DNA of 64,000 bases from Sphingomonas sp. ERG5 (GTDB lineage: Bacteria > Pseudomonadota > Alphaproteobacteria > Sphingomonadales > Sphingomonadaceae), in NCBI RefSeq assembly GCF_000803065.1, contig NZ_JSXI01000026.1, forward strand, positions 62,001 through 126,000, given 5' to 3'. Of this stretch, positions 1 through 64,000 are shown in pieces. Within the stretch, counting starts at the first letter, position 1, and each line of letters begins with the position of its first letter. A program made the translations under genes and the position numbers. The notes below the pieces were generated by a model, which searched no databases, had not been told where the DNA came from, and worked only from the letters and a program-made list of their open reading frames with translations.

Positions 1-112
1 TCTGCTTTGGTCGTATCCGGTGGCGATGCCCTGATCCGCTCACCCAAGGCTGCCTCCAACAGACAGCCTTGAATAAACCGACGACTCTCACGTCAAACCT
101 TGTCCGTGAGAC
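1..112. other. Non-coding stretch with two hairpins downstream of ahpD
   Basis: No convincing gene is seen. Two inverted repeats lie just past the ahpD stop: arms CTCACG and CGTGAG at 87-110, and arms AAGGCTG and CAGCCTT at 46-70. Neither is followed by a T-run in the direction of ahpD transcription, so they are only possible weak terminators or processing hairpins. Confidence 0.3.
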
Positions 113-634
113 CTAATTCACCGCGGCATGAACCGTCGCGACCGCCTTCATCACCGCGCCGATGCGTACCGCGGTCTGGATCGCCTCGGCCGAGGCACCG
201 GCCTTTTTCAGCACTTGCTCATGGCTGTCGATGCACATGCCGCAGCCGTTCATCGCCGACACGGCGAGGCTGAACAGTTCGAAATCGACTTTCTCGATCC
301 CCGGCTGGCCGATGACATTCATGCGCAGCTTGGCCGGCATGCGCTGATATTCGTCATTCCCGGCCAGATGCGTGAAGCGGTAATAGACATTGTTCATCGC
401 CATCACCGCCGCCGCGGCGCGCGCCGCATTGGCCGCCTCGGGCGTCAGCTTGCCCACCACTTCGACCTCAGTCACATCGACCAGCGGCTTGTAGCCGGTG
501 GCGTGGGCGCAGGTCAGCAACAGGCCGAATTTCTGCTGATCGGGCAAATGCTGTTCATTGAGCAGCGACCCGACATTCAGCCGGATGTCCTTGGCGAAAT
601 CGGGCAAGCTGCCCGCGAAATCCTTGAGCGACAT
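113..634 (-). CDS. ahpD: Alkyl hydroperoxidase AhpD
   Basis: This 173-residue protein is a carboxymuconolactone-decarboxylase-fold thiol reductase that recycles oxidised AhpC in the cytoplasm. The signature CxxCxxxH is visible at C131, C134 and H138, preceded by a Glu around 119 that in AhpD belongs to the proton relay. Length matches the family. A GGAGA ribosome site precedes the ATG at 634. It lies 67 bp downstream of ahpC on the same strand, behind a terminator-like hairpin, so it may be expressed at a lower level than ahpC. The AhpC-AhpD pairing replaces the AhpF flavoprotein route. Confidence is high from motif and context. Confidence 0.95.
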   Translation of the reverse strand: MSLKDFAGSLPDFAKDIRLNVGSLLNEQHLPDQQKFGLLLTCAHATGYKPLVDVTEVEVVGKLTPEAANAARAAAAVMAMNNVYYRFTHLAGNDEYQRMPAKLRMNVIGQPGIEKVDFELFSLAVSAMNGCGMCIDSHEQVLKKAGASAEAIQTAVRIGAVMKAVATVHAAVN

Positions 635-650
635 GATGGTCTCCGGTCAA

Positions 651-684
651 AATAAAGGGCGCGGCGCCGCATGGCCCCGCGCCC
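651..684 (-). terminator. Rho-independent terminator or attenuator after ahpC
   Basis: Arms GGGCGCGG (657-664) and CCGCGCCC (677-684) form a strong GC stem. Read on the minus strand it is followed by TTTATTTT. It lies between ahpC and ahpD, so it should end most ahpC transcripts and pass a fraction on to ahpD. Confidence 0.7.
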
Positions 685-701
685 CTCAACTTCTGTGCTG
701 A

Positions 702-1244
702 TCAGGCAGCCAGCTTCAGGACGTCGTCGCCCTTGTTCCAGTTGCACGGGCACAACTCGTCGGTCTGCAGCGCGTCGAGCACGCGCAGTGTCTCGGCCGG
801 GTTGCGGCCGACGTTCAGGCCGTTGACCTGCACCGCCTGGATGATGTTGTCCGGATCGATGATGAAGGTCGCGCGGAACGCGACATGTTCATTCTTGTCG
901 AGAATGCCGAGTGCCGAGGCCAGCACCGCGCCATTGTCGGCGATCCAGGGGAAGTCAGCCGCAGCCAGATCGGGATCCGACTTGCGCCAGGCGAGATGGA
1001 CGTGCGCGGTGTCGGTCGACGCGCCGATCAGCACGGCGTCGCGATCAGCGAAATCGTCCTTGAGATTGGCATAGCCGACGATCTCGGTCGGGCACACGAA
1101 AGTGAAGTCCTTCGGCCAGTAGAACAGCACTTTCCACTTGCCGGGGAAGCTGTCCTGGCTGAGCGTCTCGCCAGCCGGAAGGGCGTCCACGCCCTGCTGG
1201 ACGGGAACGGTGAAATCGGGGAGCGTGTCGCCGATGGTGAGCAT
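702..1244 (-). CDS. ahpC: Alkyl hydroperoxide reductase AhpC (peroxiredoxin)
   Basis: This is a 180-residue peroxiredoxin that reduces hydrogen peroxide, alkyl peroxides and peroxynitrite in the cytoplasm. The peroxidatic cysteine is C51 in the FVCPTE motif. The C-terminal CPCN gives two more cysteines, C165 and C167, as in AhpD-coupled AhpC proteins of the mycobacterial kind. The frame stays open upstream to 1388, but the ATG at 1244 is preferred because a GAGGAGG ribosome site stands just before it and the protein then starts at the family-typical MLTIGD. It is divergent from oxyR, which likely activates it under peroxide stress. Confidence 0.95.
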   Translation of the reverse strand: MLTIGDTLPDFTVPVQQGVDALPAGETLSQDSFPGKWKVLFYWPKDFTFVCPTEIVGYANLKDDFADRDAVLIGASTDTAHVHLAWRKSDPDLAAADFPWIADNGAVLASALGILDKNEHVAFRATFIIDPDNIIQAVQVNGLNVGRNPAETLRVLDALQTDELCPCNWNKGDDVLKLAA

Positions 1245-1341
1245 TGATGGCCTCCTCAAGGAAATGGGTCGGCCGTTCGGACATCCTCGCAGCGGAGCGT
1301 GAACCGCCCTCTTTGCTGCGCCGCACATAAGCACTGGCTTT

Positions 1342-1380
1342 TGATCGATCAAGCAGGTTATTCTGCTCGCCCTGATCGAT
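1342..1380. promoter_or_regulatory. Candidate OxyR operator between ahpC and oxyR
   Basis: The divergent ahpC-oxyR gap holds two copies of TGATCGAT, at 1342-1349 and 1373-1380, spaced 31 bp apart (about three helical turns). The core ATCGAT is itself palindromic. Position and spacing fit a LysR-type tetramer site controlling both genes. Assignment to OxyR is inferred from position. Confidence 0.45.
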
Positions 1381-1391
1381 AGAGACAATCA

Positions 1392-2291
1392 ATGGCCACC
1401 TATCTCCCCACATTGAAGCAGCTGCAATATCTCGTCGCGTTGCAGGATCATGGCCATTTCGGGCGCGCGGCGGATGCCTGTTTCGTCACGCAATCGACCT
1501 TGTCCGCCGGCATCCGCGAGCTCGAGACGCTGATCGGCGTGGTGCTGGTCGAGCGGACACGCCGCGTCGTCCGCTTCACCCCGCTTGGCGACCGAATCGC
1601 CGACAAAGCCCGCCGCGTGCTGCGCGAAGCGGAAGAACTGGGCGACCTTGCCCGCGCCGCCGGACGGCCGCTGTCGGGCGAGATGCGCATGAGCGTGATC
1701 CCGACCATCGCGCCGTTCATGCTGCCGCGCATCCTGCCGCGTCTGCGCCGTGATTACCCCGATCTGAAGCTGTTTCTGCGCGAGGAGCCCAGCGCCGCCG
1801 CATGCGAAGGCCTGCACCATGGCCGTACCGATTGCGTGCTGCTCGCCCTTCCCTATGCCTGCGGCGAGGTGTCGAGCGAATTCCTGTTCGACGACCGGCT
1901 GTTCGTCGCGGGGCCCGAGGCCGAGCTGGGCAGTTCGTCACTCACCATCCGCGCCGCCGATATCGACGAAACCCGGCTATTGCTGCTCGAGGACGGGCAT
2001 TGCCTGAAGGATCATGCGCTCGCCGCATGCAACCGCCCCGAATTGCGCGCCGAAGCGACCATGCTCGGCACCTCGCTGCACACGATCGTGCAGATGGTCG
2101 ACAATGGCCTGGGCGTGACGATGCTGCCCGAAATGGCGCTGAAAGCGGGTATTCTCGATCATACCGGCTTGACAGCCCGCGCGCTCGACGCTGAGAATCC
2201 CTCACGTCAGATCGCCCTGGTCTGGCGCCGTGCAAGCCCGCGCGAGAAGGATTTCCGCCTGCTCGCGAATGTGCTCGCCGAGGTGCACTGA
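1392..2291 (+). CDS. oxyR: Peroxide-sensing LysR-family regulator OxyR
   Basis: This 299-residue protein has an N-terminal winged helix-turn-helix (about residues 5-65) and a LysR effector domain. The region around EDGHCLKDHALAAC carries two cysteines nine positions apart, which corresponds to the redox pair C199/C208 of E. coli OxyR; disulfide formation between them switches the protein into its activating form. It is divergently arranged with ahpC, the classical OxyR target. The start ATG lies about 12 bp after the proposed operator half-site, suggesting autoregulation. Confidence 0.93.
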   Translation: MATYLPTLKQLQYLVALQDHGHFGRAADACFVTQSTLSAGIRELETLIGVVLVERTRRVVRFTPLGDRIADKARRVLREAEELGDLARAAGRPLSGEMRMSVIPTIAPFMLPRILPRLRRDYPDLKLFLREEPSAAACEGLHHGRTDCVLLALPYACGEVSSEFLFDDRLFVAGPEAELGSSSLTIRAADIDETRLLLLEDGHCLKDHALAACNRPELRAEATMLGTSLHTIVQMVDNGLGVTMLPEMALKAGILDHTGLTARALDAENPSRQIALVWRRASPREKDFRLLANVLAEVH

Positions 2292-2346
2292 GCAGTCCGC
2301 ACGACAGACGGCGGAACCCATTTGTGCGCTGAATCGTACATTTAAC

Positions 2347-2376
2347 CGCGTGCCGGACCCGGCACGACACGGTTTT
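2347..2376 (+). terminator. Possible terminator after oxyR
   Basis: A CGTGCC/GGCACG stem with a GGACCC loop (2349-2366) is followed a few bases later by TTTT (2373-2376). It lies between oxyR and the fasciclin gene. The gap between stem and T-run makes it imperfect. Confidence 0.4.
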
Positions 2377-2393
2377 ACAAGTTGGAGAGACAG

Positions 2394-3017
2394 ATGAATT
2401 CCTTTGCCAAACTCCCTTTGGCGGCGCTTGCCGGCGCTCTTTCAATGGCCGCAATGACGGCTTCTGCCAGCCCGTTGCAGGACACGGCCGCACCGGCGGC
2501 TCAGGCAGCACCGGCGGCGGCGCAACCAGCCAATCCCGCTGTCGGCGGTGCGGCAATGGATGCCACAAAGACGATCGTCGACAATGCCGGTGCCGCCCCC
2601 AATCTCTCCACCTTGGTTTCCGCGGTGAAGGCCGCCGATCTTGCCGCCACCTTGTCGGGTCCGGGCCCGTTCACCGTCTTCGCGCCCACCAACGATGCCT
2701 TTAGCCGCCTTGCCCCCGGCACGGTCGACACATTGCTCAAGCCCGAGAACAAGGCGACGCTGGTCAAGGTCCTGACCTATCATGTCGTGCCCGGCACGAT
2801 CACCGGCGCACAATTGCTCGCGCAGATCGACGCCGGCGGCGGCAAGGTCGTGCTGAAGACGGTCGAAGGCGAGCCGCTGACTGTGACGAAGGAAGGCCAA
2901 GCCGTGGCGCTGATCGATGTCAACGGCAACAAAAGCTATATCGAAGTGCCGGACGTCCGTCAGTCGAACGGCGTCGTCCATGTCGTCAACGGCGTGGTCC
3001 TGCCCAAACTGAACTAA
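2394..3017 (+). CDS. Fasciclin (FAS1) domain exported protein
   Basis: This is a 207-residue secreted protein: a signal peptide (about residues 1-26, ending at an ASA-like site), an Ala/Pro-rich linker to about residue 55, then one FAS1 domain. The domain is recognised by the FTVFAPTNDAF motif and the LTYHVVPG motif. FAS1 proteins mediate adhesion or matrix interaction at the cell surface; the ligand here is unknown. The start at 2394 is preferred over an in-frame TTG at 2382 because TTGGAGAGA forms the ribosome site. It appears to be a single-gene unit. Confidence 0.9.
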   Translation: MNSFAKLPLAALAGALSMAAMTASASPLQDTAAPAAQAAPAAAQPANPAVGGAAMDATKTIVDNAGAAPNLSTLVSAVKAADLAATLSGPGPFTVFAPTNDAFSRLAPGTVDTLLKPENKATLVKVLTYHVVPGTITGAQLLAQIDAGGGKVVLKTVEGEPLTVTKEGQAVALIDVNGNKSYIEVPDVRQSNGVVHVVNGVVLPKLN

Positions 3018-3460
3018 TCCGGTTCGCTCCACCGCGCGGCGGCGGCATCGTCGCTGCCGCGCGGTTCGACCCAGCGGGCATTGCCCCCACGCGTTTCGCG
3101 TTTCCAGAACGGCGCATCGGTCTTCAGCCGGTCGATCAGAAAAGCGCAGGCCTCCAGGGCCGGTGCGCGATGTGCGGCGGCGGCGCCGACAAAGACGATC
3201 CGCTCGCCCGGCTGCATCAACCCGACACGGTGAATCACCGTCACCGCCAGCAGCGACCAGCGTCGTGCCGCCTGCTCGGCCAGCGCCAGCAATGCCGCAT
3301 CAGTCGCGCCGGGATAATGTTCGAGCTCCAACGTACTGACGCCGTCATCGGCGCGAACCAGGCCGGTAAAGGTCGCGATACCCCCTGCCCCGTGCGCCTC
3401 GATTGCCGAGAGCTCTCGTGCGAGATCGATCGGATCGGCCTGAACGACAGCGCGGATCAT
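3014..3460 (-). CDS. moaE: Molybdopterin synthase catalytic subunit MoaE
   Basis: This 148-residue protein transfers sulfur from the MoaD thiocarboxylate to precursor Z (cPMP), forming molybdopterin. Family features include the GGIATFTGLVR segment, the HRVG stretch, and the active-site lysine region KTDAPFWKRE. It overlaps moaD by 4 bp (3457-3460), so the subunits are translationally coupled. The stop at 3014 overlaps the stop of the convergent fasciclin gene. Confidence 0.95.
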   Translation of the reverse strand: MIRAVVQADPIDLARELSAIEAHGAGGIATFTGLVRADDGVSTLELEHYPGATDAALLALAEQAARRWSLLAVTVIHRVGLMQPGERIVFVGAAAAHRAPALEACAFLIDRLKTDAPFWKRETRGGNARWVEPRGSDDAAAARWSEPD

Positions 3461-3714
3461 CCGCCGGTCACCGGGGGAAAGATCGCCACTTCTCGTGGGC
3501 GGCCGAGCGGTGCCTCGAGCGGCACGAACAGCTGATCCACCGCGGCCCGCAACCGGCTCCGATCCGCGAACGCCCGCGCGTGCCCGTCGCTGCGAGCGGC
3601 CAGCCAGTCGATCAGTTGCGTCACCGTGGAGACCGATTCAGGCGGATCGATCCGTTCCTGCCCGACACCGATCGCTTCGCGCACCCAGGCGAAATACAAC
3701 ATGTCGATCGCCAC
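3457..3714 (-). CDS. moaD: Molybdopterin synthase sulfur carrier subunit MoaD
   Basis: This is an 85-residue ubiquitin-fold sulfur carrier. The C-terminus ends in PPVTGG; the terminal Gly-Gly is adenylated by MoeB and converted to a thiocarboxylate that donates sulfur in molybdopterin synthesis. It starts 3 bp after the pgsA stop and overlaps moaE, forming a pgsA-moaD-moaE operon. Confidence 0.94.
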   Translation of the reverse strand: MAIDMLYFAWVREAIGVGQERIDPPESVSTVTQLIDWLAARSDGHARAFADRSRLRAAVDQLFVPLEAPLGRPREVAIFPPVTGG

Positions 3715-3717
3715 GGC

Positions 3718-4284
3718 TCAATCCATATGCTTCAGGCCGACGCGCAAATAGTCCCAGCCGGTCACCAGGGTCAGCGCCGCCGCGCCCCACAAGGCGGCAA
3801 GGCTGACTGACTGCACCCACGGCCAGGCCGGCAGGCCGCCACCGAGAATCAGGCCACCGAGCGAAACAAGCTGCAGCGTCGTCTTCCATTTGGCGAGCTG
3901 CGACACCGGCACCGACACCTGCAATTGCGCCAGAAACTCGCGCAGCCCCGACACCGCGATCTCGCGCAGCAAAATGACCAGGGCAGCGACCTGATGAATG
4001 CCGGTGATCACCGCCGGGCTCGTATCGCGGGTGCTCACCAGCAACAGGATGACCGCGGCGACCATGATCTTGTCGGCGATCGGATCGAGGAAGACGCCGA
4101 GCTTCGAGACGGTCCCTTGCGCACGCGCCAGATAGCCGTCGAAATAATCGGTGATGCCCATCAGGCAATACAGCACGAACCCGGCCAGATAGCCGGCGGG
4201 CCAGCCCGGCCACCACAGGAACCATGCCAGCAACGGCACCGCGACGATTCGCGACAGAGTGAGCAGGTTGGGCAGCGTCAGCAT
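3718..4284 (-). CDS. pgsA: CDP-diacylglycerol-glycerol-3-phosphate 3-phosphatidyltransferase
   Basis: This 188-residue integral membrane enzyme makes phosphatidylglycerol phosphate from CDP-diacylglycerol and glycerol-3-phosphate, the committed step to phosphatidylglycerol and cardiolipin. The CDP-alcohol phosphotransferase signature DGx2ARx8Gx3Dx3D is present from about residue 48 (DGYLAR, then G, then D and D in FLDPIAD). Several hydrophobic helices fit the family. It is first in an operon with moaD and moaE. Confidence 0.93.
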   Translation of the reverse strand: MLTLPNLLTLSRIVAVPLLAWFLWWPGWPAGYLAGFVLYCLMGITDYFDGYLARAQGTVSKLGVFLDPIADKIMVAAVILLLVSTRDTSPAVITGIHQVAALVILLREIAVSGLREFLAQLQVSVPVSQLAKWKTTLQLVSLGGLILGGGLPAWPWVQSVSLAALWGAAALTLVTGWDYLRVGLKHMD

Positions 4285-4456
4285 GACATCGCTCTAGACC
4301 CGCCCACGGCCCGGCGAAACCCATCACGGAAGCGCTGGTGGGACAGATGCCCAGGCCGGACGCCCCGGATGGCCGCCAGATAACCGGTTGCCGCTCTGCC
4401 ACCGCCTCGTCTATGTCCGCGTCACCGTTTCGCCACAAACAAGGCCGGATTTGACC

Positions 4457-5746
4457 ATGCTCACTGCGCTCGGGTTGCTGAAAGAGCGCCGTTTTCTGCC
4501 CTTGTTCACCACCCAGTTTCTCGGGGCATTCAACGACAATCTGTTCAAGACCTCGATGGTCCTGTTCGCGACCTATCAAATCTTCAACGACCCGGCGACG
4601 GAATCGAATTTCAACGCGCTCGCGACCGGGCTCAGCATCATTTCCTTCTTCCTGCTCTCGGCGCTGTCGGGCCAGCTTGCCGACACCACCGACAAGGCGA
4701 AGATCATCCGCATCGTGAAAACGGCGGAAATCCTGATCATGCTGCTCGGCGCCGCCGGGCTGCTCGTCGCCAAGGCGGGCCATACCGGGGTCGGCATGTT
4801 CATGATGCTCGCAGCGGTGTTCGGGCTGGGGATCCATTCGACCTTTTTCGGGCCGATCAAATATGCGATCCTGCCCCAGCACCTGAAACCCGAGGAAGTG
4901 CTCGGCGGTACCGGCCTGGTTGAAGCCGGCACCTATCTCGCGATCCTGATGGGCACCGTGGTTGCCGGCTGGATTTCGGCCGAAGGAGCGGCGATCACCG
5001 TCCTGGTGGTCGCGCTGATCGGCTGGTTCTCGGGCCGGCAAGTGCCGCCGGCGCCGCGCGAAGGCGCCGTGCTCAAGCTCAACTACAACCCCTTTACCGC
5101 GTCCTGGCGGCTGATCGCCGCGACGATGCACATCCCGCGCCTGTTCCTCGCGATCTGCGCCATTTCCTTCTTCTGGACGATCGGCTCAGTGCTGATCATC
5201 ATCTTCCCACCGCTGGTGAAGAATGTGCTGACCGCCGACGAGCGCGTCGCGAGCATGGTCATCGCGATCTTCTCCGTGGGTGTCGCGATCGGGTCGGTGG
5301 TCATCAACACCATGCTGAAGGGCAAGATCTCGGCGAAATATTCACCCGTCTCGGTGATCGCGATGGGCGGGTTCGTGGTGGTCTTCTCACTGCTCGCGCG
5401 GAGCTGGATCCCCGCCAGCGACGGGCATCTTTACGGCATCGTCGAATTCCTCACCCAGCCGCGTTCGATTCCGGTGATCCTGTCGCTGCTGGCGATCGCG
5501 ATCACCGGCGGCATGTTCGTGGTGCCGCTCTATGCCTTCCTCACCACCACGGTGACCAAGGATCAGACCGCTCGCACGGTGGCGGCGAACAATGTCGTCA
5601 ATTCCGGCGCGATGACGGTCGGCGCTTTCGGGGTGCTGTTCCTGATCTGGCTCGGCGTATCGCCTGAAGACATGCTGTTGCTGGTCGCAGGCATGTGCCT
5701 GGTCTCGGCCTGGATCGCACAGAAGCTGCATCTGGCCTGCGACTAG
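4457..5746 (+). CDS. MFS transporter, LplT-like
   Basis: This 429-residue protein has about 12 membrane segments. The N-terminal GAFNDNLFKTSMV stretch is typical of the MFS group that includes the lysophospholipid transporter LplT and the transporter half of fused acyltransferase proteins. It may flip lysophospholipids across the inner membrane, but the substrate is not provable from sequence. The start at 4457 (MLTALGLLKERRF) is chosen over 4388 because the upstream extension is not hydrophobic or family-like. It stands alone, divergent from pgsA. Confidence 0.85.
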   Translation: MLTALGLLKERRFLPLFTTQFLGAFNDNLFKTSMVLFATYQIFNDPATESNFNALATGLSIISFFLLSALSGQLADTTDKAKIIRIVKTAEILIMLLGAAGLLVAKAGHTGVGMFMMLAAVFGLGIHSTFFGPIKYAILPQHLKPEEVLGGTGLVEAGTYLAILMGTVVAGWISAEGAAITVLVVALIGWFSGRQVPPAPREGAVLKLNYNPFTASWRLIAATMHIPRLFLAICAISFFWTIGSVLIIIFPPLVKNVLTADERVASMVIAIFSVGVAIGSVVINTMLKGKISAKYSPVSVIAMGGFVVVFSLLARSWIPASDGHLYGIVEFLTQPRSIPVILSLLAIAITGGMFVVPLYAFLTTTVTKDQTARTVAANNVVNSGAMTVGAFGVLFLIWLGVSPEDMLLLVAGMCLVSAWIAQKLHLACD

Positions 5747-5863
5747 GGTTTGATCCAGCGGCGCCAACCCGCTCCCCGTTCGGACTGACTCTCCGACAGG
5801 CTCAGCGCGAACAGGAGCATGGGGATCAACGCCGCGTGGAAATGCTCCGGCGCAGGGCCAGGC

Positions 5864-6043
5864 TCAGAAAATGAAGCTGTAGATGCAGATGAAAAACGCC
5901 GTGAAGCTCAGCACGAAGAGCTTCAGATCACCATCGTCATTGCGCAGGCGCTGAACGTTTCTGGAGACGTTCCTCGCCGGCGCGAGGGTCTGCCGGAAGG
6001 GGTGACGGGGCGCTGGAGCGCCGGGGGCAAACTGGCTTCGCAT
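5864..6043 (-). CDS. Small single-pass membrane protein, unknown function
   Basis: This 59-residue ORF has a basic, Pro/Arg-rich N-terminus and one hydrophobic segment at the very C-terminus (about residues 42-59), like a tail-anchored small membrane protein. There is no clear ribosome site before the ATG at 6043; an alternative TTG is at 6049. It lies in the gap between the MFS gene and the TonB-like gene, where no other strand gives a better ORF. I do not recognise the family. Confidence 0.5.
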   Translation of the reverse strand: MRSQFAPGAPAPRHPFRQTLAPARNVSRNVQRLRNDDGDLKLFVLSFTAFFICIYSFIF

Positions 6044-6168
6044 GACCAACAGTTAACGCCGCGTTTACGATTTCGACCAGCGCAACTTATGGTTACCAAA
6101 GTCTTAATTCGGGACGGTCGCACATGGCAGTTGCGGCGCGGCGTCGTGAGGTCTAGGCGCATGCGGCG

Positions 6169-6927
6169 ATGTATCCGGCGTCTTATCAATCCTCGTCGGA
6201 CCGCCGCCGCGCCACGGCCCTCGGGCTGGCGCTCATTGCCCATATCCTGGTCGTGATCGTGCTGGTTCGACTCGCCCCGGCACAGCCGCCCCCGCCCCCC
6301 GAGCAGCCCAGGCCAAAGACCTTCCGGATATTGCCCGAGCCCAAGCCCACACCGCCATCACCGATCGTCGCCAAGGCCAAGCGCCCGAGCGGCGGATCGC
6401 CCCCGCCGCGCCCGACCCCGCCGGCCGAGGCCCACGCACCGACGCCGCCCAAGCCCGAAATGCCGTTCCTGATCGGCGGAAAGGAAATGTTCGAAGCCGC
6501 GGACCTTTCCAAACTGCCAAAACACCCCGGCAGCGGCGAGGGTAACTCGTCGGGCAAGGACAGCGCCTCCACCTACGGCCCGGGCGATGGCCCCGGCGGC
6601 GAGACGCTTTACAACGCCGAATGGTACCGCGAACCGACCTCCGCCGAGATCAACGGCTATCTTCCCGCCAGCGCCCATCAGACCGGGTGGGGGCTGATCG
6701 CGTGCAAGACGATCCCCGATTACCGCGTCGAGAATTGCCGCGTGCTCGGCGAATCGCCACAAGGCTCCGGCCTGGCGCGGGCGATGCGCCAGGCCGCCTG
6801 GCAGTTCCGGGTCAGGCCACCCCGGATCAATGGCCGTCCGGTGATCGGTGCATGGGTGCGGATCCGCTACGATTTGACCATCACCACCGAAAAGTCATCG
6901 AACGGGCCACCGGCACCGGGCGAATAG
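6169..6927 (+). CDS. TonB-like energy-transducer protein
   Basis: This is a 252-residue protein with one N-terminal membrane helix (about residues 17-38), a long Pro/Lys-rich periplasm-spanning segment (about 40-110), and a C-terminal domain (about 170-245) with the spacing of TonB-C folds: a conserved Cys pair, then a RQAAWQFRVRPP segment and a GAWVRIRYDL strand. It may deliver proton-motive energy to outer-membrane receptors such as the one encoded 230 bp downstream, although no ExbB/ExbD genes are adjacent. It could instead be a TonB-box protein of other function. Confidence 0.7.
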   Translation: MYPASYQSSSDRRRATALGLALIAHILVVIVLVRLAPAQPPPPPEQPRPKTFRILPEPKPTPPSPIVAKAKRPSGGSPPPRPTPPAEAHAPTPPKPEMPFLIGGKEMFEAADLSKLPKHPGSGEGNSSGKDSASTYGPGDGPGGETLYNAEWYREPTSAEINGYLPASAHQTGWGLIACKTIPDYRVENCRVLGESPQGSGLARAMRQAAWQFRVRPPRINGRPVIGAWVRIRYDLTITTEKSSNGPPAPGE

Positions 6928-7101
6928 CCCGTAAATCCAATATGTTCGATGCCTGGCGCATCGATCGTCGCACGACAAATGCGCAAAATTAACGCAAAAA
7001 ACTTGAGGGGTGGCTGAACCAGCTGCGTATTAATGGTGCGGATTGCGGCTCAAGAATTTCTCCATAAGTTATTGTTATAAAACAAATAATCTGTATTGAC
7101 C

Positions 7102-7111
7102 TGTATATACA
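7102..7111. promoter_or_regulatory. HutC/GntR-type operator before the TonB receptor
   Basis: The perfect 10-bp palindrome TGTATATACA lies 48 bp upstream of the receptor start, inside the AT-rich stretch 7070-7115; a half-site CTGTAT lies at 7091. The same core, as TGTCTATACA, stands directly before the GntR gene at 11343-12113. HutC-family regulators bind sites of this form. Confidence 0.65.
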
Positions 7112-7159
7112 ACCAGTGCTCTCTGGCCGAAATCAAAATGCAAAACAGGGAGCAAGGGC

Positions 7160-9871
7160 ATGGATACGAGGACGAAGCTACTGGTCGGCGCGGCGCTATT
7201 GGCGGTGGTTTCCACCCCCGCGATGGCACAGACCGATGAAGCCGCCGACACCGGCGCAACAGCGCAGAACAACGACTCACCCGCCGGCGACATCGTCGTC
7301 ACCGGGTCGCGCATCCGCCGCCAGGATCTGGCCGGCGTCGGCCCCGCTACCGTCGTCTCGGCCGAGCAGATCGAGAATACCGGCCTCGTCAATATCGAGA
7401 CCGTGTTGCAGCGCCTGCCAGCCAATGCGGGCTTTGCCGGCAACCAGACCTCGGCCTATTGGACCGGCAATGGCTATGGCACGGCACAGGTCAATCTGCG
7501 CGGGCTCGGCATCAAGCGCACGCTGGTCCTGCTGAACGGCCGCCGGCTCGTCGCGGGCGGGACCGGCGCCAATTCGTCGCCGGATCTCAACATGATCCCG
7601 GTGGTGGCGCTGGCGCGCACCGATGTGCTCAAGGATGGCGCATCGGCGATCTACGGTGCGGACGCGATGGCGGGCGTCGTCAACCTCATCACCCGCAACG
7701 ATTATGAAGGATTCGGCGTCAGCGCCCGCCAGGGCATCTCCGCGCGTGGCGACGGCCGGGATTTCACCGCCGATCTGATCTGGGGCATCCGCAATGACCG
7801 CGGCGGGTTGATGGCGGCAGCGACTTATCAGACGACGAGCGCGGTCAACATGGCGAGCCGGGCGCCCTGCTCGCTCGCCGAAACCACGCCGGGCAAACTT
7901 GCCTGCGTCAACAGCGCCTCGACCATCGGCGGCCGCGCCGTGCTGCCCAACGGCCAGCAGATCAATTTCAACCAGGTGCCCGGCGGCAACGGCAATTTCT
8001 ACGAGCCCTACAGCGCGGCGAAGCATAATTTCAATTCGACCCCGTTCCTCAACGCCGTCAGCCCGGTCGAGCGCATCAGCACCGCGCTGTTCGCGGACTA
8101 TCAGATCACCGACGGTGTGAAATTCTTCGGCGAATTCCTCTATACCCATCGCAAGTCGAACCAGATCGCAACACCGGGAACGCTGCGCAATCTCGCCATC
8201 TCGGCCAGCAACCCGACCAACCCCACCGGCCAGAACATCGTCCTGGTCCAGCGCCGCCTGGCCGAGCCAGGCGCGCGCCAGTTCTTCCAGGAAACCAATA
8301 CCTGGCAGGGAACCGCGGGCCTGCGCGGCAAGTTCGCCAATGGTTGGGCATGGGAAGTGGCCGGCAGCTTCGGCCGCAACACCGCAGTGGACGGATCGAC
8401 CAATGTCGCCAACCTCGAGCGCGTCGGCAACACCATCAATACCAGCAAGTGCAGCATGACCGCCGGTGCGGCGATCCCCTGCGCCGACTATCTGGGGTTC
8501 GGCGATCTCACGCCGCAAGTGCTCGACTATATCCTGTTCACCTCACGCGATCGCGGCGGCAATCAGCTTGCCACGGTCACCGCGGACCTGACCGGCAAGC
8601 TGTTCGATCTGCCGGCCGGGCCGCTCTCCTTCGCCACCGGTGTGGTCTATCGCAAGGAAAAGGGCTGGCGTAATCCCGATCCGCTGACCGTGCTCGGCGT
8701 TGCCAACACCAACCAGCAGGACCCGATCTCCGGTTCGAGCACGGCAAAGGAAGCCTATCTCGAACTATCGGTCCCGCTGCTGGCCGATACGCCCCTGATC
8801 AAGTCGCTGACCCTGGACGGCGCGGTGCGCTATTCGAACTATGATTTGTTCGGCGGCGATTGGAACTACAAGTTCGGCCTGGACTGGCAGCTGAACGGCA
8901 GCATCCGGATGCGCGGCACCTATGGCACCGGCTTCCGCATCCCCAATGTCCCTGAATTGTTCGGCGGCGTTTCCGAAGGCAATCTGACCACCACCGATCC
9001 GTGCAGCCGTTATGCGGCGAGCGGCAATGCGACACTGATCGCGAATTGCCAGGCGTCGGGAGTTCCCGCCAATTATGTCCAGCTCGGCACCACCATCCTG
9101 ACCACGGTCGGCGGCAACCAGAAGCTGCAGCCCGAAAGCTCGAAGAGCTGGACGATCGGCACGGTGGTCCAGCCCAAGGCATTGATCCCCGGCCTGTCGC
9201 TCACCGCCGACTGGTTCGAGATCGACATCAAGGGTGCGATCCGCGCCATTCCAGGCTCGACCAAGCTGGCGGTCTGCTATGCCAGCGCCAATCTTTCCAG
9301 CAGCTTCTGCAAGGATTTCACGCGCAGTCCGCTGACCGGCGAAGTCACCTTCCTTTCGGCGCAGCCGATCAATACCGGCCGCGAGCAACTGAGCGGGCTC
9401 GATCTCGGCCTGGTCTATAACCGGACGGTCGGCGGTGTCGCCGTTTCGTTCGATCTCAACGCCACCTGGCTGAGCAAATATGTCGTGACGCCTTTCCCGG
9501 GCGGTGCGCCGATCAATTTCGACGGCCATATCGGCGGCGGCAATGGCGGCTATCCGAAATGGCGCGGTTATGGCGTGCTGAACGCGAAGAAGGATGGCAT
9601 CGGTATAACCTGGTCGACGCAGTGGATCGGCAAGGCCACGGACTTCAACGCATTGCCCGGCGCGATCGGCTATCGCACGCCCAATGTCTTCTACCACAAC
9701 GCTCAGCTTGCGTTCGAAGTGAATGAAAAGACGCGATTCCAGCTCGGCATCGACAATATGTTCGACCGGAAGGCGCCCTATATTCAGAGCTTCACCGATG
9801 CCAACACCGACACCATGACGTACGATCTGCTTGGACGGCGATTCTATGTCGGTTTCCGCACCGCGTTCTGA
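7160..9871 (+). CDS. TonB-dependent outer-membrane receptor
   Basis: This 903-residue protein has a signal peptide (residues 1-23, ending AMAQ), then a short TonB-box-like region (IVVTGSRI, about residue 44), a plug domain (about 55-165, including LRGLG, VLLNGRR and IYGADAMAGVVN), and a long beta-barrel ending in the aromatic RRFYVGFRTAF. It imports a ligand across the outer membrane using TonB energy. It is first in an operon with two PepSY proteins 15 bp downstream and is probably repressed by the HutC-like regulator at the operon end. The ligand is unknown; histidine-related compounds are only a guess from the regulator family. Confidence 0.93.
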   Translation: MDTRTKLLVGAALLAVVSTPAMAQTDEAADTGATAQNNDSPAGDIVVTGSRIRRQDLAGVGPATVVSAEQIENTGLVNIETVLQRLPANAGFAGNQTSAYWTGNGYGTAQVNLRGLGIKRTLVLLNGRRLVAGGTGANSSPDLNMIPVVALARTDVLKDGASAIYGADAMAGVVNLITRNDYEGFGVSARQGISARGDGRDFTADLIWGIRNDRGGLMAAATYQTTSAVNMASRAPCSLAETTPGKLACVNSASTIGGRAVLPNGQQINFNQVPGGNGNFYEPYSAAKHNFNSTPFLNAVSPVERISTALFADYQITDGVKFFGEFLYTHRKSNQIATPGTLRNLAISASNPTNPTGQNIVLVQRRLAEPGARQFFQETNTWQGTAGLRGKFANGWAWEVAGSFGRNTAVDGSTNVANLERVGNTINTSKCSMTAGAAIPCADYLGFGDLTPQVLDYILFTSRDRGGNQLATVTADLTGKLFDLPAGPLSFATGVVYRKEKGWRNPDPLTVLGVANTNQQDPISGSSTAKEAYLELSVPLLADTPLIKSLTLDGAVRYSNYDLFGGDWNYKFGLDWQLNGSIRMRGTYGTGFRIPNVPELFGGVSEGNLTTTDPCSRYAASGNATLIANCQASGVPANYVQLGTTILTTVGGNQKLQPESSKSWTIGTVVQPKALIPGLSLTADWFEIDIKGAIRAIPGSTKLAVCYASANLSSSFCKDFTRSPLTGEVTFLSAQPINTGREQLSGLDLGLVYNRTVGGVAVSFDLNATWLSKYVVTPFPGGAPINFDGHIGGGNGGYPKWRGYGVLNAKKDGIGITWSTQWIGKATDFNALPGAIGYRTPNVFYHNAQLAFEVNEKTRFQLGIDNMFDRKAPYIQSFTDANTDTMTYDLLGRRFYVGFRTAF

Positions 9872-9886
9872 GCCGGGGGCAAGATC

Positions 9887-10618
9887 ATGGCAAAGCTTCG
9901 CTGGCCGCTCGTCATCAGACGGACGCACAAATGGATCGCGCTGTTCGTCGGCCTGCAAGTCCTGCTCTGGACGCTGACCGGCTTCTATATGGTCGTGGTC
10001 CATATCGACACGATCCATGGCGACCATCTTGTGCGCCCGCCAGTGGTTCGGCCCTATGATCTCGCGAACCTCGTGTCGCCGTCACGCATCGTGGCGGCGG
10101 CACCGGGAACGTCCGAACTGCGGTTGCAGCGCTTGTTCGATCGCACCGTCTGGCGCGCCGAAACGCCCGCCGGACCAATGCTGTACGACGCGGAAACGGC
10201 CGAACGGCTTGCCCCGCTGGCTGAGCGGGATATCCGCGCGCTCGCCCGGCGGATTTACGCCGGCAGCGGGGAAATCGTATCAGCCAGATTGCTGACCAAA
10301 GCGCCACAGGAGATGCAATCGCGCAAACCGCCTTATTGGCAAGTCGAGTTCCAGGGGTGGAACCGACCCACGCTTTATCTGTCGCCCGTCACCGGCGAGC
10401 TCATCTCGCGGCGTCATGCGCTGTGGCGCGCCTTCGACATCGCCTGGATGCTCCACATCATGGATTATCAGGATCGCACCAACGTCAACAATCCACTCCT
10501 GCGGGTGGCCACCTGGAGCGCATTCGCCATGGCGCTGAGCGGCGCATGGCTGCTCATCTGGTCCTTCCCGCGCCGCAAAAAGAAGAAGGCCCCCGGGAAG
10601 CAGAAGGTCATGGCATGA
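9887..10618 (+). CDS. PepSY-domain membrane protein (first copy)
   Basis: This 243-residue protein has an N-terminal membrane helix (about residues 18-40, after the RTHKW motif), a periplasmic PepSY-like region, and a second helix near the C-terminus (about 205-227) followed by a very basic Lys-rich tail. PepSY-TM proteins next to TonB receptors are thought to assist uptake or reduction of the ligand in the periplasm. It is paralogous to the next gene, with which it overlaps by 4 bp. Confidence 0.82.
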   Translation: MAKLRWPLVIRRTHKWIALFVGLQVLLWTLTGFYMVVVHIDTIHGDHLVRPPVVRPYDLANLVSPSRIVAAAPGTSELRLQRLFDRTVWRAETPAGPMLYDAETAERLAPLAERDIRALARRIYAGSGEIVSARLLTKAPQEMQSRKPPYWQVEFQGWNRPTLYLSPVTGELISRRHALWRAFDIAWMLHIMDYQDRTNVNNPLLRVATWSAFAMALSGAWLLIWSFPRRKKKKAPGKQKVMA

Positions 10619-11346
10619 AACGTATCCGTCTCTCCCCGCTCCTGTTCCGCCGCATCCATAAATGGGTCGGGCTGATCCTGGGGCTGCAATTCCTGCTCTG
10701 GGCGCTCAGCGGTTCGATGATGGCGTTGCTCGACAGCAAGGAAGTCGGCGGCCATGACATGGCGGCGGGGCATACTCATCCGCTTCCGGCGGACGGCCCA
10801 TTGATCGATCCGGCCCGCATCTCCGGCATCGGCGCAGTGTCCGGTGTGGTGTTGCGCGATCTTGCCGGGCGGCCCGTCTATGAGTTGCGCACCGCGAAGG
10901 CCCTGCAACTGGCCGACGCCAGCGACGGCACGCCAGTGATCGTCGACGCGGAGACCGCGCAGAGCGTCGCCGCGATGATGAACCCGGCACCAGTGCGCAA
11001 GGTTGAAGCGCTGGCGAAACCCAATCTCGAGGCGCGCGAGCATGCCGGCCGCCAGTGGCGAGTCGATTTTGCCGATTCCGCCAACAGCAGTGCCTATGTC
11101 TCGGCCGAGTCCGGACGTTTCCTGGTCATGCGCGGCGACACGTGGCGCACCTGGGACTTTTTCTGGATGCTCCACAATATGGATTATGTCAGCCGGTCCA
11201 GCTTCAACCACCCGCTGATCATCTTCATCGCCTTCGGGACGCTCTGGCTGTCGGGAACGGGCTTCTATCTGTTGTTCAAAAGCTTCGGGCGCACCGACTT
11301 CCGCTGGCTGCGCCGTCGCCGGAAAGTCGCGGCGAAACCGCTCTAG
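10615..11346 (+). CDS. PepSY-domain membrane protein (second copy)
   Basis: This 243-residue paralogue of the preceding gene has the same layout: RIHKW motif, membrane helix at about 16-38, periplasmic domain, DFFWMLHNMDY segment before the C-terminal helix, and a basic tail. The start at 10615 uses an ATGA overlap with the upstream gene, so translation is coupled; an open frame reaching back to 10336 lies inside the first copy. A His/Met-rich loop (GGHDMAAGHTH, about residues 44-54) could bind a metal. Its stop overlaps the stop of the convergent GntR gene. Confidence 0.82.
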   Translation: MKRIRLSPLLFRRIHKWVGLILGLQFLLWALSGSMMALLDSKEVGGHDMAAGHTHPLPADGPLIDPARISGIGAVSGVVLRDLAGRPVYELRTAKALQLADASDGTPVIVDAETAQSVAAMMNPAPVRKVEALAKPNLEAREHAGRQWRVDFADSANSSAYVSAESGRFLVMRGDTWRTWDFFWMLHNMDYVSRSSFNHPLIIFIAFGTLWLSGTGFYLLFKSFGRTDFRWLRRRRKVAAKPL

Positions 11347-12113
11347 CGATCGCTGGTCGAGAAGGAGGCCGACAGCTCGAAACGACCTCCCGGATGGGTC
11401 AGCCAGGCATGTGACACGAGTCGCGCACGGCTCCAGGTCCGGCGCGTCATGACGAGCACCGGCTCCTCCTTGTCGAGCCCCAGCATGCCGCGCACCCGGT
11501 CGTCGGGCATGGCGGCGCGGACCCGGTGCTCGACGCGTTCGAGTGGCGCAATCCGGGTGAGATATTCGTTGGGCGTCGTCGCGGTGAAGTCGATCCCGCC
11601 ATAGTCCGGTGCGATTGACGCCAGCACGAAACGGTCCTCGAGTTGAATCGGAAACTCGGCTTCGTGATGCACGATGACCGAGTGGAACAGCCGCGTCCCG
11701 GCGGAGACGCCAAGCAGCGAGGCGGTTTCCGCCGTTGCCCGCACATCCTCATTCTGGATGATCCGCGCGCGATACTCATGGCCCCGGCCACGCACTTCAT
11801 CGGCAATGTTGCGGATCTCGATCATCTGGCCGATCGGCCGCGGTTCAGCGATGAAGGAGCCGATGCCGGCGCGACGCACCAGGATCCCGGCGCTTTGCAA
11901 CTCGCGCAGCGCGCGGTTTGCCGTCATTCGCGAGACGCCGAAGCGGGACACCAGCTCGGACTCGGACGGCACGCGGTCGCCCGGCTTCAAGGTGCCGTCG
12001 CGAATACCGTCGGTCAGAGCTTGCTTGATCGCGGCGTAGCGCGGCCCCGTCAGGCCGTCTGCCCGATCAACTGCGTCAGTGAAGGAAGCGGGCGCAGCAT
12101 CGGCGTGTCTCAT
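11343..12113 (-). CDS. GntR-family regulator, HutC subfamily
   Basis: This 256-residue protein has an N-terminal winged helix-turn-helix (PGDRVPSESELVSRFGVSRMTANRALREL region, given here by its ends at about residues 42-70) and a UTRA effector domain typical of HutC. An ATG at 12149 would add 12 residues, but then the palindrome at 12115-12130 would be coding; the 12113 start places it directly upstream, fitting autorepression. The same operator core lies before the convergent receptor-PepSY operon. HutC proteins respond to urocanate; whether this one does is not shown by sequence. Confidence 0.85.
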   Translation of the reverse strand: MRHADAAPASFTDAVDRADGLTGPRYAAIKQALTDGIRDGTLKPGDRVPSESELVSRFGVSRMTANRALRELQSAGILVRRAGIGSFIAEPRPIGQMIEIRNIADEVRGRGHEYRARIIQNEDVRATAETASLLGVSAGTRLFHSVIVHHEAEFPIQLEDRFVLASIAPDYGGIDFTATTPNEYLTRIAPLERVEHRVRAAMPDDRVRGMLGLDKEEPVLVMTRRTWSRARLVSHAWLTHPGGRFELSASFSTSDR

Positions 12114-12114
12114 C

Positions 12115-12130
12115 ACCTGTCTATACAGGT
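12115..12130. promoter_or_regulatory. Inverted-repeat operator at the GntR gene start
   Basis: Arms ACCTGT and ACAGGT flank CTAT. The core TGTCTATACA differs by one base from TGTATATACA at 7102. It touches the start codon, so bound regulator would block its own expression. Confidence 0.6.
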
Positions 12131-12231
12131 ACGAAGCGCGATCCGCCATGCGTTCGATCCAGACTGGCTGCGATCACATGGCAATGATAACAATGATATA
12201 CCCGGGCTTGCGGATGAGCCTGCCGCAGGCC

Positions 12232-12678
12232 TCAGCCATTATGGCGGGCAAAGACCCGTCGCCCCCCCGGCCCGAATGCGATCACATCATACGCTTCAGG
12301 GCGCATACCGGCCATTTCCATTCCCGGCGATCCCAGCGGCATGCCGGCAACCGCCAGTCCCTTCACACCCCTGGGCCGCTGCGTCAGCACACGCTTCATA
12401 TCGGCGATCGGCACGTGCCCCTCAAAGGCCATGCCATCGATGATCGCGGTGTGACACGACGACAAGGCCGCAGGAACGCCCTGCGTCTTCTGGAAAGCGG
12501 CGCGCTTCTGGTCGTCGACCATCTTTACGTGCCGGCCGAATTGCTGGCGGACCTGCGCCACCCATTTTTCGCAGCAACCGCAGCCCGGATCGCGATGGAC
12601 GAGGACGTCATTGGCCGCGATCGCCGCCGAAGGAGCGCCCAGCATCAACAGGGCAGCCAGAAAATCAGGTTTCTTCAC
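12232..12678 (-). CDS. DUF411 copper/metal-binding periplasmic protein
   Basis: This is a 148-residue protein with a signal peptide (about 1-21, AIAA). A CGCC motif follows at about residue 33 and is the probable metal site; a further Cys-His pair (SSCH) and a Met-rich stretch near 115-125 are also present. DUF411 proteins recur in copper-resistance clusters. It is 36 bp downstream of copB on the same strand, so it is likely the last gene of the cop operon. Confidence 0.85.
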   Translation of the reverse strand: MKKPDFLAALLMLGAPSAAIAANDVLVHRDPGCGCCEKWVAQVRQQFGRHVKMVDDQKRAAFQKTQGVPAALSSCHTAIIDGMAFEGHVPIADMKRVLTQRPRGVKGLAVAGMPLGSPGMEMAGMRPEAYDVIAFGPGGRRVFARHNG

Positions 12679-12714
12679 ATCTCACTCCTCTAGCCCGATC
12701 TAAAAAGCCCGGCC

Positions 12715-13791
12715 CTAGAACCATGTCCGCACGCCGATGACCAAGCTCGCGGAGCTCGCATCCTCGCCCGCGGCACGCGCAAACCGCGCCGTATCGCCAA
12801 CGGCACGGTCCCAGGAAATACCGATATAGGGCGCGAATTCGCGGGCGACTTCATAGCGCAGGCGCAAGCCCAGTTCGACATTGCTCAGCCCCGATCCGAT
12901 GCCGTTTTCACGCACATCCTGCGCAGCCAGGTTGAGCTCGACGCGTGGCTGAAGAATGAGCCGCTGGGTGATGCGCTGGTCATAATAGCCTTCGAGCCGC
13001 GCCAGCACATCGCCCTTGTCCGACAGGAACAACGCACCCTCCACCTCGAACCAATAAGGGGCGAGCCCTTCAAACCCGACCGTCGCATAGGTCCGTGACG
13101 GGCCGGGCGTGAAATCATGCCGGATACCGGCCTGGAGGTTGAAATAGGGACCGATGGCACGGCTGTAGAGCGCCTGGATCTCGGCATCCTCCACGCCTTC
13201 GCCAAACGTGCCCGACCCTTCGGACTTGACGACGAGCCGGTTGATGTCGCCACCGAACCAGCCCTCACCTTCCCAGCGGAACCCGTCACGTCCCTTGCGC
13301 ACCTGATATTCGGCCAGGTTGAACATGATCTGCGAGAAGGTCCCGCCGCCATGTTCCTTGCGCAGCATGGCGCGCGACGCGGCCATGGCCTCCGCACCCC
13401 ACACCGTATCGGCATAGTTCGGCTCCCCGGCCGCCGGCGCGGATCCATCCCCGGCGGGCAGCGCCGTGCCGCCCGTGCCATGCTCAGTCATCCCGGGCAT
13501 CGCCTGAGGTGTCGGAGACTCCGCCTGGACATCGGGCTGCGGCATCGCGGGCATGGCCGGCATGACATGCCCGGCATGAGGATCAGTCTCGGGCACCATC
13601 ACCGCGTCCTTATGCGGTGTCGGCGTGTCCGCGGGTCTGGTCGCGGGCTTCGGTGTTGGTTTCGGCGCGGCTTTCGGCGCTGGTTTAGCGGGCATGGCCA
13701 TGCCCGGCATGGTCTGGTCCATAGTCTGGGCGCCGGCCGGAACCGACAGCAGAAACAGCGCGCCGCTTGCGAGCAGGCCAGCGCGGATCAT
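12715..13791 (-). CDS. copB: Copper resistance outer-membrane protein CopB
   Basis: This 358-residue protein has a signal peptide (1-21), then a Met/His/Pro-rich copper-binding segment to about residue 110 with MPGMAMP, HAGHVMPAMPAM and MPGMTEH elements, then a beta-barrel domain ending in VIGVRTWF with a terminal aromatic. It is thought to bind or export copper at the outer membrane. It overlaps copA by 4 bp and is translated with it. Confidence 0.93.
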   Translation of the reverse strand: MIRAGLLASGALFLLSVPAGAQTMDQTMPGMAMPAKPAPKAAPKPTPKPATRPADTPTPHKDAVMVPETDPHAGHVMPAMPAMPQPDVQAESPTPQAMPGMTEHGTGGTALPAGDGSAPAAGEPNYADTVWGAEAMAASRAMLRKEHGGGTFSQIMFNLAEYQVRKGRDGFRWEGEGWFGGDINRLVVKSEGSGTFGEGVEDAEIQALYSRAIGPYFNLQAGIRHDFTPGPSRTYATVGFEGLAPYWFEVEGALFLSDKGDVLARLEGYYDQRITQRLILQPRVELNLAAQDVRENGIGSGLSNVELGLRLRYEVAREFAPYIGISWDRAVGDTARFARAAGEDASSASLVIGVRTWF

Positions 13792-15605
13792 GCGCTCGCT
13801 CCCAGCCGCGGCCGGACGGTCACGACCTGCATCATGCCGGCATGCATGTGATAGAGCATGTGACAGTGAAACGCCCAGTCGCCCACAGCGTCGGTGGTGA
13901 CATCGAAGGTCACCTTGCCGCCCGGCTGGACCTGAACCGTGTGCTTTCTCGGCGCATATTCGCCGTGCCCGGTGACCAGTTCGAAGAAATGGCCGTGCAG
14001 GTGAATCGGGTGCCCCATCATCGTGTCGTTGACGAGCGTGACGCGTACGCGTTCGTCCTTCAGGAACGGGATCGGCTCCTTCACCTCACTCAGTTTCTCG
14101 CCGTCGAACGCCCACATATAGCGTTCCATATTGCCGGTGAGGTGGATCTCCATCGCACGATCGGGCGCGCGGACATCGGGGTTGCGATCGACCGCCATCA
14201 GGTCGCGATAGACCAGCACGCGGTGTCCGGCATCCGCCAGGCCCTGACCCGGTTCGCCGGTACGATCGACCGGCATCGGTGAAATGGTCTGGACCGTCGG
14301 CGTCTTGCTGACCGTCGGCGCAGTGGAGAAATCGCGCATCGAATGGCTCATGCCGCCGGCACCATGATCCATCCCCGCCATGGCACCGCCCGCTGCGTCC
14401 GGCCCCGCCGGCGCGGGCGTACAATGCCCCATTGCGGCATGCTCGGGCGCGCAGCCGGCCGTGCCGGCAACAGGCGCGGCGCCCATATCGCCCATTCCCA
14501 TGTCCTTCATGGTCGCGAGCGGGCGCTTCCTGAGCGGTGGCACATCCCCCACCATCCCTTCGCGCGGCGCCAGCGTCGCCCGCGCCATCCCCGATCGATC
14601 GACCGTCTCGCCGATCAGCGTATAGGCGCGGTCCTCGGCAGGCTCGACGATCACGTCATAGGTTTCGGCGATCGCGATCTGGAATTCGTCGACCGTCACC
14701 GGACGGACATTGAGCCCGTCGGCCTGGACGATGGTGAGCTTGAGACCGGGAATGCGGATGTTGAATGTGGTCATCGCCGAGGCGTTGATAAAGCGCAGCC
14801 GGACTCGCTCGCCGGGACGGAACAGCGCGGTCCAATTGTCGCGCGGACCGTGGCCATTGACGAGATAGCTGTAGGTGGAGCCCGTGACATCGCTGATGTC
14901 GGTCGGATCCATCCGCATCCCGCCCCATGCCCGCCGGTCCTTGAGCGGCTGATCCTCGCCTTTGAGCAAGCCGGCGAGCGTCTGCTTCTGGTAATTGAAA
15001 TAGCCGCCCTGCAGCTTCAGCTTGCGGAACAGGGCGTGCGGATGAAGCGGACTATGGTCGGAGAGCAGGATGACATGCTCACGGTCCGACCGGATCGGAT
15101 CGACGCCCGCCGGATCGATCACGATCGGGCCATAATGCCCGATCTGCTCCTGCAGCCCCGAATGGCTGTGATACCAATAGGTCCCGGCCTGATGGATCGG
15201 GAATTCATAGGTGAAGGTCGACCGCGGCTTGATGCCCGGAAAGCTGACACCCGGCACGCCGTCCATCTGGAACGGGACGAGCAGGCCATGCCAATGAATC
15301 GAGCTGTCCTCGTCGAGATCGTTGGTGACCGATAAGCGAACGGTCGTTCCCTCGCGCAACCGTACTAGCGGGGCCGGGACGCTGCCATTGATACCGATGG
15401 CGTGGCTTTCGCGGCCATCGACGGTCATCATCTGATGCGCGATGCGCAGCGAAATCTCGGTCCCCGACACGGTCGGCAGCGGCCGGACGATCCCGGCCGA
15501 GACCGGTTGCGCCCAGGCGGGAAACCAGGGGGCAAAGGCGGCGCTGCCGCCGGCAACGGCCGCGGCCCGCAGCAGCGAGCGGCGATCAAACATCGATACG
15601 GTCAT
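13788..15605 (-). CDS. copA: Copper resistance multicopper oxidase CopA
   Basis: This 605-residue periplasmic multicopper oxidase oxidises Cu(I) and sequesters copper. A Tat signal is seen (DRRSLLRAAAV, about residues 7-17). Copper ligands appear in HWHG and WYHSH near the N-terminus and in HPIHLHGHFF and WAFHCHMLYHMHAGM near the C-terminus. A Met/His-rich insertion (about 365-425) is typical of the CopA/PcoA group. An ATG at 15593 is an equally weak alternative start. It lies 60 bp after the sigma-factor gene and begins copA-copB-DUF411. Confidence 0.95.
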   Translation of the reverse strand: MTVSMFDRRSLLRAAAVAGGSAAFAPWFPAWAQPVSAGIVRPLPTVSGTEISLRIAHQMMTVDGRESHAIGINGSVPAPLVRLREGTTVRLSVTNDLDEDSSIHWHGLLVPFQMDGVPGVSFPGIKPRSTFTYEFPIHQAGTYWYHSHSGLQEQIGHYGPIVIDPAGVDPIRSDREHVILLSDHSPLHPHALFRKLKLQGGYFNYQKQTLAGLLKGEDQPLKDRRAWGGMRMDPTDISDVTGSTYSYLVNGHGPRDNWTALFRPGERVRLRFINASAMTTFNIRIPGLKLTIVQADGLNVRPVTVDEFQIAIAETYDVIVEPAEDRAYTLIGETVDRSGMARATLAPREGMVGDVPPLRKRPLATMKDMGMGDMGAAPVAGTAGCAPEHAAMGHCTPAPAGPDAAGGAMAGMDHGAGGMSHSMRDFSTAPTVSKTPTVQTISPMPVDRTGEPGQGLADAGHRVLVYRDLMAVDRNPDVRAPDRAMEIHLTGNMERYMWAFDGEKLSEVKEPIPFLKDERVRVTLVNDTMMGHPIHLHGHFFELVTGHGEYAPRKHTVQVQPGGKVTFDVTTDAVGDWAFHCHMLYHMHAGMMQVVTVRPRLGASA

Positions 15606-15665
15606 GATTGTTGCTTATACTTCCAGGTCTACGGGCGCCCCATGCATTCATACGCGCGCGCAGAT

Positions 15666-16229
15666 TCAATCCCTCAGAACTTCGTTCAATTTCGTCCGCG
15701 CGCGATAGACGCGCATTTCGACCGCCTTTTCGCTGATGCCAAGCAATTGCGCCGTCTCCGCCTGCGACAGCCCCTCGACCGCCTGCAGGATGAACGGCTC
15801 CTTGAGCGTTGCGGGCAGCCGGGCGATCGCGCGCATCGCCCGATCCAGCTCCTGCTTCGCCACCAGCGCGTCATCGATCGGCACGACGGTGTCGGCCACC
15901 TGCTCCGCGTCGCTGATCGGTGCGGCGAAGGTCAGGAAGCGGCGAACCGCCCGCCGCCGTGCCCAATCATGGCATTTGTTGATCGCGATACGCGCGATCC
16001 ACACCCGGAAGGGCCGCGACCGATCATAACGGCCAAGCGCGGAAAAGGCCGCGACGAAGCTGATCTGCGTGACGTCGAGCGCTTCATCGGCATCGCCGAT
16101 ATGGCTGCGCACGATCCGATAGACCCAGTCGCGGTGACGCCGCATCAACTCGCCATAGGCAGCCTGTCGCCCGGCGGCGGCGAACATCGCCAGGTCGCCG
16201 TCCGTACAGCCGGCGAGGTCAGTGGTCAC
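15666..16229 (-). CDS. ECF sigma factor, CnrH-like
   Basis: This is a 187-residue ECF sigma factor. Region 2 is seen at about 25-95 (DADEALDVTQISFVAAF, then RPFRVWIARIAINKC) and region 4 at about 125-180 with the helix-turn-helix SQAETAQLLGISEKAVEMRVYRA. It overlaps the sensor gene by 4 bp. Together with the two upstream genes it matches the Y-X-H order of the cnr regulatory trio, where the sigma is released when the periplasmic sensor binds metal. It probably drives copA-copB and copC-copD. Confidence 0.85.
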   Translation of the reverse strand: MTTDLAGCTDGDLAMFAAAGRQAAYGELMRRHRDWVYRIVRSHIGDADEALDVTQISFVAAFSALGRYDRSRPFRVWIARIAINKCHDWARRRAVRRFLTFAAPISDAEQVADTVVPIDDALVAKQELDRAMRAIARLPATLKEPFILQAVEGLSQAETAQLLGISEKAVEMRVYRARTKLNEVLRD

Positions 16230-16666
16230 CGCTCCTTGGCCGTCAGCGCTTTCACCACGACGTCGTCGAACCTGGTGGCCTGATCGGGGCGAAGGACGCC
16301 GCGCATGGCGAAGATATGCTCGAGCGTTTCCTTCTGGAGTTGCCCCATCGCCTGATGCGAGCGGTCGACCGCGGCGGCCACTTTCGGCCCATAGCCGCGC
16401 TCGGCCTCGATCGCCGTGGCGAGGCGGGCATTATCCGCCCGCAGCTCCCCTTCGAGCGCACGGCGGCGAACCGCAAAGCGCTGCTCGATCACATCAATCG
16501 CGGCATGTTGCGCCGTATCGAGATTGAGCTGACTATGGAGCAGATCGTGCAGTTCATTCTCGACCGGGGGCTGCGGCACGACATATTCGCGGCCGACCAC
16601 CACGCCGGCAATCGCCGCCGCGAACGCGATCAATGCGATCAGGATGACCCGGCGATAGTCCCTCAT
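16226..16666 (-). CDS. Periplasmic metal sensor, CnrX-like
   Basis: This 146-residue protein has one membrane anchor (about 7-25) and a helical periplasmic domain. The residues that form the metal site in CnrX (two His four apart, a Glu, then His and Met four apart) all have counterparts here: H40, H44, E61, H117 and M121, with the same spacing. It overlaps both neighbours by 4 bp. Family knowledge says CnrX senses Ni/Co and holds CnrY; the copper context suggests copper sensing here. Confidence 0.85.
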   Translation of the reverse strand: MRDYRRVILIALIAFAAAIAGVVVGREYVVPQPPVENELHDLLHSQLNLDTAQHAAIDVIEQRFAVRRRALEGELRADNARLATAIEAERGYGPKVAAAVDRSHQAMGQLQKETLEHIFAMRGVLRPDQATRFDDVVVKALTAKER

Positions 16667-16941
16667 TCGTCGGCGCCGAGCAATGTCGAGGGCGCGAGCG
16701 CGGATGGCGGGCCGAAGGGTGAGATCGACGCGGCCCTGGCGGGGCTCGCGGGATAGGCCGAGCCAACGATCCCCAGCACGAGCGCCATCACAGCGGCCAC
16801 GCCAAAGGCGGTACCGTTGAGGCGCGTCGCGGCACTGGCGCGCGCGCCCAGCGCGTCCATCACCGCCGTGTCGATCGTTTCCAGGCCCGGATGCACCGGA
16901 CTTTCCCGAAGGCGCGCCAGCATGGCGTCAATATCGGTCAT
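16663..16941 (-). CDS. Small membrane anti-sigma factor, CnrY-like
   Basis: This 92-residue protein has a cytoplasmic N-terminal helix region (about 1-42), one membrane helix (about 44-62) and a short Pro/Ser-rich periplasmic tail. Size, topology and first position before the sensor and sigma genes fit the CnrY role of sequestering the sigma factor. Sequence similarity alone is weak, so the call relies on gene order. Confidence 0.65.
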   Translation of the reverse strand: MTDIDAMLARLRESPVHPGLETIDTAVMDALGARASAATRLNGTAFGVAAVMALVLGIVGSAYPASPARAASISPFGPPSALAPSTLLGADE

Positions 16942-17072
16942 GCATCATACTCCCATGCTCAGTTTCTTATACGCGTCGTTCCCGACCAGCCCTCACACTC
17001 TTGCACGAAAAAGCCGAGGGATGCCCGTCGCCCTTGCGTATTGGAGACTATCGCCCCCTGACGGAGATACCC
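16942..17072. promoter_or_regulatory. Divergent control region of the copper cluster
   Basis: This 131-bp gap separates the regulatory trio from copC. On the minus strand it contains GTATAAGAAAC at 16972-16982; a near-identical GTATAAGCAAC lies before copA at 15610-15620. These may be parts of promoters read by the ECF sigma, but the copA copy is only 4 bp from its ATG, which argues for caution. Confidence 0.35.
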
Positions 17073-17459
17073 ATGAATTTCGTACGCCCGCTGGTCGCCT
17101 CATTCATCCTGGCTGGACTGGCCATCGCGGCCCCCGCCGTCGCGCACCCCAAGCTCCTCTCCTCGCAACCGGTGGCGAACGCATCGGTCGCCAAGCCGAG
17201 CAAGATCACATTGGTGTTCAGTGAGACGCTCGTCGCACAAATGTCGGGCATGACCGTGGTCATGACCGGCATGCCGGGCATGGCCAATCACGCGCCGATG
17301 AAGATGAGCGGCTTCAAGACCTCCGTCGCCAAGGATGGCAAGACACTGGTCGCGGCCTTTGCCCGGCCGCTCCCGGCTGGCACCTATCAAATCCAGTGGC
17401 ATGTCGTATCGACCGATACCCACCGGGTCGACGGCAGCGTCGCGTTCACGGTAAAATAA
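17073..17459 (+). CDS. copC: Copper-binding periplasmic protein CopC
   Basis: This is a 128-residue protein. A signal peptide (about 1-24) ends at AVAH, which would leave His as the first mature residue and Cu(II) ligand. A Met-rich stretch (MSGMTVVMTGMPGM, about 58-71) provides Cu(I) ligands. The start at 17073 follows the ribosome site ACGGAGA. It is 4 bp upstream of copD, and the pair is divergent from the regulatory trio. CopC hands copper to CopD for entry or trafficking. Confidence 0.93.
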   Translation: MNFVRPLVASFILAGLAIAAPAVAHPKLLSSQPVANASVAKPSKITLVFSETLVAQMSGMTVVMTGMPGMANHAPMKMSGFKTSVAKDGKTLVAAFARPLPAGTYQIQWHVVSTDTHRVDGSVAFTVK

Positions 17460-17463
17460 CCGC

Positions 17464-18399
17464 ATGGACGACTGGCCGATCATCGCCGTCCGGTTCGGGC
17501 TGTTTGCCGATCTCGGGCTGCTGGCGGGCATTCCGCTGTTCGGCCTCCTGTCATTCAGAGGCGCGGATCGGGACGGGCCCGGCCTGATCCCGATTCGCGC
17601 ACTGACCTCGGCACTCGCGATCCTCGGCATTATCCTTTCCGCGTTCGGCTTCGTGCTTCAGGCCGCGGCAATGGCGGGTACGCCCGTCGGCGAACTCGAT
17701 GCGGCGCTGTTCCGCATGCTCCTGTCGGAAACGGCGATGGGCTGGGCGCTGATCGCCAGGCTGGCGGCGCTCCTCGCAATCCTGGGATGTGGGCTGGCCG
17801 TGAAGCGGCGATCGGCCTCAACGCTCGCTCCCGTCTCGCTGCTGGGCGCCGTCGCGGTCGCTACCCTCGCCTGGTCGGGTCATGGTGTCTCGACCGAAGG
17901 CATTGCCGGATGGCTTCATCTCGGCGCCGACATCCTGCACATGCTCGCCGCAAGTGCGTGGCTCGGTGCGCTTTTCGTCCTGCTATGGTTGGTGATGCGC
18001 AGCCGGACCGGCACGGACGTTGCACGCATCCGGCTCGCCCATCACGCGCTACGCGGCTTTTCGATCATCGGCACGATCATCGTCGCGACGATCGTCGCCA
18101 CCGGCCTGGTCAACGGGCTGTTCCTGGTCGGCCTGGACCGCATCCCGACGCTGACGACGACACTCTACGGGCAATTGCTGATCGCAAAGCTGGCGCTGTT
18201 CGGCAGCATGCTCGGCCTTGCCGCGCTCAACCGCTATCGCCTGACCCCCAATCTCGACGCTGCGCTCGAAACGGACGCGCCGCAACAGGCCCTCGCCTTG
18301 CTGCGCTACAGCCTCGCCGCCGAAACCAGCCTGGCGCTTTTGATCCTCGCGCTGATCGCCTGGCTGGGCACGCTCGCACCGACCATTTCGGGGAGCTGA
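17464..18399 (+). CDS. copD: Copper resistance membrane protein CopD
   Basis: This 311-residue protein has about eight membrane helices. The CopD domain (about 180-305) contains the expected HALRGFS and AKLALFGSMLGLAALNRYRLTP features. It moves copper across the inner membrane together with CopC, which is directly upstream. Length is typical. Confidence 0.92.
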   Translation: MDDWPIIAVRFGLFADLGLLAGIPLFGLLSFRGADRDGPGLIPIRALTSALAILGIILSAFGFVLQAAAMAGTPVGELDAALFRMLLSETAMGWALIARLAALLAILGCGLAVKRRSASTLAPVSLLGAVAVATLAWSGHGVSTEGIAGWLHLGADILHMLAASAWLGALFVLLWLVMRSRTGTDVARIRLAHHALRGFSIIGTIIVATIVATGLVNGLFLVGLDRIPTLTTTLYGQLLIAKLALFGSMLGLAALNRYRLTPNLDAALETDAPQQALALLRYSLAAETSLALLILALIAWLGTLAPTISGS

Positions 18400-18644
18400 C
18401 GGCGGCCACGGCGACTCCGTGCCTCAGACACGGAACGGTGTGCGCCGCAGCGGTGCCGAGGATATCTCGATACAATGATCGTCGCCGTCTTCAAAGAAGG
18501 CCTGCGCACCGATTGCCGCGTTGTGTCCCGTAATTTCGGCACCATAACTCCCCGTAATTCCAGCCAGCGAAAAGCGCTTCCCGAATCCGATCCCGGCCTC
18601 CAAGGGCGTGCGGGCGCTAGTTTTTGCGCGAGCTGGAGCGACCG

Positions 18645-19628
18645 ATGAAGACCATAACCCTCATGGCCCTGCTGTTGGCTGCCGGGACGACGACCGTCAT
18701 GGCGCCGTACCCGACTCTGGCGCAGCAGGCGACGACGGCAGCACCGACGCCGCCCGATGCGGCCGACGATATCGTGGTCACGGCGCGGCGCTCGGGTGCG
18801 CCGATGTGGACGATCGGGACGACCGCGGGGGTCGTCATCCTGGTCGGCGAGATCGCGGAAGTTCCCAAGGCGACACCGTGGCAACCGGAGCGGTTGGAGG
18901 GAGCGACCGAACGCGCGCAGCGCATCATCCTCGGCACCAAGGCGAAAATATCGCCCGGCGACATCTTCCGGCTCATCTTCAAGGGCGGCAAGCTCACCAA
19001 GCTGCCCAAGGGGCGCGTCGCGGCGGACTATCTGAACCCGCAGCAACTGCAGCGGCTGCAAGCGCTCGAACGCCGCTTCGATCAGGATTATACGCGGCAG
19101 AATTTCCTGATGGCGGCATTCGACCTGCTGTCGAAGCGACTCGCATTCAATCGCGATACGACTGACGACGCCTCCGACATCGTCCGCAAGGCCGCCCGTC
19201 ACGCGAAGATTCCCACCCAGCCGGTCGGCGAAGTGCGCGGTGAGGATATGCTCGACAATCTCTTCGGGGCTGCGGCCGAGACGCATATCCCGTGCCTTGA
19301 GGCAGCGATGACCGCGACGGAGGTCGGCCCCGACGTCGTGACCGAGCGCGGTCGGGCCTGGACCAGGCTGGACGTACCGGCGGTGATGGCCAATCCGCTC
19401 GAGGAGGCGCTGGGGCGCTGCTGGCCCTGGACCAATGACGGCTTTGGCTCCACCCTGCGCCAGCAATGGGTCGACGCCATCCGCGACGCCACAGCGAAAC
19501 CCGGCGCCACGCTCGCGGTCGTGCCGCTCAGGGTGCTTGCCGAGCGGGACGGGGTGCTGGACCAGCTCGAAAAACGGGGCCTCGATATCAGCGGGCCGGT
19601 GTGGCGGGACGATTCAACCGCCAAATGA
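18645..19628 (+). CDS. TraB/GumN-family exported protein
   Basis: This 327-residue protein has a signal peptide (about 1-27), an Ala/Pro/Thr-rich linker and a GumN/TraB-type domain with the usual split: an N-terminal segment after PMWTIG, and a C-terminal segment where GATLAVVPLRVLAERDGVLDQLEKRGL stands for the normal hydrophobic-turn motif. The start at 18645 is chosen because AGCTGGAGCGA provides a ribosome site. The canonical GxxH of TraB is not evident in the first segment (IGTTAG), so catalytic activity is doubtful. The function of this family is poorly known. Confidence 0.75.
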   Translation: MKTITLMALLLAAGTTTVMAPYPTLAQQATTAAPTPPDAADDIVVTARRSGAPMWTIGTTAGVVILVGEIAEVPKATPWQPERLEGATERAQRIILGTKAKISPGDIFRLIFKGGKLTKLPKGRVAADYLNPQQLQRLQALERRFDQDYTRQNFLMAAFDLLSKRLAFNRDTTDDASDIVRKAARHAKIPTQPVGEVRGEDMLDNLFGAAAETHIPCLEAAMTATEVGPDVVTERGRAWTRLDVPAVMANPLEEALGRCWPWTNDGFGSTLRQQWVDAIRDATAKPGATLAVVPLRVLAERDGVLDQLEKRGLDISGPVWRDDSTAK

Positions 19629-19770
19629 AGCCCAAGCAATATCAATTGCTATGAAGGGAATGGTGGAGCCGTGGTCTGTACGTCTGATGTCCCAGAGGAA
19701 GCCAGAACGTCTCTAAGGCTTTGATTTTCATACGAATCGATGCACCGAGCGTTTCTGGCAGCCTCTTAAA

Positions 19771-19801
19771 GTCCCACAACTTCCGAACCGGAATGTGGGA
19801 C
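19771..19801. repeat. 31-bp near-perfect palindrome before the integrase gene
   Basis: Outer arms GTCCCACA (19771-19778) and TGTGGGAC (19794-19801) enclose inner arms TTCCG and CGGAA. It ends 26 bp before the integrase start. It could be an operator, an integrase or excisionase site, or part of the attachment site. Confidence 0.6.
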
Positions 19802-19827
19802 CGAATGAGGGACGAAAGAAGCGCTCC

Positions 19828-20976
19828 ATGACCGGACTCACAGCTCTGCGTGTAAAGAATGCAAAGCCCGGCCGCCACGCCGACGGGCAAGGACTCTATC
19901 TGTTGGTACGCGAAACTGGTTCGCGATCTTGGGTACTCCGGACGCAAATGGGCGGCAAGCGCCAGGACCTTGGACTAGGGTCGGCAGCGAGACTGTCATT
20001 GGCACAAGCCCGAACCAAGGCTTCCGAGTTACGGGCCAGGATCAAGAGCGGCGAGAATGTAAGGGCGGACGAGCCCGCTCCCCAGCCCTCCGTGCCCACG
20101 TTCTCCGATGCGGCTCGCGCCTGCCACGAAGCGATGAAGAGTGGTTGGGCGAACAAGCGCCATCGCGATTCGTGGCTGGCCTCGCTTGAGAATCACATTT
20201 TTCCGGCGATTGGCGCCAAGGCAGTCGATCAGGTGACGAGCGTCATGGTTCGTGATGCGCTCGTGCCGATCTGGCTCTCGATCCCCGAGACGGCTCGCAG
20301 AATTCTGCAGCGCATAGGAACGGTGCTCGACTATGCGCATATCGAGGGATGGTGCCACCATGAGGCGGCGCTGAGATCCGTAACCAAGGGCCTTCCGCGA
20401 CAACCTACAGAAGAAGGGCATTTTGTCGCCATGCCGTATGTCGACGTGCCGGTGCTCGTTATGCGGTTGACCGACCTTCCGGAAACCGCTGGCCGCGACG
20501 CGCTTCTGTTCACCCTCCTCAATGCCGTCCGCTCGGGAGAGACCCGCCTCGCCTCATGGCCAGAGTTCGATCTCAAGTCGGGCGTGTGGACGATTCCGGC
20601 AGTGCGTATGAAGATGAAGAAGGAACATGTCGTCCCCCTCTCTCCAGCGGCCGTGGCAATCCTGGAACGACGGCGGCGACTTCGGTCTGACGAGGAGGGG
20701 CTGGTGTTCTCGACGGACGGAAACAGGCCGCTAAGCGACATGACCATGACGAAGGTTTTACGTGACCTTGGCCATGAGAAGGTGACCGTTCACGGGTTCC
20801 GGAGCAGCTTCACCGATTGGGCGGCCGAGAAAACAAGGACCCCCAAGGAGGTCGTCGACAAAGCGCTGGCCCACAAGCTGGTTGACCGTGTCGAGGCGGC
20901 ATATCGACGCACGGATTTCTTCGAACGGCGGCGGCGGCTCATGAAGGCCTGGGCCGACTATATCTCCGAGAAATAA
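19828..20976 (+). CDS. Tyrosine-type site-specific integrase (P4 family)
   Basis: This 382-residue recombinase has an N-terminal DUF4102 arm-binding domain (LTALRVKNAKPGRHADGQGLY, about 3-75), a core-binding domain (about 95-180) and a catalytic domain with Arg in NAVRSGE, His-x-x-Arg in HGFRSSF, and the nucleophile Tyr near AAYRR (about 362). It appears full length. Such enzymes insert genomic islands, usually at tRNA genes, but no tRNA is visible nearby. The ATG at 19828 gives the family N-terminus. It marks the left edge of the accessory DNA that follows. Confidence 0.93.
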   Translation: MTGLTALRVKNAKPGRHADGQGLYLLVRETGSRSWVLRTQMGGKRQDLGLGSAARLSLAQARTKASELRARIKSGENVRADEPAPQPSVPTFSDAARACHEAMKSGWANKRHRDSWLASLENHIFPAIGAKAVDQVTSVMVRDALVPIWLSIPETARRILQRIGTVLDYAHIEGWCHHEAALRSVTKGLPRQPTEEGHFVAMPYVDVPVLVMRLTDLPETAGRDALLFTLLNAVRSGETRLASWPEFDLKSGVWTIPAVRMKMKKEHVVPLSPAAVAILERRRRLRSDEEGLVFSTDGNRPLSDMTMTKVLRDLGHEKVTVHGFRSSFTDWAAEKTRTPKEVVDKALAHKLVDRVEAAYRRTDFFERRRRLMKAWADYISEK

Positions 20977-21091
20977 AAGCGAGAAAGTTAGGCAAACGTA
21001 GGGAATTGCGCGTTTTCTGCGAATTACGGCAGATTGACGAATTTCGCTCCCACATCCTCGTCGGGTCGATTTGGCCGACGGCTCGATCGAT

Positions 21092-22597
21092 TCACTCGCC
21101 GCCGCGAAGCCGGAACCGGTCCGGGTCCTGCGGAACGGTCGCGCTACCGCCAGCGAGCACCGACCGGTAGTTCGCGAGTTGGGGATCCTTGGTGCGTTGC
21201 ATCTCCTGGAACAGAATATCCTTCATGCGCGCGGCCCGGCGTTTCTGCGCGGGGTCGTCGATCAGGTTCCGGCGCTGTCCCGGGTCGGACTTCAGGTCAT
21301 AGAGCGCGAGGCGCACACCGTAGACATACTGTTTCACGCGGGCTGCCATATTAGCGTCTGTCCGTGCCGCTTCGATCATCGCCGGATATGTGAGTCCGAG
21401 CATGCTCTCTAGCCGCAGGGTGAGTTTGCCGTCTGCCCAAGCGGAGAAAATCAGCGAGTATCGATCGTCCTGGACCGCGCGCGTCGGATAGGAGAGCCCG
21501 CTGGACACCTCGTTGACGTAGGTGAACACGAACTCCTGGGTTCCGCCGCTTTCCCCCTTGATGATCGGCATCCAGGAGCGTCCGTCCAGTGCGGGCGGTG
21601 GCGGAGCGCCGAGCAGCTCCAGGACCGTGGGCAGGATGTCCAGATTGGTAGTGAGGTTGCGAAACTCTCTCGCCGGCCCCATTCCGGGCCATGAGATGAG
21701 GACGGGCACCCGCGTTCCGTGATCGTAGCATGTCGCTTTGGAAAACGGGAACGGCATACCGTGGTCGGCACAGAACACGATGGCCGTGTCCTCCTGATGC
21801 CCGCTTGCACGGAGCGCGCCGAGGATGTGGCCGACCGCAGCGTCGAGGCGCTGCACGCTGTTCCAGTATTGAGCGATCTCAGCCCGAATGGGAGGGAGAT
21901 CATCGAGCATCGGCGGCACGACGACGTCACCGGGTCCGACCTCGCGGGCGATCTTGTAGGGACCGGCATCGCCATGGTCGACCTCGGCCGCGGCCGGGCT
22001 TCCATAGAATGGGCGGTGCGGATCGTTGATGTTGCATTGCACAAAGAAGGGCTTCGATTGCGCCTCCGCCTCGGCGATCGCGACCTCTGCGCCCTGCGCT
22101 TGGAGCAGCGTGTGACGGCCCTTGCCCTGCTGGACGAAGTCCCAGGGGAAGGACGACTGGGGCATCATGTGGTCGACCTTATGGATGGCGCCCGCGAAGT
22201 AGCCCTGCGCCTTGAGGATGGTCGTCAGGCTGGGCGTGCCATCGGTCATCGGAATGAACCCTGTTCCTCCATTGTGGTGCGGCAGCAGGCCGCTCATGAA
22301 CGCCTGGCGCGACGGCATGCAGATCGGCGCGACCGTGCGATTGTTCACGAACCGATGCGATCGCGCCGCGAGCGCATCGAGGTTCGGCGTCAGGTTCATG
22401 CGCCCTCCCATGAAGCCGAGCACGGACCAGTCCAAGTCGTCTGCAGTTATAAAGAGCAGGTTGAGTCGCTTGCGAAGCACGGGAGCCGCTTGTGCCACCA
22501 ACCGGACTGGCAGGACGCCGGCCAGCGCAAGCGCGGCTGCTCCCCTGAGCAGGTCGCGCTTGTGCAGGTGGAGGGCCAGCTTCTCGTTCGGCATCAT
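21092..22597 (-). CDS. S1-family sulfatase (heparan N-sulfatase-like)
   Basis: This 501-residue exported sulfatase has a Tat-like or Sec signal (KRDLLRGAAALALAGV, about 13-28). The alkaline-phosphatase-fold core begins with LLFITADDLDW (metal Asp pair), and the S1 signature CMPSR follows at about residue 93; this Cys must become formylglycine. The FCADHGMPF segment supplies further metal ligands. It hydrolyses sulfate esters or sulfamides from a glycan in the periplasm; the exact linkage is not deducible. Its start overlaps the stop of the FGE gene by 4 bp, so enzyme and maturase are co-translated. Confidence 0.9.
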   Translation of the reverse strand: MMPNEKLALHLHKRDLLRGAAALALAGVLPVRLVAQAAPVLRKRLNLLFITADDLDWSVLGFMGGRMNLTPNLDALAARSHRFVNNRTVAPICMPSRQAFMSGLLPHHNGGTGFIPMTDGTPSLTTILKAQGYFAGAIHKVDHMMPQSSFPWDFVQQGKGRHTLLQAQGAEVAIAEAEAQSKPFFVQCNINDPHRPFYGSPAAAEVDHGDAGPYKIAREVGPGDVVVPPMLDDLPPIRAEIAQYWNSVQRLDAAVGHILGALRASGHQEDTAIVFCADHGMPFPFSKATCYDHGTRVPVLISWPGMGPAREFRNLTTNLDILPTVLELLGAPPPPALDGRSWMPIIKGESGGTQEFVFTYVNEVSSGLSYPTRAVQDDRYSLIFSAWADGKLTLRLESMLGLTYPAMIEAARTDANMAARVKQYVYGVRLALYDLKSDPGQRRNLIDDPAQKRRAARMKDILFQEMQRTKDPQLANYRSVLAGGSATVPQDPDRFRLRGGE

Positions 22598-23544
22598 TTT
22601 GTACGTTCCTGGTTAAGCCGGATGACGCAGCGGAACCCCATGTGCGAGGTCGACGTATCGATCGGCTGAGGCCACCTAGCGGCCGGTCTGTAGCGTTGGC
22701 AGTAGCTCGGTGTGCAGAGGTGGGATCCTCCCTTCGCGACCTTCCTGACGGTCGCGGACGCCGAGGTCCGGCCCCCGCCACCGCAGCAGGGCGCATCGGC
22801 CGCCTTGCCGTCCCGGTAGTCGTCGGCAGTCCATTCCCAGACGTTGCCGATCATGTCGTAAAGGCCGAACGGATTGGCCGGATACGACTTCACCGGACTC
22901 GTTCGTTCCAGTCCAGCCGGCGCGTCGTTCCGCCATGGGAACGCGCCGCTCCAAGTCTTGGCCATCACGCGGCCGGCAGGGTGGAGCTCGTCGCCCCATG
23001 CATAGGCCCGACCCTCAAGGCCGCCGCGTGCCGCGTATTCCCACTCGGCCTCGGTCGGTAGCTGCTTCCCCGCCCAGGCGGCGTAGGCCAACGCGTCACT
23101 ATACGCGATGTGCACCACGGGATGCCGTCCGAGACCCGACAGGTCGCTGTCCCGACCGAGAGGGTGCCGCCAGTCGGCTCCAGCAAGATAGCTCCACCAG
23201 CTGACCGGACCATCCAACGGAACCGGCTGCACCGGTGGTGTGAAGACGATCGATCCCGCGACGGCGAGCGTCGGATCCATGTCTGGATAGCTAGCCGGAT
23301 CGGGGGGCAGTTCGGCGAACGTCACATGACCGGTCTCTGCGACGAAGCGAGCAAACTGGGCGTTGGTGACCGGCACCTCGTCGATCCAGAAGGCGTCGGC
23401 CTGGGCGCTCCGCATCGGCCGCTCGTCGTCGTAAAAATCGTCCGACCCCATCAGGAAGGTGCCGCCGGTCAGCCGCCTCATGCCCGAGAACCGGCCCGAG
23501 CGAGGGGCAGCCGAGGTTCGCGGTGGTTTGAATCGCGCCGACAT
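22594..23544 (-). CDS. Formylglycine-generating enzyme (SUMF1-type)
   Basis: This 316-residue protein oxidises the sulfatase signature Cys to formylglycine. FGE-sulfatase domain features are present: GGTFLMGSDDFYDDERP near the start, DEVPVTNAQFARFV, LPTEAEWEYAARGG, GNVWEWTADDY, and GGSHLCTPSYCQRYR near the C-terminus. The two cysteines of the last motif, five apart, correspond to the catalytic copper-binding pair of true FGEs. No signal peptide is seen, so it acts in the cytoplasm before Tat export. It sits between two sulfatase genes in one operon. Confidence 0.93.
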   Translation of the reverse strand: MSARFKPPRTSAAPRSGRFSGMRRLTGGTFLMGSDDFYDDERPMRSAQADAFWIDEVPVTNAQFARFVAETGHVTFAELPPDPASYPDMDPTLAVAGSIVFTPPVQPVPLDGPVSWWSYLAGADWRHPLGRDSDLSGLGRHPVVHIAYSDALAYAAWAGKQLPTEAEWEYAARGGLEGRAYAWGDELHPAGRVMAKTWSGAFPWRNDAPAGLERTSPVKSYPANPFGLYDMIGNVWEWTADDYRDGKAADAPCCGGGGRTSASATVRKVAKGGSHLCTPSYCQRYRPAARWPQPIDTSTSHMGFRCVIRLNQERTK

Positions 23545-23550
23545 CCCCGA

Positions 23551-25041
23551 TCAATACACCAGCTCGGTGGACTTGGCGCACATCTTGGCCGCCACTGCGG
23601 CGCGGCGCGGCCACAGCGGCGCGGGTAGCGATGCGCGCCAGTCGTCGATCTTCTTGCCCAGGCGGCGCGCGACTGCCGGATTCCTCTGCGACAGATCCGT
23701 GAGTTCTCCCGGATCCGCCGTAAGGTCGTAGAGGTGCGTTTCTCCCCTGTCGCGGGACTGCCAGAGCTTCCAGGCCCCCCTGCGCGCCGCGAACACCGGA
23801 TCCTGTCCCCAGACCAGCGTTCGGTCGGCCATGCCGCGGTCACCACGCGCCGCAGCGATCAGATCGCGCCCGGCCAGCCCGGCTGGCACGCCGCCGCCGC
23901 TCGCCCCTAGCGCCGTCGGCAGTATATCGAGCGCGCTCACCGGCGTGGCCATCAGTCCCCGCGCCTTCAGCCTCTTGGGCCAGGAGACAATGAACGGCAC
24001 GCGCGTGCCGCCTTCGATATAGGTGAACTTTCCCGCTCCGAAGGGATGAGAGCAGTCGCACGCCCCGAACTGCGCGGGGCAGCCGTTGTCGGACATGAAT
24101 ACGATGAGGGTGTTGTCCCGCTTACCACTTCGGTCCAGCGCGTCGAGCACGCGCCCCACGCCGGCGTCCATCGACGCGATCATGGCGACGTAGGTGCGCC
24201 GGATCGGATCCTTGATCTCCGGGAAGCGGTCATACCACTGCCGGGTGACCTGCAGCGGCCAGTGCGGGGCGTTGTAGGCCAGGTAGAGGAAGTAGGGCTT
24301 ATGCTTGCCCGCAGACTCGCCGATGAAGTCGACGGCATGCTCGGTGAAGTCGTCCGTGAGATAGCGCGAATGGTTGGGCACGATCGTCGCGTCTGGGCCC
24401 GTCACGGTGTTCCAGACCGGCTTGCGCGCCATAGGCTTGTCGCTCTTGGCGGGCGTCGTGACGATCCCCGGCGTGCCAGGATCGGCGTAGAGCGCCTCAC
24501 CCGACAAGAACCCATAGAAATAGTCGAAGCCGCGGCGCATAGGATAGTAGCGCGGACTGGCCCCCTGATGCCATTTGCCTATCGCGCCAGTGCGATAGCC
24601 TCGGGCGTGCAGCCTGTCCGCCATCGTCGTCTGGTCGAGTGGCAGCCCCTGATCCTGCTGACCGCTCTCGTCGATATTGTAGGTGAGACCGTAGCTCTGC
24701 GGCATCTTTCCCGTCAGGATCGCCGCCCGCGAAAGCGAACAGACTGAGGCGGCAGCGTAGCCGTTCGTGAATGCGACGCCGCTTCGCCCCAACCGGTATA
24801 GATTGGGGGTCGGCACGGTCGAGCGCCCGTATACCGACACGTCAGGCCATCCCAGGTCGTCCACCACGATGATGATGATGTTGGGCGCCGCCACGGCCGG
24901 CGGCGCAGTCGCGCCGGGCGCTGAGGACCCAAGCAGGAAAGCGATGGCCGCCAAGGCAGCAGCACGGCCGGCCCATCCCCGTCCGGTCCTGCCCGTGCTT
25001 CGCGATTTGTCGACCGGACCGATCCGACGGAGCCTTGCCAT
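23551..25041 (-). CDS. S1-family arylsulfatase with CSLSR signature
   Basis: This 496-residue exported sulfatase has an Arg-rich N-terminus and hydrophobic export segment (about 27-52), then PNIIIIVVDDLGW with the metal-binding Asp pair. The S1 signature reads C-S-L-S-R where C-x-P-S-R is usual; Leu comes from CTT, one base from CCT (Pro). IGKWHQG and MSDNGCP supply other active-site residues. The ATG at 25041 gives a normal N-terminus; the frame stays open to 25377 through the operator. It heads a sulfatase-FGE-sulfatase operon 54 bp from the LacI-type operator. Confidence 0.9.
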   Translation of the reverse strand: MARLRRIGPVDKSRSTGRTGRGWAGRAAALAAIAFLLGSSAPGATAPPAVAAPNIIIIVVDDLGWPDVSVYGRSTVPTPNLYRLGRSGVAFTNGYAAASVCSLSRAAILTGKMPQSYGLTYNIDESGQQDQGLPLDQTTMADRLHARGYRTGAIGKWHQGASPRYYPMRRGFDYFYGFLSGEALYADPGTPGIVTTPAKSDKPMARKPVWNTVTGPDATIVPNHSRYLTDDFTEHAVDFIGESAGKHKPYFLYLAYNAPHWPLQVTRQWYDRFPEIKDPIRRTYVAMIASMDAGVGRVLDALDRSGKRDNTLIVFMSDNGCPAQFGACDCSHPFGAGKFTYIEGGTRVPFIVSWPKRLKARGLMATPVSALDILPTALGASGGGVPAGLAGRDLIAAARGDRGMADRTLVWGQDPVFAARRGAWKLWQSRDRGETHLYDLTADPGELTDLSQRNPAVARRLGKKIDDWRASLPAPLWPRRAAVAAKMCAKSTELVY

Positions 25042-25094
25042 TTCATCCACTCCATTTCCGCTTGTCGGCGACGGATAGACCGCCGATATGCAAT

Positions 25095-25108
25095 TGACAA
25101 GCTTGTCA
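25095..25108. promoter_or_regulatory. LacI-type operator between sulfatase and carboxylesterase
   Basis: The perfect palindrome TGACAAGCTTGTCA sits in the 113-bp divergent gap, 54 bp from the sulfatase start and 47 bp from the esterase start. The same sequence recurs at 27038, 32662, 38031 and 43202. Confidence 0.85.
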
Positions 25109-25154
25109 TCTAGTATTTGAACGATGGCGTATAGCTTTGTTGGAGAGGTGGACC

Positions 25155-26966
25155 ATGGCGCGATTCTATGAGGCCCGGCGAATTGCCGCGACCATGCTGA
25201 TCGGCTCCTTCGCCGTTGCGGCCGCCGCCGGAAATGAGGCGACCCGTCCGGTAGTGTCCACCACCCAGGGCCGCGCACGGGGCGTGGTCGAGGGCGACGT
25301 GGAGGCCTTTCGCGGACTGCCGTATGGTGCCCCCCCGACCGGAGCGCGCCGCTGGGCGCCGACTGAGCCCGCGGCACGGTGGGACGAGATTCGCGACGCC
25401 TCGTCGTTCGGTGCGAGATGCATGCAGGCGGTGGGACGCGGCTTCAAAAAGCCATCGCCGCTGCCGATGAGCGAGGACTGCCTGACCCTGAACGTCATGC
25501 GTCCCGTCAAGGGCTCGGGGAAGCTACCCGTGATGGTGTGGATCCATGGGGGCGGCATGGTGACGGGGACGGGCGCCGAGCCGTCCTTCAACGGACCGGC
25601 GATCCCCGAAAACGGCGTCGTGCTGGTGACGATCAACTACCGGCTGGGCCGCCTTGGCTTCTTCGCACATCCCGCCATCTCTCGTACCGCGCGCAAGCCT
25701 GTCGTTGCCAATTTCGCGATCCTCGACCAGATCGCTGCGCTGAAATGGGTCCGCGCGAACATTGCGGCCTTTGGGGGCGATCCGTCGAACGTCACGATCT
25801 TCGGTGAATCCGCAGGGGCGACATCCGTCGACACCCTGATGGCGTCGCCGCTCGCGCGCGGGCTCTTTCAGAAGGCCATCGCGTCCTCGGCCAACGCCCG
25901 CATGCCGGCGGTTGGTCTGGCAGAGGCTGAACGTCGTGACGCGGCAATGATTGAGGATCTGGGCATCCGGAATCCGGACGCGAAGGCGCTGCGCGCCATT
26001 CCCGCCGAGGAGTTGATGAAGCTGCCCCGCATCGACGCCATGGGCGGCGAGGCACCTGTCGTTGACGGCGTGGTACTCAAGGAGACAATCGTTTCCGCGT
26101 TCGCGGGCAGACGGGAGGTGAAGGTGCCATACCTGGTTGGATCGAACGACTACGAACTGCCCAGGCCCTATCAGACCCCGGACCTGGCGGGCCGCGTGCG
26201 TCCGACGCCTGACGACGCGGCGGCGTTGGCGGCGGCCTATGGGTCTAGAAAGGAGTTCGAGGATCGCGTCTACACCGACGCCATCTTCTCAGAGCCGGCG
26301 AGGACGCTCGGAAACGACCATGCTCGCCGAGCGCCCACATGGAGGTATCGGTTCGCAATACTATCCGCATCGGCGCCAGCGGCCTTCCCCGGCGCATCGC
26401 ACGCCAGCGACGTCGGCTATGTGTTCCAGACGCTCGGCGAGATGCCCTGGCCGACGGCCGAGCGCGATCGTGGGCTTGCCCAGGACGTGACCTCATACTG
26501 GGTTTCGTTCGCGCGCACCGGCGATCCGAATGGCGAGGGTCGCGTGAAGTGGCCGAGCGCGCTTGGCGACCGCATTCTGACCTTTACCAATGACGGTCCG
26601 GTGGCTGGGGTCGATCCATGGGCGAGGCGCCTGGATATCCTGAGCACAAGCCAACGCACGGCAAACCCCGTTTTCGTCCTAGGTGCCGTGCCGCCATCCC
26701 GACCGGTTCCCGGCACCTCCGCGGAACTTTCGCCGCCCGAGGGTGTCAAGGGACCTCCATCGATCAAGCCGACAATCAGAGACCATCTCGCCGATCCCCG
26801 TGCGAAGGCGGTGCTCGATGACGAACTGCCTAGCCTTAGTTCGCACCCGACGCGGGCGCAATTTAAGAACAAGTCCCTGGAAGACCTTGCACTCCTCGCA
26901 CCGCGGATGCTGACGCCGAACAGGCTCGCGAAGGTCTCGGCGGATCTGGCGAAACTGTCACCCTGA
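25155..26966 (+). CDS. Type-B carboxylesterase with C-terminal accessory module
   Basis: This 603-residue exported alpha/beta hydrolase has a signal peptide (about 1-25). The oxyanion-hole segment WIHGGGMVTG is followed by the nucleophile elbow FGESAGATS (Ser near residue 223), with Glu and His further on. It probably removes ester decorations from the glycan substrate. Residues from about 540 to the end form an extra 60-residue module (ADPRAKAVLDDELPSL through VSADLAKL) that is homologous to the small exported protein at 29035-29373. The start at 25155 follows GGAGAGGTG. It is divergent from the sulfatase operon. Confidence 0.9.
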   Translation: MARFYEARRIAATMLIGSFAVAAAAGNEATRPVVSTTQGRARGVVEGDVEAFRGLPYGAPPTGARRWAPTEPAARWDEIRDASSFGARCMQAVGRGFKKPSPLPMSEDCLTLNVMRPVKGSGKLPVMVWIHGGGMVTGTGAEPSFNGPAIPENGVVLVTINYRLGRLGFFAHPAISRTARKPVVANFAILDQIAALKWVRANIAAFGGDPSNVTIFGESAGATSVDTLMASPLARGLFQKAIASSANARMPAVGLAEAERRDAAMIEDLGIRNPDAKALRAIPAEELMKLPRIDAMGGEAPVVDGVVLKETIVSAFAGRREVKVPYLVGSNDYELPRPYQTPDLAGRVRPTPDDAAALAAAYGSRKEFEDRVYTDAIFSEPARTLGNDHARRAPTWRYRFAILSASAPAAFPGASHASDVGYVFQTLGEMPWPTAERDRGLAQDVTSYWVSFARTGDPNGEGRVKWPSALGDRILTFTNDGPVAGVDPWARRLDILSTSQRTANPVFVLGAVPPSRPVPGTSAELSPPEGVKGPPSIKPTIRDHLADPRAKAVLDDELPSLSSHPTRAQFKNKSLEDLALLAPRMLTPNRLAKVSADLAKLSP

Positions 26967-27037
26967 CCCTACCGGCTCCCGTCTCCGGGCGGCGACAAGA
27001 TTGACAATCCGACCGTACTGTCAACGCGAACTCTGAT

Positions 27038-27051
27038 TGACAAGCTTGTCA
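27038..27051. promoter_or_regulatory. LacI-type operator before the HEAT-repeat sulfatase
   Basis: TGACAAGCTTGTCA, here extended to a 16-bp palindrome (27037-27052) by flanking T and A. It lies 46 bp before the start at 27097. A looser TTGACA/TGTCAA pair at 27001-27024 may be a second weak site. Confidence 0.85.
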
Positions 27052-27096
27052 ACCGCGACCATTAACCGAGCGTGAGAGGCACGCAAAAAGGTCGTC

Positions 27097-29001
27097 ATGG
27101 CATCGAATAACATTTCAAGACGCCAGGCGCTCACCGTCGCTGTGGGTATCGCCGCAGCGGCTGGTGCGGACGGCGTCTTCGCGGCCGCGCCACGACGACC
27201 GAACATCCTCTGGGTGGTGAGCGAGGACAATAATCCGTTCATCGGCTGCTACGGCGACAAGCTCGCACGCACGCCGACGATCGACGCGTTGGCGCAACAC
27301 GGCATCCTCTACCGCAACGTCTATTCCAACGCTCCCGTCTGCGCACCGTCGCGCTTTGGCATTCTGACCGGCATCTATCCGGAGAGCTGCGCGCCAGCGA
27401 ATCAGATGCGGGCGGTAGCGCAGTTCCCGCGCGAGTTCGCGACGTATCCGGAGATCATGCGCAAGGCCGGCTACTGGTGCACGAACAGCGCGAAGACCGA
27501 CTACAACTGCTCGGTGGATCCGGCCGCCATTTGGGATGGGCAAGGCAAGGAGGCGCATTGGCGCAGCAGGCCCGACGACCGTCCGTTCATGGCGGTGTTC
27601 AACTACGGCGTGTCGCATGAGTCGCAGCTCATCGGCGTTACCGAGGGCGCGGTGCAGCCCGCGCAGGTCCGCATTCCGGGCTACCTCCCCGACACGCCGG
27701 GCATCCGCAGGGACTATGCGAGCTACTACAATTTGATCGAGAAGATGGACGGCCAGATTGCCGCCCGGCTCGCGGAGCTCGATGCGGACGGGCTCGCCGA
27801 CGATACGATCGTCTTCTATTATTCCGACAATGGTGGCGTGCTGCCCCGCTCCAAGCGCTACTGCTACGACGAGGGGCATCGCTGCGCGATGGTCGTCCGC
27901 GTCCCAGACAAGTGGCGCCATCTGGCACCCGTCGGTCCAGGAAGCTCGATCGACACGCCCGTGAGCTTCATCGATCTCGCGCCCACCGTGCTTTCGATTG
28001 CGGGCCTGGCGGCCCCGGCGCAGATGCGAGGCCGGGCGTTTCTCGGTGACCGGATCCGGCCGCCGGTCGGGCTTTCATTCGGCATGCGCAATAGGATGGA
28101 CGAGCGGATCGACTTCTGCCGCACTGTCACGGATGGCCGCTGGCGCTACATCCGCAACTACATGCCGCATCGGCCGTGGGCCCAGCATCAGGCCTTTGCA
28201 TGGCAGCTCCGTTCCTACCAGGAATGGGACGCCACACATCGCGAGGGCAAGTTGAACCCGGCTCAGGCGCGCTTCTTCGGCCAGAAGCCCTACGAGGAGC
28301 TCTACGAGCTCGGTTCCGACCGGGATCAGCTGGTCAATCTGGTCGGCGACGGGTCGGCCGCAGCGGTGCTGCGCCGCATGCGGTCGGCGATTGACGAGCA
28401 GATGCTGTCGATCAACGACAACGGGTTCCTACCCGAAGGCATGGCTGGCGAAGGCTTCATCCCCAGCCGTGACCGGCGCGTCTATCCCTTACGGCGGGTC
28501 ATGGCGCTCGCCTCCGCCGCAGCGCGTCGCGACCCCCGCAAGCTCGCGCTTCTGCGGGGGAACCTGACCAGCCCCATACCGGTACTCCGCTACTGGGCCG
28601 CGACCGGCCTGCTGATGCTCGGCGACAAGGCCGCTGCGGCGCGTGCCGAGCTACGTGCGCTTGCAAGCGGCGACCCGTCGCCGCATGTCCGCATCGCCGC
28701 CGCGGAGGCGGTAGCCGGGCTGGGAGATGGGGCGCTCGCGCTCTCGGTACTCGCGCCACTCGCACGTGATGCATCGTCTTGGCAGCTGCAGCTGCATGCC
28801 CTCAACGCGTTGACGTTCATGCCGTCCCAGCCCGCGATCCTGCCGCTGGCACGCGAGGTCGCGATCAGCGAGGTCCTCTACGTCCGCAGCGCTGCTCGCT
28901 ATCTCGCAGCGACCCTCGACGGCTCCTTCACCCCCGCGATGCGAATCTTCGACCTGCAGCTGATGCTGAAGAAGATGAAGGAATCGGGCGGCGAAGCCTG
29001 A
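27097..29001 (+). CDS. S1 sulfatase with C-terminal HEAT-like repeats
   Basis: This 634-residue exported enzyme has a signal near 1-30 (SRRQALTVAVGIAAAAG, Tat-like). The sulfatase core shows NILWVVSEDNNPF for metal binding and the S1 signature CAPSR at about residue 77, with YYSDNGG later. From about residue 465 to 620 the protein is an Ala/Leu-rich all-helical stretch with HEAT-like periodicity, an unusual addition for a sulfatase that may bind substrate or another protein. It resembles sulfamidase-type enzymes. It has its own operator and is followed by the small exported gene 33 bp downstream. Confidence 0.9.
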   Translation: MASNNISRRQALTVAVGIAAAAGADGVFAAAPRRPNILWVVSEDNNPFIGCYGDKLARTPTIDALAQHGILYRNVYSNAPVCAPSRFGILTGIYPESCAPANQMRAVAQFPREFATYPEIMRKAGYWCTNSAKTDYNCSVDPAAIWDGQGKEAHWRSRPDDRPFMAVFNYGVSHESQLIGVTEGAVQPAQVRIPGYLPDTPGIRRDYASYYNLIEKMDGQIAARLAELDADGLADDTIVFYYSDNGGVLPRSKRYCYDEGHRCAMVVRVPDKWRHLAPVGPGSSIDTPVSFIDLAPTVLSIAGLAAPAQMRGRAFLGDRIRPPVGLSFGMRNRMDERIDFCRTVTDGRWRYIRNYMPHRPWAQHQAFAWQLRSYQEWDATHREGKLNPAQARFFGQKPYEELYELGSDRDQLVNLVGDGSAAAVLRRMRSAIDEQMLSINDNGFLPEGMAGEGFIPSRDRRVYPLRRVMALASAAARRDPRKLALLRGNLTSPIPVLRYWAATGLLMLGDKAAAARAELRALASGDPSPHVRIAAAEAVAGLGDGALALSVLAPLARDASSWQLQLHALNALTFMPSQPAILPLAREVAISEVLYVRSAARYLAATLDGSFTPAMRIFDLQLMLKKMKESGGEA

Positions 29002-29034
29002 AATCCCCAAAGCTCGTTTCAAGAAAGGACCACG

Positions 29035-29373
29035 ATGCGTACTCTTAACTCCCTCTTTGCGCTGGCTCTGCTGGCCGCTCCCCTCCATGCTTTTGCCCAG
29101 ACTGCATCGGCATCCTCGCCGCCAACCGCTCCCGCTGCGCCGGCACCGGCGACGGAGGCAAAAATGACCCTCGACACGCCCCTAGAACAGATCGCTGCGG
29201 ACCCCTCGGGAAAGGCCGTACTCGATAAGGATCTGCCCGGCCTGTCCGCACATCCGATGTGGGAATCGTTCAAGGGCATGAGTCTGAAGGAACTTCAGCC
29301 GATGTCTAACGGCAAGATACCGGTCGAGCGGCTGACGCTCGTCGCAAGCGACCTCGCAGCCATCAAGAAGTGA
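29035..29373 (+). CDS. Small exported protein sharing a module with the carboxylesterase
   Basis: This 112-residue protein has a signal peptide (about 1-21), an Ala/Pro/Ser linker, and a roughly 60-residue domain. That domain aligns with the C-terminus of the carboxylesterase at 25155-26966: shared elements are ADP, KAVLD, LPxLSxHP, FKxxSLxxL, RLxxV and DLA in the same order. A ribosome site (GAAAGGA) precedes the ATG. It follows the HEAT-repeat sulfatase in the same operon. Function is unknown; a periplasmic adaptor or enzyme-tethering role is a guess. Confidence 0.8.
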   Translation: MRTLNSLFALALLAAPLHAFAQTASASSPPTAPAAPAPATEAKMTLDTPLEQIAADPSGKAVLDKDLPGLSAHPMWESFKGMSLKELQPMSNGKIPVERLTLVASDLAAIKK

Positions 29374-29812
29374 ACTGAGGTCGCCGGGAGGCGCGGACCA
29401 CTCGTCTGCGCTTCAACCGGCCATATTCCTTGGATAATCCATCGATGACGCTCACACCGCTCCGGATCGACGGCGACCATTCATAGACGGTCATGGTCGC
29501 CAGGTCATGCTAAGGGGCGTAAGCCTCGGTGGTGACCGCAGGCTGCTCTTCGTTAACGGCGAGACGTGGCGCGATGAAGACTTCTCTGGCCACCGTGACA
29601 TTTCGTTCGTCGGCCGCCCCTTCCCGCTGGAGGAGGCGGTCACGCATTTCGGCCGCCTTCGTGATTGGAGCTTTAGCTGTCTACGGCTGTTGACCATCTG
29701 AGAAGCCGTCGAACATGCCGACCCAGGTGAATAAGACGAGGAGTATCTCATCCCCTCGCTGGATCAAGTCCGCACGAGGCTACATGACTGAACTAACAAG
29801 CTTATCAATCGC
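29374..29812. other. Non-coding stretch with a degenerate operator
   Basis: I find no supportable gene. Short frames on both strands lack ribosome sites and family features. A degraded operator TAACAAGCTTATCA (29794-29807) lies 6 bp past the stop of the LacI gene; it keeps the central AAGCTT but has lost the outer matching bases. It may be the remnant of a control site for a lost gene. Confidence 0.4.
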
Positions 29813-30871
29813 TCACTTGGAAGGCCGACCAGTACTCTCACGGACAACGACCTCAAGTCGCAAGGATCGCTCGACCTGCTCCTCCGGGTCGGCCTTGCCG
29901 CGTCTTGCGAGCAATATCTCGGCTGCGATCGCTCCCATCTGCTCGACCGGTTGCCGCACGGTGGTGAGGCCTGGCCAGGAGGTGGACGCGGAGGGGCTGT
30001 CGTCGAACCCCGCGATGGAAATTGCCCGAGGCACGGATATCCCCCGCCGCGAGGCGGCCGCCATTGCGCCGAGCGCCGTGGCGTCGTTGGCGCAGAACAC
30101 AGCAGACGGTGGATCGCCGCCATCCAGCAATGCCGCCAACGCCCTTTCACCTCGTTGGTAGGTGAAATCTCCGGGAATCATGCGTGTATCCGCGACCGGA
30201 AGTCCGGCCTGCTTCATGGCATCGAGGAAGCCATCGCGGCGCAGAGCGCTGGCGCCCGCATTTGGGGGCCCGCCGATGAACGCGATGTCGCGATGCCCCA
30301 ATTCGATCAGGTGGTTTACGATATCAAAGGCGCCGCGACCTTCATCGACATAGACTCGGCTGCCCCGATGCACCTCGAGCCGCGGGGCCACCCGGACGAA
30401 CGGAACGCCAAGCTTCTCCAGCACTGTGATCGATTTCAGGTCGTCGCTGATCGGCGGCAGGAGGATCACGCCTTCGAGACGTGCCCGGCGCGTGACCTGA
30501 CCGACTAGGGCGTCGATGCCTTCCTCTTCGGCATCAACCGGCTCGACGGCCAGCAAATAATCGCGCTCGCGGCACTTGCGGGCCGCGCCCAGCTGGAATC
30601 CGTTGACGTAGAAACCTAGCCTCGGATTGAAGAACAGGCCTATGAGGAATGAGCGATCACCGGCCATGCGGCGCGCGCCGACATTCGGCACATAATCCAA
30701 CGCCTCGATGGACGCCCTCACGCGCGTCCTGACGTCGTCCCTGACGTTAGGCTCTCCGTTCATCACGCGTGAGACGGTCTTGATCGAAACCCCCGCATGT
30801 GCCGCGACATCGATGATGGTGACGCCCACGTTCCTTGTCCCCTCTCTAAGTCGGCCTGCTTCGTTCGGCAC
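29813..30871 (-). CDS. LacI-family transcriptional regulator of the glycan locus
   Basis: This 352-residue regulator has an N-terminal LacI helix-turn-helix (VTIIDVAAHAGVSIKTVSRVMNG by its ends, about 16-40), a hinge helix, and a periplasmic-binding-protein-like sugar domain (about 75-345). It is the only intact regulator inside the locus and is the best candidate to bind the five TGACAAGCTTGTCA sites; an oligosaccharide would be the inducer. A truncated paralogue with a nearly identical recognition helix is at 39476-39724. Its stop is 6 bp from a degenerate operator. No clear operator precedes its own start. Confidence 0.92.
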   Translation of the reverse strand: MPNEAGRLREGTRNVGVTIIDVAAHAGVSIKTVSRVMNGEPNVRDDVRTRVRASIEALDYVPNVGARRMAGDRSFLIGLFFNPRLGFYVNGFQLGAARKCRERDYLLAVEPVDAEEEGIDALVGQVTRRARLEGVILLPPISDDLKSITVLEKLGVPFVRVAPRLEVHRGSRVYVDEGRGAFDIVNHLIELGHRDIAFIGGPPNAGASALRRDGFLDAMKQAGLPVADTRMIPGDFTYQRGERALAALLDGGDPPSAVFCANDATALGAMAAASRRGISVPRAISIAGFDDSPSASTSWPGLTTVRQPVEQMGAIAAEILLARRGKADPEEQVERSLRLEVVVRESTGRPSK

Positions 30872-30895
30872 TTTGTGGTAGGCGCGCCTCGACTA

Positions 30896-32599
30896 TCAAG
30901 CGCCGAACAGCAAGTCCCATCGGATGTAGGGGACCTTACGCCGGTCGGCGTCCAGCTTCTCCCGCGAATCCGGGAATAGGTCGTTGTAGCGATCGTAGCG
31001 GTTTGGACTCGACATCCACTGCGGCGGGAATTCTCCGGGCTTGGACCCGTCCTTGTTGCGCTTGACGACGCCCTCGTTGAACTTCTCGCTGTAGGGGATG
31101 ACGTGCTGCCCGGTTCGGTTGGCCAACTGTTCGAACAACGCCTTGCGCAGCTCGATCTTGCGGTCGAGATACGCGGGATTGTTGATAAGATTGTTCATCT
31201 CGTTGGGATCCTTGTCGAGGTCGTATAGCTCCTCGGTGTCCCAGACCCCATAATACTGGATGTATTTCACCCGGTCGCGCTCGATCGCGAAGGTGGTGGG
31301 CGTCTCGGGGTAGTTCCATTCCCAATAGTATTCGTAGATGAAGTCGCCCGGCTTCCACTGCGACGGGGGTAGCTTGCCTTCAGCCAGGGGTAGGAAGCTC
31401 TTTCCCTCGAACTGCGATGGCTCAGGTACGCCGGCGATGTCGAGGACCGTCGGGGCGAGGTCGAGGTTGCGGATGAGGCCCGGGTTGGTCACGCCCTTCG
31501 GGAGAAGGCCGGGCGCATACATGACGAACGGCACCCGCACTGAGGGTTCGTAGGCGGTTCGCTTGTCGATCAGTCCGTGGTCGCCGAACTGGAACCCGTT
31601 GTCGCTCGTGAAGATGACAACCGTGTTCCGGTCGAGCTTGTTCTGTTTCAGGTAGGTGAGGATCCGGCCCAGACTGTCGTCGATCGGCGACAGCGTCGCG
31701 AAATATCGACGGATGTAGCTGGTCAGCGGCTCGTTGCCGTTGAACATGAAGTCGACGCCGTGCCAGCTGTTGCGCTGGTCCTTCACCCAACGCGGCTTAC
31801 CCTGGTAGTTTTCGGGCGTGTCGGCCATGCTTGCCGGCAATGTGACGGGCAGGTTGTCATATTGGTGGAGATAGCGCTCCGGCGGCTTAGGGTCCGTGTG
31901 CACGCCCTTGTGTGACAGGTAGAGGAAGAAGGGCTTCGACTGATCGCGTCCCTTGGTCAGCCAGTCCATAGCGTAGTCGGTGAGTTCGTCGGTGATATAG
32001 CCTTGGCGGTTCACCTCGGTGCCGTCGACGTTCAGCCGGTTGAGCACGCCTTTCCTGAGGAGGTCCGGCGGAACGTAATCGTTCGGGAAATAGGTGCCCT
32101 GCCCCTTGAAACTGACCCACTTGTTGAAGCCGGGTCGTGGGTTATCGTTGTTCTGCCCCATGTGCCACTTGCCGAAAAAGGCCGTCTGATATCCGGCCTT
32201 CTGCAGATACTCGGGAAAAAAGGTGAGCCCGGCTTCCGAGGAGTTATTGTTATCCACGATGCCATGGTTCCGGGTCGTCTCGCCGGTCAGAATCGTCGCA
32301 CGGCTCGGCGAGCAGAGCGATGAAGTCACGACCGCGTTCGGGAAGTAGACCCCATTCCGGGCCATGAAGTCGATGTTCGGCGTCTTGAGTCCGGGTGTGA
32401 GGAAGCCCATCGAATCGAAACGCAGGTCATCGACGAGCACGTAGATGACGTTGAACGGCTTGGATGGCGCGCGTGAGGGCTGCGATGGTGCCGCTCTCGC
32501 AGGCGCCGCGGGCAGTGCCGCAACCGTTTGAACCGAGACGATCGCCGCTAACGCTCCGGCTGCCGACATGAGCCTGAATCTGCGCGAAAACCTATTCAT
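30896..32599 (-). CDS. S1-family sulfatase (glucosamine-6-sulfatase-like)
   Basis: This 567-residue exported sulfatase has a signal peptide (about 1-35). The core begins at VIYVLVDDLRFDSMGF, the S1 signature is CSPSR (about residue 93), and FGKWHMGQ and FTSDNGFQFGDHGL complete the active site. The overall pattern resembles N-acetylglucosamine-6-sulfatase-type enzymes, but linkage cannot be assigned. The start at 32599 follows the ribosome site CAGGAGAGAG; the longer open frame to 33046 runs into the receptor gene. It is divergent from the TonB receptor, with the operator between. Confidence 0.9.
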   Translation of the reverse strand: MNRFSRRFRLMSAAGALAAIVSVQTVAALPAAPARAAPSQPSRAPSKPFNVIYVLVDDLRFDSMGFLTPGLKTPNIDFMARNGVYFPNAVVTSSLCSPSRATILTGETTRNHGIVDNNNSSEAGLTFFPEYLQKAGYQTAFFGKWHMGQNNDNPRPGFNKWVSFKGQGTYFPNDYVPPDLLRKGVLNRLNVDGTEVNRQGYITDELTDYAMDWLTKGRDQSKPFFLYLSHKGVHTDPKPPERYLHQYDNLPVTLPASMADTPENYQGKPRWVKDQRNSWHGVDFMFNGNEPLTSYIRRYFATLSPIDDSLGRILTYLKQNKLDRNTVVIFTSDNGFQFGDHGLIDKRTAYEPSVRVPFVMYAPGLLPKGVTNPGLIRNLDLAPTVLDIAGVPEPSQFEGKSFLPLAEGKLPPSQWKPGDFIYEYYWEWNYPETPTTFAIERDRVKYIQYYGVWDTEELYDLDKDPNEMNNLINNPAYLDRKIELRKALFEQLANRTGQHVIPYSEKFNEGVVKRNKDGSKPGEFPPQWMSSPNRYDRYNDLFPDSREKLDADRRKVPYIRWDLLFGA

Positions 32600-32661
32600 T
32601 GCTCTCTCCTGACGACGATCGACGGCCAGGCGACCGTCCGAGCTCATCCGATCCCAAGAAA

Positions 32662-32675
32662 TGACAAGCTTGTCA
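32662..32675. promoter_or_regulatory. LacI-type operator between sulfatase and TonB receptor
   Basis: TGACAAGCTTGTCA in a 154-bp divergent gap, 63 bp from the sulfatase start and 79 bp from the receptor start. Confidence 0.85.
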
Positions 32676-32753
32676 ATTGAAAGAATCTGTGCGAGTTGCC
32701 GCCACAATCGGAACAGCGGGCGGACAGTCCGCGCCAATTTTTGGGAGGATAGT

Positions 32754-35195
32754 ATGATGAGTTCGGTTGTGAGTCCGCGCGCGCTGCGCTTCACGGCCTT
32801 GGCTGCGGCCAGCGGCCTGGCGTTGATGGCGAATGCGGCTTGGGCGCAAACGGCTTCGCCCTCGACAAATGCGAACTTAGTCACACCGGCGCCCGGAGAT
32901 GGCGAGCAGGATAACACGGCGGCGGACATCATAGTCACGGCGCAGAAGCGCTCCGAGCGCCTCCTCGATGTCCCAGCTGCGGTCACTGCGGTCACCGCCG
33001 ACATCCTGAGCAACCAACAGATCACGTCGGCGAACGCGCTCGACAAGGTCTCGTCCTCGCTGACCGTCCGTCAGGGCACTAGTCCAAATGCGAGCGACAT
33101 ACGCATCCGCGGCGTCGGCACGTCCGTCTTCAGCGCCGGTGTGGAGCCCTCCGTATCGTTCGTCATCGACGGTGTGGTCCAGGCGAGGCAGAATCAGGGC
33201 TTCGAGGACTTCTCGGACATCGAGCGTATCGAGGTTCTTCGCGGACCCCAGGGCACCCTGTTCGGCAAGAACGCCACCGCTGGTGTCATCAACATCGTCA
33301 CCAAGCGACCGGGGGACAAGTTCGAGGGGAATGCGAGCTTCACCATCGCGGAGGAGAACGAGTACCGCGCCAAGGGATATGTGTCCGGCCCCATCGCTTC
33401 CGGCCTGAGCGCATCGCTGAGCGGTTTCTACAACAGCATTGGCGGCTTCATCAACGATACCACGCTGCGTCGCAACATCAACGGCTACAAAAGTTACGGA
33501 GGCCGGGCGAAGCTGGCTTGGGACCCCACGTCCAAGCTCAGCTTCCTGCTTTCCGGGTCGTATTCGAAGAACGATGCGGACTGCTGCTCACTAGTCTACA
33601 TTCGCGCAGACAATCCCGATCTGCGCCGGCTGCTGGGAAGCACCGTCGCGGGACCCAATAATCGTTCGACACTGCAGAACAGGCCGTACGCGAGCAACAC
33701 AACGCAGTGGCAGACGTCCCTTGAGGGCAATCTCGACCTTGGCGGCGTAACCGTGACGTCGATCACAGGCTACCAGGATTTCCGCAACTCGCAGGGTGGC
33801 GATATCGATGGGCTAAACACACCGACGCCGCTGTTTTTGACCGCCGCGATCGGCCAGTTCGACTTCAACGACGGCACGACCCACATCAAACAGTTCACAC
33901 AGGAGTTGCGCGCGGCGTCCGACAAGTCCGGGCCGGTGACCTGGGTGGCCGGCGTGTTCTACTCCAACCTCGACCTCGACACGACGTTCTTCCGCCGCGT
34001 GGGCAGTTGCACGCCGGGTGGCGCGAACGGGGTCCTGATGGTGGGACAAGCCTGCAACGTCCCGACCTACCGCTCGACGGGACTGGTCGCGAACACGTCG
34101 ACCACCAACATCGCCGCGTTCGGCCAGGCCGAGATCAAACTGATCGGTGGTCTGTCGGCCATCGGCGGCATCCGGGTCCAGCACGAGTTCAACAGCTACA
34201 GCGGCACCCGGACGTCTCCGCTGCTCGTCGGCGACCTGCTCCTGACCGCGCCGTCTTCCGGCAGCGGTTCGATCAAGGATGACGCGGTGACCGGCAAGGC
34301 CGGCCTTCAGTACAAATTTGGTCCTAACGCCCAAGCCTATGCGACATGGTCGCGTGGCTACAAGGGCGCGGCGTACGCCGTCCAGCTTGCCGCCAACTTC
34401 AGCCACCAGACTCCTGTTCAGCCCGAGACCGTCAGTGCGTGGGAGGTCGGCGGAAAGTTCCGGACGACAGACCGCAAGTTCGGGTTGGACACTGCCCTGT
34501 TCTACCAGCGCTACGCCAATCTGCAGGTCCAGGCGAACCGTTCGGACACCAGCGGGAATCCGCCGACTATCAACAACGTGCTGACCAATGCTGGCAGCGC
34601 GACGGTGAAGGGCGTGGAATTGGAAGCCGTCATCCGTCCCGTGCCGCAATTCACTGTCCGCGCCGGCGTGACGATCCTGCAGAGTAAGCTCAACGCCGAT
34701 GGCCTGAACTGTCCGCTGCAATATCAAGCGGCTGCGCCCGTCATCACGGGAACTCCACCGGCCAACATCTGCTACCGCTTGTCCGCGGGCGGCGCGACGC
34801 AACAGAACCTGCGCGATGGACGGTTGCCCAATGCGCCCGACTACCGCATCAATGTGAGCGCGCGCTACGAGAGCGGCATCACCGGCACCGGCTTCAAGGT
34901 GTTCGGCCAGGCGGCGGTGTCATTCCAGAGCGACTACAACTTTGCCATCGAGCAAGATCCGAACCAGCTGCAGGACGGGTACACGATCGTCGATATGAGC
35001 GCGGGCATCGGAACCAAGGACGACAGATACAAGATGACCTTCTTCGTGAAGAACCTGTTTGACACACACTATCTCGGCTTTGTCGGAAATGCGGCCGTAC
35101 TGACGACCGCAACCCTCTCGCCAAACAACCTGTACGGCATCGTTCCAAAGGACGCGAACCGCTACCTTGGCGCCAATTTCTCGGTCGCTTTCTGA
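32754..35195 (+). CDS. TonB-dependent receptor of the sulfated-glycan locus
   Basis: This 813-residue protein has a signal peptide (about 1-30, ending AWAQ), TonB-box region IIVTAQKRSERL, a plug domain (RIRGVGTS, VIDGVVQAR, VEVLRGPQGTLFGKNATAGVINI) and a beta-barrel with the typical C-terminal half and a final Phe (YLGANFSVAF). It should import sulfated oligosaccharides. It is closely related in the plug region to the receptor at 40701-43121. The start at 32754 follows GGGAGGA; an ATG at 32661 lies within the operator and is not used. Confidence 0.93.
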   Translation: MMSSVVSPRALRFTALAAASGLALMANAAWAQTASPSTNANLVTPAPGDGEQDNTAADIIVTAQKRSERLLDVPAAVTAVTADILSNQQITSANALDKVSSSLTVRQGTSPNASDIRIRGVGTSVFSAGVEPSVSFVIDGVVQARQNQGFEDFSDIERIEVLRGPQGTLFGKNATAGVINIVTKRPGDKFEGNASFTIAEENEYRAKGYVSGPIASGLSASLSGFYNSIGGFINDTTLRRNINGYKSYGGRAKLAWDPTSKLSFLLSGSYSKNDADCCSLVYIRADNPDLRRLLGSTVAGPNNRSTLQNRPYASNTTQWQTSLEGNLDLGGVTVTSITGYQDFRNSQGGDIDGLNTPTPLFLTAAIGQFDFNDGTTHIKQFTQELRAASDKSGPVTWVAGVFYSNLDLDTTFFRRVGSCTPGGANGVLMVGQACNVPTYRSTGLVANTSTTNIAAFGQAEIKLIGGLSAIGGIRVQHEFNSYSGTRTSPLLVGDLLLTAPSSGSGSIKDDAVTGKAGLQYKFGPNAQAYATWSRGYKGAAYAVQLAANFSHQTPVQPETVSAWEVGGKFRTTDRKFGLDTALFYQRYANLQVQANRSDTSGNPPTINNVLTNAGSATVKGVELEAVIRPVPQFTVRAGVTILQSKLNADGLNCPLQYQAAAPVITGTPPANICYRLSAGGATQQNLRDGRLPNAPDYRINVSARYESGITGTGFKVFGQAAVSFQSDYNFAIEQDPNQLQDGYTIVDMSAGIGTKDDRYKMTFFVKNLFDTHYLGFVGNAAVLTTATLSPNNLYGIVPKDANRYLGANFSVAF

Positions 35196-35304
35196 TAAGG
35201 AGAAGCTACAGGCAAGCGGCCCCGGCCGCTCGCCTGTAGCTACGTGGTTGCCGGGAAGATCGACCTACCTACCTGGGTGTTCAGTCCCGGCATCTGCTAG
35301 ATCG

Positions 35305-35761
35305 GATTGAACCACCCCGGGTTTGCCGGAGGCTTCAACTCCTGAGAAGGTGGATCCTGTATGAGCAAGACAACGAGCAAGCTTGCGCCGGAAGTCCGTG
35401 AGCGGGCGGTACGGATGGTGCTCGATCACGAGTACGACTACCGTCCCGCTGGGGACGGTAACGTCGATCGCGGAGAAGATCGGCTGCGTTCCGTAAACGC
35501 TGCACGAGTGGGTGCAGAAGGCCGAGGTTGATAGCCACAAGCAGGCTGGCGTTTCGACCGACGTTGCCAACAAGGTGAAGGCGCTGGAGCGCGGGGTCCG
35601 CGAATTGCGGCAGACCAAGGAGATTCTACGCAAGCGTCGGCATATTTTGCTCAGGCGGCGCTCGACCGCCTGTTCCGGCGGTGATCTCGTTCATCGACGA
35701 TCACCGCATGGCCGCGTAACTTAAACCATATGGCCTCCGATTGACCCGGCGCGGGTCAATC
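35305..35761 (+). mobile_element. Internally deleted IS3-family element remnant
   Basis: Imperfect terminal inverted repeats of about 29 bp lie at 35305-35333 and 35733-35761, sharing GATTGA, CCGGGT and CGGAGGC. Between them, ATG at 35361 begins an OrfA-like frame (MSKTTSKLAPEVRERAVRMVLDH) that is frameshifted near 35450 and resumes with EVDSHKQAGVSTDVANKVKALERGVRELRQ. The GTG at 35681 begins OrfB-like ISFIDDHR and is cut off after about 10 residues. The transposase is inactive. Its right end coincides with the GH3 stop codon. Confidence 0.8.
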
Positions 35762-37955
35762 ATCTAAATGACCTTTCGTCTAGATAGACGTTCTCTATCG
35801 ATTCAACAGCAACGGCCGAGCGCGCGATCGCGATGCGATAGTCGCCCTTGCCGATCCTCCAAACGTTCGCCTTTACATCGTAGTGCGCGAGCAGTCGTGG
35901 ATCGACCGACAGATTGATTGTCCGTGTTTCACCAGGCGCCAGCTCCAACCTCTCGAACGCCAGCAATCGCTGCATCGAATTTTTGTTATGTTCCAACAAA
36001 TAGAGTTGAGGAACAACCGCACCGGCACGTCGGCCTGTATTGCTCACGGTCACGCGTGCGCTCACCGTCTTGCCACCCCGCGCCGCGAAATCGGAATAGG
36101 AGAAGGTCGTGTAGCTGAGGCCATAGCCGAATGAGTAGAGCGGCTTGAGGCCCTTGGCCGCATACCAGCGATAGCCAACATTGGCGCCTTCCGTCATCTC
36201 TACAGAAACCGGTGTATTCGGCGGCGATCCATAGCTCGGTATCTCCCGCCGCGGCAGTTGATCGGTTGAAACAGGAAAGCTGATCGGCAGCCGGCCGGAC
36301 GGGTTAACCTTGCCAGTGAGGATATCCGCGATTGCTGACGCCCCTTGCTGGCCCGGGTACCAGGCGGCCAGAATCGCCTTCACCTTGTCGCGCCAGGGCA
36401 TCGCAACCGGATTGCCGGTTTGAAGCACAACGATCGTGTTGGGATTCGCCGCGGCCGTGGCGGCGATAATGGCGTCCTGATTACCCGGCAATGAAAGGTC
36501 GGGAGAATCGAAACCCTCTGATTCATATTTGTTGACGAACACGATGGCGATATCGGCTCGCTTGGCGAGCGCGGCCGCGTCTTGCGGATAGACGCCGGGA
36601 TCGAACTCGATGCTCGCCTGAGGAAGGGCCGCCTGAAGCGCTGCGAGGGGCGCGCCGGCAAACCAGCGCTCGATCCGCCACATACCCATCTGACCGGGAC
36701 CGCCAACTGGAATCGATGCCCCCCAACCACCAGGCGGCAGACCTTGCGAGGATCCGCCGCCGGACAGGACGCCGACATGAGCGTTTCGGCCGATCACCGC
36801 CACCGACCGGACGGTCGAGGCAAGCGGCAGGACATCCCCATCGTTCTTGAGCAGCACGATCCCCTTTCGAGCGACCTCCCCTGCCAATGCGGCATGCGCG
36901 GCAAAATCGATCGGCGGGGCTTTTGCCTGACCAACGATTCCGACCGCCTTCATCGAGCGTAAAATGCGCCATACCATGTCCGACAGCCGCGCTCGCGAGA
37001 AGCTGCCGTCCGCAAGTTTCGCCCGGAGTGGAGCCTCAAACCAGACTTGCTTGTCGAGCTGCTCGCCGGACTGTTGATCCAGGCCCTTCATAGCGAAATC
37101 CGGTCCGGAAACCGCGCCCCAATCCGACATCACCCACCCTTTATAACCCCACTGATTCTTCAGCACGGCGTTAAGCAGATGATCGTTGCCGCACGCCTTT
37201 TCTCCGTTGATGAGATTATAGCCGCACATTATCGCGCCAGGCTTTCCCCGCTCAATCGCGATTTGGAAGGCGAGCAGATCGCTCTCGCGATGCGCACCGT
37301 CGTCGATCACCGCATTCCAGGTGTGACGATTTGTTTCGTTCGAATTGAGCGAGAAATGCTTGACTGTCGAAATGACGCCCGCCGCCTGCGCACCACGTAC
37401 CTCTGCGCCACCCATCAGACCGGAAAGCAAAGGGTCTTCGGAAATGTACTCGAAATTCCGGCCGTTGCGAGGATCGCGAGCGAGGTTGATCCCACCGCCG
37501 AGCAGCACGTTAAATCCCTTGGCGCGAGCCTCGCTGCCCACCGCCTGACCCACCGCCTGGACCAGCCCAGGGTCGAATGTAGCGCCAATCGCGAGCCCTG
37601 CCGGAAATGCCGTCGCACTGTCTCCCTTGCGCACGCCGAACGGATTGGTGACGCCCAGACTGGCGTCGGTTTCGCGCAAGGCGGGTACCCCAAGTCGCGG
37701 AATCCCTCGGATATAACCGGCCGCGAGGATGACATCCTTGGGCCAGGTAGATGGATCCACGCTGCCAACGGGCAGCGCCATAAAGCCGTGAATGAGCGAG
37801 AAGCGCTCGTCATCCGTCATCCGCGCCTCTGTTTCGGTCGCCCAACGATCAGCGGCGACCTCCGCCGTCTCAATCGCTGCGGGTCGCTCTCGCGCGCCGG
37901 CGACGATGGATGTGCCACAGAGCAACAGCGCAACGACGATCTGCCTTACCCGCAT
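35760..37955 (-). CDS. GH3-family beta-glycosidase, exported
   Basis: This 731-residue enzyme has a signal peptide (about 1-20). The GH3 N-terminal TIM-barrel domain carries GGGINLARDPRNGRNFEY, KHFSLN and the nucleophile Asp in VMSDWGA (about residue 283); the GH3 C-terminal domain follows, and a fibronectin-III-like domain ends the protein. It removes terminal beta-linked sugars from oligosaccharides in the periplasm. The start at 37955 follows GAGGAGGGG. The stop codon lies at the IS-remnant edge, so a few C-terminal residues may have been replaced. It is divergent from the sulfatase at 38077. Confidence 0.9.
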   Translation of the reverse strand: MRVRQIVVALLLCGTSIVAGARERPAAIETAEVAADRWATETEARMTDDERFSLIHGFMALPVGSVDPSTWPKDVILAAGYIRGIPRLGVPALRETDASLGVTNPFGVRKGDSATAFPAGLAIGATFDPGLVQAVGQAVGSEARAKGFNVLLGGGINLARDPRNGRNFEYISEDPLLSGLMGGAEVRGAQAAGVISTVKHFSLNSNETNRHTWNAVIDDGAHRESDLLAFQIAIERGKPGAIMCGYNLINGEKACGNDHLLNAVLKNQWGYKGWVMSDWGAVSGPDFAMKGLDQQSGEQLDKQVWFEAPLRAKLADGSFSRARLSDMVWRILRSMKAVGIVGQAKAPPIDFAAHAALAGEVARKGIVLLKNDGDVLPLASTVRSVAVIGRNAHVGVLSGGGSSQGLPPGGWGASIPVGGPGQMGMWRIERWFAGAPLAALQAALPQASIEFDPGVYPQDAAALAKRADIAIVFVNKYESEGFDSPDLSLPGNQDAIIAATAAANPNTIVVLQTGNPVAMPWRDKVKAILAAWYPGQQGASAIADILTGKVNPSGRLPISFPVSTDQLPRREIPSYGSPPNTPVSVEMTEGANVGYRWYAAKGLKPLYSFGYGLSYTTFSYSDFAARGGKTVSARVTVSNTGRRAGAVVPQLYLLEHNKNSMQRLLAFERLELAPGETRTINLSVDPRLLAHYDVKANVWRIGKGDYRIAIARSAVAVESIENVYLDERSFR

Positions 37956-38030
37956 AAATCCCCTCCTCGGACGATTGGCCAACGATGACCGTTCAAAAAC
38001 CCTCTTCACGTCGGCGCTGATCTGGATATA

Positions 38031-38044
38031 TGACAAGCTTGTCA
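38031..38044. promoter_or_regulatory. LacI-type operator between GH3 and sulfatase genes
   Basis: TGACAAGCTTGTCA in the 121-bp divergent gap, 76 bp from the GH3 start and 33 bp from the sulfatase start. Confidence 0.85.
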
Positions 38045-38076
38045 ATACTGCATAACTGAATTGTCGCGGAGAGGCC

Positions 38077-39462
38077 ATGACATCGATTAACCGACGCAAC
38101 CTGTTGGCCAGTGCCGTCGCAACTGCGGCAATCGGCTCTCTGCGTATGCCGGCACTCGCAGCGGGCCGACGCGCACCCAACTTCATCGTCATCCAATGCG
38201 ACGACATGGGTTATGGCGACTGGGGTGCGGCGGCGCGGGGCGCGATCCGCACGCCAAACCTGGAACGCATGGCTCGCGAGGGCACCACGCTCACCGATTT
38301 CTACGCCGGGGCCAACATCTGCACGCCCTCGCGCGCGGCGATGCTCACCGGCCGCTATGCGGTGCGCACCGGGCTTGGTTATGGCGTAATCCTGGCCAAC
38401 GACAAACGCGTGCTCCCGCCCAGTGAAGTCACCATCGCAAAGGCGCTTTCCTCGCGCTATGGGACGGCGCTGATCGGCAAATGGCATCTCGGCCATACGG
38501 GCCCTGACTGGTTGCCGACACAGCACGGTTTCGATTATTATTACGGCATTCCCTACAGCCATGACATGAAGCCGCTGGCGATCTATGAGACGCGGCGCGG
38601 AGATTCCGCCCCGCCCTCGCCTCGCCCTGCGGAGATCGCGCAGCTCCAACAGCAATTCTGCGAAAAGGCGCTGGAGTTCATCTCGGCCAACCACGAGCGA
38701 CCCTTTTTCCTGGACCTGGCCCTGAGCGCTCCACACCTCCCCTCGATTCCGAGCGCGGCTTTTCGGGGGAAGTCGGCGGCGGGCGCGTATGGAGATGTCG
38801 TGCAGGAAATCGACTCCATCGTCGGTCGTATTTTGCGGCGGCTGTCCGACCTCGGCATCGCGCGCGAAACGCTGGTGATCTTCACGTCCGACAACGGTCC
38901 CTGGTTCGAGGGCGCCACGGGTGGGCTGCGTCAGAGAAAAGGCGGCGGCGGATATGAGGGCGCCTATCGGGTGCCGGCGATCGCCTGGCAACCAGGCAGC
39001 GTGCCGGCCGGCCGGCGCAGCGATGCGATCGGCATGAGCATCGATTTCCTGCCCACTTTCTGCGCAATGGCGGGCATTGCGCCACCCGCCGGAGTAACGT
39101 TGGACGGTCGCGACTTGTCCGCCACGCTTTTGCGTGGCGCCCCGAGTCCCCACGAGGAACTGCTTTTGTTCAACGACGAGGACGTGGTGGCGGTGCGGAC
39201 CCAGCGCTGGAAACTGGTCGCAGCGGACTATTATCGAAATTACTTCATGGATCTGCCATCGCGCGGCTATCCGCAACTTTACGATATGCAGGCCGACCGC
39301 ACGGAGAGCTACAGCGTCGCCGACCGACACCCGGATGTCACTGCCGACCTCACCGCGCGTCTCGCCCGAGCGCGGCAAACATTCGCGCCCTTCCGCACCC
39401 ACTCATCGACAATCATTGGAGCGCCCGTGATCGAGCAGCACACGGAGAAGCCAGCCGACTGA
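38077..39462 (+). CDS. S1-family arylsulfatase A-like enzyme
   Basis: This is a 461-residue exported sulfatase with a Tat signal (NRRNLLASAVATAAIG, about 5-20). The core begins at NFIVIQCDDMGYGDWG, the S1 signature is CTPSR (about residue 85), and IGKWHLGH and FTSDNGPW give the remaining ligands. It is similar to arylsulfatase A-type proteins. It has its own operator 33 bp upstream. The gene is followed convergently by the LacI fragment. Confidence 0.92.
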   Translation: MTSINRRNLLASAVATAAIGSLRMPALAAGRRAPNFIVIQCDDMGYGDWGAAARGAIRTPNLERMAREGTTLTDFYAGANICTPSRAAMLTGRYAVRTGLGYGVILANDKRVLPPSEVTIAKALSSRYGTALIGKWHLGHTGPDWLPTQHGFDYYYGIPYSHDMKPLAIYETRRGDSAPPSPRPAEIAQLQQQFCEKALEFISANHERPFFLDLALSAPHLPSIPSAAFRGKSAAGAYGDVVQEIDSIVGRILRRLSDLGIARETLVIFTSDNGPWFEGATGGLRQRKGGGGYEGAYRVPAIAWQPGSVPAGRRSDAIGMSIDFLPTFCAMAGIAPPAGVTLDGRDLSATLLRGAPSPHEELLLFNDEDVVAVRTQRWKLVAADYYRNYFMDLPSRGYPQLYDMQADRTESYSVADRHPDVTADLTARLARARQTFAPFRTHSSTIIGAPVIEQHTEKPAD

Positions 39463-39475
39463 TCGGTGGCGATCG

Positions 39476-39724
39476 TCAGCATCCAGGAGGAGGCGCAGTG
39501 CTTTCGCGCGCTAACTCCGGATGGAAGAACAAGCCGATCAGCAATGATCGGTCGCTCGCCATGCGGCGAGCGACCGCGTCAGGGTTGTAGTCGAGCGCGG
39601 CCATCGCTTCGCGCACGCGCTCCCGCACTATCTCGCGAACATTGGGCTCACCATTCATGAGACGGGATACGGTCTTGATTGGAACGCCCGCGCGCTGGGC
39701 AACCTCATGGATGGTAATGCCCAA
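39476..39724 (-). pseudogene. Truncated LacI-family regulator (DNA-binding part only)
   Basis: This 82-residue frame holds a complete LacI helix-turn-helix and hinge region (GITIHEVAQRAGVPIKTVSR, then MNGEPNVR, then ARRMASDRSLLIGLFF) but loses similarity right after FFHPEL and ends within 12 residues. The recognition segment matches the intact LacI at 29813-30871 almost exactly, so it was probably a second regulator of the same operator. A short peptide could still bind DNA weakly, since LacI proteins need dimerisation through the missing domain. It is most likely a decayed gene. Confidence 0.75.
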
Positions 39725-39741
39725 AAACTAGTCTCCGCGAT

Positions 39742-40701
39742 TCACTTCCGGCCCGTGGCGGGCCTGTCATTCCGCCGTGACGATGGCCCAATCGTCCGAT
39801 CGAGAAAGGACCACAGCGTGTCCATAGCGTGATCGAGGATGGATTGCTGGCGCGCCCGGTCCGTCGCTTTCAGGCCATGTTCGGCGCCGGCCACGATCTC
39901 GAGAGAAGTGTCCACCCCGGCGGCGCGTAGCACGCCCGCGAACTGTCCAGACTGATCGAGGGGCACCAGCTTGTCGCTGTCGCCATGGAGCAGGAGAAAA
40001 GGAGGGGCCCCTTTTTTCACATAGGTGGCCGGGCTTGCTGATCGCCGCCGCTCGTCGCATGGCTCCCCAGTAACGCATCCGAGATAGGTGGCTCCCAACA
40101 CTTGCCCATCCATTGCTATCGGGCCGAACCAGTCGGCCACGGCCTGCACGCAGGTTTTCCCCGGTGGCAAGGCAGCATCTTCCGGCTCGAACAGCGCGAT
40201 GCCGCACGTGGTGCCGACAGTCGCTGCGATGGTACCACCGGCCGAGCTGCCCCAAATCGCGACGCGCGTCGGATCGATGCCGTATTTGCCCGCGTGATCC
40301 CGCAGCCAGGCGATTGCCGCTTTCGCGTCGCGGACCTGCCCCGGAAAATGCACGCGCGGCGCCAGCCGGTATTGGATCGACGCGACGACATACCCGCGCG
40401 CTGCCAGGGCGGCGAGGCGAGCGGGAAAATCGGTCGCCGCACCCATCATCCGCGTGTGGCCGGTGACGAATCCGCCCCCATGAACGAAGACGATCGCCGG
40501 GTGCAGGTCGTTTCCCGGCGGGGGAAGATAGAGATCGAGCGCCAGCGTTTCGCCCTCGATCCTCCGATATGGCAGGTCGGCAACGGTCCGCACGCCGCCG
40601 GCAAAGACAGCGGGAAGCGGCGGCGGCACCGATACCTGCTGACAGGACGCCGGCACCGGCAGGCAGGCGGCGAACGCTGCCAACAAGATGTGGCGCCGCA
40701 T
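39742..40701 (-). CDS. Alpha/beta-hydrolase esterase, exported
   Basis: This 319-residue protein has a signal peptide (about 1-20). Hormone-sensitive-lipase and feruloyl-esterase-like features are the oxyanion motif HGGGF (about 75) and the nucleophile elbow GSSAGG (about 151), with Asp near LLHGDSD and His near AEHGLK completing the triad. It probably de-esterifies imported oligosaccharides. Its start overlaps the stop of the upstream TonB receptor by 1 bp, so the two are one operon controlled by the operator at 43202. Confidence 0.88.
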   Translation of the reverse strand: MRRHILLAAFAACLPVPASCQQVSVPPPLPAVFAGGVRTVADLPYRRIEGETLALDLYLPPPGNDLHPAIVFVHGGGFVTGHTRMMGAATDFPARLAALAARGYVVASIQYRLAPRVHFPGQVRDAKAAIAWLRDHAGKYGIDPTRVAIWGSSAGGTIAATVGTTCGIALFEPEDAALPPGKTCVQAVADWFGPIAMDGQVLGATYLGCVTGEPCDERRRSASPATYVKKGAPPFLLLHGDSDKLVPLDQSGQFAGVLRAAGVDTSLEIVAGAEHGLKATDRARQQSILDHAMDTLWSFLDRTIGPSSRRNDRPATGRK

Positions 40702-43121
40702 TAGAAATTGAAGCCCAGCGTACCGCCGAAATAGCGGTTCGCGTTCTTTGGACGGATCGCAAAGATATCGAGCGAGGTCAGATTGGCGGGAACCAACGCG
40801 GCGCTGGTCATTCCGGAATAATAGTTCTGATTGAACACGTTCTTAACGAACAATGTCAGGCTTAAGCCGTGCGCCGGCTGGCGCACCCCGAGCGACATAT
40901 CGACGAGTGCATAACCGTCCTGACGCAGCAACGGGTCCTGTTCCAGGGCGAATTGTTGATCGCTCTGATACGAAAGGTCCGCTTGAACGAAGCCGGTCAG
41001 ATTGGAGGCGATGGAGGCTTCATACCGGGGTGAGAGGTTGATCCGCCATGTCGGAGAAACCGGCAAGGCGCCGCCGCGCACATCCTGGGTTGGTCCACTG
41101 GTCAGCAACGTGCCGGCCGCATTTCGATATTGATAGCGATAGCAAGCGTTGGCGGGGCGAGCGCCCCCGATCGCGACCACTGACGCGCCGGGCTGAAATT
41201 GCGAAGGGCAATTGAGACCGTCGATATCGAAACGGTTCTTCGCGTAGGTGACCGCGGCGGTCACCGAGAAAGACTTGGCGGGGCGCAACGTAGCCTCGAT
41301 CTCGAACCCCTGCGTTCGCGATGATCCGGCATTGGTCTGGACATAGTTGACCACGCCGTTCAGCGGATCAGACCTGTTCGCCTGCACCTGAAGGTTGGTA
41401 TAATCGGCGCGGAATATTGCCGCTGCGATACTGAACGTTCCATCAGTGGTACGGCCCTTGAAACCGAGTTCATAGGCATTAACATGCTCCGGCTGAACCG
41501 GTTGCTGGTTGGCGAAGTCCGCGCTGATCTCAGTATTGAGGCCAAGGCCCTTATAGCCGCGTGTATAGCTGACATAGGCCTGGGCAAATCGGCTGAATTC
41601 ATATTGCAGTCCGGCCTTGCCTGTCACGGCATCATCGGATGCCGACGTTCCAGCCCATGTGCTGGCGGTGCCGCCGTAGGGCGTGTCGCCCGCGACTAGG
41701 ACGCCGAGACGCTGGCCGTCGACCGAGATACTTTCGTGCTGGACGCGCACCCCGCCAATTGCCTTTAGGCCGCCCACCAATTTCAACTCAGCCTGTCCGA
41801 AAAAGGCAATACTGCTGTTCTTCAGCTTTGAGAAACTGGCCAGCGATTGATAGCTGGGCGAAGGACAAGGCTGTCCCACCACGCCGGTTGCGCACACGGC
41901 CCGACGACGCGAGAAATAGCGATCGATCGCCACATTCGAATAAAAGCCGCCAACGACGTAAGTGAATGGGCCGGGATCGTTCGAGGCAATCCGGAGCTCC
42001 TGCGTAAAATTGGCAATATGCGTATTGCCATAATTGAGATCGAACTGCGCAGAAGATGCCGGGCTGATATAGACAGGTTGCGCGTAACCAAAAGCATCCA
42101 CCTCCTGGTTCTGGATGAGGTGGTAGCGCTGGTATGCTGTGATCGAGGTCAGCGTTGCCGATCCGAGATCGAGATTGGATTGTAGCGAGTAGGTCTGCTG
42201 ATCGCTTTTCGCATAGGTCTGGTCATTGTTCCATATCTGGTCGCTGTCGGGTCGAACAGTGATCGGGCCGGTCAGCAGCGCACGGAACGGATTGCCGATC
42301 TTGACCAGGACATTCTGGCAGCAATTAGCATCACTCTTGCGGTAATCGCCGGCAAGCAGGAACGTTAGAGTATCCGACGGCCTCCATTCCAACTTGCCGC
42401 GGAGGCCCCAGCTTTTGGTCGCATTTGCGTCATGCCCCGTCAGGACATTGCGGATATTGCCGCCGACGTCGTTATAATATCCGGTCAGCCGGACACCGAT
42501 CGTGTCCGTCAAAGGTCCCGAGACGGTTCCGCTCGCCCTGTATTCCCCCATTTCCGCAACGGTCAGGCTACCGCGCGCCTCGAGTGTCCGCGAAGGACGC
42601 TCTGTGACGACGCTGATGACCCCCGCAGTCGCGTTCTTCCCAAAAAGGGTTCCCTGCGGTCCACGTAGAACTTCCACCCGCTCGATATCGGCGAAATCAG
42701 TGAAATTCTGCGTCTGGCGGGCGCTGACGACGCCATCCACCACCAGCGCAACCGAGGACTCATTGCCAAGGCCGAAAAGCGATGTTCCGATGCCGCGGAT
42801 ACGGAAACTGCTGGCCACGGGATTCGCCGCCTGTTGAAAGGTCAGCGATGGGACAGCCTGTACCAGGCTGCTGGTATCGTTGATCTGGCGGGCAGCGAGT
42901 GCCTCGCCGGTGACGGCGGTGACGGCGAGCGGAACATCCTGAAGGCGCTCACTTCTCTTTTGTGCTGTGACGATGATGTCGTCCGAGCTTGAAAAGGTCT
43001 CATTTGGAGCGCCCGCCTTGGGATCCTGCCCGTTCGGCTGCTCGCTGGTGGTCTGCGCCACGGCCGGTGTCGACACCATCGCCGCGCTCGCCAGCAACGC
43101 GAGTATAGACGTTCGTCCCAT
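40701..43121 (-). CDS. Second TonB-dependent receptor of the glycan locus
   Basis: This 806-residue protein has a signal peptide (1-22, AVAQ), IIVTAQKRSERLQDVPLAVTAV at the TonB-box and plug start (given by its ends at about 49-71), plug motifs RIRGIGTS, VVDGVVSARQ and EVLRGPQGTLFGKNATAGVISV, and a beta-barrel ending RYFGGTLGFNF. It is paralogous to the receptor at 32754-35195, suggesting two related substrates or oligomer sizes. The ribosome site GGGGAGGAAA precedes the ATG. It is followed by the esterase in the same operon. Confidence 0.93.
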   Translation of the reverse strand: MGRTSILALLASAAMVSTPAVAQTTSEQPNGQDPKAGAPNETFSSSDDIIVTAQKRSERLQDVPLAVTAVTGEALAARQINDTSSLVQAVPSLTFQQAANPVASSFRIRGIGTSLFGLGNESSVALVVDGVVSARQTQNFTDFADIERVEVLRGPQGTLFGKNATAGVISVVTERPSRTLEARGSLTVAEMGEYRASGTVSGPLTDTIGVRLTGYYNDVGGNIRNVLTGHDANATKSWGLRGKLEWRPSDTLTFLLAGDYRKSDANCCQNVLVKIGNPFRALLTGPITVRPDSDQIWNNDQTYAKSDQQTYSLQSNLDLGSATLTSITAYQRYHLIQNQEVDAFGYAQPVYISPASSAQFDLNYGNTHIANFTQELRIASNDPGPFTYVVGGFYSNVAIDRYFSRRRAVCATGVVGQPCPSPSYQSLASFSKLKNSSIAFFGQAELKLVGGLKAIGGVRVQHESISVDGQRLGVLVAGDTPYGGTASTWAGTSASDDAVTGKAGLQYEFSRFAQAYVSYTRGYKGLGLNTEISADFANQQPVQPEHVNAYELGFKGRTTDGTFSIAAAIFRADYTNLQVQANRSDPLNGVVNYVQTNAGSSRTQGFEIEATLRPAKSFSVTAAVTYAKNRFDIDGLNCPSQFQPGASVVAIGGARPANACYRYQYRNAAGTLLTSGPTQDVRGGALPVSPTWRINLSPRYEASIASNLTGFVQADLSYQSDQQFALEQDPLLRQDGYALVDMSLGVRQPAHGLSLTLFVKNVFNQNYYSGMTSAALVPANLTSLDIFAIRPKNANRYFGGTLGFNF

Positions 43122-43201
43122 AGTTTCCTCCCCTGTTGTCGTGGCAAACGTCCTCGCTTTGCCTCCGATTCTTGGCGGGAGTTATAAGGTTATTTCGCGA
43201 A

Positions 43202-43215
43202 TGACAAGCTTGTCA
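43202..43215. promoter_or_regulatory. LacI-type operator before the second TonB receptor
   Basis: TGACAAGCTTGTCA, 81 bp upstream of the receptor start at 43121, with A and T flanks. It is the last of the five perfect copies and marks the right edge of the regulon. Confidence 0.85.
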
Positions 43216-43717
43216 TATCTGCAAAGGGCCTTTTATCCGGACCCGGCTGACCGGCAGCTTCCGGGATCGCGGCGATTGCGAAAGAACGACCAAGAAGGGG
43301 CGCGTAGGTGCACTTCCCTCTCGGTCCACCGCATGAAAATCGACGGTGTCCGCTTAGAAGTCGCGGGAGGAATGCCAGAATTCCGCCTAACGATCTGAAA
43401 GAGCGTAATATTTTGTAATGCGGGCGGCCCCTACCCCACATTTTTCCCCACATAGTTGGCGAGATTTCCTGAGGCCCGATGGAGCCTCAAGGCAGCTTTG
43501 CGCCCCATCTCAGCCGTTCAGGCTCATTCGGCGCGAGCCCGAAACCTGCCATACATCCCTCAGGTCTATCGGGCAGCTGATATCCCGGCCTCCATCATCA
43601 GCTTTGCCCGCATTGAGAGGTTGGCGCCGAGGCTTTCGGTGCCAACGCGGACCAGTTCGACGCGATCGCGCTCGAAAACTAAGCCGTCGTGGTTAGCGCT
43701 CCCTCCGCTTCAACAAG
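43216..43717. other. Non-coding or degraded stretch right of the glycan locus
   Basis: No supportable intact gene. Open frames here lack ribosome sites and recognisable domains. A short plus-strand stretch around 43610-43690 looks codon-like but is interrupted; it may be the tail of a gene once upstream of the efflux lipoprotein. Confidence 0.3.
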
Positions 43718-44001
43718 ATGAGCATGGCCCGCTGTCCCTTCCAATTACCGCATGTTGTTGCTGCCGCCGTTGCGCTCATGGTCGGCGGCTGCGCCAGCGT
43801 GCCGCACATAGTTCCCAGTCCTGCGATACTGGCTTTTGCTGCGCTTCGCCCGGACATATGTTCACCGCGCTCGCGGTCGATTGGCCGTCGGACGCATGGT
43901 GGCAGCGCTACCGCGATCACCAGCTAGACCGTCTGCTGAGCAAGGCAATCTCAAGTTCGCCATCGCTCGACGTCGCTGCTGCCCGAGTTCGGCGGGCCGC
44001 C
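43718..44001 (+). pseudogene. NodT-type RND outer-membrane lipoprotein, frameshifted and truncated
   Basis: The frame from ATG 43718 gives a lipoprotein signal with lipobox VGGC and then ASVP, as in NodT/OprM factors. Around 43855 the reading shifts by one frame and continues with VDWPSDAWWQRYRDHQLDRL and then PSLDVAAARVRRA, the typical N-terminal part of these efflux factors. Similarity stops at 44001, where the convergent gene's stop codon begins. The other 80 percent of the gene is missing. The fragment marks a recombination or insertion boundary. Confidence 0.75.
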
Positions 44002-45411
44002 TTAGTATCTGACCGCCAGACCGATGGACCATTTGGCGACCCGATCGTCCAGGTCGGTGGCACGCCCCCGCGTATACTTGAGGTCGGCGCCGAAGTGCTT
44101 GTCCGCGTCAAAATACATCGAGAGAGTGGACTCGAAGAGGCTGATGTCGCGTGACGCGCCGTCCACGACGAACATCGGCGTGTCGGTGACAACGAGGTCG
44201 ACGGGGAACCGGTCGATGCGACTTGATAGGCCAATGCCATACCGCAGGCCGATCCGCGTGAAGTCGTTGGCGTCGTCGCCGGTCCGCGTCCCGATCCTTG
44301 TGAAGTGGCCGTAGGCGATGCGTCCGTCGAGGATCGGCTCCCATTTCAGGGGAATGCCCCCGAGGTCGATGTTGCTGAAGCCGTTCACCGCAAGGTTCCT
44401 CGAGATCGAGATTGTCGGACGGTAGAGGAGGTTGAGTGCCAGCAGCCTGCTTTTGTCTTCGCGGTTGATCAGGAAATGCGGCGTGAAGGCGAGATACTGG
44501 CTCGCCGCGCGCTTGAAGCGGAACGAATAGGTGTCCTTGACGAGCTGGAACGTGGTGCCGAAGTCAAACGTGTTGCTGTCGAAGGTCCGGTCCTTGCCAG
44601 CGGCCTTGGACGTTTCGAGGTCGATGCCGAAATAGGGGATGAAGCCCCAGCTCAACCGGCGCGTCCGATCCTCGTTGAACACGCCCGGGAAAAGGACAGA
44701 ATAGCCGACGGCGGCCACCAGCTTGGTGGTCCCCTGCGACTTGATGGAGTCGTGCTCGAAGCTGATGTTGGCCTTGCTGGCGTCAGTGAAGCCCGGATCA
44801 TACTGCGCATAGATCAGGTCCTCGCCCTTGCCTCGGATGCGGATCGAGCCGGCGGGCCGGGCGGCGTCGGCAACCCTGTCGTTGAGGCCCCAGGCGGACT
44901 GCGGAGGCTTCGTCGAACCCGCAGGCTGCGGCGGGACGATCGCCAGCGCTTGGGTCGCAGAGGCTAGGCATTGGACCGAACCGCCGTCCTGGCGCATGAA
45001 TGCCGCTGGGTCGTTCCGCCAGCCGGCGAACGAAAAGTGGGCCGAGTCCGTCAGCGCGGTGTAGAAGAATTGCGAAGCCTTCTCGACCTTATTCACCTCG
45101 TCCTTGGTGCAGCCGATCTTGTCGCAGATCTTCGCGCCGTAGACGGCCATCGCAGCCCTGCTCGAGAGACCCGCGAAGTCCGGATCGTCTGGATTTGTCT
45201 TGCGCCATGCATCAAAGCGGACGCGGACCACGGCGGAGACGCCGCCCTGGATGAGGACCTCCTCGGCGAAGACCTCCTTGTCGATCGGCCCCTTGGCGTA
45301 GTCGGGGTTCGCGCAGATCGCGGGCGCGTCCGCAGCGATCGCGTTGGCCGTCCAGCAGACCGGGATGATCGTCGCCATAGCGCGCAGCGCTGCGCGAGAC
45401 GTCCGGCTCAC
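44002..45411 (-). CDS. Outer-membrane beta-barrel-like protein, unknown function
   Basis: This 469-residue protein has a signal peptide (about 1-27, AIAA). The first third contains several Cys residues (ICANP, KICDKIGC, VQCLA) and is probably globular. From about residue 190 onward, alternating polar and hydrophobic stretches rich in Tyr, Phe, Gly and Arg, ending in the aromatic KWSIGLAVRY, suggest an outer-membrane barrel. I do not recognise the family. It overlaps the preceding gene at 45408-45830 by 4 bp and is probably co-translated with it. Confidence 0.75.
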   Translation of the reverse strand: MSRTSRAALRAMATIIPVCWTANAIAADAPAICANPDYAKGPIDKEVFAEEVLIQGGVSAVVRVRFDAWRKTNPDDPDFAGLSSRAAMAVYGAKICDKIGCTKDEVNKVEKASQFFYTALTDSAHFSFAGWRNDPAAFMRQDGGSVQCLASATQALAIVPPQPAGSTKPPQSAWGLNDRVADAARPAGSIRIRGKGEDLIYAQYDPGFTDASKANISFEHDSIKSQGTTKLVAAVGYSVLFPGVFNEDRTRRLSWGFIPYFGIDLETSKAAGKDRTFDSNTFDFGTTFQLVKDTYSFRFKRAASQYLAFTPHFLINREDKSRLLALNLLYRPTISISRNLAVNGFSNIDLGGIPLKWEPILDGRIAYGHFTRIGTRTGDDANDFTRIGLRYGIGLSSRIDRFPVDLVVTDTPMFVVDGASRDISLFESTLSMYFDADKHFGADLKYTRGRATDLDDRVAKWSIGLAVRY

Positions 45412-45830
45412 TGCGTGTTTCCCGATACCATCACCTTGAAGTCGATGACGGTCTTGCCCTGTGCATCGGCGATGAATTGGTTGTCATAGGTGAAGGACCA
45501 GCCGAGTTTCAGGAGTTTCGCGGCCGTCTCAACCAAGAAGCCGTTCATCACCCCACCACAGATGTTCAGGTCGTCACACATCTTCTTCCCGCTGTCCGAC
45601 GCCGGGGAGTAGCCATTCACTCGCTCCGAGAGGTTCTCGTCGACGACCTGCGAAACGTCGAAAGCCTTGATGTGCACGCCGGCCATGGAGAAGTCCGGGT
45701 CGGCCGCAAGGCCGACGGATTTGATTCGTTCAAAAAGTTCGCGACCATGAGCGTTGTGGTGAAGGTGGTGAAGTGCGCGCTGCTCGCGACGTGTTTGCCG
45801 CGCGTGGTTGCGCAACGATGCTTTGCTCAT
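45408..45830 (-). CDS. Hypothetical 140-residue protein, partner of the barrel protein
   Basis: This 140-residue protein has a His/Arg-rich N-terminus (about 1-30), no signal peptide and no membrane helix. Two Cys lie in MCDDLNICGG (about 84-93). The C-terminal half looks compact with alternating strands. There is no recognised family. The ATGA overlap with the barrel gene indicates one operon, and both follow the three DUF3800 genes on the same strand after a 470-bp gap. Confidence 0.65.
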   Translation of the reverse strand: MSKASLRNHARQTRREQRALHHLHHNAHGRELFERIKSVGLAADPDFSMAGVHIKAFDVSQVVDENLSERVNGYSPASDSGKKMCDDLNICGGVMNGFLVETAAKLLKLGWSFTYDNQFIADAQGKTVIDFKVMVSGNTQ

Positions 45831-46300
45831 GGTCTCTATTCCCCACTTTGGACTGATGGGTCCAGCCGCCCATCTTTTGGGTTATCACCGTCCGTGGTCG
45901 TCGGCGAGTCGATGTCGCCATTTTGACTGTTAATAGTTAGTTGGCTTGACTTGGCGTCACTGGCGATCCTGGCCTAACCACTTTCGCAGTGCCGGCGACG
46001 AATTTCACCAGTCCCGCCTCATCTACTCAACCTAGTTGGACGCGCCGATGCTCTAGCGCCATCGACTGTTCGATCCGTCACACCTCCGCGCGGGCGAAGG
46101 CCTGGCCCTTTTGAGGCGGATCATCGATCCATGGCAGCAGGCGGCGTCGCTGCTCGGTCGTCGCTTCGACGCGGCCAACTCGCCTGTCATCGCACCCGTC
46201 TCGCCGAGCACCTGCAAGACGAGGCCGAGCAGGTCGGCGCCCTCGTCGATCAGTGCCGCTTACCGACTCGTAGCGCGACTATTGAATACTTGCAGCTATT
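45831..46300. other. Intergenic stretch with an AT-rich patch and possible gene debris
   Basis: The part nearest the 45408-45830 gene holds an AT-rich patch around 45920-45960 that may be its promoter. From about 46050 to 46290 plus-strand frames show codon-like composition broken by stops and frame changes, suggestive of a decayed gene I cannot name. Confidence 0.3.
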
Positions 46301-47437
46301 TCAGCGCTTCTCGAGCAGGAACGGAGGTGGATCGACATCGAATTGCATCGACATCTGATTGTAGAACTGTGGCATTCTTCGCAGAAGATCCTCGCCGCTT
46401 TCGGCCCGCCTCGTGAGTTCGATCATCATGATCGTATTGAGGAAGTTCGGCTTACGCTCGATCCGGAGTTGGTCGATGTCGGGCCACACACTGTCCTCAT
46501 TGAACCACGGAAAGCAGACGTCGAGAATATCGCGACCCCGCGGCATATGCCGGTCGCGGGACGCCAACGCGCTGATGGACGCGATCATGTCCGCCAGCTG
46601 CAGGCCGGGCAACGAAGCTGAGGACCCGAACTCGATAGGCCCGGCTAGGTTGACGACGAGGGGTGACGAGCGCCCGCGCATCGTCATGTAAGGTATGTCC
46701 TCGCGGCCAATCATCTCGTCGAAGAAATCGCGGAACTGGAGAAGCGGCTTGGACTGGTCGAAGATCACGTCGAGTTGTCCGTGGCGCTCGCCCATGACCC
46801 GCAGCACGGACATGGCCGAACTGAGGCTGAGGTCCAGCACCCACTGGATGCGGCCATCCGCGTCCGCGAGGCTGGCGACCTCGGCCTCGATCTGCGGGCG
46901 GCAGGCCTCGATGAATCGGTTTATCGTGGCGATGGCGTTTTCCGTGCCGGCGCTGAATCCTGCGAAAACCTCAGCGCTCTCACCCGGCTTGCGGCTCAGC
47001 ATCTTCTGGAAACGGTCGGCGATGTGGGCGGCCGCATTGTCACCGAAGCGAAGGTGGGACCAGATGATGTTCGCGACGTGGAGATGGAATTCGCGCTCGT
47101 AGAAGAACATGTTGTTCGGGGCGAGCACCGGTTCGTAGATGTATTCGAAGAACTTGCAGGCCAGGCTGAAGAGCTTGTCGTTCACGACCACGGTCGCGCG
47201 ATCCCCTAGCCGTTCCGACAGCCAGCGGACGACCTCGAGCGCGTCGGAACGCTTGTAGATTTGCCGGCCCTTGATCTCGGCGCCGAGCACGCCGAACCTG
47301 GTCCGGAACTCCTGGACTAGCAAGGCCGCGGCGTCGGGCTCGATCGCCACGGCCGAGTAACCGAAGAAGGGCTGGTCCGTATCGAGCAGTTTGTCACCGG
47401 TGAACCCGGCGTCGTCGCAGTATATCGTCGTCGCCAT
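46301..47437 (-). CDS. DUF3800-family protein (first of three)
   Basis: This 378-residue protein has an N-terminal acidic motif reading YCDDAGFTG where the family norm is xDESG. The C-terminal motif LQLADMIAS contributes another Asp near residue 290. DUF3800 proteins are predicted to have an RNase H-like fold, with such acidic residues as a possible metal site. The Glu-to-Asp and Ser-to-Ala changes at the first motif may alter activity. The start at 47437 is chosen over 47479 because the protein then begins at the family N-terminus. It is last in a row of three paralogues. Confidence 0.75.
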   Translation of the reverse strand: MATTIYCDDAGFTGDKLLDTDQPFFGYSAVAIEPDAAALLVQEFRTRFGVLGAEIKGRQIYKRSDALEVVRWLSERLGDRATVVVNDKLFSLACKFFEYIYEPVLAPNNMFFYEREFHLHVANIIWSHLRFGDNAAAHIADRFQKMLSRKPGESAEVFAGFSAGTENAIATINRFIEACRPQIEAEVASLADADGRIQWVLDLSLSSAMSVLRVMGERHGQLDVIFDQSKPLLQFRDFFDEMIGREDIPYMTMRGRSSPLVVNLAGPIEFGSSASLPGLQLADMIASISALASRDRHMPRGRDILDVCFPWFNEDSVWPDIDQLRIERKPNFLNTIMMIELTRRAESGEDLLRRMPQFYNQMSMQFDVDPPPFLLEKR

Positions 47438-47494
47438 GGAAGCTCCATCGGTGGGAGTGGGCGTCCAACGTGTGGACACCCGATCGGTTTCGGC

Positions 47495-48568
47495 TCAGTG
47501 AAAGCCAGCCTTGCGCAGCAGCGTGTCGGCGGCGACCAGGTTGATCCCGCGCGCTTCTGGCTGGTGGGTCAATTCCATCACGTTTTGCATGGTGGTCCCG
47601 GCCTCTGCGGAAGGGCGTCTCCCCGTCGCCGCGTCCCGGAAGAAGCGCATCACGAAGCCCGCGAGCACGTCGGCCGCCTGGACGCCTGGCTCGGAGCTGC
47701 TCGCGAACGCGAGGGACGCGTGCTCGCGCAGTCTGTAGTCGGCGTTGGGCAGGATCGGGACCGCCTCCTCGCTGGAGAGACGCTCCATCATCTTCTTGGC
47801 CTCTGTCAGTATCTCGCCGAACAGCATGTGCTCGTCGTGGACCAGGGTCACGTCGGCCAAGTGCCCCCGACGGTATTTGTTGATGCGCGCGTAGATGTTC
47901 GTCAGCGCGGAAAGGCCAGGAAGTATCGAGATCGAGCGACCCGTCACACTTCGGTCGGGAGCCGGCAGGAAGCGGAGGTGCCCGTCTGGCTCTTGTGTGC
48001 CCACGACATCGGCGAGGCTATCGTCGATCATCTCGATGAGGAGGTCGCGAAATTCCCCTCGCTCTGGTTCGCGCGCCCATTTTCGCAGCGCCGGATAGAC
48101 GGCCTCTAGGTCGGCCGGCAGCTCCGTCTCGCAGGCCTTCGCGTAGGCGATCAGGACGATGTCTGGCAAAGACCCCGCCATCAGTTCCACGATGACCTTT
48201 CGCATGATCAAGGCTTTGCCCATCTCATCGAATCCCCGTACCGGAGGCAGGACTAGATAGTTCATCAGGTTGATGATCATCAGGAAGCGCTTGTCCATCA
48301 TCTCGATGAACAGCGGACTGTCGGTCGCGAGCAGGTAGTCGGCGATGCCACCCGCGACCTCGGGCTTCTTCACGAGGTTCGTCGAGCGGAGCTCGGCGCC
48401 GACCACTCCGTGAAGATCGGCCAGACGCCGCAGTTCGGCCGCCAGCGCCACGCCGTCGCGGACGCCGATGGCCGCCAGCACGAAGATCGGCTGATCACCG
48501 AAATCGAGGTGTGCGCCGACCTTGGCTACATCGCCGGTGCTCCCGCTCTCGTCGAGATAGAACCGCAT
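47495..48568 (-). CDS. DUF3800-family protein (second of three)
   Basis: This 357-residue protein begins MRFYLDESGSTG, the canonical DUF3800 opening, and carries VQAADVLAGFV near residue 310 as the second acidic motif. It is shorter and more divergent than the flanking copies. It lies 37 bp downstream of the third copy and 57 bp upstream of the first, so the three are probably one transcript. Catalytic role and substrate are unknown. Confidence 0.75.
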   Translation of the reverse strand: MRFYLDESGSTGDVAKVGAHLDFGDQPIFVLAAIGVRDGVALAAELRRLADLHGVVGAELRSTNLVKKPEVAGGIADYLLATDSPLFIEMMDKRFLMIINLMNYLVLPPVRGFDEMGKALIMRKVIVELMAGSLPDIVLIAYAKACETELPADLEAVYPALRKWAREPERGEFRDLLIEMIDDSLADVVGTQEPDGHLRFLPAPDRSVTGRSISILPGLSALTNIYARINKYRRGHLADVTLVHDEHMLFGEILTEAKKMMERLSSEEAVPILPNADYRLREHASLAFASSSEPGVQAADVLAGFVMRFFRDAATGRRPSAEAGTTMQNVMELTHQPEARGINLVAADTLLRKAGFH

Positions 48569-48605
48569 CAGGCTTCAACCCTGCAGTTTGCGCGACGCCT
48601 CTGCA

Positions 48606-49766
48606 TCAATCGGTCGCGCCGAGGCGAGCGAAGTCCCCCCGATCCCAGCTCAGTTCGGCCTGCGCGTAGAGTTCGGGCAGGAGGAGATACGGATTCTCCC
48701 CGTTTCTCGCCCGCTCGCCGAGCCCGAACAGGATGAGCCAGTTCACGGCCGCCTGCCGCGATCCGGGCTCCACCACGCTGAAGTCGGGCATGATGGAGTG
48801 CGAATGCTGATGCGGATCGAGGGACCCGGCGATCTCCTCGAGCCCCCGCCGCTCCAGATCGCCGCGAAGGCAGGCGGTGGCGGCGCCCGCCACGATGTCG
48901 GCCAGCTGGAGCGAAGGATGGCCGCGCGAGTCGGCGAACTTGATGGGTTCGGACAGTCGCCACCCTTGGCGCTCGCCATGGTTGAACCGATTGTCGGTGA
49001 ACTGGGCGATCGAGGCGATCGTCTCGTCGGTGAGTTCTCCGGCAACGGCCTCGAGCGGCCGGCTATCGTCGCAGGTCACCTTCAGGCGGGCGCCGTCGGC
49101 CCCGAAGTGGCTGAGCAGGCTCCAGAGTCCAGAGATGCCGAGGTCGAGTGTCCAGCGCCCCCCGTCCGGCACTTGCGCGAGACCTTCCAAGTTGTCCGCG
49201 AGTATCTGGTCGCGGTAGCCCTGCGCGAACCGACGGATCATCTCGAAGGGATTTTCCGGATCGAGCGCTTGGACGGGGTCGAAGAGTGAAGGTGCCAGCG
49301 TAGGGTCGAGCGTGCGCATGAACGCCTCGAACTCGCGGATCGCACGCTCGGCCACGTCGTCGCCCGCGACGAAGAACGCGTAGCAATACATCCCGACGAA
49401 TCGATGGAGGTTCTTTTCGTAGAGGAGGGAAGGATCCTCCTTGAAGACCGGCTCGTAGATGTATTCGAACAGCTTGGTGCAGGCGCCCAGCAGCTTGTCG
49501 AAGAGGACGAAGCGGTAGCGGCCGGTGATTGACTCTAGGACGTCGAGCACGAAGGCGCGCCCAGGCGTCGTCTTGAGGAGCGTGTTGGACTTGAGTTCCT
49601 GCCCGGGAATTCCATGCCGCCTGCGCGCCGCATCGAGGATCGACCATGCCTCCTCGTCCGGCACGGCGACGGCGGCGAAGCTGAACACGCGCTGTTCCGG
49701 ATCGAGCAACCGGGTGCCCGTATATCCTGATTCGTCGCAGAAGACCTCGATGGGTTGGTCGGGCAT
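48606..49766 (-). CDS. DUF3800-family protein (third of three)
   Basis: This 386-residue protein begins with EVFCDESGYTGTRLLD, closely resembling the opening of the first copy, and shares with it the FEYIYEPV segment (about residue 110) and LQLADIVAG near residue 285. The first and third copies are therefore the closer pair. The start at 49766 is preferred; the open frame continues to 50039 into the divergent gene. It is the first gene of the DUF3800 row, 97 bp from the divergent membrane-protein gene. Confidence 0.78.
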   Translation of the reverse strand: MPDQPIEVFCDESGYTGTRLLDPEQRVFSFAAVAVPDEEAWSILDAARRRHGIPGQELKSNTLLKTTPGRAFVLDVLESITGRYRFVLFDKLLGACTKLFEYIYEPVFKEDPSLLYEKNLHRFVGMYCYAFFVAGDDVAERAIREFEAFMRTLDPTLAPSLFDPVQALDPENPFEMIRRFAQGYRDQILADNLEGLAQVPDGGRWTLDLGISGLWSLLSHFGADGARLKVTCDDSRPLEAVAGELTDETIASIAQFTDNRFNHGERQGWRLSEPIKFADSRGHPSLQLADIVAGAATACLRGDLERRGLEEIAGSLDPHQHSHSIMPDFSVVEPGSRQAAVNWLILFGLGERARNGENPYLLLPELYAQAELSWDRGDFARLGATD

Positions 49767-49863
49767 GTTGGATAGATAGGGCCGTAACGGCGATGTGCCA
49801 GTATGATGGCTAACCGCACCGGTGGCGTTCATGCTACGCGAAGCCAGTTTGGAGGGCACCGGC

Positions 49864-51375
49864 ATGCAGCGAAGCGTCGTCAATCTGATCGGGTCGGCCA
49901 GGGCGCTATTCTCGATCGTCGCGCTGCTGTTCCTCCTTCCCGCGAGCGCGGTGGCGAACCCGACGCTGAGCGTGTCGCAGCCTGGCGTCACCGTCGAGAC
50001 GGGGCGGCTGACCTCCGTGCTGCTCTCGGTCGATGCCATGCCGGCGAAGGCCTATCTCTATGTCGATGGCGACCCGGGGATCGCGTGGTCGCTCCGACCG
50101 GCAGCGCCTTCGCAGTGGGTCCTGCGCGTCGGGCCCAAAGCGACGCTGACGGCCGACGCAACGCTGACGATCCAGCTGCTCGACGCGGGGAACAAGCCCA
50201 TCGCGGTGACGCAGGTGAAGGTTACGCCCAAGGCGCTGCCCGCGCCTGACAGCGTAGCGGCCCTCACTCTGATGTTGGATGGCGGTGGGCTGGTTGAGGG
50301 TCTCAAGAGCCGCGCCTACCTAGTCGTCACCAACAAGAGCGAGCACGCAATCGCGCTCCGGCGCGTCGATCCGGTCGCCTCGGATGGCATCGTGGTCACC
50401 ATCGATGCGGCTTCCCCCCTGATCATGCCGCGGGAGACGGTGGTCCAGCCCATGACGATCGAGGTCGAGAGGGGACGGGTGCCAAGGACGGGCACGCATC
50501 AGCTGGCGGTCCGGGCGACGCTCACGACGGACCTCACGCCCGCGGAGGCGCGGCTTGCGCGCGGATCGATCGGGGCGCCCAGGTGGGAGGCGCGCGTCGT
50601 CGCCAGCAAGGAGGTGGAGCTGACTGTGCCCGGGCTCAGCGAGCTTCAGGGCATCCTGCAGATCCCGACGCTTCTGCTGTTGCCCGGATTGCTGGCGATG
50701 ATCGCCTTCACCGCCCTGCTCGATCTCGCGAAGCCCAGGCCGGTGGGAGAGAACCCGCTCAGCCGCCTGACGATCGCCCTCTCCCCAGGCGTCTGGGTCA
50801 TCATGATAATGGTCTCGGCGGTCATTGATGCAGCTTATGCGCTCTTGGCGGGTCGGGACATCCTATTCGGCTTCGGGCTTCGCGACCTGGCCACGCTCTG
50901 GTTTGCCTCCCTGATTGTCGGGGGGCTCGTTGGCTGGCGCGCCTACTGCGTGGAGATCGCACGTCAGCGCGCCGCCGCGGCGCCGCGCTTCGCAAACGGC
51001 ATCACGCCGTCGGTGTTCCTCCAGCAGATGGCGCGCGAAGGCGAGCCAATCAGGCGGCGAGCCCGGTTGCTCGGCGAGCAGCTTCTGTTCGATCTTGGAG
51101 CGGTGGATGCGGCCAACCAGCTGTGGGCTTGCGGCGTCATCGTCATGCGCCCCACGGCTACGGGGGGCAGTCAGGTTCTCGACGCCGTCCGGAGCGCCGC
51201 GGATGATGCAGCCCGCATCGTCGTCGTTGTCGGGCTGGTGCAGCAGGGTAAGCTGACTCTGGAGTGGCGGCCCTTCATCGTGGGCGCCGTTCGCGTCGCC
51301 GAGCCACAGATCGTCTCGACCGACCTCTTCGTCGACGTCCTGCGGGACGACACCATCCTGCAGGAGGGTGTCTGA
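49864..51375 (+). CDS. Exported/membrane protein with Ig-like periplasmic part, unknown function
   Basis: This 503-residue protein has a signal peptide (about 1-32, AVA). A beta-rich periplasmic region of about 240 residues follows, then about three membrane helices (near 262-285, 303-325 and 335-357), then a C-terminal part of about 145 residues that is probably cytoplasmic. I recognise no family. The ribosome site GGAGGGCACC supports the ATG at 49864. It is divergent from the DUF3800 row and 101 bp upstream of the next gene. Topology suggests it could link an envelope signal to a cytoplasmic partner. Confidence 0.7.
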   Translation: MQRSVVNLIGSARALFSIVALLFLLPASAVANPTLSVSQPGVTVETGRLTSVLLSVDAMPAKAYLYVDGDPGIAWSLRPAAPSQWVLRVGPKATLTADATLTIQLLDAGNKPIAVTQVKVTPKALPAPDSVAALTLMLDGGGLVEGLKSRAYLVVTNKSEHAIALRRVDPVASDGIVVTIDAASPLIMPRETVVQPMTIEVERGRVPRTGTHQLAVRATLTTDLTPAEARLARGSIGAPRWEARVVASKEVELTVPGLSELQGILQIPTLLLLPGLLAMIAFTALLDLAKPRPVGENPLSRLTIALSPGVWVIMIMVSAVIDAAYALLAGRDILFGFGLRDLATLWFASLIVGGLVGWRAYCVEIARQRAAAAPRFANGITPSVFLQQMAREGEPIRRRARLLGEQLLFDLGAVDAANQLWACGVIVMRPTATGGSQVLDAVRSAADDAARIVVVVGLVQQGKLTLEWRPFIVGAVRVAEPQIVSTDLFVDVLRDDTILQEGV

Positions 51376-51476
51376 TGAAGTGGACGACCCTGTGATCGCC
51401 CCCAAGCGCCCAGTCAGTGACCGGATTGGCTCTAAGTCGCCGCTTCTCTAACCCTCATCGCCGAAAGCCTCAAGCC

Positions 51477-52622
51477 ATGCCCGCGCAGATAACCTATGCC
51501 CGTCTCAACATCGTCTCGGGCGAGGCGTTCTTCGAGCAGTTCGAGACAGCGGCTTCCACAGTGCCGGAGGCGTTTTGGCTGCCCGGCGGATACGGGGATA
51601 TATTCCGCAAGTTGCGAGGTGGTCCCGGCTATCCGGGCTTCGCCATGCCTTGGCGCGACGGGCAGCGCAGCACCTTCTGGAAGGCCTATTGCCAACAGAC
51701 GCCGGTGAACCAGATTTCCACTGAGCTGGCCGCTCGGACGATGGTGCCGCTTCGCCTCGTCGCCGTCGACCGGCCGGGGGTGACGATAACAGATGGGGCC
51801 GAACGGCTGTTCTACGACGTGAACGCGTTTCCGCACGGGCTCGTCGTGTCCCTCACCATCCAGACGGGCGCCCTCCTCTCGCTCGACGAGTGGCGCGACC
51901 GCATGCGGGCGCTACAGGTCGAGCCGTGCTTTGCGCTCAAGCTGCCCGGCGTGGCGGAGGAGGCGGGGCTTCGCGCGCGGGACCTGCTCGAGAGGCTCGT
52001 GGCTTGGCACCGGGACCGGTATTTCGGTCCGATCGCCGTCACCAGTCAGTCCGAGACGCCATTCACGATCGCGACGGTCATACAGGGATCGGACGTTGAT
52101 CCCTCCGTGCCGCTCGCGTCCTCTCCCGACCTGCAGAGGACGCTCAACGCCATCGCGGCTCTGCCGGTCAACTGGCCGGCGGCCACCTTGCCTTCGCTCG
52201 ATGACGCGATCCTCCCCGCGAGCAGCATCAACGCGTCTCCGGGGGACGCTCTATATGCGACGCGTCGTGGACGGATACTCTGGCGGCCGGCGCTGTTCAC
52301 CTACCCCGCCAGTGCGAGCCACCGGCTCCACTCGCTCAGCTGCCTTGCACACAATCTGCTCGCCGCGTCGGTGCAGGCGGAGAGCCTGCGCCTGTTCGCG
52401 ATCCGCTACGCGGCCCTGTCGGCGGCGGCGCGCGATGTGATCCCGCCGCTTGTTCGTAACCGGGCCGCGAACCTAATCGGCCGTATGTGGCGGGGGGACC
52501 AGACATACCGCTCCGCCAGCGTGAAGCGCCAGATCGAGGACAGCGGCAGCCTAGCGCAGGTTAACGCCCTCCTCACGGCCGAACAGGTTCCGCCGATCGG
52601 TAAGGCCGGCGCGGCGGCGTGA
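51477..52622 (+). CDS. Hypothetical 381-residue soluble protein
   Basis: No signal peptide or membrane helix is visible, and I do not recognise a domain. The sequence is well-behaved coding DNA (few rare codons, strong third-position GC), and the C-terminus is basic and helical (RNRAANLIGRMWRGDQTYRS). The ATG at 51477 is chosen; an upstream GTG at 51417 is possible. It follows the membrane-protein gene on the same strand and probably forms a pair with it. Confidence 0.65.
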   Translation: MPAQITYARLNIVSGEAFFEQFETAASTVPEAFWLPGGYGDIFRKLRGGPGYPGFAMPWRDGQRSTFWKAYCQQTPVNQISTELAARTMVPLRLVAVDRPGVTITDGAERLFYDVNAFPHGLVVSLTIQTGALLSLDEWRDRMRALQVEPCFALKLPGVAEEAGLRARDLLERLVAWHRDRYFGPIAVTSQSETPFTIATVIQGSDVDPSVPLASSPDLQRTLNAIAALPVNWPAATLPSLDDAILPASSINASPGDALYATRRGRILWRPALFTYPASASHRLHSLSCLAHNLLAASVQAESLRLFAIRYAALSAAARDVIPPLVRNRAANLIGRMWRGDQTYRSASVKRQIEDSGSLAQVNALLTAEQVPPIGKAGAAA

Positions 52623-53260
52623 TACGGTCACGCCGGACTCGTTTGCAGCCGATTTAGGAGCGGTGCCTGACTCGGCAGTATGTGGGTCTTGGTACCGTCC
52701 GGCAAGAACCAGCGCGCCTCGTCTTCCTCTAAACGAATGTCCGCTTCGCCTTCCGGCGCCCCCGAAACCTGCCCATCCCCTAACGGCCCATTCTCCGCCG
52801 TTCAGCTACCGTAGGGGGCACCATCGTCAAGCGGAGAATGGCCAAAAAAGCGCCGTTTCGGGCGATCTCGTCAGAGACGTGCCCACCTTTCGTCCCACAC
52901 TTTTTTGCGGCTTCAGTGGCGTATGGCACGCCTTGAGCTGTAGATTGCGATCCGCGGCGCGGGATTCGCACGCCCAGCCGGTTCAGATTGTCCGCTTTGG
53001 CGATGTGCTTCACGACACTTTTGAGCGGCTACGTTCCGTGCTGCGCGCTGGACTTCAGTGACGCCGGTGAGTCTCGATTCCACAAGATCCTGAGCCTGAT
53101 CGCGCCCGATCCACTTACGCGGTGCACAAATTAGAACCGGACTCGATACTGTAGTGCGGAAACTGCCAGCGTAGCGTCTGGAGATAGGCATTAGGGCGGC
53201 CTCCAGAGAAAAAGTCGTTCGGCGCCCTGAATGGCCGCAGCACGGGCACCAACCCGACGC
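52623..53260. other. Long gap without a supportable gene
   Basis: Frames of up to about 130 codons exist on both strands but have no ribosome site, no domain and atypical composition. I see no tRNA or transposase. It separates the DUF3800 region from the methylase island and may hold degraded DNA. Confidence 0.3.
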
Positions 53261-53461
53261 CTAGCCGTGCTCAAACGCTGCGACGACGGCCAGAAGGGCA
53301 TGAAGAACAGCGAACAGGGCGCATTCCCGGGCTTCGCCATACTGATGGGTCTTGGAGTAAACGCGGGCCTTTTCAGCCAGGAACCCGGCCATCAGGCCGT
53401 AGGCAACGACGTGGGCATTGATCCAAGCCAGGGCATCGCTCAAATGGTGTAGATTGGTCAT
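53261..53461 (-). CDS. Small hydrophobic protein, unknown function
   Basis: This 66-residue ORF has two hydrophobic stretches (about 12-29 and 46-63) separated by a charged segment (KARVYSKTHQYGEARE). A good ribosome site, GAGGTGA, stands 5 bp before the ATG at 53461, which supports real translation. It is divergent from the helix-turn-helix gene at 53525 and shares an inverted repeat in the gap with it. No family is recognised. Confidence 0.55.
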   Translation of the reverse strand: MTNLHHLSDALAWINAHVVAYGLMAGFLAEKARVYSKTHQYGEARECALFAVLHALLAVVAAFEHG

Positions 53462-53463
53462 TG

Positions 53464-53483
53464 GTCACCTCAACTGTGGTGAC
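53464..53483. promoter_or_regulatory. Inverted repeat in the divergent gap before the methylase island
   Basis: Arms GTCACC (53464-53469) and GGTGAC (53478-53483) are separated by 8 bp. It overlaps the ribosome site of the small gene at 53261-53461 and lies 41 bp before the helix-turn-helix gene, a position suited to an operator. The arms resemble those of the repeat at 56711-56728. Confidence 0.4.
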
Positions 53484-53524
53484 ACCCTAAAAACACCTCT
53501 ACGCAGGAAGAGTCGGCGACCTCG

Positions 53525-54508
53525 ATGGAAAATGACGGAACACTTCGGAAAACCTCCGCACGTTATCCGAAGACCGACTCATTCCAGAAGCTGTTTGTCT
53601 GGCATTTCAATCGCGGCACGCGTCCTGACGGTTCTCCTTCTTCTGACGGGAGACCTTGGACGAGATCGGCCTTCGCTGATGCCGCCGGGGTGGACAGCGG
53701 GCGGGCCGTCGGCAATTGGATCAGCGGCAAGAGTCGGCCTCGCGACCTAGACCACCTGCTTAGGGCGTTTTTCGGCCAGGGGAACGCGGCTTACGATGAT
53801 TGGCGTAGCGACCTTCGGATCGCTTATCAGGACGATCACGCTCGCTACGATCAGCCATTACCAGGGAGCACAGAGCCTCTCCCGGCGCATCGCCTGAGAA
53901 TTCTCAGGCCGTACAACTTTGACGACCACGGCTTTATCTCGCAGAGCCACGTTGAACTGCGAGGCGCGAGGGACGGCGCGCGCCGGTCCCTTCACGCTCA
54001 GATCGACTTCTTTGAGCGTCTCTACGTAGAAGATGCCGGGACCAGGGTCGATTTCGGCGTGGCTCGGGCCGTGCTGAGCCTCAAAGCAATTTCTGGCATA
54101 CAGATAGTGCCCAATCCGGCGACGAAGGCCTCTGCCAAAGAGACGATCAGGTACGTGCAGAGGTTTCGCGACAGCGATTTCGGCGTCGTCATTCACCCAC
54201 GTCTGGACGCGGTCTCCCTGGGCGAAGGGGCCTTGCCCAGCGACGGCGACAACAATCGGCTTTGCGCGCTCGCCGATCTGCCCTTGGGCGCTTCGTCGCA
54301 GGATCTGCGGGCCAGCGTTCACATTCGTCTCAATGCAGAAGGCATAGAATTCTTCGGGGACGACACCGTCATCGCCGAACCGAAGATCGGCCAGATGCTG
54401 GCGGTGCTGAAGGCGGCCGCAGGCAAAAATCTCGTCAAAGATGAAGGCTTCATCGTCCATGAGCTCAGCATCGAGGACGAAGAGATTTTCCCGGTGGCGG
54501 TACAATGA
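53525..54508 (+). CDS. Helix-turn-helix-like protein, first gene of the methylase island
   Basis: This 327-residue protein has an N-terminal XRE-like helix-turn-helix signature (FADAAGVDSGRAVGNWISGK, about 49-68) of the kind that binds DNA. The remainder has no domain I recognise; strands and acidic patches dominate the last 100 residues. It overlaps the next gene by 4 bp (ATGA), so the two products are made together, and the pair probably functions as a unit. No nuclease or methylase motif is visible. Confidence 0.7.
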   Translation: MENDGTLRKTSARYPKTDSFQKLFVWHFNRGTRPDGSPSSDGRPWTRSAFADAAGVDSGRAVGNWISGKSRPRDLDHLLRAFFGQGNAAYDDWRSDLRIAYQDDHARYDQPLPGSTEPLPAHRLRILRPYNFDDHGFISQSHVELRGARDGARRSLHAQIDFFERLYVEDAGTRVDFGVARAVLSLKAISGIQIVPNPATKASAKETIRYVQRFRDSDFGVVIHPRLDAVSLGEGALPSDGDNNRLCALADLPLGASSQDLRASVHIRLNAEGIEFFGDDTVIAEPKIGQMLAVLKAAAGKNLVKDEGFIVHELSIEDEEIFPVAVQ

Positions 54509-56688
54509 TCGATTCGCGCGAGTCGCTCGGCGCCATCGCTGACCGAATGGCTCGGCGAGTGCGGGACGGCGATGCAAACTTCAAAGCTCTGGTCGAGATC
54601 GCCGACCTTGATCCAGCGAAGGATTTCGTGGGCGCAGACCTGACCGGTGTTGACTTCAAAAATGAAGACCTGTCCGGTTTTGACTTTCGTCGCGCTGACC
54701 TTAGCTACTCAGACTTTTCCGGCGCGAACCTGGCCGGCTGCCTGTTGACCGGAGCGTTGATGGTCGGAACCATCGGTATCCCGGAATATGCTGGAACGCT
54801 AGAGTACAAGGCAGATCGCCAGCCCGCGCCGTCGATCTTGGTTTTGTTTGCCGGGCGGCGCGCCGAGGAAATCTCACGAAGCATCGAGCCGCCTGACTGG
54901 AGCCCCGATCGCGGCGGCGCCGACTTGGGCTGGAGGTTCGTGGTCGCGCACGGAAAGGAAAGGCGCGATCGTCATCCCTTTGTTGGACTGATTCAGGTTG
55001 CCGCCGTCGGGGCAGATCTGCCCGGCACGGCTTTCGACGTCATCGTGGTGCTCGCCGACAGCGACTCCGACGTAGATGCTAGCCTTGACTGGATAAACGC
55101 CAAACTCGACAGCAAGATAAGACTTTTGGCGCCTGCTCCGCCACGAGATCGACCGTCTCGATTGCTGACAGATCAACCGGCGCGCGGGTTCAACGCGGTC
55201 ATTGATACCTCGATCGCGCGCTCGCCATTCTGGTCGGGCAACGTCTCAAGGGCACTCGATCGTCGAATCGCGGACACCGCCATCGGGGTCGCGACCGTCG
55301 TTTCATCCTCAGATGACATCGCCACGCGTCTGAGCCAGATGGAAGATCCGAGAACACCGGTGGTGACGCTTGCTTTTGGACCCGCCGCCATGGGCTCATC
55401 TCAGGCGCCCGTGCTTTCCCTCTCGTCCGAAGCGGTCGGCCTGGTCCGGGTTGATCAAGGTTTGCCCGATCTGTTTCACTTTCAACCGTACTGGATACGC
55501 CAGCGTCCGAAGGATGCGGAGCTGGGTCTTTTCCTTATTAGCAGTGATCTTCAGGCCAGCACGTCGAGCTTCCTGCACGCGGCCGCCGACCATGCACTTG
55601 CTCGGCGCAAGCTGGACCTGATCGATGGTAATGAGATCCCTGCTGATATTCTGGGGGAACTGGCCTTCAGCGGGCATTCGGCGGGGCTTCGCGCCTCAAC
55701 GGGCCGAGGACCGGCCACGGCCATTGTCGCTGAAACGCCCACGATGAAGCTGGTTCATAGCGCGGCCAAGGTCGGTTGGAGGGTCGCCCGCTACACCGAC
55801 GGACTTTTCATTGCCGAGACGTTGTCGCCTGACGCGCCTTCGTCTCCACGCCAGTTGCCCAACGAGCTGGTATTGCCCAAAGCCAGACGCCGGCCAGAAA
55901 ACCGGGGTCTGGTCACGCGCGGCGCCGACTCCCGTGACATCCTCGTTTTTAAAGAGGCGTTCGTTGACCGAATTCGTTCTGATGCTCCGGACCTGGCTCG
56001 GTCGATCCGACAATTTCGTCCTGCCTTCGCGCAGCCCGGCATCCTCGAATTCATGGTGCCCACGTATGAGGTCTCGCAATGGCTTGCTGACGATCACGAC
56101 AAGTCGATGCGCGCCGAGCTGGATAGCTTGCGCGCGGGAAAGCCACGCGTGCCCAAGCGGCCGGCGGATCTCCGGGTTGCCTGCGGCGAACCTGCACCGG
56201 ACGCCATGCGTTTCGCAATCGCCGACGGGCTGCTGCCGGTTCGCCTTGACCAGCTAGCCCGGCATGAGGTGCCGGCCCAATCGATGTTCATCATCGACGG
56301 TGACGCGGCGGTCCCTGCGCTCCTGCAATCGTCGGTTTTTGCTGTGTGGGCGCGCGCGACCGCGACCCGCTCGACAAGCTGGATGGCTGCCCGCTTTTCC
56401 GTGACCGGAACGTTCGAGACCTTTCCGATCGTCGGAGCGTTTGACGTCGCGAGCTTCGGCCCAGGGAACGTGCAACTGCGTCTGGTCGGTGACGAACGGC
56501 TATATGGCCTTGCTCGGGATTGGCTCGTCGAGATGGATAAGCAATGGGAGACTGGCCAGTTGGCCGAGAAACAGGGAGAAATCCGACGCCACCTGGACGA
56601 GGAGATCCTTGGCTTGTATCGCCTTTCGCCAGACGCTGATGATCTGCAAATCCTTGAGCGCCTTCTAGAGTTGAACGAGGGAGATTAA
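54505..56688 (+). CDS. Pentapeptide-repeat protein with MmeI-like target-recognition C-terminus
   Basis: This 727-residue protein starts with a short helix, then pentapeptide repeats (about 40-87: ADLTGVDF, FRRADLSYSDFSGANL). A central region of about 500 residues is unassigned. Residues 609-642 (VFAVWARATAT, then RFSVTGTFETFP) match the conserved core of target-recognition domains in MmeI/Eco57I-type enzymes, where Arg/Trp and the TFETFP-like stretch recur. The last 35 residues (RRHLDEEILGLY, then ILERLLELN) also match their C-terminal tail. Methylase motifs such as NPPY and nuclease motifs are absent. It may be a stand-alone specificity subunit for the neighbouring methylase or ATPase system. 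Confidence 0.65.
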   Translation: MIDSRESLGAIADRMARRVRDGDANFKALVEIADLDPAKDFVGADLTGVDFKNEDLSGFDFRRADLSYSDFSGANLAGCLLTGALMVGTIGIPEYAGTLEYKADRQPAPSILVLFAGRRAEEISRSIEPPDWSPDRGGADLGWRFVVAHGKERRDRHPFVGLIQVAAVGADLPGTAFDVIVVLADSDSDVDASLDWINAKLDSKIRLLAPAPPRDRPSRLLTDQPARGFNAVIDTSIARSPFWSGNVSRALDRRIADTAIGVATVVSSSDDIATRLSQMEDPRTPVVTLAFGPAAMGSSQAPVLSLSSEAVGLVRVDQGLPDLFHFQPYWIRQRPKDAELGLFLISSDLQASTSSFLHAAADHALARRKLDLIDGNEIPADILGELAFSGHSAGLRASTGRGPATAIVAETPTMKLVHSAAKVGWRVARYTDGLFIAETLSPDAPSSPRQLPNELVLPKARRRPENRGLVTRGADSRDILVFKEAFVDRIRSDAPDLARSIRQFRPAFAQPGILEFMVPTYEVSQWLADDHDKSMRAELDSLRAGKPRVPKRPADLRVACGEPAPDAMRFAIADGLLPVRLDQLARHEVPAQSMFIIDGDAAVPALLQSSVFAVWARATATRSTSWMAARFSVTGTFETFPIVGAFDVASFGPGNVQLRLVGDERLYGLARDWLVEMDKQWETGQLAEKQGEIRRHLDEEILGLYRLSPDADDLQILERLLELNEGD

Positions 56689-56710
56689 GCCAGGGGCCGC
56701 GCATCGACAT

Positions 56711-56728
56711 TGTGACCACAATGTCACA
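56711..56728. promoter_or_regulatory. Inverted repeat upstream of the methyltransferase
   Basis: Arms TGTGAC (56711-56716) and GTCACA (56723-56728) with a 6-bp spacer, 34 bp before the start at 56763. The methyltransferase has an N-terminal helix-turn-helix-like domain, so autoregulation through this site is plausible, as in other such methylases. Confidence 0.5.
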
Positions 56729-56762
56729 CCGTATGCGTGCCGCGCCTCGCTATCATTGTAGA

Positions 56763-59165
56763 ATGACCACGCCGACGAATCATGAACCGACACCTCCGGC
56801 CGCCGGTTCGCTAATGGCGCGCATTAGGGACACGATCGCGGAGCGCGGCGTGCCCGAAAGGACGGCCGCAGCGGAAATCGGCGTGGGTCTCGCGACCCTG
56901 CAGATCCATCTGGCCGGAGAGCACGTTCGAAGTGACTCGGCCCGCAAGTATGAAGACTGGCTGGCTGGTCGACGCGCTAGTTCGAACGTCTTTGTGCTGC
57001 AGAAACACGAAGTGGACGCAGAACCCGAAATCGATCGCGAAGACCCGCCTTCACCGCCCGCCAAGCCTCGCCTGGTGGTCGATATCTTCTCCGGCTGTGG
57101 CGGATTGAGCCTTGGCTTTGACCTTTTCGGCGGGGGAGAACACTACCGCACGATTCTTGCGCTCGATATCCAACCCGCTCCAATCGCCACGCTCAATCGC
57201 AATGCGGTGTTGATGGGGCATGGCGATCACCCAGTTGGCCGAACGACCGACCTCACCGAATTCATGAACGAGGCCGAGGTCCTGGCCCTCTATCTCCAGC
57301 ACGCAGGAGGAGCACTTGGAGACCCCAATCTGCTGGGTTCGCTAAAGCGCCTGCAAAGCGGGGCCTTTCCGGCTTTCCTCGACTCAATCGCGCGAGCCGA
57401 CCAGATCTTCCTCGAACAGCTGAATGAAGTGCGGGCGGGTGCCGCATGGCGCGATGCTTACGATCAGATCGATCAGCAGGCGCTGAGCCAGACGTCGGTG
57501 ATCAATTTTCACGATCAGCTGCGCCTGCCGCGCCCATCTTCCAAAGTGGCGACCATGCCACCGATCCTGTGGAGCGAGCATTCGGGCGACCTTGGAAAGG
57601 CCAGGACGCCGAAGCCCAGGATCGATATGGCGCGGCTGCAGCAGGCGCAGTGGGAATGGGACGAACAGGTCGCAAGCGTTTCTCTCAAGCAGGAAGCCAG
57701 GGGGCGGGGTCAGCTGAATGCTTCCGCGAGACGGGTGTCGGCCTTTGTCAGGTTCCTTGAGACGCCCGGCATGGAGGCCGTGCGGCAGGTCTGGCTTCGC
57801 TGGCGCGCCCGACGTCTGGTGCTTCGCTCTACGCTATTCGAAGACGAAATGTTCGGCGCAGGCCTGCGCGAGCTCTATCTGCAATCGGCAAAGGTTTCCG
57901 TCCTCGTCGGCGGCCCCCCTTGCCAGGGTTTCAGCCGGATCGGTCGAGGGAAGATCCGCAGCCTGCGCGACGCCCGCGTCCATGCGCACGGTAGCGCTGA
58001 GGCCGGCGATGCCCGGAACCTCCTGTTCCAGCAATATGTGATGGTGCTGGGAGCGTTGCGTCCTGACGTCTTCGTGTTTGAGAACGTCCAGCATTTCCAG
58101 TCGGTGGTGAAAGCTGACGGGGTCGAATTCCAGGCTACGGACGTCCTGGCCGAAGCCATCGCAAATATGTCGGATGGCGAGGCGAACTATCGCGTTTCGT
58201 CAGACGTGCTCGACGCTTCCAGATATGGCGTGCCACAGAACCGTCAGCGGTATTTCATGACCGGTGTGCTCGCGCGGGCCGACGTGGAGGCAGCGGGCAA
58301 GGACGCCCTCAGCTGTCTGGATCTGCGACGTGATCGTGAGGCGCCCCTGTCGCTGGCTCTTGCCGGCTTGCCGGCCCCGGCGGTTGCAGGAGGAACCGTA
58401 AAGAGCGGTTCCGCCATGTCGGAACGTGTACTTGTCGACGAGACCGCGCTGGGCGAACACCCCTTCGTCAAGTGGGTGCGTCAGCCGCGACCTGGAACCA
58501 CGAGTCCGCCGCTGTCCGTTGATGCACATGCCGCCAGGGCCCCTAGGGCAGACGACGCCGCGTTCTTCGCCCTGATGGGACCGGGAAAACGTTGGATGGA
58601 CTATCGGGCGGACGACTCCAAAACCATTGCTGAGCTGAGCGGCGTGATTCGGTCGCTCCTGGCCTTGTCGGAGCGTCACTATGATCAACTCGCGAAGGTG
58701 ACCACTGAGGCGGGCGAGCCCATGCGTGACCGAGAGGGACTGCGTAATCTTCAAAGCCGGATCAACGGATCCTTGCCGCTTCGTCTTCTTCTGGAGCAGG
58801 CTGGGGAAAAGCTTGGCGCGCCTCACCATCTTCTGGGCGAGGGTTATCTAGCAAAGCAGGAGGGTAATCACGGCGATTGGGTTTCGCGCATGGACGCATC
58901 CCGCCCGGCCAAGACGATGGTCAGCCATATGAACAAGGACACCTATGCCTATGTCCACCCTTCGGCGCCAAGAACCATTTCGGTGCGCGAAGCCGCCCGC
59001 ATCCAAAGCTTCCCGGACTGGTTCTCCTTCGGTGACGCGGCGCTGACGGATGCGTTCAAGATGATCGGCAACGCGGTGCCGCCCATGCTCAGTCACGCCA
59101 TCGCCGGTCGAGTGGCGCACGTACTCAGCCGACGTGAGGCCATCTGGAAGCGACGGAAGGCCTGA
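56763..59165 (+). CDS. DNA (cytosine-5) methyltransferase with N-terminal HTH and large insertion
   Basis: This 800-residue protein has a helix-turn-helix-like N-terminus (about 15-70), then the 5mC methylase: motif I VDIFSGCGGLS (about 106), motif IV GGPPCQGFS with catalytic Cys at about 387, motif VI FENV (about 440), motif VIII QNRQRYF, and motif X GNAVPPM near the C-terminus. The usual 60-80 residues between motifs I and IV are replaced by about 270, a large insertion of unknown role. It methylates cytosine in a fixed sequence. The Vsr gene follows 32 bp later, as expected for a methylase that creates T:G mismatches by deamination. Confidence 0.93.
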   Translation: MTTPTNHEPTPPAAGSLMARIRDTIAERGVPERTAAAEIGVGLATLQIHLAGEHVRSDSARKYEDWLAGRRASSNVFVLQKHEVDAEPEIDREDPPSPPAKPRLVVDIFSGCGGLSLGFDLFGGGEHYRTILALDIQPAPIATLNRNAVLMGHGDHPVGRTTDLTEFMNEAEVLALYLQHAGGALGDPNLLGSLKRLQSGAFPAFLDSIARADQIFLEQLNEVRAGAAWRDAYDQIDQQALSQTSVINFHDQLRLPRPSSKVATMPPILWSEHSGDLGKARTPKPRIDMARLQQAQWEWDEQVASVSLKQEARGRGQLNASARRVSAFVRFLETPGMEAVRQVWLRWRARRLVLRSTLFEDEMFGAGLRELYLQSAKVSVLVGGPPCQGFSRIGRGKIRSLRDARVHAHGSAEAGDARNLLFQQYVMVLGALRPDVFVFENVQHFQSVVKADGVEFQATDVLAEAIANMSDGEANYRVSSDVLDASRYGVPQNRQRYFMTGVLARADVEAAGKDALSCLDLRRDREAPLSLALAGLPAPAVAGGTVKSGSAMSERVLVDETALGEHPFVKWVRQPRPGTTSPPLSVDAHAARAPRADDAAFFALMGPGKRWMDYRADDSKTIAELSGVIRSLLALSERHYDQLAKVTTEAGEPMRDREGLRNLQSRINGSLPLRLLLEQAGEKLGAPHHLLGEGYLAKQEGNHGDWVSRMDASRPAKTMVSHMNKDTYAYVHPSAPRTISVREAARIQSFPDWFSFGDAALTDAFKMIGNAVPPMLSHAIAGRVAHVLSRREAIWKRRKA

Positions 59166-59197
59166 CAGGCCCGGCGAGGCAACCCGTAGAGGACGGC

Positions 59198-59716
59198 GTG
59201 CAGGCGATGGCAAAACAGGGCGTCGTTCGAACCGCGCGCAATCCGGACCCGCTGACGCCCGCGCAACGTAGCCGAAATATGTCCCGAATCCGGGCGCGGG
59301 ACACGAAGCCCGAGCTGCTTCTGAGGCGGGCTCTCCATGCCGCCGGCCTCCGCTACCGGCTCCACGATCACCGTCTGCCGGGGACGCCGGATCTCGTGCT
59401 GCCTGGCCGTCGCGCCGTGATCTTTGTCCACGGGTGTTTCTGGCACGGGCACAATTGTCCCAAAGGCGTTACCCCTGGAACAAACACCTTGTTCTGGACA
59501 GAAAAGATCGCGCGAAATCGCGAACGAGACGCCAGAACTGACAACGCGCTCGTCGATGCGGGCTGGAGGGTTATAACGATCTGGGAGTGCGCCATTCGTG
59601 GGATCGCGCGGCATGACCTGCCCAACGTCGTCCATGAAGTCTTCGACTGGCTTGAAGGCAATGATCCCGCGCATGAGATTACAGGCCGCTGGCCGTCCGG
59701 CACTAACGAGGCCTGA
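59198..59716 (+). CDS. vsr: Very-short-patch repair endonuclease Vsr
   Basis: This 172-residue protein nicks 5' of T in T:G mismatches formed when 5-methylcytosine deaminates. Family features include RSRNMSRIRARDTKPELLLRRALH (by its ends, about 24-47), the metal-ligand region GTPDLVLP, and FVHGCFWHGHNC with the zinc-type Cys/His residues, then WRVITIWECA. The GTG at 59198 has AGAGGA at the right spacing; an ATG at 59207 is possible. It lies between the methylase and the ATPase genes. Confidence 0.93.
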   Translation: MQAMAKQGVVRTARNPDPLTPAQRSRNMSRIRARDTKPELLLRRALHAAGLRYRLHDHRLPGTPDLVLPGRRAVIFVHGCFWHGHNCPKGVTPGTNTLFWTEKIARNRERDARTDNALVDAGWRVITIWECAIRGIARHDLPNVVHEVFDWLEGNDPAHEITGRWPSGTNEA

Positions 59717-60176
59717 CAATTCGGCAGGTACTTTCTGCTTCAGCACTATCAAAACTTGAGTTGGAAAGGATCGCTAGTGTAGGCTCGCTCTCAGCGACGG
59801 CCAAAGCTTGTGAACAGGCTGTCCGCAACGTCGCTGGGGGTTGAAAGGGCGGCGAGCTGAACACGATCAAAATCGCCCCCCACTGCGGCGCGCGGTTCAA
59901 ATCTCTTCGCAGCCTCGGCTATTTCATCGAGGCTGCCCTAGTCGGTCCGGTCGAAAACAGAACTTCGGGCGGGGACAATCTCATCCAGCTTGGCACTCAC
60001 TGGAACGCTGGTGTTCCCAGAATTGGCCTTCTCGACTACGGCGCCCGTGATCGCCGCACAGGAAAGGAGCTCACCTGGCCCGGCTGGCGTGCACTTCCAG
60101 TATGGGTATGTGATCTTGGGCACCATCCCGACCGCGTGGTGGGTCGGATACGAACGCCAATGCGCGGAGATTTCTG
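59717..60176 (+). other. Gap with an ATG-less frame resembling a GHKL ATPase start
   Basis: The plus frame from 59845 to the TGA at 60175-60177 is open for 110 codons, has only one ATG near its end, and overlaps the next gene's ATG as TGATG. Its product contains SLRSLGYFIEAALVGPVEN and, later, GLLDYGARD, which line up loosely with the LGYSMETAVADLIDN and IIDNGRGM motifs of the ATPase that follows. It could be a degraded duplicate of that ATPase's N-terminus or a real gene with a non-standard start. A shorter frame at 59706-59843 is also codon-like. Confidence 0.35.
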
Positions 60177-61655
60177 ATGGCCCGCCACCACCGTCTTCCA
60201 CCGAGTGCAGCCTCGCTCTCCGCCTCGATGCGGGATCTGGGCTATTCGATGGAGACCGCGGTCGCCGATCTCATCGACAACAGTATTTCGGCGGGGGCGA
60301 CGAAGATCGACATCCTTTGCGACGTCACTGGCGCCGATCCGTTTCTTGCAATCATCGACAACGGCCGGGGGATGGCATCCGACGAGCTCATCGCGGCCAT
60401 GAAACACGGCAGCGCGAGCCCGAGGATGAAACGTGACGCACATGATCTCGGCCGCTTCGGTCTTGGCCTCAAGACAGCCTCATTCTCCCAGTGCCGGCGT
60501 CTAACCGTTCTGAGCGAGAAAGCTTCCGAACGGAGTGCGGCGGAGTGGGATCTCAACCGCATCGACCGGGAGGACGACTGGATGCTGTCGGTCCTCGACG
60601 ATACCGAAATCTCCGCGCTGCCCTGTGCGGACCGCCTGTCCGATCATGGCACTGTCGTGATCTGGCGGGAGCTGGATCGCTTCATGGAGGATGAGCGCGG
60701 CCAACGGCGCTACGATATCGTCAATGAGAAGCTTGATGTTGTGGAGAGGCATCTGGCCCTGGTCTTCCACCGCTTTCTTTCCGGTGAACTGAAGGGTCGC
60801 AACCGCATCGCCATCACCCTGAATGGCCACCCGATCCAGCCGTTCGATCCGTTCTGCCGGAAGAATACCGCGACCCGCTACTTGCCGGAGGACTTCGTCG
60901 AAGTGGACGGTGAGCGAGTGCGGCTCCAGCCTTATATCCTGCCGCATCACAGCAACCTCAGCCCTGCCGAATACGACTTCTATCAGAGCCGCAGCGACTT
61001 CATTTCGAACCAGGGGGCGTACATCTACCGCAATGGTCGCCTGATGGCCTGGGGCGACTGGTTCCGCCTGGTCCCCAAAGGCGAAGCAACGAAACTCGCG
61101 CGGGTCCAGATCGACTTCCCCAACAACCTCGACGAGTCGTGGACCATCGACATCAAGAAATCTCGCGCACGTCCACCTTTGCCAGTGCGCGAACGCATGC
61201 GCCAGATCATCGGCCAAGTGACAGGCGCAAGTACGACAGTCCATCGCGGAAGGGGTCAGAAGCTCTTCAACGAAGCCACGGCTCCCCTCTGGGAGCGGTT
61301 TGCTGACCAGGGGCGCGTCCGCTACGCGGTGAACGGCGGGCACCCGCTGGTGGAGGCACTTCGCTCCCGCGTTACCGGTGGCGACGCGAAACTCCTCGAG
61401 ATGTTTGTGGATGCCGTCGGGGCCGCCATCCCGATCGAGATGATCTACTCCGACTACGCAATGCACCCGCTGGAGATGGCCCAGAGCGACGTGAACAGAG
61501 AGGATGTTATCGAGCGCCTGAAAGAACTCAGAGCTGTGTTTTCAGATGACGCAGCTATCGGAGGAAGTGCCTTTCGTGAAATCGTACGCTCAACGCGCCT
61601 CTTCGATTCTCACCTGGATATCATCGAGAGTTTCATAATTGAGGAATTTTCATGA
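60177..61655 (+). CDS. MORC-like GHKL ATPase
   Basis: This 492-residue protein has a GHKL (HATPase) domain: motif N1 LIDNS (about 32-36), N2 DNGRGM (61-66) and N3 GRFGLGLKTAS (92-102), followed by a transducer-like S5 region. This type of ATPase is seen next to Z1, Vsr and methylase genes in bacterial restriction-like loci, and is related to eukaryotic MORC proteins. It probably clamps or remodels DNA on ATP binding. It begins by TGATG overlap with the frame upstream and ends by ATGA overlap with the Z1 gene, indicating tight coupling to that gene. Confidence 0.9.
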   Translation: MARHHRLPPSAASLSASMRDLGYSMETAVADLIDNSISAGATKIDILCDVTGADPFLAIIDNGRGMASDELIAAMKHGSASPRMKRDAHDLGRFGLGLKTASFSQCRRLTVLSEKASERSAAEWDLNRIDREDDWMLSVLDDTEISALPCADRLSDHGTVVIWRELDRFMEDERGQRRYDIVNEKLDVVERHLALVFHRFLSGELKGRNRIAITLNGHPIQPFDPFCRKNTATRYLPEDFVEVDGERVRLQPYILPHHSNLSPAEYDFYQSRSDFISNQGAYIYRNGRLMAWGDWFRLVPKGEATKLARVQIDFPNNLDESWTIDIKKSRARPPLPVRERMRQIIGQVTGASTTVHRGRGQKLFNEATAPLWERFADQGRVRYAVNGGHPLVEALRSRVTGGDAKLLEMFVDAVGAAIPIEMIYSDYAMHPLEMAQSDVNREDVIERLKELRAVFSDDAAIGGSAFREIVRSTRLFDSHLDIIESFIIEEFS

Positions 61656-64000
61656 ATGTCAGCAGGACCGAGCAGGAAAAGAACTTCATCAGTTCGCTGA
61701 TCTCCGGCCTGTCGAACCTCAAGGAGCCCCCTACCCGCGCCCAGGTGGAAGCGAAGGCACGTGCCCTTGCAACAGTCTTCGATTATGATGGGGAACTTGC
61801 CAACATTATTGAAGAGGCCCTGATCGCCGTCGATACGCGAATGGGTGCCGGCGTGTCCCTCGTCGATCACGAAGCCGATCATGACGACCAGTGGGCGCGG
61901 AAGCGCGAGATCACGTCGACCTACTCGGATGCCTATGAAGCCTTCCTCAAACAGGAGGGCTGGCACCCGACCCTGGTTCAGTCGTTGAGCGATGTCTGCA
62001 GTCGCATTCTGGGGCATCTGCAGGACCCACTCAGCCATGGATCGTGGAATCGCCGTGGGCTGGTCATCGGCCATGTGCAGTCCGGCAAGACAGCTAATTA
62101 CACGGGTGTGATCGCGAAGGCCGCTGACGCCGGCTACAAGTTCATTGTCGTCAGCGCGGGGATACACAGTAACCTGCGTCGCCAGACCCAGGAACGGATC
62201 GATGAAGCGTTCGTCGGCCGTTCATCTGACCCGGAGAACCGGGTTGCGATCGGTGTAGGCCTAAACAAGGATTTCCCGCATCCGGCGACGCTGACTACCA
62301 TCCACAGCGACTTCAATAAGAAGACCGCCGAAGCCGGCTGGAAGATCAACGACTTCAGCAAGCCGATTGTGATCGTCATCAAGAAGAACGTGCGAACCTT
62401 GGAATCGCTCTACAAGTGGCTCAAGGAACTGAATGCCCGCAGGGACGGTCAGATCGGTGATGTGCCGATGTTGTTCATCGACGATGAGGCTGACAACGCA
62501 TCGATCAACACCAACAAGGAAGATGTCGATCCGACACGGACTAACGCGATGATCCGGCGCGTTCTCCGCCTCTTCTCCAAGTCATGTTACGTCGGCTACA
62601 CGGCCACGCCGTTCGCCAACATCTTCATCAATCCGGACGCCTATGATGACGATGTCCGCGAGGAGCTTTTCCCTCGAAACTTCATCTACAGCCTCGATCC
62701 GCCGAACTCCTATTTCGGTCCCCACAAGGTATTTGTGGATGAAGCGAGCAGCGACCGCATCGTAAGGCCGATCACGGACTGCGAAGGGTTCATTCCGTCG
62801 TCCCATAAGAACGGCGATGTGGTCACGGAGCTTCCGCCAAGTCTGTACGGTGCCCTCGACGAGTTCATCATCGCTCGGACGATACGCAACCTGCGCGGCC
62901 AGGCGGCGAAGCATTGCTCGATGCTCATCAACGTCTCGCGCTTCGTATCCACACAGAAGCAGGTGAGAGACTTCATCAGCCTTCGCCAGAACCAGATTCA
63001 GTTGGCTGTGAAGGCGAATTACGCACTTCCTGTACCCGAGAGGGAGGCGGACGAGCACTTGCACCGGCTCAAAGAGGCGTTCCTGAAGGAGTACAGCTCC
63101 AGCGGCGTCACATGGCTGGAGGTGAGGAGGGCGCTTTTTTCGGCGTTCGAGCAGATGCGCATTTTCGTTGTGAACAGCAAAAGCGACGAGGTGCTCGATT
63201 ACCGGAAGTACGAACGCGAGGGCGTCGGTCTCACTGCGATCGCGGTCGGCGGATTAAGCCTGTCGCGCGGCCTGACGATTGAAGGCCTGACGATCAGCTA
63301 CATGTACCGGAACACCCGCATGTACGACACGCTGCTCCAAATGGGGCGGTGGTTCGGGTACCGGCCAAATTTTGAAGACCTCTGCCGGGTCTACCTCTCG
63401 CAGGATTCCATCAGCTGGTACCGATACATCTCTAGGGCGACGGAGGAACTTCGCGAACAGATCAGGCGCATGCGGCGCGCTGAGATGACGCCCAGAGAGT
63501 TCGGACTTTACGTAGAATCCCACCCGGACGCGCTACTCATCACCGCAGCGAACAAGATGCGTTCCGGCCAGCCGATCACGGTCAGCCAAAACTACTCGCT
63601 CCAGCTGAAGGAAAGTTCGAAGGTTCCGATCGATCACGCGATCAGCAGGGCCAACGAGGACCTCATCCGCGAATACTGGCGTAATGGCTTCAATGGCAGG
63701 AAGGTTGTACGCACCAATAAGGGGTGGGCGGTCAGCGATGTGGACGAGGAGGTCGTCCAGAACTTTCTCGGCCGCTTCCGAGTTCATGAGGATTTCAAGC
63801 CGCTTAAAGGCGGAATCGTCAACTATCTCGACCGAATAAAGGACCAGCATTCCAAGGTGGATGTCCTTCTCATCTCCCTGAAAGACGGCGGTGAGGATGA
63901 GGCGGAATTCCGACTGGGTGCCCAAGAACGTGATGCCTCGCCGAAACGCATCGACAACGGGGGCTGGCGTCTCGCCAGCTACCGAGTCGCAAGCCGTGGC
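61652..64000 (+). CDS. Z1-domain superfamily NTPase, cut off by the window end
   Basis: The frame from ATG 61652 is open to the last base (783 codons) with no stop, so the protein is incomplete at its C-terminus. A P-loop reads GHVQSGKTANYTG (about 139-151), with an acidic Walker-B-like FIDDEADNAS at about 275-284 and a helicase-like GYTATPFANIF at about 315-325. These are the defining features of Z1-domain proteins, superfamily-2-related NTPases that accompany MORC-like ATPases. It overlaps the ATPase gene by 4 bp. It likely acts with that ATPase on unmodified DNA; a nuclease may be encoded downstream of the window. Confidence 0.88.
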   Translation, partial: MNVSRTEQEKNFISSLISGLSNLKEPPTRAQVEAKARALATVFDYDGELANIIEEALIAVDTRMGAGVSLVDHEADHDDQWARKREITSTYSDAYEAFLKQEGWHPTLVQSLSDVCSRILGHLQDPLSHGSWNRRGLVIGHVQSGKTANYTGVIAKAADAGYKFIVVSAGIHSNLRRQTQERIDEAFVGRSSDPENRVAIGVGLNKDFPHPATLTTIHSDFNKKTAEAGWKINDFSKPIVIVIKKNVRTLESLYKWLKELNARRDGQIGDVPMLFIDDEADNASINTNKEDVDPTRTNAMIRRVLRLFSKSCYVGYTATPFANIFINPDAYDDDVREELFPRNFIYSLDPPNSYFGPHKVFVDEASSDRIVRPITDCEGFIPSSHKNGDVVTELPPSLYGALDEFIIARTIRNLRGQAAKHCSMLINVSRFVSTQKQVRDFISLRQNQIQLAVKANYALPVPEREADEHLHRLKEAFLKEYSSSGVTWLEVRRALFSAFEQMRIFVVNSKSDEVLDYRKYEREGVGLTAIAVGGLSLSRGLTIEGLTISYMYRNTRMYDTLLQMGRWFGYRPNFEDLCRVYLSQDSISWYRYISRATEELREQIRRMRRAEMTPREFGLYVESHPDALLITAANKMRSGQPITVSQNYSLQLKESSKVPIDHAISRANEDLIREYWRNGFNGRKVVRTNKGWAVSDVDEEVVQNFLGRFRVHEDFKPLKGGIVNYLDRIKDQHSKVDVLLISLKDGGEDEAEFRLGAQERDASPKRIDNGGWRLASYRVASRG

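Follow-up and report, generated by a model that had tools for sequence, protein, structure and literature searches.

At its C-terminus P0001, a protein of Sphingomonas sp. ERG5, shows homology with MmeI and the type IIG enzymes, covering their target-recognition domain (TRD) and helical bundle; no methylase or nuclease is detected in the chain. We read P0001 as a specificity-like DNA reader serving a Mza-like system or a partner of its own, a reading that we rate at nearly an even chance. What computation shows is the homology of its domains, the order and close spacing of the genes, the recurrence of the family next to such operons and TRD-C conservation in three of four members. The window, meaning the whole 64,000-nucleotide stretch analysed, has its relevant features collected in Table 1.

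Table 1. Features of P0001 and of its same-strand neighbours
Feature	Position	Strand	Basis or remark
P0004, 327 aa	53525..54508	+	HTH-like N-terminus by eye; 4-base overlap with P0001
P0001, open ORF, 727 aa	54505..56688	+	pentapeptide N-terminus, middle of unassigned fold, MmeI-type TRD, C-terminal helical bundle
Pentapeptide repeats, residues 40-87	54622..54765	+	PF00805 match at 44-83 and repeat register
Conserved middle region, residues 105-454	54817..55866	+	common to P0002, P0005 and the L025 protein
MmeI-type TRD, residues 455-642	55867..56430	+	hhalign (from about 534), model, fold search
C-terminal helical bundle, residues 643-727	56431..56685	+	model helices at 199-272, hhalign, MmeI bundle
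C5-cytosine DNA methyltransferase with an additional segment at the N-terminus, start codon uncertain	56712..59165	+	PF00145 E 3.6e-41; GGPPCQGFS and ENV motifs
Vsr endonuclease	59198..59716	+	PF03852 E 7.2e-34
HSP90/MORC-type ATPase, MzaB relative	60177..61655	+	PF13589 E 1.9e-33; PADLOC MzaB E 2.7e-85
Z1-domain ATPase, MzaC relative	61652..64000, continues beyond window	+	PF10593 249.7 bits; PADLOC MzaC 2.5e-117
PD-(D/E)XK gene, MzaD-like, DUF4420	after Z1, in L023	+	PF14390 211.7 bits; PADLOC MzaD 1e-20
AIPR gene, MzaE-like	after PD-(D/E)XK, in L023	+	PF10592 329.1 bits; PADLOC MzaE 1.4e-78

The single-sequence HMM matches of P0001 to MmeI-type TRDs are weak (PF20466, E 0.039, under the cut-off; PADLOC REase_MTase_IIG, E 0.0017); the family profile is decisive for the MmeI-type identity. 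A four-member C-terminal profile matches three type IIG proteins (E 3.2e-9, 2.7e-7 and 9.5e-7) and, compared with an alignment of 16 type IIG sequences, is matched through residue 727 (hhalign Prob 97.3, E 1.7e-11). A second set comprised 24 TRDs of viral type IIG proteins, gathered by querying with sequences of the first; here the profile scores 70.7 by hhalign, and the controls reach 21.2 (best of 100 column shuffles) and 15.9 (reversed). P0001 alone scores 43.2 there (E 7.7e-6). These 24 loci, used also in the model alignment, come from 31 viral type IIG loci found; the other seven (L067, L081, L086, L087, L092, L093 and L094) were excluded as duplicates, near-duplicates or incomplete, or without particular grounds.

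The predicted structure of residues 455-727, from an alignment in which 24 of 26 rows are type IIG proteins, finds MmeI (PDB 5HR4) as its best match among 83 chains compared, with a Z of 14.3 over 242 residues, followed by CamA, BrxX and BpuSI. Model residues 1-273 superpose on MmeI 622-902, and the MmeI bundle is placed at residues 826-919 in the excerpt of PMC4833311. Far from lacking a TRD fold in the last 180 residues, the model thus matches the MmeI TRD, and together with the profile score and its shuffle controls it bears out the MmeI-type TRD that the first-pass annotation had proposed from the motifs WARATAT, RFSVTGTFETFP and LDEEILGLY to ERLLELN, all of which are in P0001 as stated.

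P0001 and the MmeI-type (type IIL/IIG) enzymes both have TRD-N and TRD-C followed by the C-terminal bundle, and share the conserved W, R-[FY]-S and FP positions. By eye, the MmeI base contacts are mostly lost: R630 sits at R810, and L805, E806 and R808 are not kept. Unlike those enzymes, P0001 is devoid of the PD-(D/E)XK nuclease, the helical spacer and a recognisable N6-methylase, and has instead pentapeptide repeats and a region matching no known family.

P0001 was also called stand-alone, which holds for the protein but not for its setting, as a same-strand row of C5-methyltransferase, Vsr, MORC-type ATPase, Z1, PD-(D/E)XK and AIPR genes follows. Only 23 bases separate its stop from the first methyltransferase start codon (GTG 56712). 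Homologues of MzaB, MzaC, MzaD and MzaE lie downstream in that order, with the methyltransferase and vsr genes upstream of the MzaB relative; 782 of the 891 residues of the Z1 protein are inside the window. The Pfam matches to Z1, DUF4420 and AIPR are all above cut-off, whereas the NCBIfam equivalog cut-offs are missed for MzaC (483.8 of 1500 bits, for the window part of Z1), MzaD (123.4 of 420) and MzaE (337 of 1050). Hence, the operon is a relative of MZA rather than MZA proper. The sigma-factor-like MzaA has no match among five proteins scanned with PADLOC, and the contig ends soon after the AIPR gene. On the other side of P0001, P0004 presumably begins with an HTH-like segment, judged by eye. 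It has no family match in Pfam, PADLOC or NCBIfam; only its N-terminal ~100 residues recur in other proteins, and no phage relatives were found.

Three other family members were found, in Rhizobium sp. B230/85, Rhizobiales AFS000733 and Sinorhizobium sp. B11, all with a partner gene and an N-terminus different from those of P0004 and P0001. In the first two, the gene comes immediately after AIPR in an operon of the kind seen here, and in B230/85 it lies 34 bases before the partner gene, of a family here called A. The window pair is upstream of its operon and the rhizobial pairs are at the operon end, making two different arrangements; the two rhizobial loci count as one event because they share theirs. 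At the Sinorhizobium locus the partner is present, and a tblastn search of its 29 kb with 11 operon proteins gave no match.

Between B230/85 and AFS000733, identity is 84-89% for the methyltransferase, ATPase, Z1 and AIPR proteins and 81% for partner A, but drops to 64% for the reader and 68% for the PD-(D/E)XK protein, the two that evolve faster. Between the window and rhizobial proteins, TRD-C is 47-49% identical and the middle region, TRD-N and bundle as wholes are 28-31% identical; besides TRD-C, only the peak of the middle region at residues 205-254 (LLAPAPP...VIDTSIARSPFW) is equally conserved. Viral rows of the MmeI family show the opposite pattern to this TRD-C, which is better conserved than the bundle: in 19 of them the segment aligned to P0001 546-604 is variable (43.8%, versus 78.5% in the bundle). 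As one of the two most conserved segments, TRD-C suggests a fixed DNA target at the sequence level. The Sinorhizobium TRD-C, just 26-31% identical to the other members, argues against a target fixed throughout the family.

No relatives were found in viral contigs or, with residues 96-727 as the query, in phages, and a scan of genome contigs gave 45 candidate stretches and no relative. One genome search matched 37 of 289 genomes, and all the matches listed outside its own genome cover the N-terminal repeats. Others, in sets overlapping one another, matched 1 of 385 (its own), 2 of 296 (its own and one TRD-only), 4 of 398 (its own and three TRD-only) and, around genome G1018, 4 of 249 (G1018 and three TRD-only). 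The family middle profile matched none of seven other Z1 plasmid loci, hand-picked rather than random from 37 other records, and the only C-terminal profile match in them is a separate DNA methyltransferase (L040, E 0.0034). Mza-like systems therefore do not need a P0001-type protein.

Partner family A occurs also on plasmids beside other second genes, in five two-gene cassettes (L032-L035 and L037) whose second genes give no match to the TRD profile. The rhizobial partner A is not related to P0004. PDB and Pfam searches with family A gave nothing useful, and the short second genes compared with the N-terminus of the long members are collinear at a non-significant level (Prob 1.3, E 0.042). 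From motif order only, we suspect an ADP-ribosyltransferase-like fold for partner A.

As to the fold of the P0001 middle region, the full-length predicted model from a two-sequence alignment has a pLDDT of 29. A PDB sequence search with the family profile gave a single match at profile positions 144-300, to tyrosyl-DNA phosphodiesterase (E 0.13), which we regard as chance. A tubulin/FtsZ-like fold was rejected at the sequence level, since 8 of the 100 column shuffles (the best at 23.2) score above its 19.7, and the Tubulin_2 search gave 0 of 120.

That the middle region is a methylase core diverged beyond recognition, which would make P0001 a decayed type IIG enzyme with an inactive methylase and a TRD in the manner of DndH, is very improbable in our judgement. 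The region has 350 residues, close to the length of the MmeI methylase (301-620 in the excerpt of PMC4833311), and stands directly before the TRD, and DndH itself combines a TRD, an inactive MTase and a REase, according to the part of PMC10853773 available. Against this, the hhalign comparison with the 16-sequence type IIG alignment gives a Prob of 0.05-0.1 (0.05-0.3 over both type IIG alignments, the second-set template being the TRD part only), and the NPP and DPxCGxG motifs are absent from the P0001 sequence. Apart from the TRD matches, no methylase or nuclease family is matched in Pfam, PADLOC or NCBIfam. Motifs, domain search and profile alike show no recognisable gamma N6-adenine methylase domain with DPACGSG and NPPY/F, and where an N-terminal PD-(D/E)XK nuclease might stand, Pfam has no such match at E <= 1 and pentapeptide repeats are found instead. 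The claim of a chain with no methylase or nuclease is supported in the sense that neither is detectable. The repeats claimed at residues 40-87 are upheld, by a PF00805 match at 44-83 (E 2.1e-10, 40.4 bits; cut-off 20.2). Along with a net charge of -8 over residues 1-104 (-5 over the 48 residues of the repeats), they could speak for a DNA-mimic anti-restriction protein, and DNA-mimic features had been suggested for them as a possibility. However, the register by eye has only about ten D/N-L/F-x-x units from residue 40 to 89, the scores are far below the cut-offs of MfpA (22.2 of 360 bits), Qnr (13.2 of 240) and QnrD (13.9 of 425), and the three relatives retain the TRD with no pentapeptide match (P0002 and P0005 by domain search, the L025 protein by alignment). 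DNA mimicry is rejected on these grounds, being hardly credible.

A rival closer to our reading is that P0004 and P0001 form an autonomous two-gene defence cassette of a reader and an effector or adaptor, adjacent to the operon just by the clustering of defence genes; we hold it doubtful rather than improbable. It would account for the Sinorhizobium pair with no Mza genes within 29 kb, for the five plasmid cassettes pairing family A with non-TRD second genes and for the absence of the family from all seven other Z1 loci inspected. On the other hand, three of the four members directly adjoin an operon, in two arrangements and with short spacing, and the window pair has no A gene. The pair could instead control the transcription of the operon, with the TRD binding an operator. 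This is improbable: the pair does open the operon here and P0004 seems HTH-like at the end that recurs elsewhere, but Pfam and NCBIfam give no HTH family match, and in the two operon-linked relatives the pair comes last, not first, with a partner that is no relative of P0004.

In our preferred reading of P0001 as a specificity-like reader, the protein would carry the TRD and bundle shared with the MmeI-type enzymes, the methylase and nuclease having been lost or never present. The DNA feature bound by the TRD would be a particular and probably fixed one. The middle region and the member-specific N-terminal domain would relay the recognition to the co-translated partner (P0004 here) and also to the adjacent Mza-like machinery of the Z1 ATPase and the PD-(D/E)XK nuclease. 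Marking of self DNA would fall to the C5-methyltransferase, and the repair of deaminated methylated cytosines to Vsr. We infer in this scheme the DNA binding of P0001, its contact with the Mza-like proteins, the antiviral function and the direction of the signalling.

HsdS is a separate DNA-reading subunit without catalysis, built of two TRDs and coiled coils. P0001 is likewise a separate candidate reader without catalysis, and Pfam shows no match of it to HsdS-type families at E <= 1. As for the MzaABCDE and related 'type II' system of PMC9523054, its genes for MORC-type ATPase, Z1, PD-(D/E)XK, AIPR and cytosine methyltransferase have counterparts adjoining P0001, whereas the excerpt of that paper mentions no P0001-like protein and describes the function and mechanism of the system as still to be investigated. 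The proposed mechanism resembles, by analogy, that of the CglI-type systems. In CglI, site recognition by a B3 domain in the nuclease subunit activates the Z1 ATPase, and CglI/NgoAVII combine a C5-methyltransferase, a Z1-containing ATPase and a nuclease (PMC4267653, in part). There B3 is fused to a PLD nuclease, whereas here a separate TRD protein is the candidate reader and the nuclease is a DUF4420/MzaD-like PD-(D/E)XK protein; no PLD or B3 domain is found in the operon proteins scanned against Pfam. DndH also employs a methylase-type TRD without an active methylase, but as one large protein with a helicase remnant, inactive MTase, REase and HerA/FtsK (PMC10853773, in part), none of which is found in P0001.

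It is possible, although short of probable, that an MmeI-type TRD uncoupled from methylase and nuclease makes a new class of defence DNA reader. Such a reader would read one fixed feature, and a new conserved domain (motif VIDTSxARSPFW) with interchangeable N-terminal and partner pairs would couple it to a methyltransferase-Vsr-MORC-Z1-nuclease-AIPR system, with the recognition module separate from the system's own methyltransferase. A TRD-C that is conserved, not diversified, would be unusual. How the Mza-like (MORC-Z1-nuclease-AIPR) systems discriminate self from foreign DNA would become directly testable with a separable reader beside the operon. If the reading is true, the part of a type IIL enzyme that reads DNA could be transplanted, as a module, into a different defence context.

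The C-terminus of P0001, the protein under study, is an MmeI-type target-recognition domain (TRD), as the first-pass annotation had inferred. A profile of residues 455–727, built from four family members, aligned with 16 type IIG sequences over about residues 534–727 (profile-profile alignment, Prob 97.3, E 1.7e-11) and picked out three type IIG proteins, with E-values of 3.2e-9, 2.7e-7 and 9.5e-7. When the comparison was made with another 24 type IIG TRDs, all viral and retrieved by searching with sequences from the first set, the family scored 70.7 (Prob 96.6), or 61.1 without P0001, and P0001 by itself scored 43.2 (E 7.7e-6); the top of 100 column shuffles reached 21.2 and the reversed control 15.9. 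Library models matched the C-terminus weakly, namely Pfam MmeI_TRD under its cut-off (E 0.039, single-protein HMM search), the PADLOC type IIG model (E 0.0017) and a PHROG with no assigned function (E 0.015).

Structurally, the AlphaFold2 model of residues 455–727 (pLDDT 68.4, pTM 0.67; pLDDT 45.2–68.4 over five models) had two MmeI chains as its only PDB matches at E < 0.001. VIA-align placed 242 residues on MmeI 622–902 with Z 14.3 and rmsd 4.7, followed by CamA (Z 8.9), BrxX (6.9) and BpuSI (5.7). Because 24 of the 26 rows in the model's alignment are type IIG TRDs, the model backs the fold but cannot count as evidence separate from the sequence comparisons. The start of the model also lies inside the MmeI-aligned range, though the MmeI-family rows are mostly gaps there. 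When the MmeI base contacts given in PMC4833311 are mapped by eye, R630 of P0001 aligns with MmeI R810, and the bp5/bp6 residues L805, E806 and R808 are not retained.

Pentapeptide repeats occupy residues 44–83 (40.4 bits against the Pfam cut-off of 20.2), and the remaining Pfam, NCBIfam and PHROGs matches all fall in this part. The predicted full-length structure, with a pLDDT of 29, is too poor to use. Profile-profile alignment of residues 105–454 with type IIG methylases detected no relation (Prob 0.05–0.1). An FtsZ-like fold for the same residues was rejected at the sequence level, no relation to FtsZ being detected; a genome search for the FtsZ/tubulin family gave two matches in the window's genome (G000:C1:163518-163997 and G000:C67:106205-106684, E 4.0e-49 and 6.3e-40) and one in each of the other 14 matching genomes. 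Conservation between the window and rhizobial proteins peaks at 205–254 in the middle (LLAPAPP...VIDTSIARSPFW) and at 565–634 (TRD-C), and in the comparison with the Sinorhizobium protein the peak at 205–254 alone is prominent.

Four family members were found in total. Besides P0001 they are a 902-aa protein of Rhizobium sp. B230/85 (plasmid tblastn, 30% identity over P0001 residues 105–725), an 888-aa protein of Sinorhizobium sp. B11, reached by searching with the Rhizobium protein, and a 912-aa protein of Rhizobiales AFS000733, from a two-sequence-alignment scan of genome contigs. Overlapping sets of 385, 296 and 398 genomes near the window's own and 249 near that of AFS000733 gave known members and TRD-only matches, and viral and phage collections gave no family member. 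The family is rare in the samples searched.

Features of the window and of the partner A loci
Feature	Locus	Positions	Remark
P0004, product of the gene directly before P0001	window	53525-54508	4-base overlap with P0001
P0001	window	54505-56688	727 aa
Partner A + second gene	L021, Rhizobium sp. B230/85	10010-13515	
Partner A + second gene	L024, Sinorhizobium sp. B11	12130-15623	
Partner A + second gene	L025, Rhizobiales AFS000733	8376-11926	
Partner A + second gene	L032	6178-8059	
Partner A + second gene	L033	5956-7657	
Partner A + second gene	L034	5980-7988	
Partner A + second gene	L035	5914-7946	
Partner A + second gene	L037	5986-7988	

The P0001 stop lies 23 bases before the first start codon of a C5-methyltransferase ORF, after which come genes for Vsr, a MORC-type ATPase, Z1, PD-(D/E)XK (DUF4420) and AIPR. 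In this Mza-like operon the last four match PADLOC MzaB–E, and NCBIfam MzaC–E are matched under their cut-offs, Z1 being scanned as cut at the window end. What we take to be the catalytic motifs are kept, by reading, in the methyltransferase, Vsr, ATPase and Z1. The methyltransferase's N-terminal extension (56712–57000) resembles a small HTH by eye. Elsewhere in the window, three adjacent minus-strand ORFs (46301–50039; 392, 357 and 477 aa) exceed the DUF3800 cut-off with 36.5, 35.1 and 40.6 bits. Two sulfatase-like proteins, two TonB-receptor-like proteins, one glycosidase-like protein and an esterase-like ORF at 30896–43121, labelled by reading alone, likely form a carbohydrate-use cluster.

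In Rhizobium and AFS000733, the family member and a 265–279-aa partner, partner A, stand directly 3′ of AIPR in the same kind of operon; Vsr is seen only in the former, because the latter locus begins within the methyltransferase gene. The 29-kb Sinorhizobium locus has the pair without the operon, 11 operon-protein queries giving no match there (tblastn, E 0.001). No relation was found between P0004 and partner A, nor between the relatives' N-terminal ~260 residues and the pentapeptide part. Therefore, the window departs from the relatives in its N-terminus and its partner alike; that the two change together would be, with four members, a pattern rather than proof.

Partner A, an uncharacterised family of ~265 aa (annotated shorter at L032), also occurs on further plasmids with other second genes. 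The second gene, of 303–441 or about 900 aa, directly follows it in 8/8 loci, a count that leaves out matches H10, H13, H17 and H18. The plasmid hosts are Rhizobium, Bradyrhizobium, Methylobacterium, Phaeobacter and Sinorhizobium. The two genes look like a defence or toxin-type cassette.

Between Rhizobium and AFS000733, identity is 84% for the methyltransferase (295 aligned residues), 85% for the ATPase, 89% for Z1, 85% for AIPR and 81% for partner A, and 68% for PD-(D/E)XK and 64% for the P0001 relative. The MzaD-like PD-(D/E)XK and the TRD protein thus diverge far faster than the methyltransferase, ATPase, Z1 and AIPR. Within the P0001 relatives, TRD-C is 78% identical and other segments 56–67%; between the window and these two, the values are 47–49% and 28–31%. 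The order is reversed in 19 viral MmeI-family rows (43.8% for the segment aligned with 546–604, 78.5% for the helical bundle), but four other type IIG rows also have TRD-C (66%) above the bundle (57.5%), and the contrast therefore does not hold generally. We read TRD-C conservation, with moderate confidence, as pointing to a fixed target, although the Sinorhizobium TRD-C, only 26–31% identical to those of other members, counts against it.

In the portions of the literature available, PMC9523054 describes an Mza-like 'type II' system with a cytosine methyltransferase, in an account that names no P0001-like reader, and PMC8011034 places MORC-related ATPases close to C5-methylases and vsr genes. 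Titles and abstract openings among the matches listed, which cover few subscription journals or preprints, report no P0001-like protein. The nearest precedent found is DndH (PMC10853773, in part), in which a TRD operates with no active methylase; BREX TRDs sit inside methyltransferases, according to the sections seen of the survey PMC12839542.

Mechanistically, P0001 may act for the neighbouring operon, or it may form with its partner a cassette independent of it. In CglI/NgoAVII systems (PMC4267653), a C5-methyltransferase is accompanied by a Z1-containing ATPase and a nuclease, and the nuclease's B3 domain recognises the site and sets off ATP hydrolysis; the window operon likewise has methyltransferase, Z1 and nuclease genes. 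Against a role in the operon, the family is missing from 7/7 further plasmid loci with Z1, examined out of 37 other records, and the Sinorhizobium member shows no operon in its 29-kb locus. Weighing these absences, we give the role in the operon close to an even chance and hold the independent cassette to be less likely. In that role, P0001 would supply the DNA-reading domain to the Mza-like operon.
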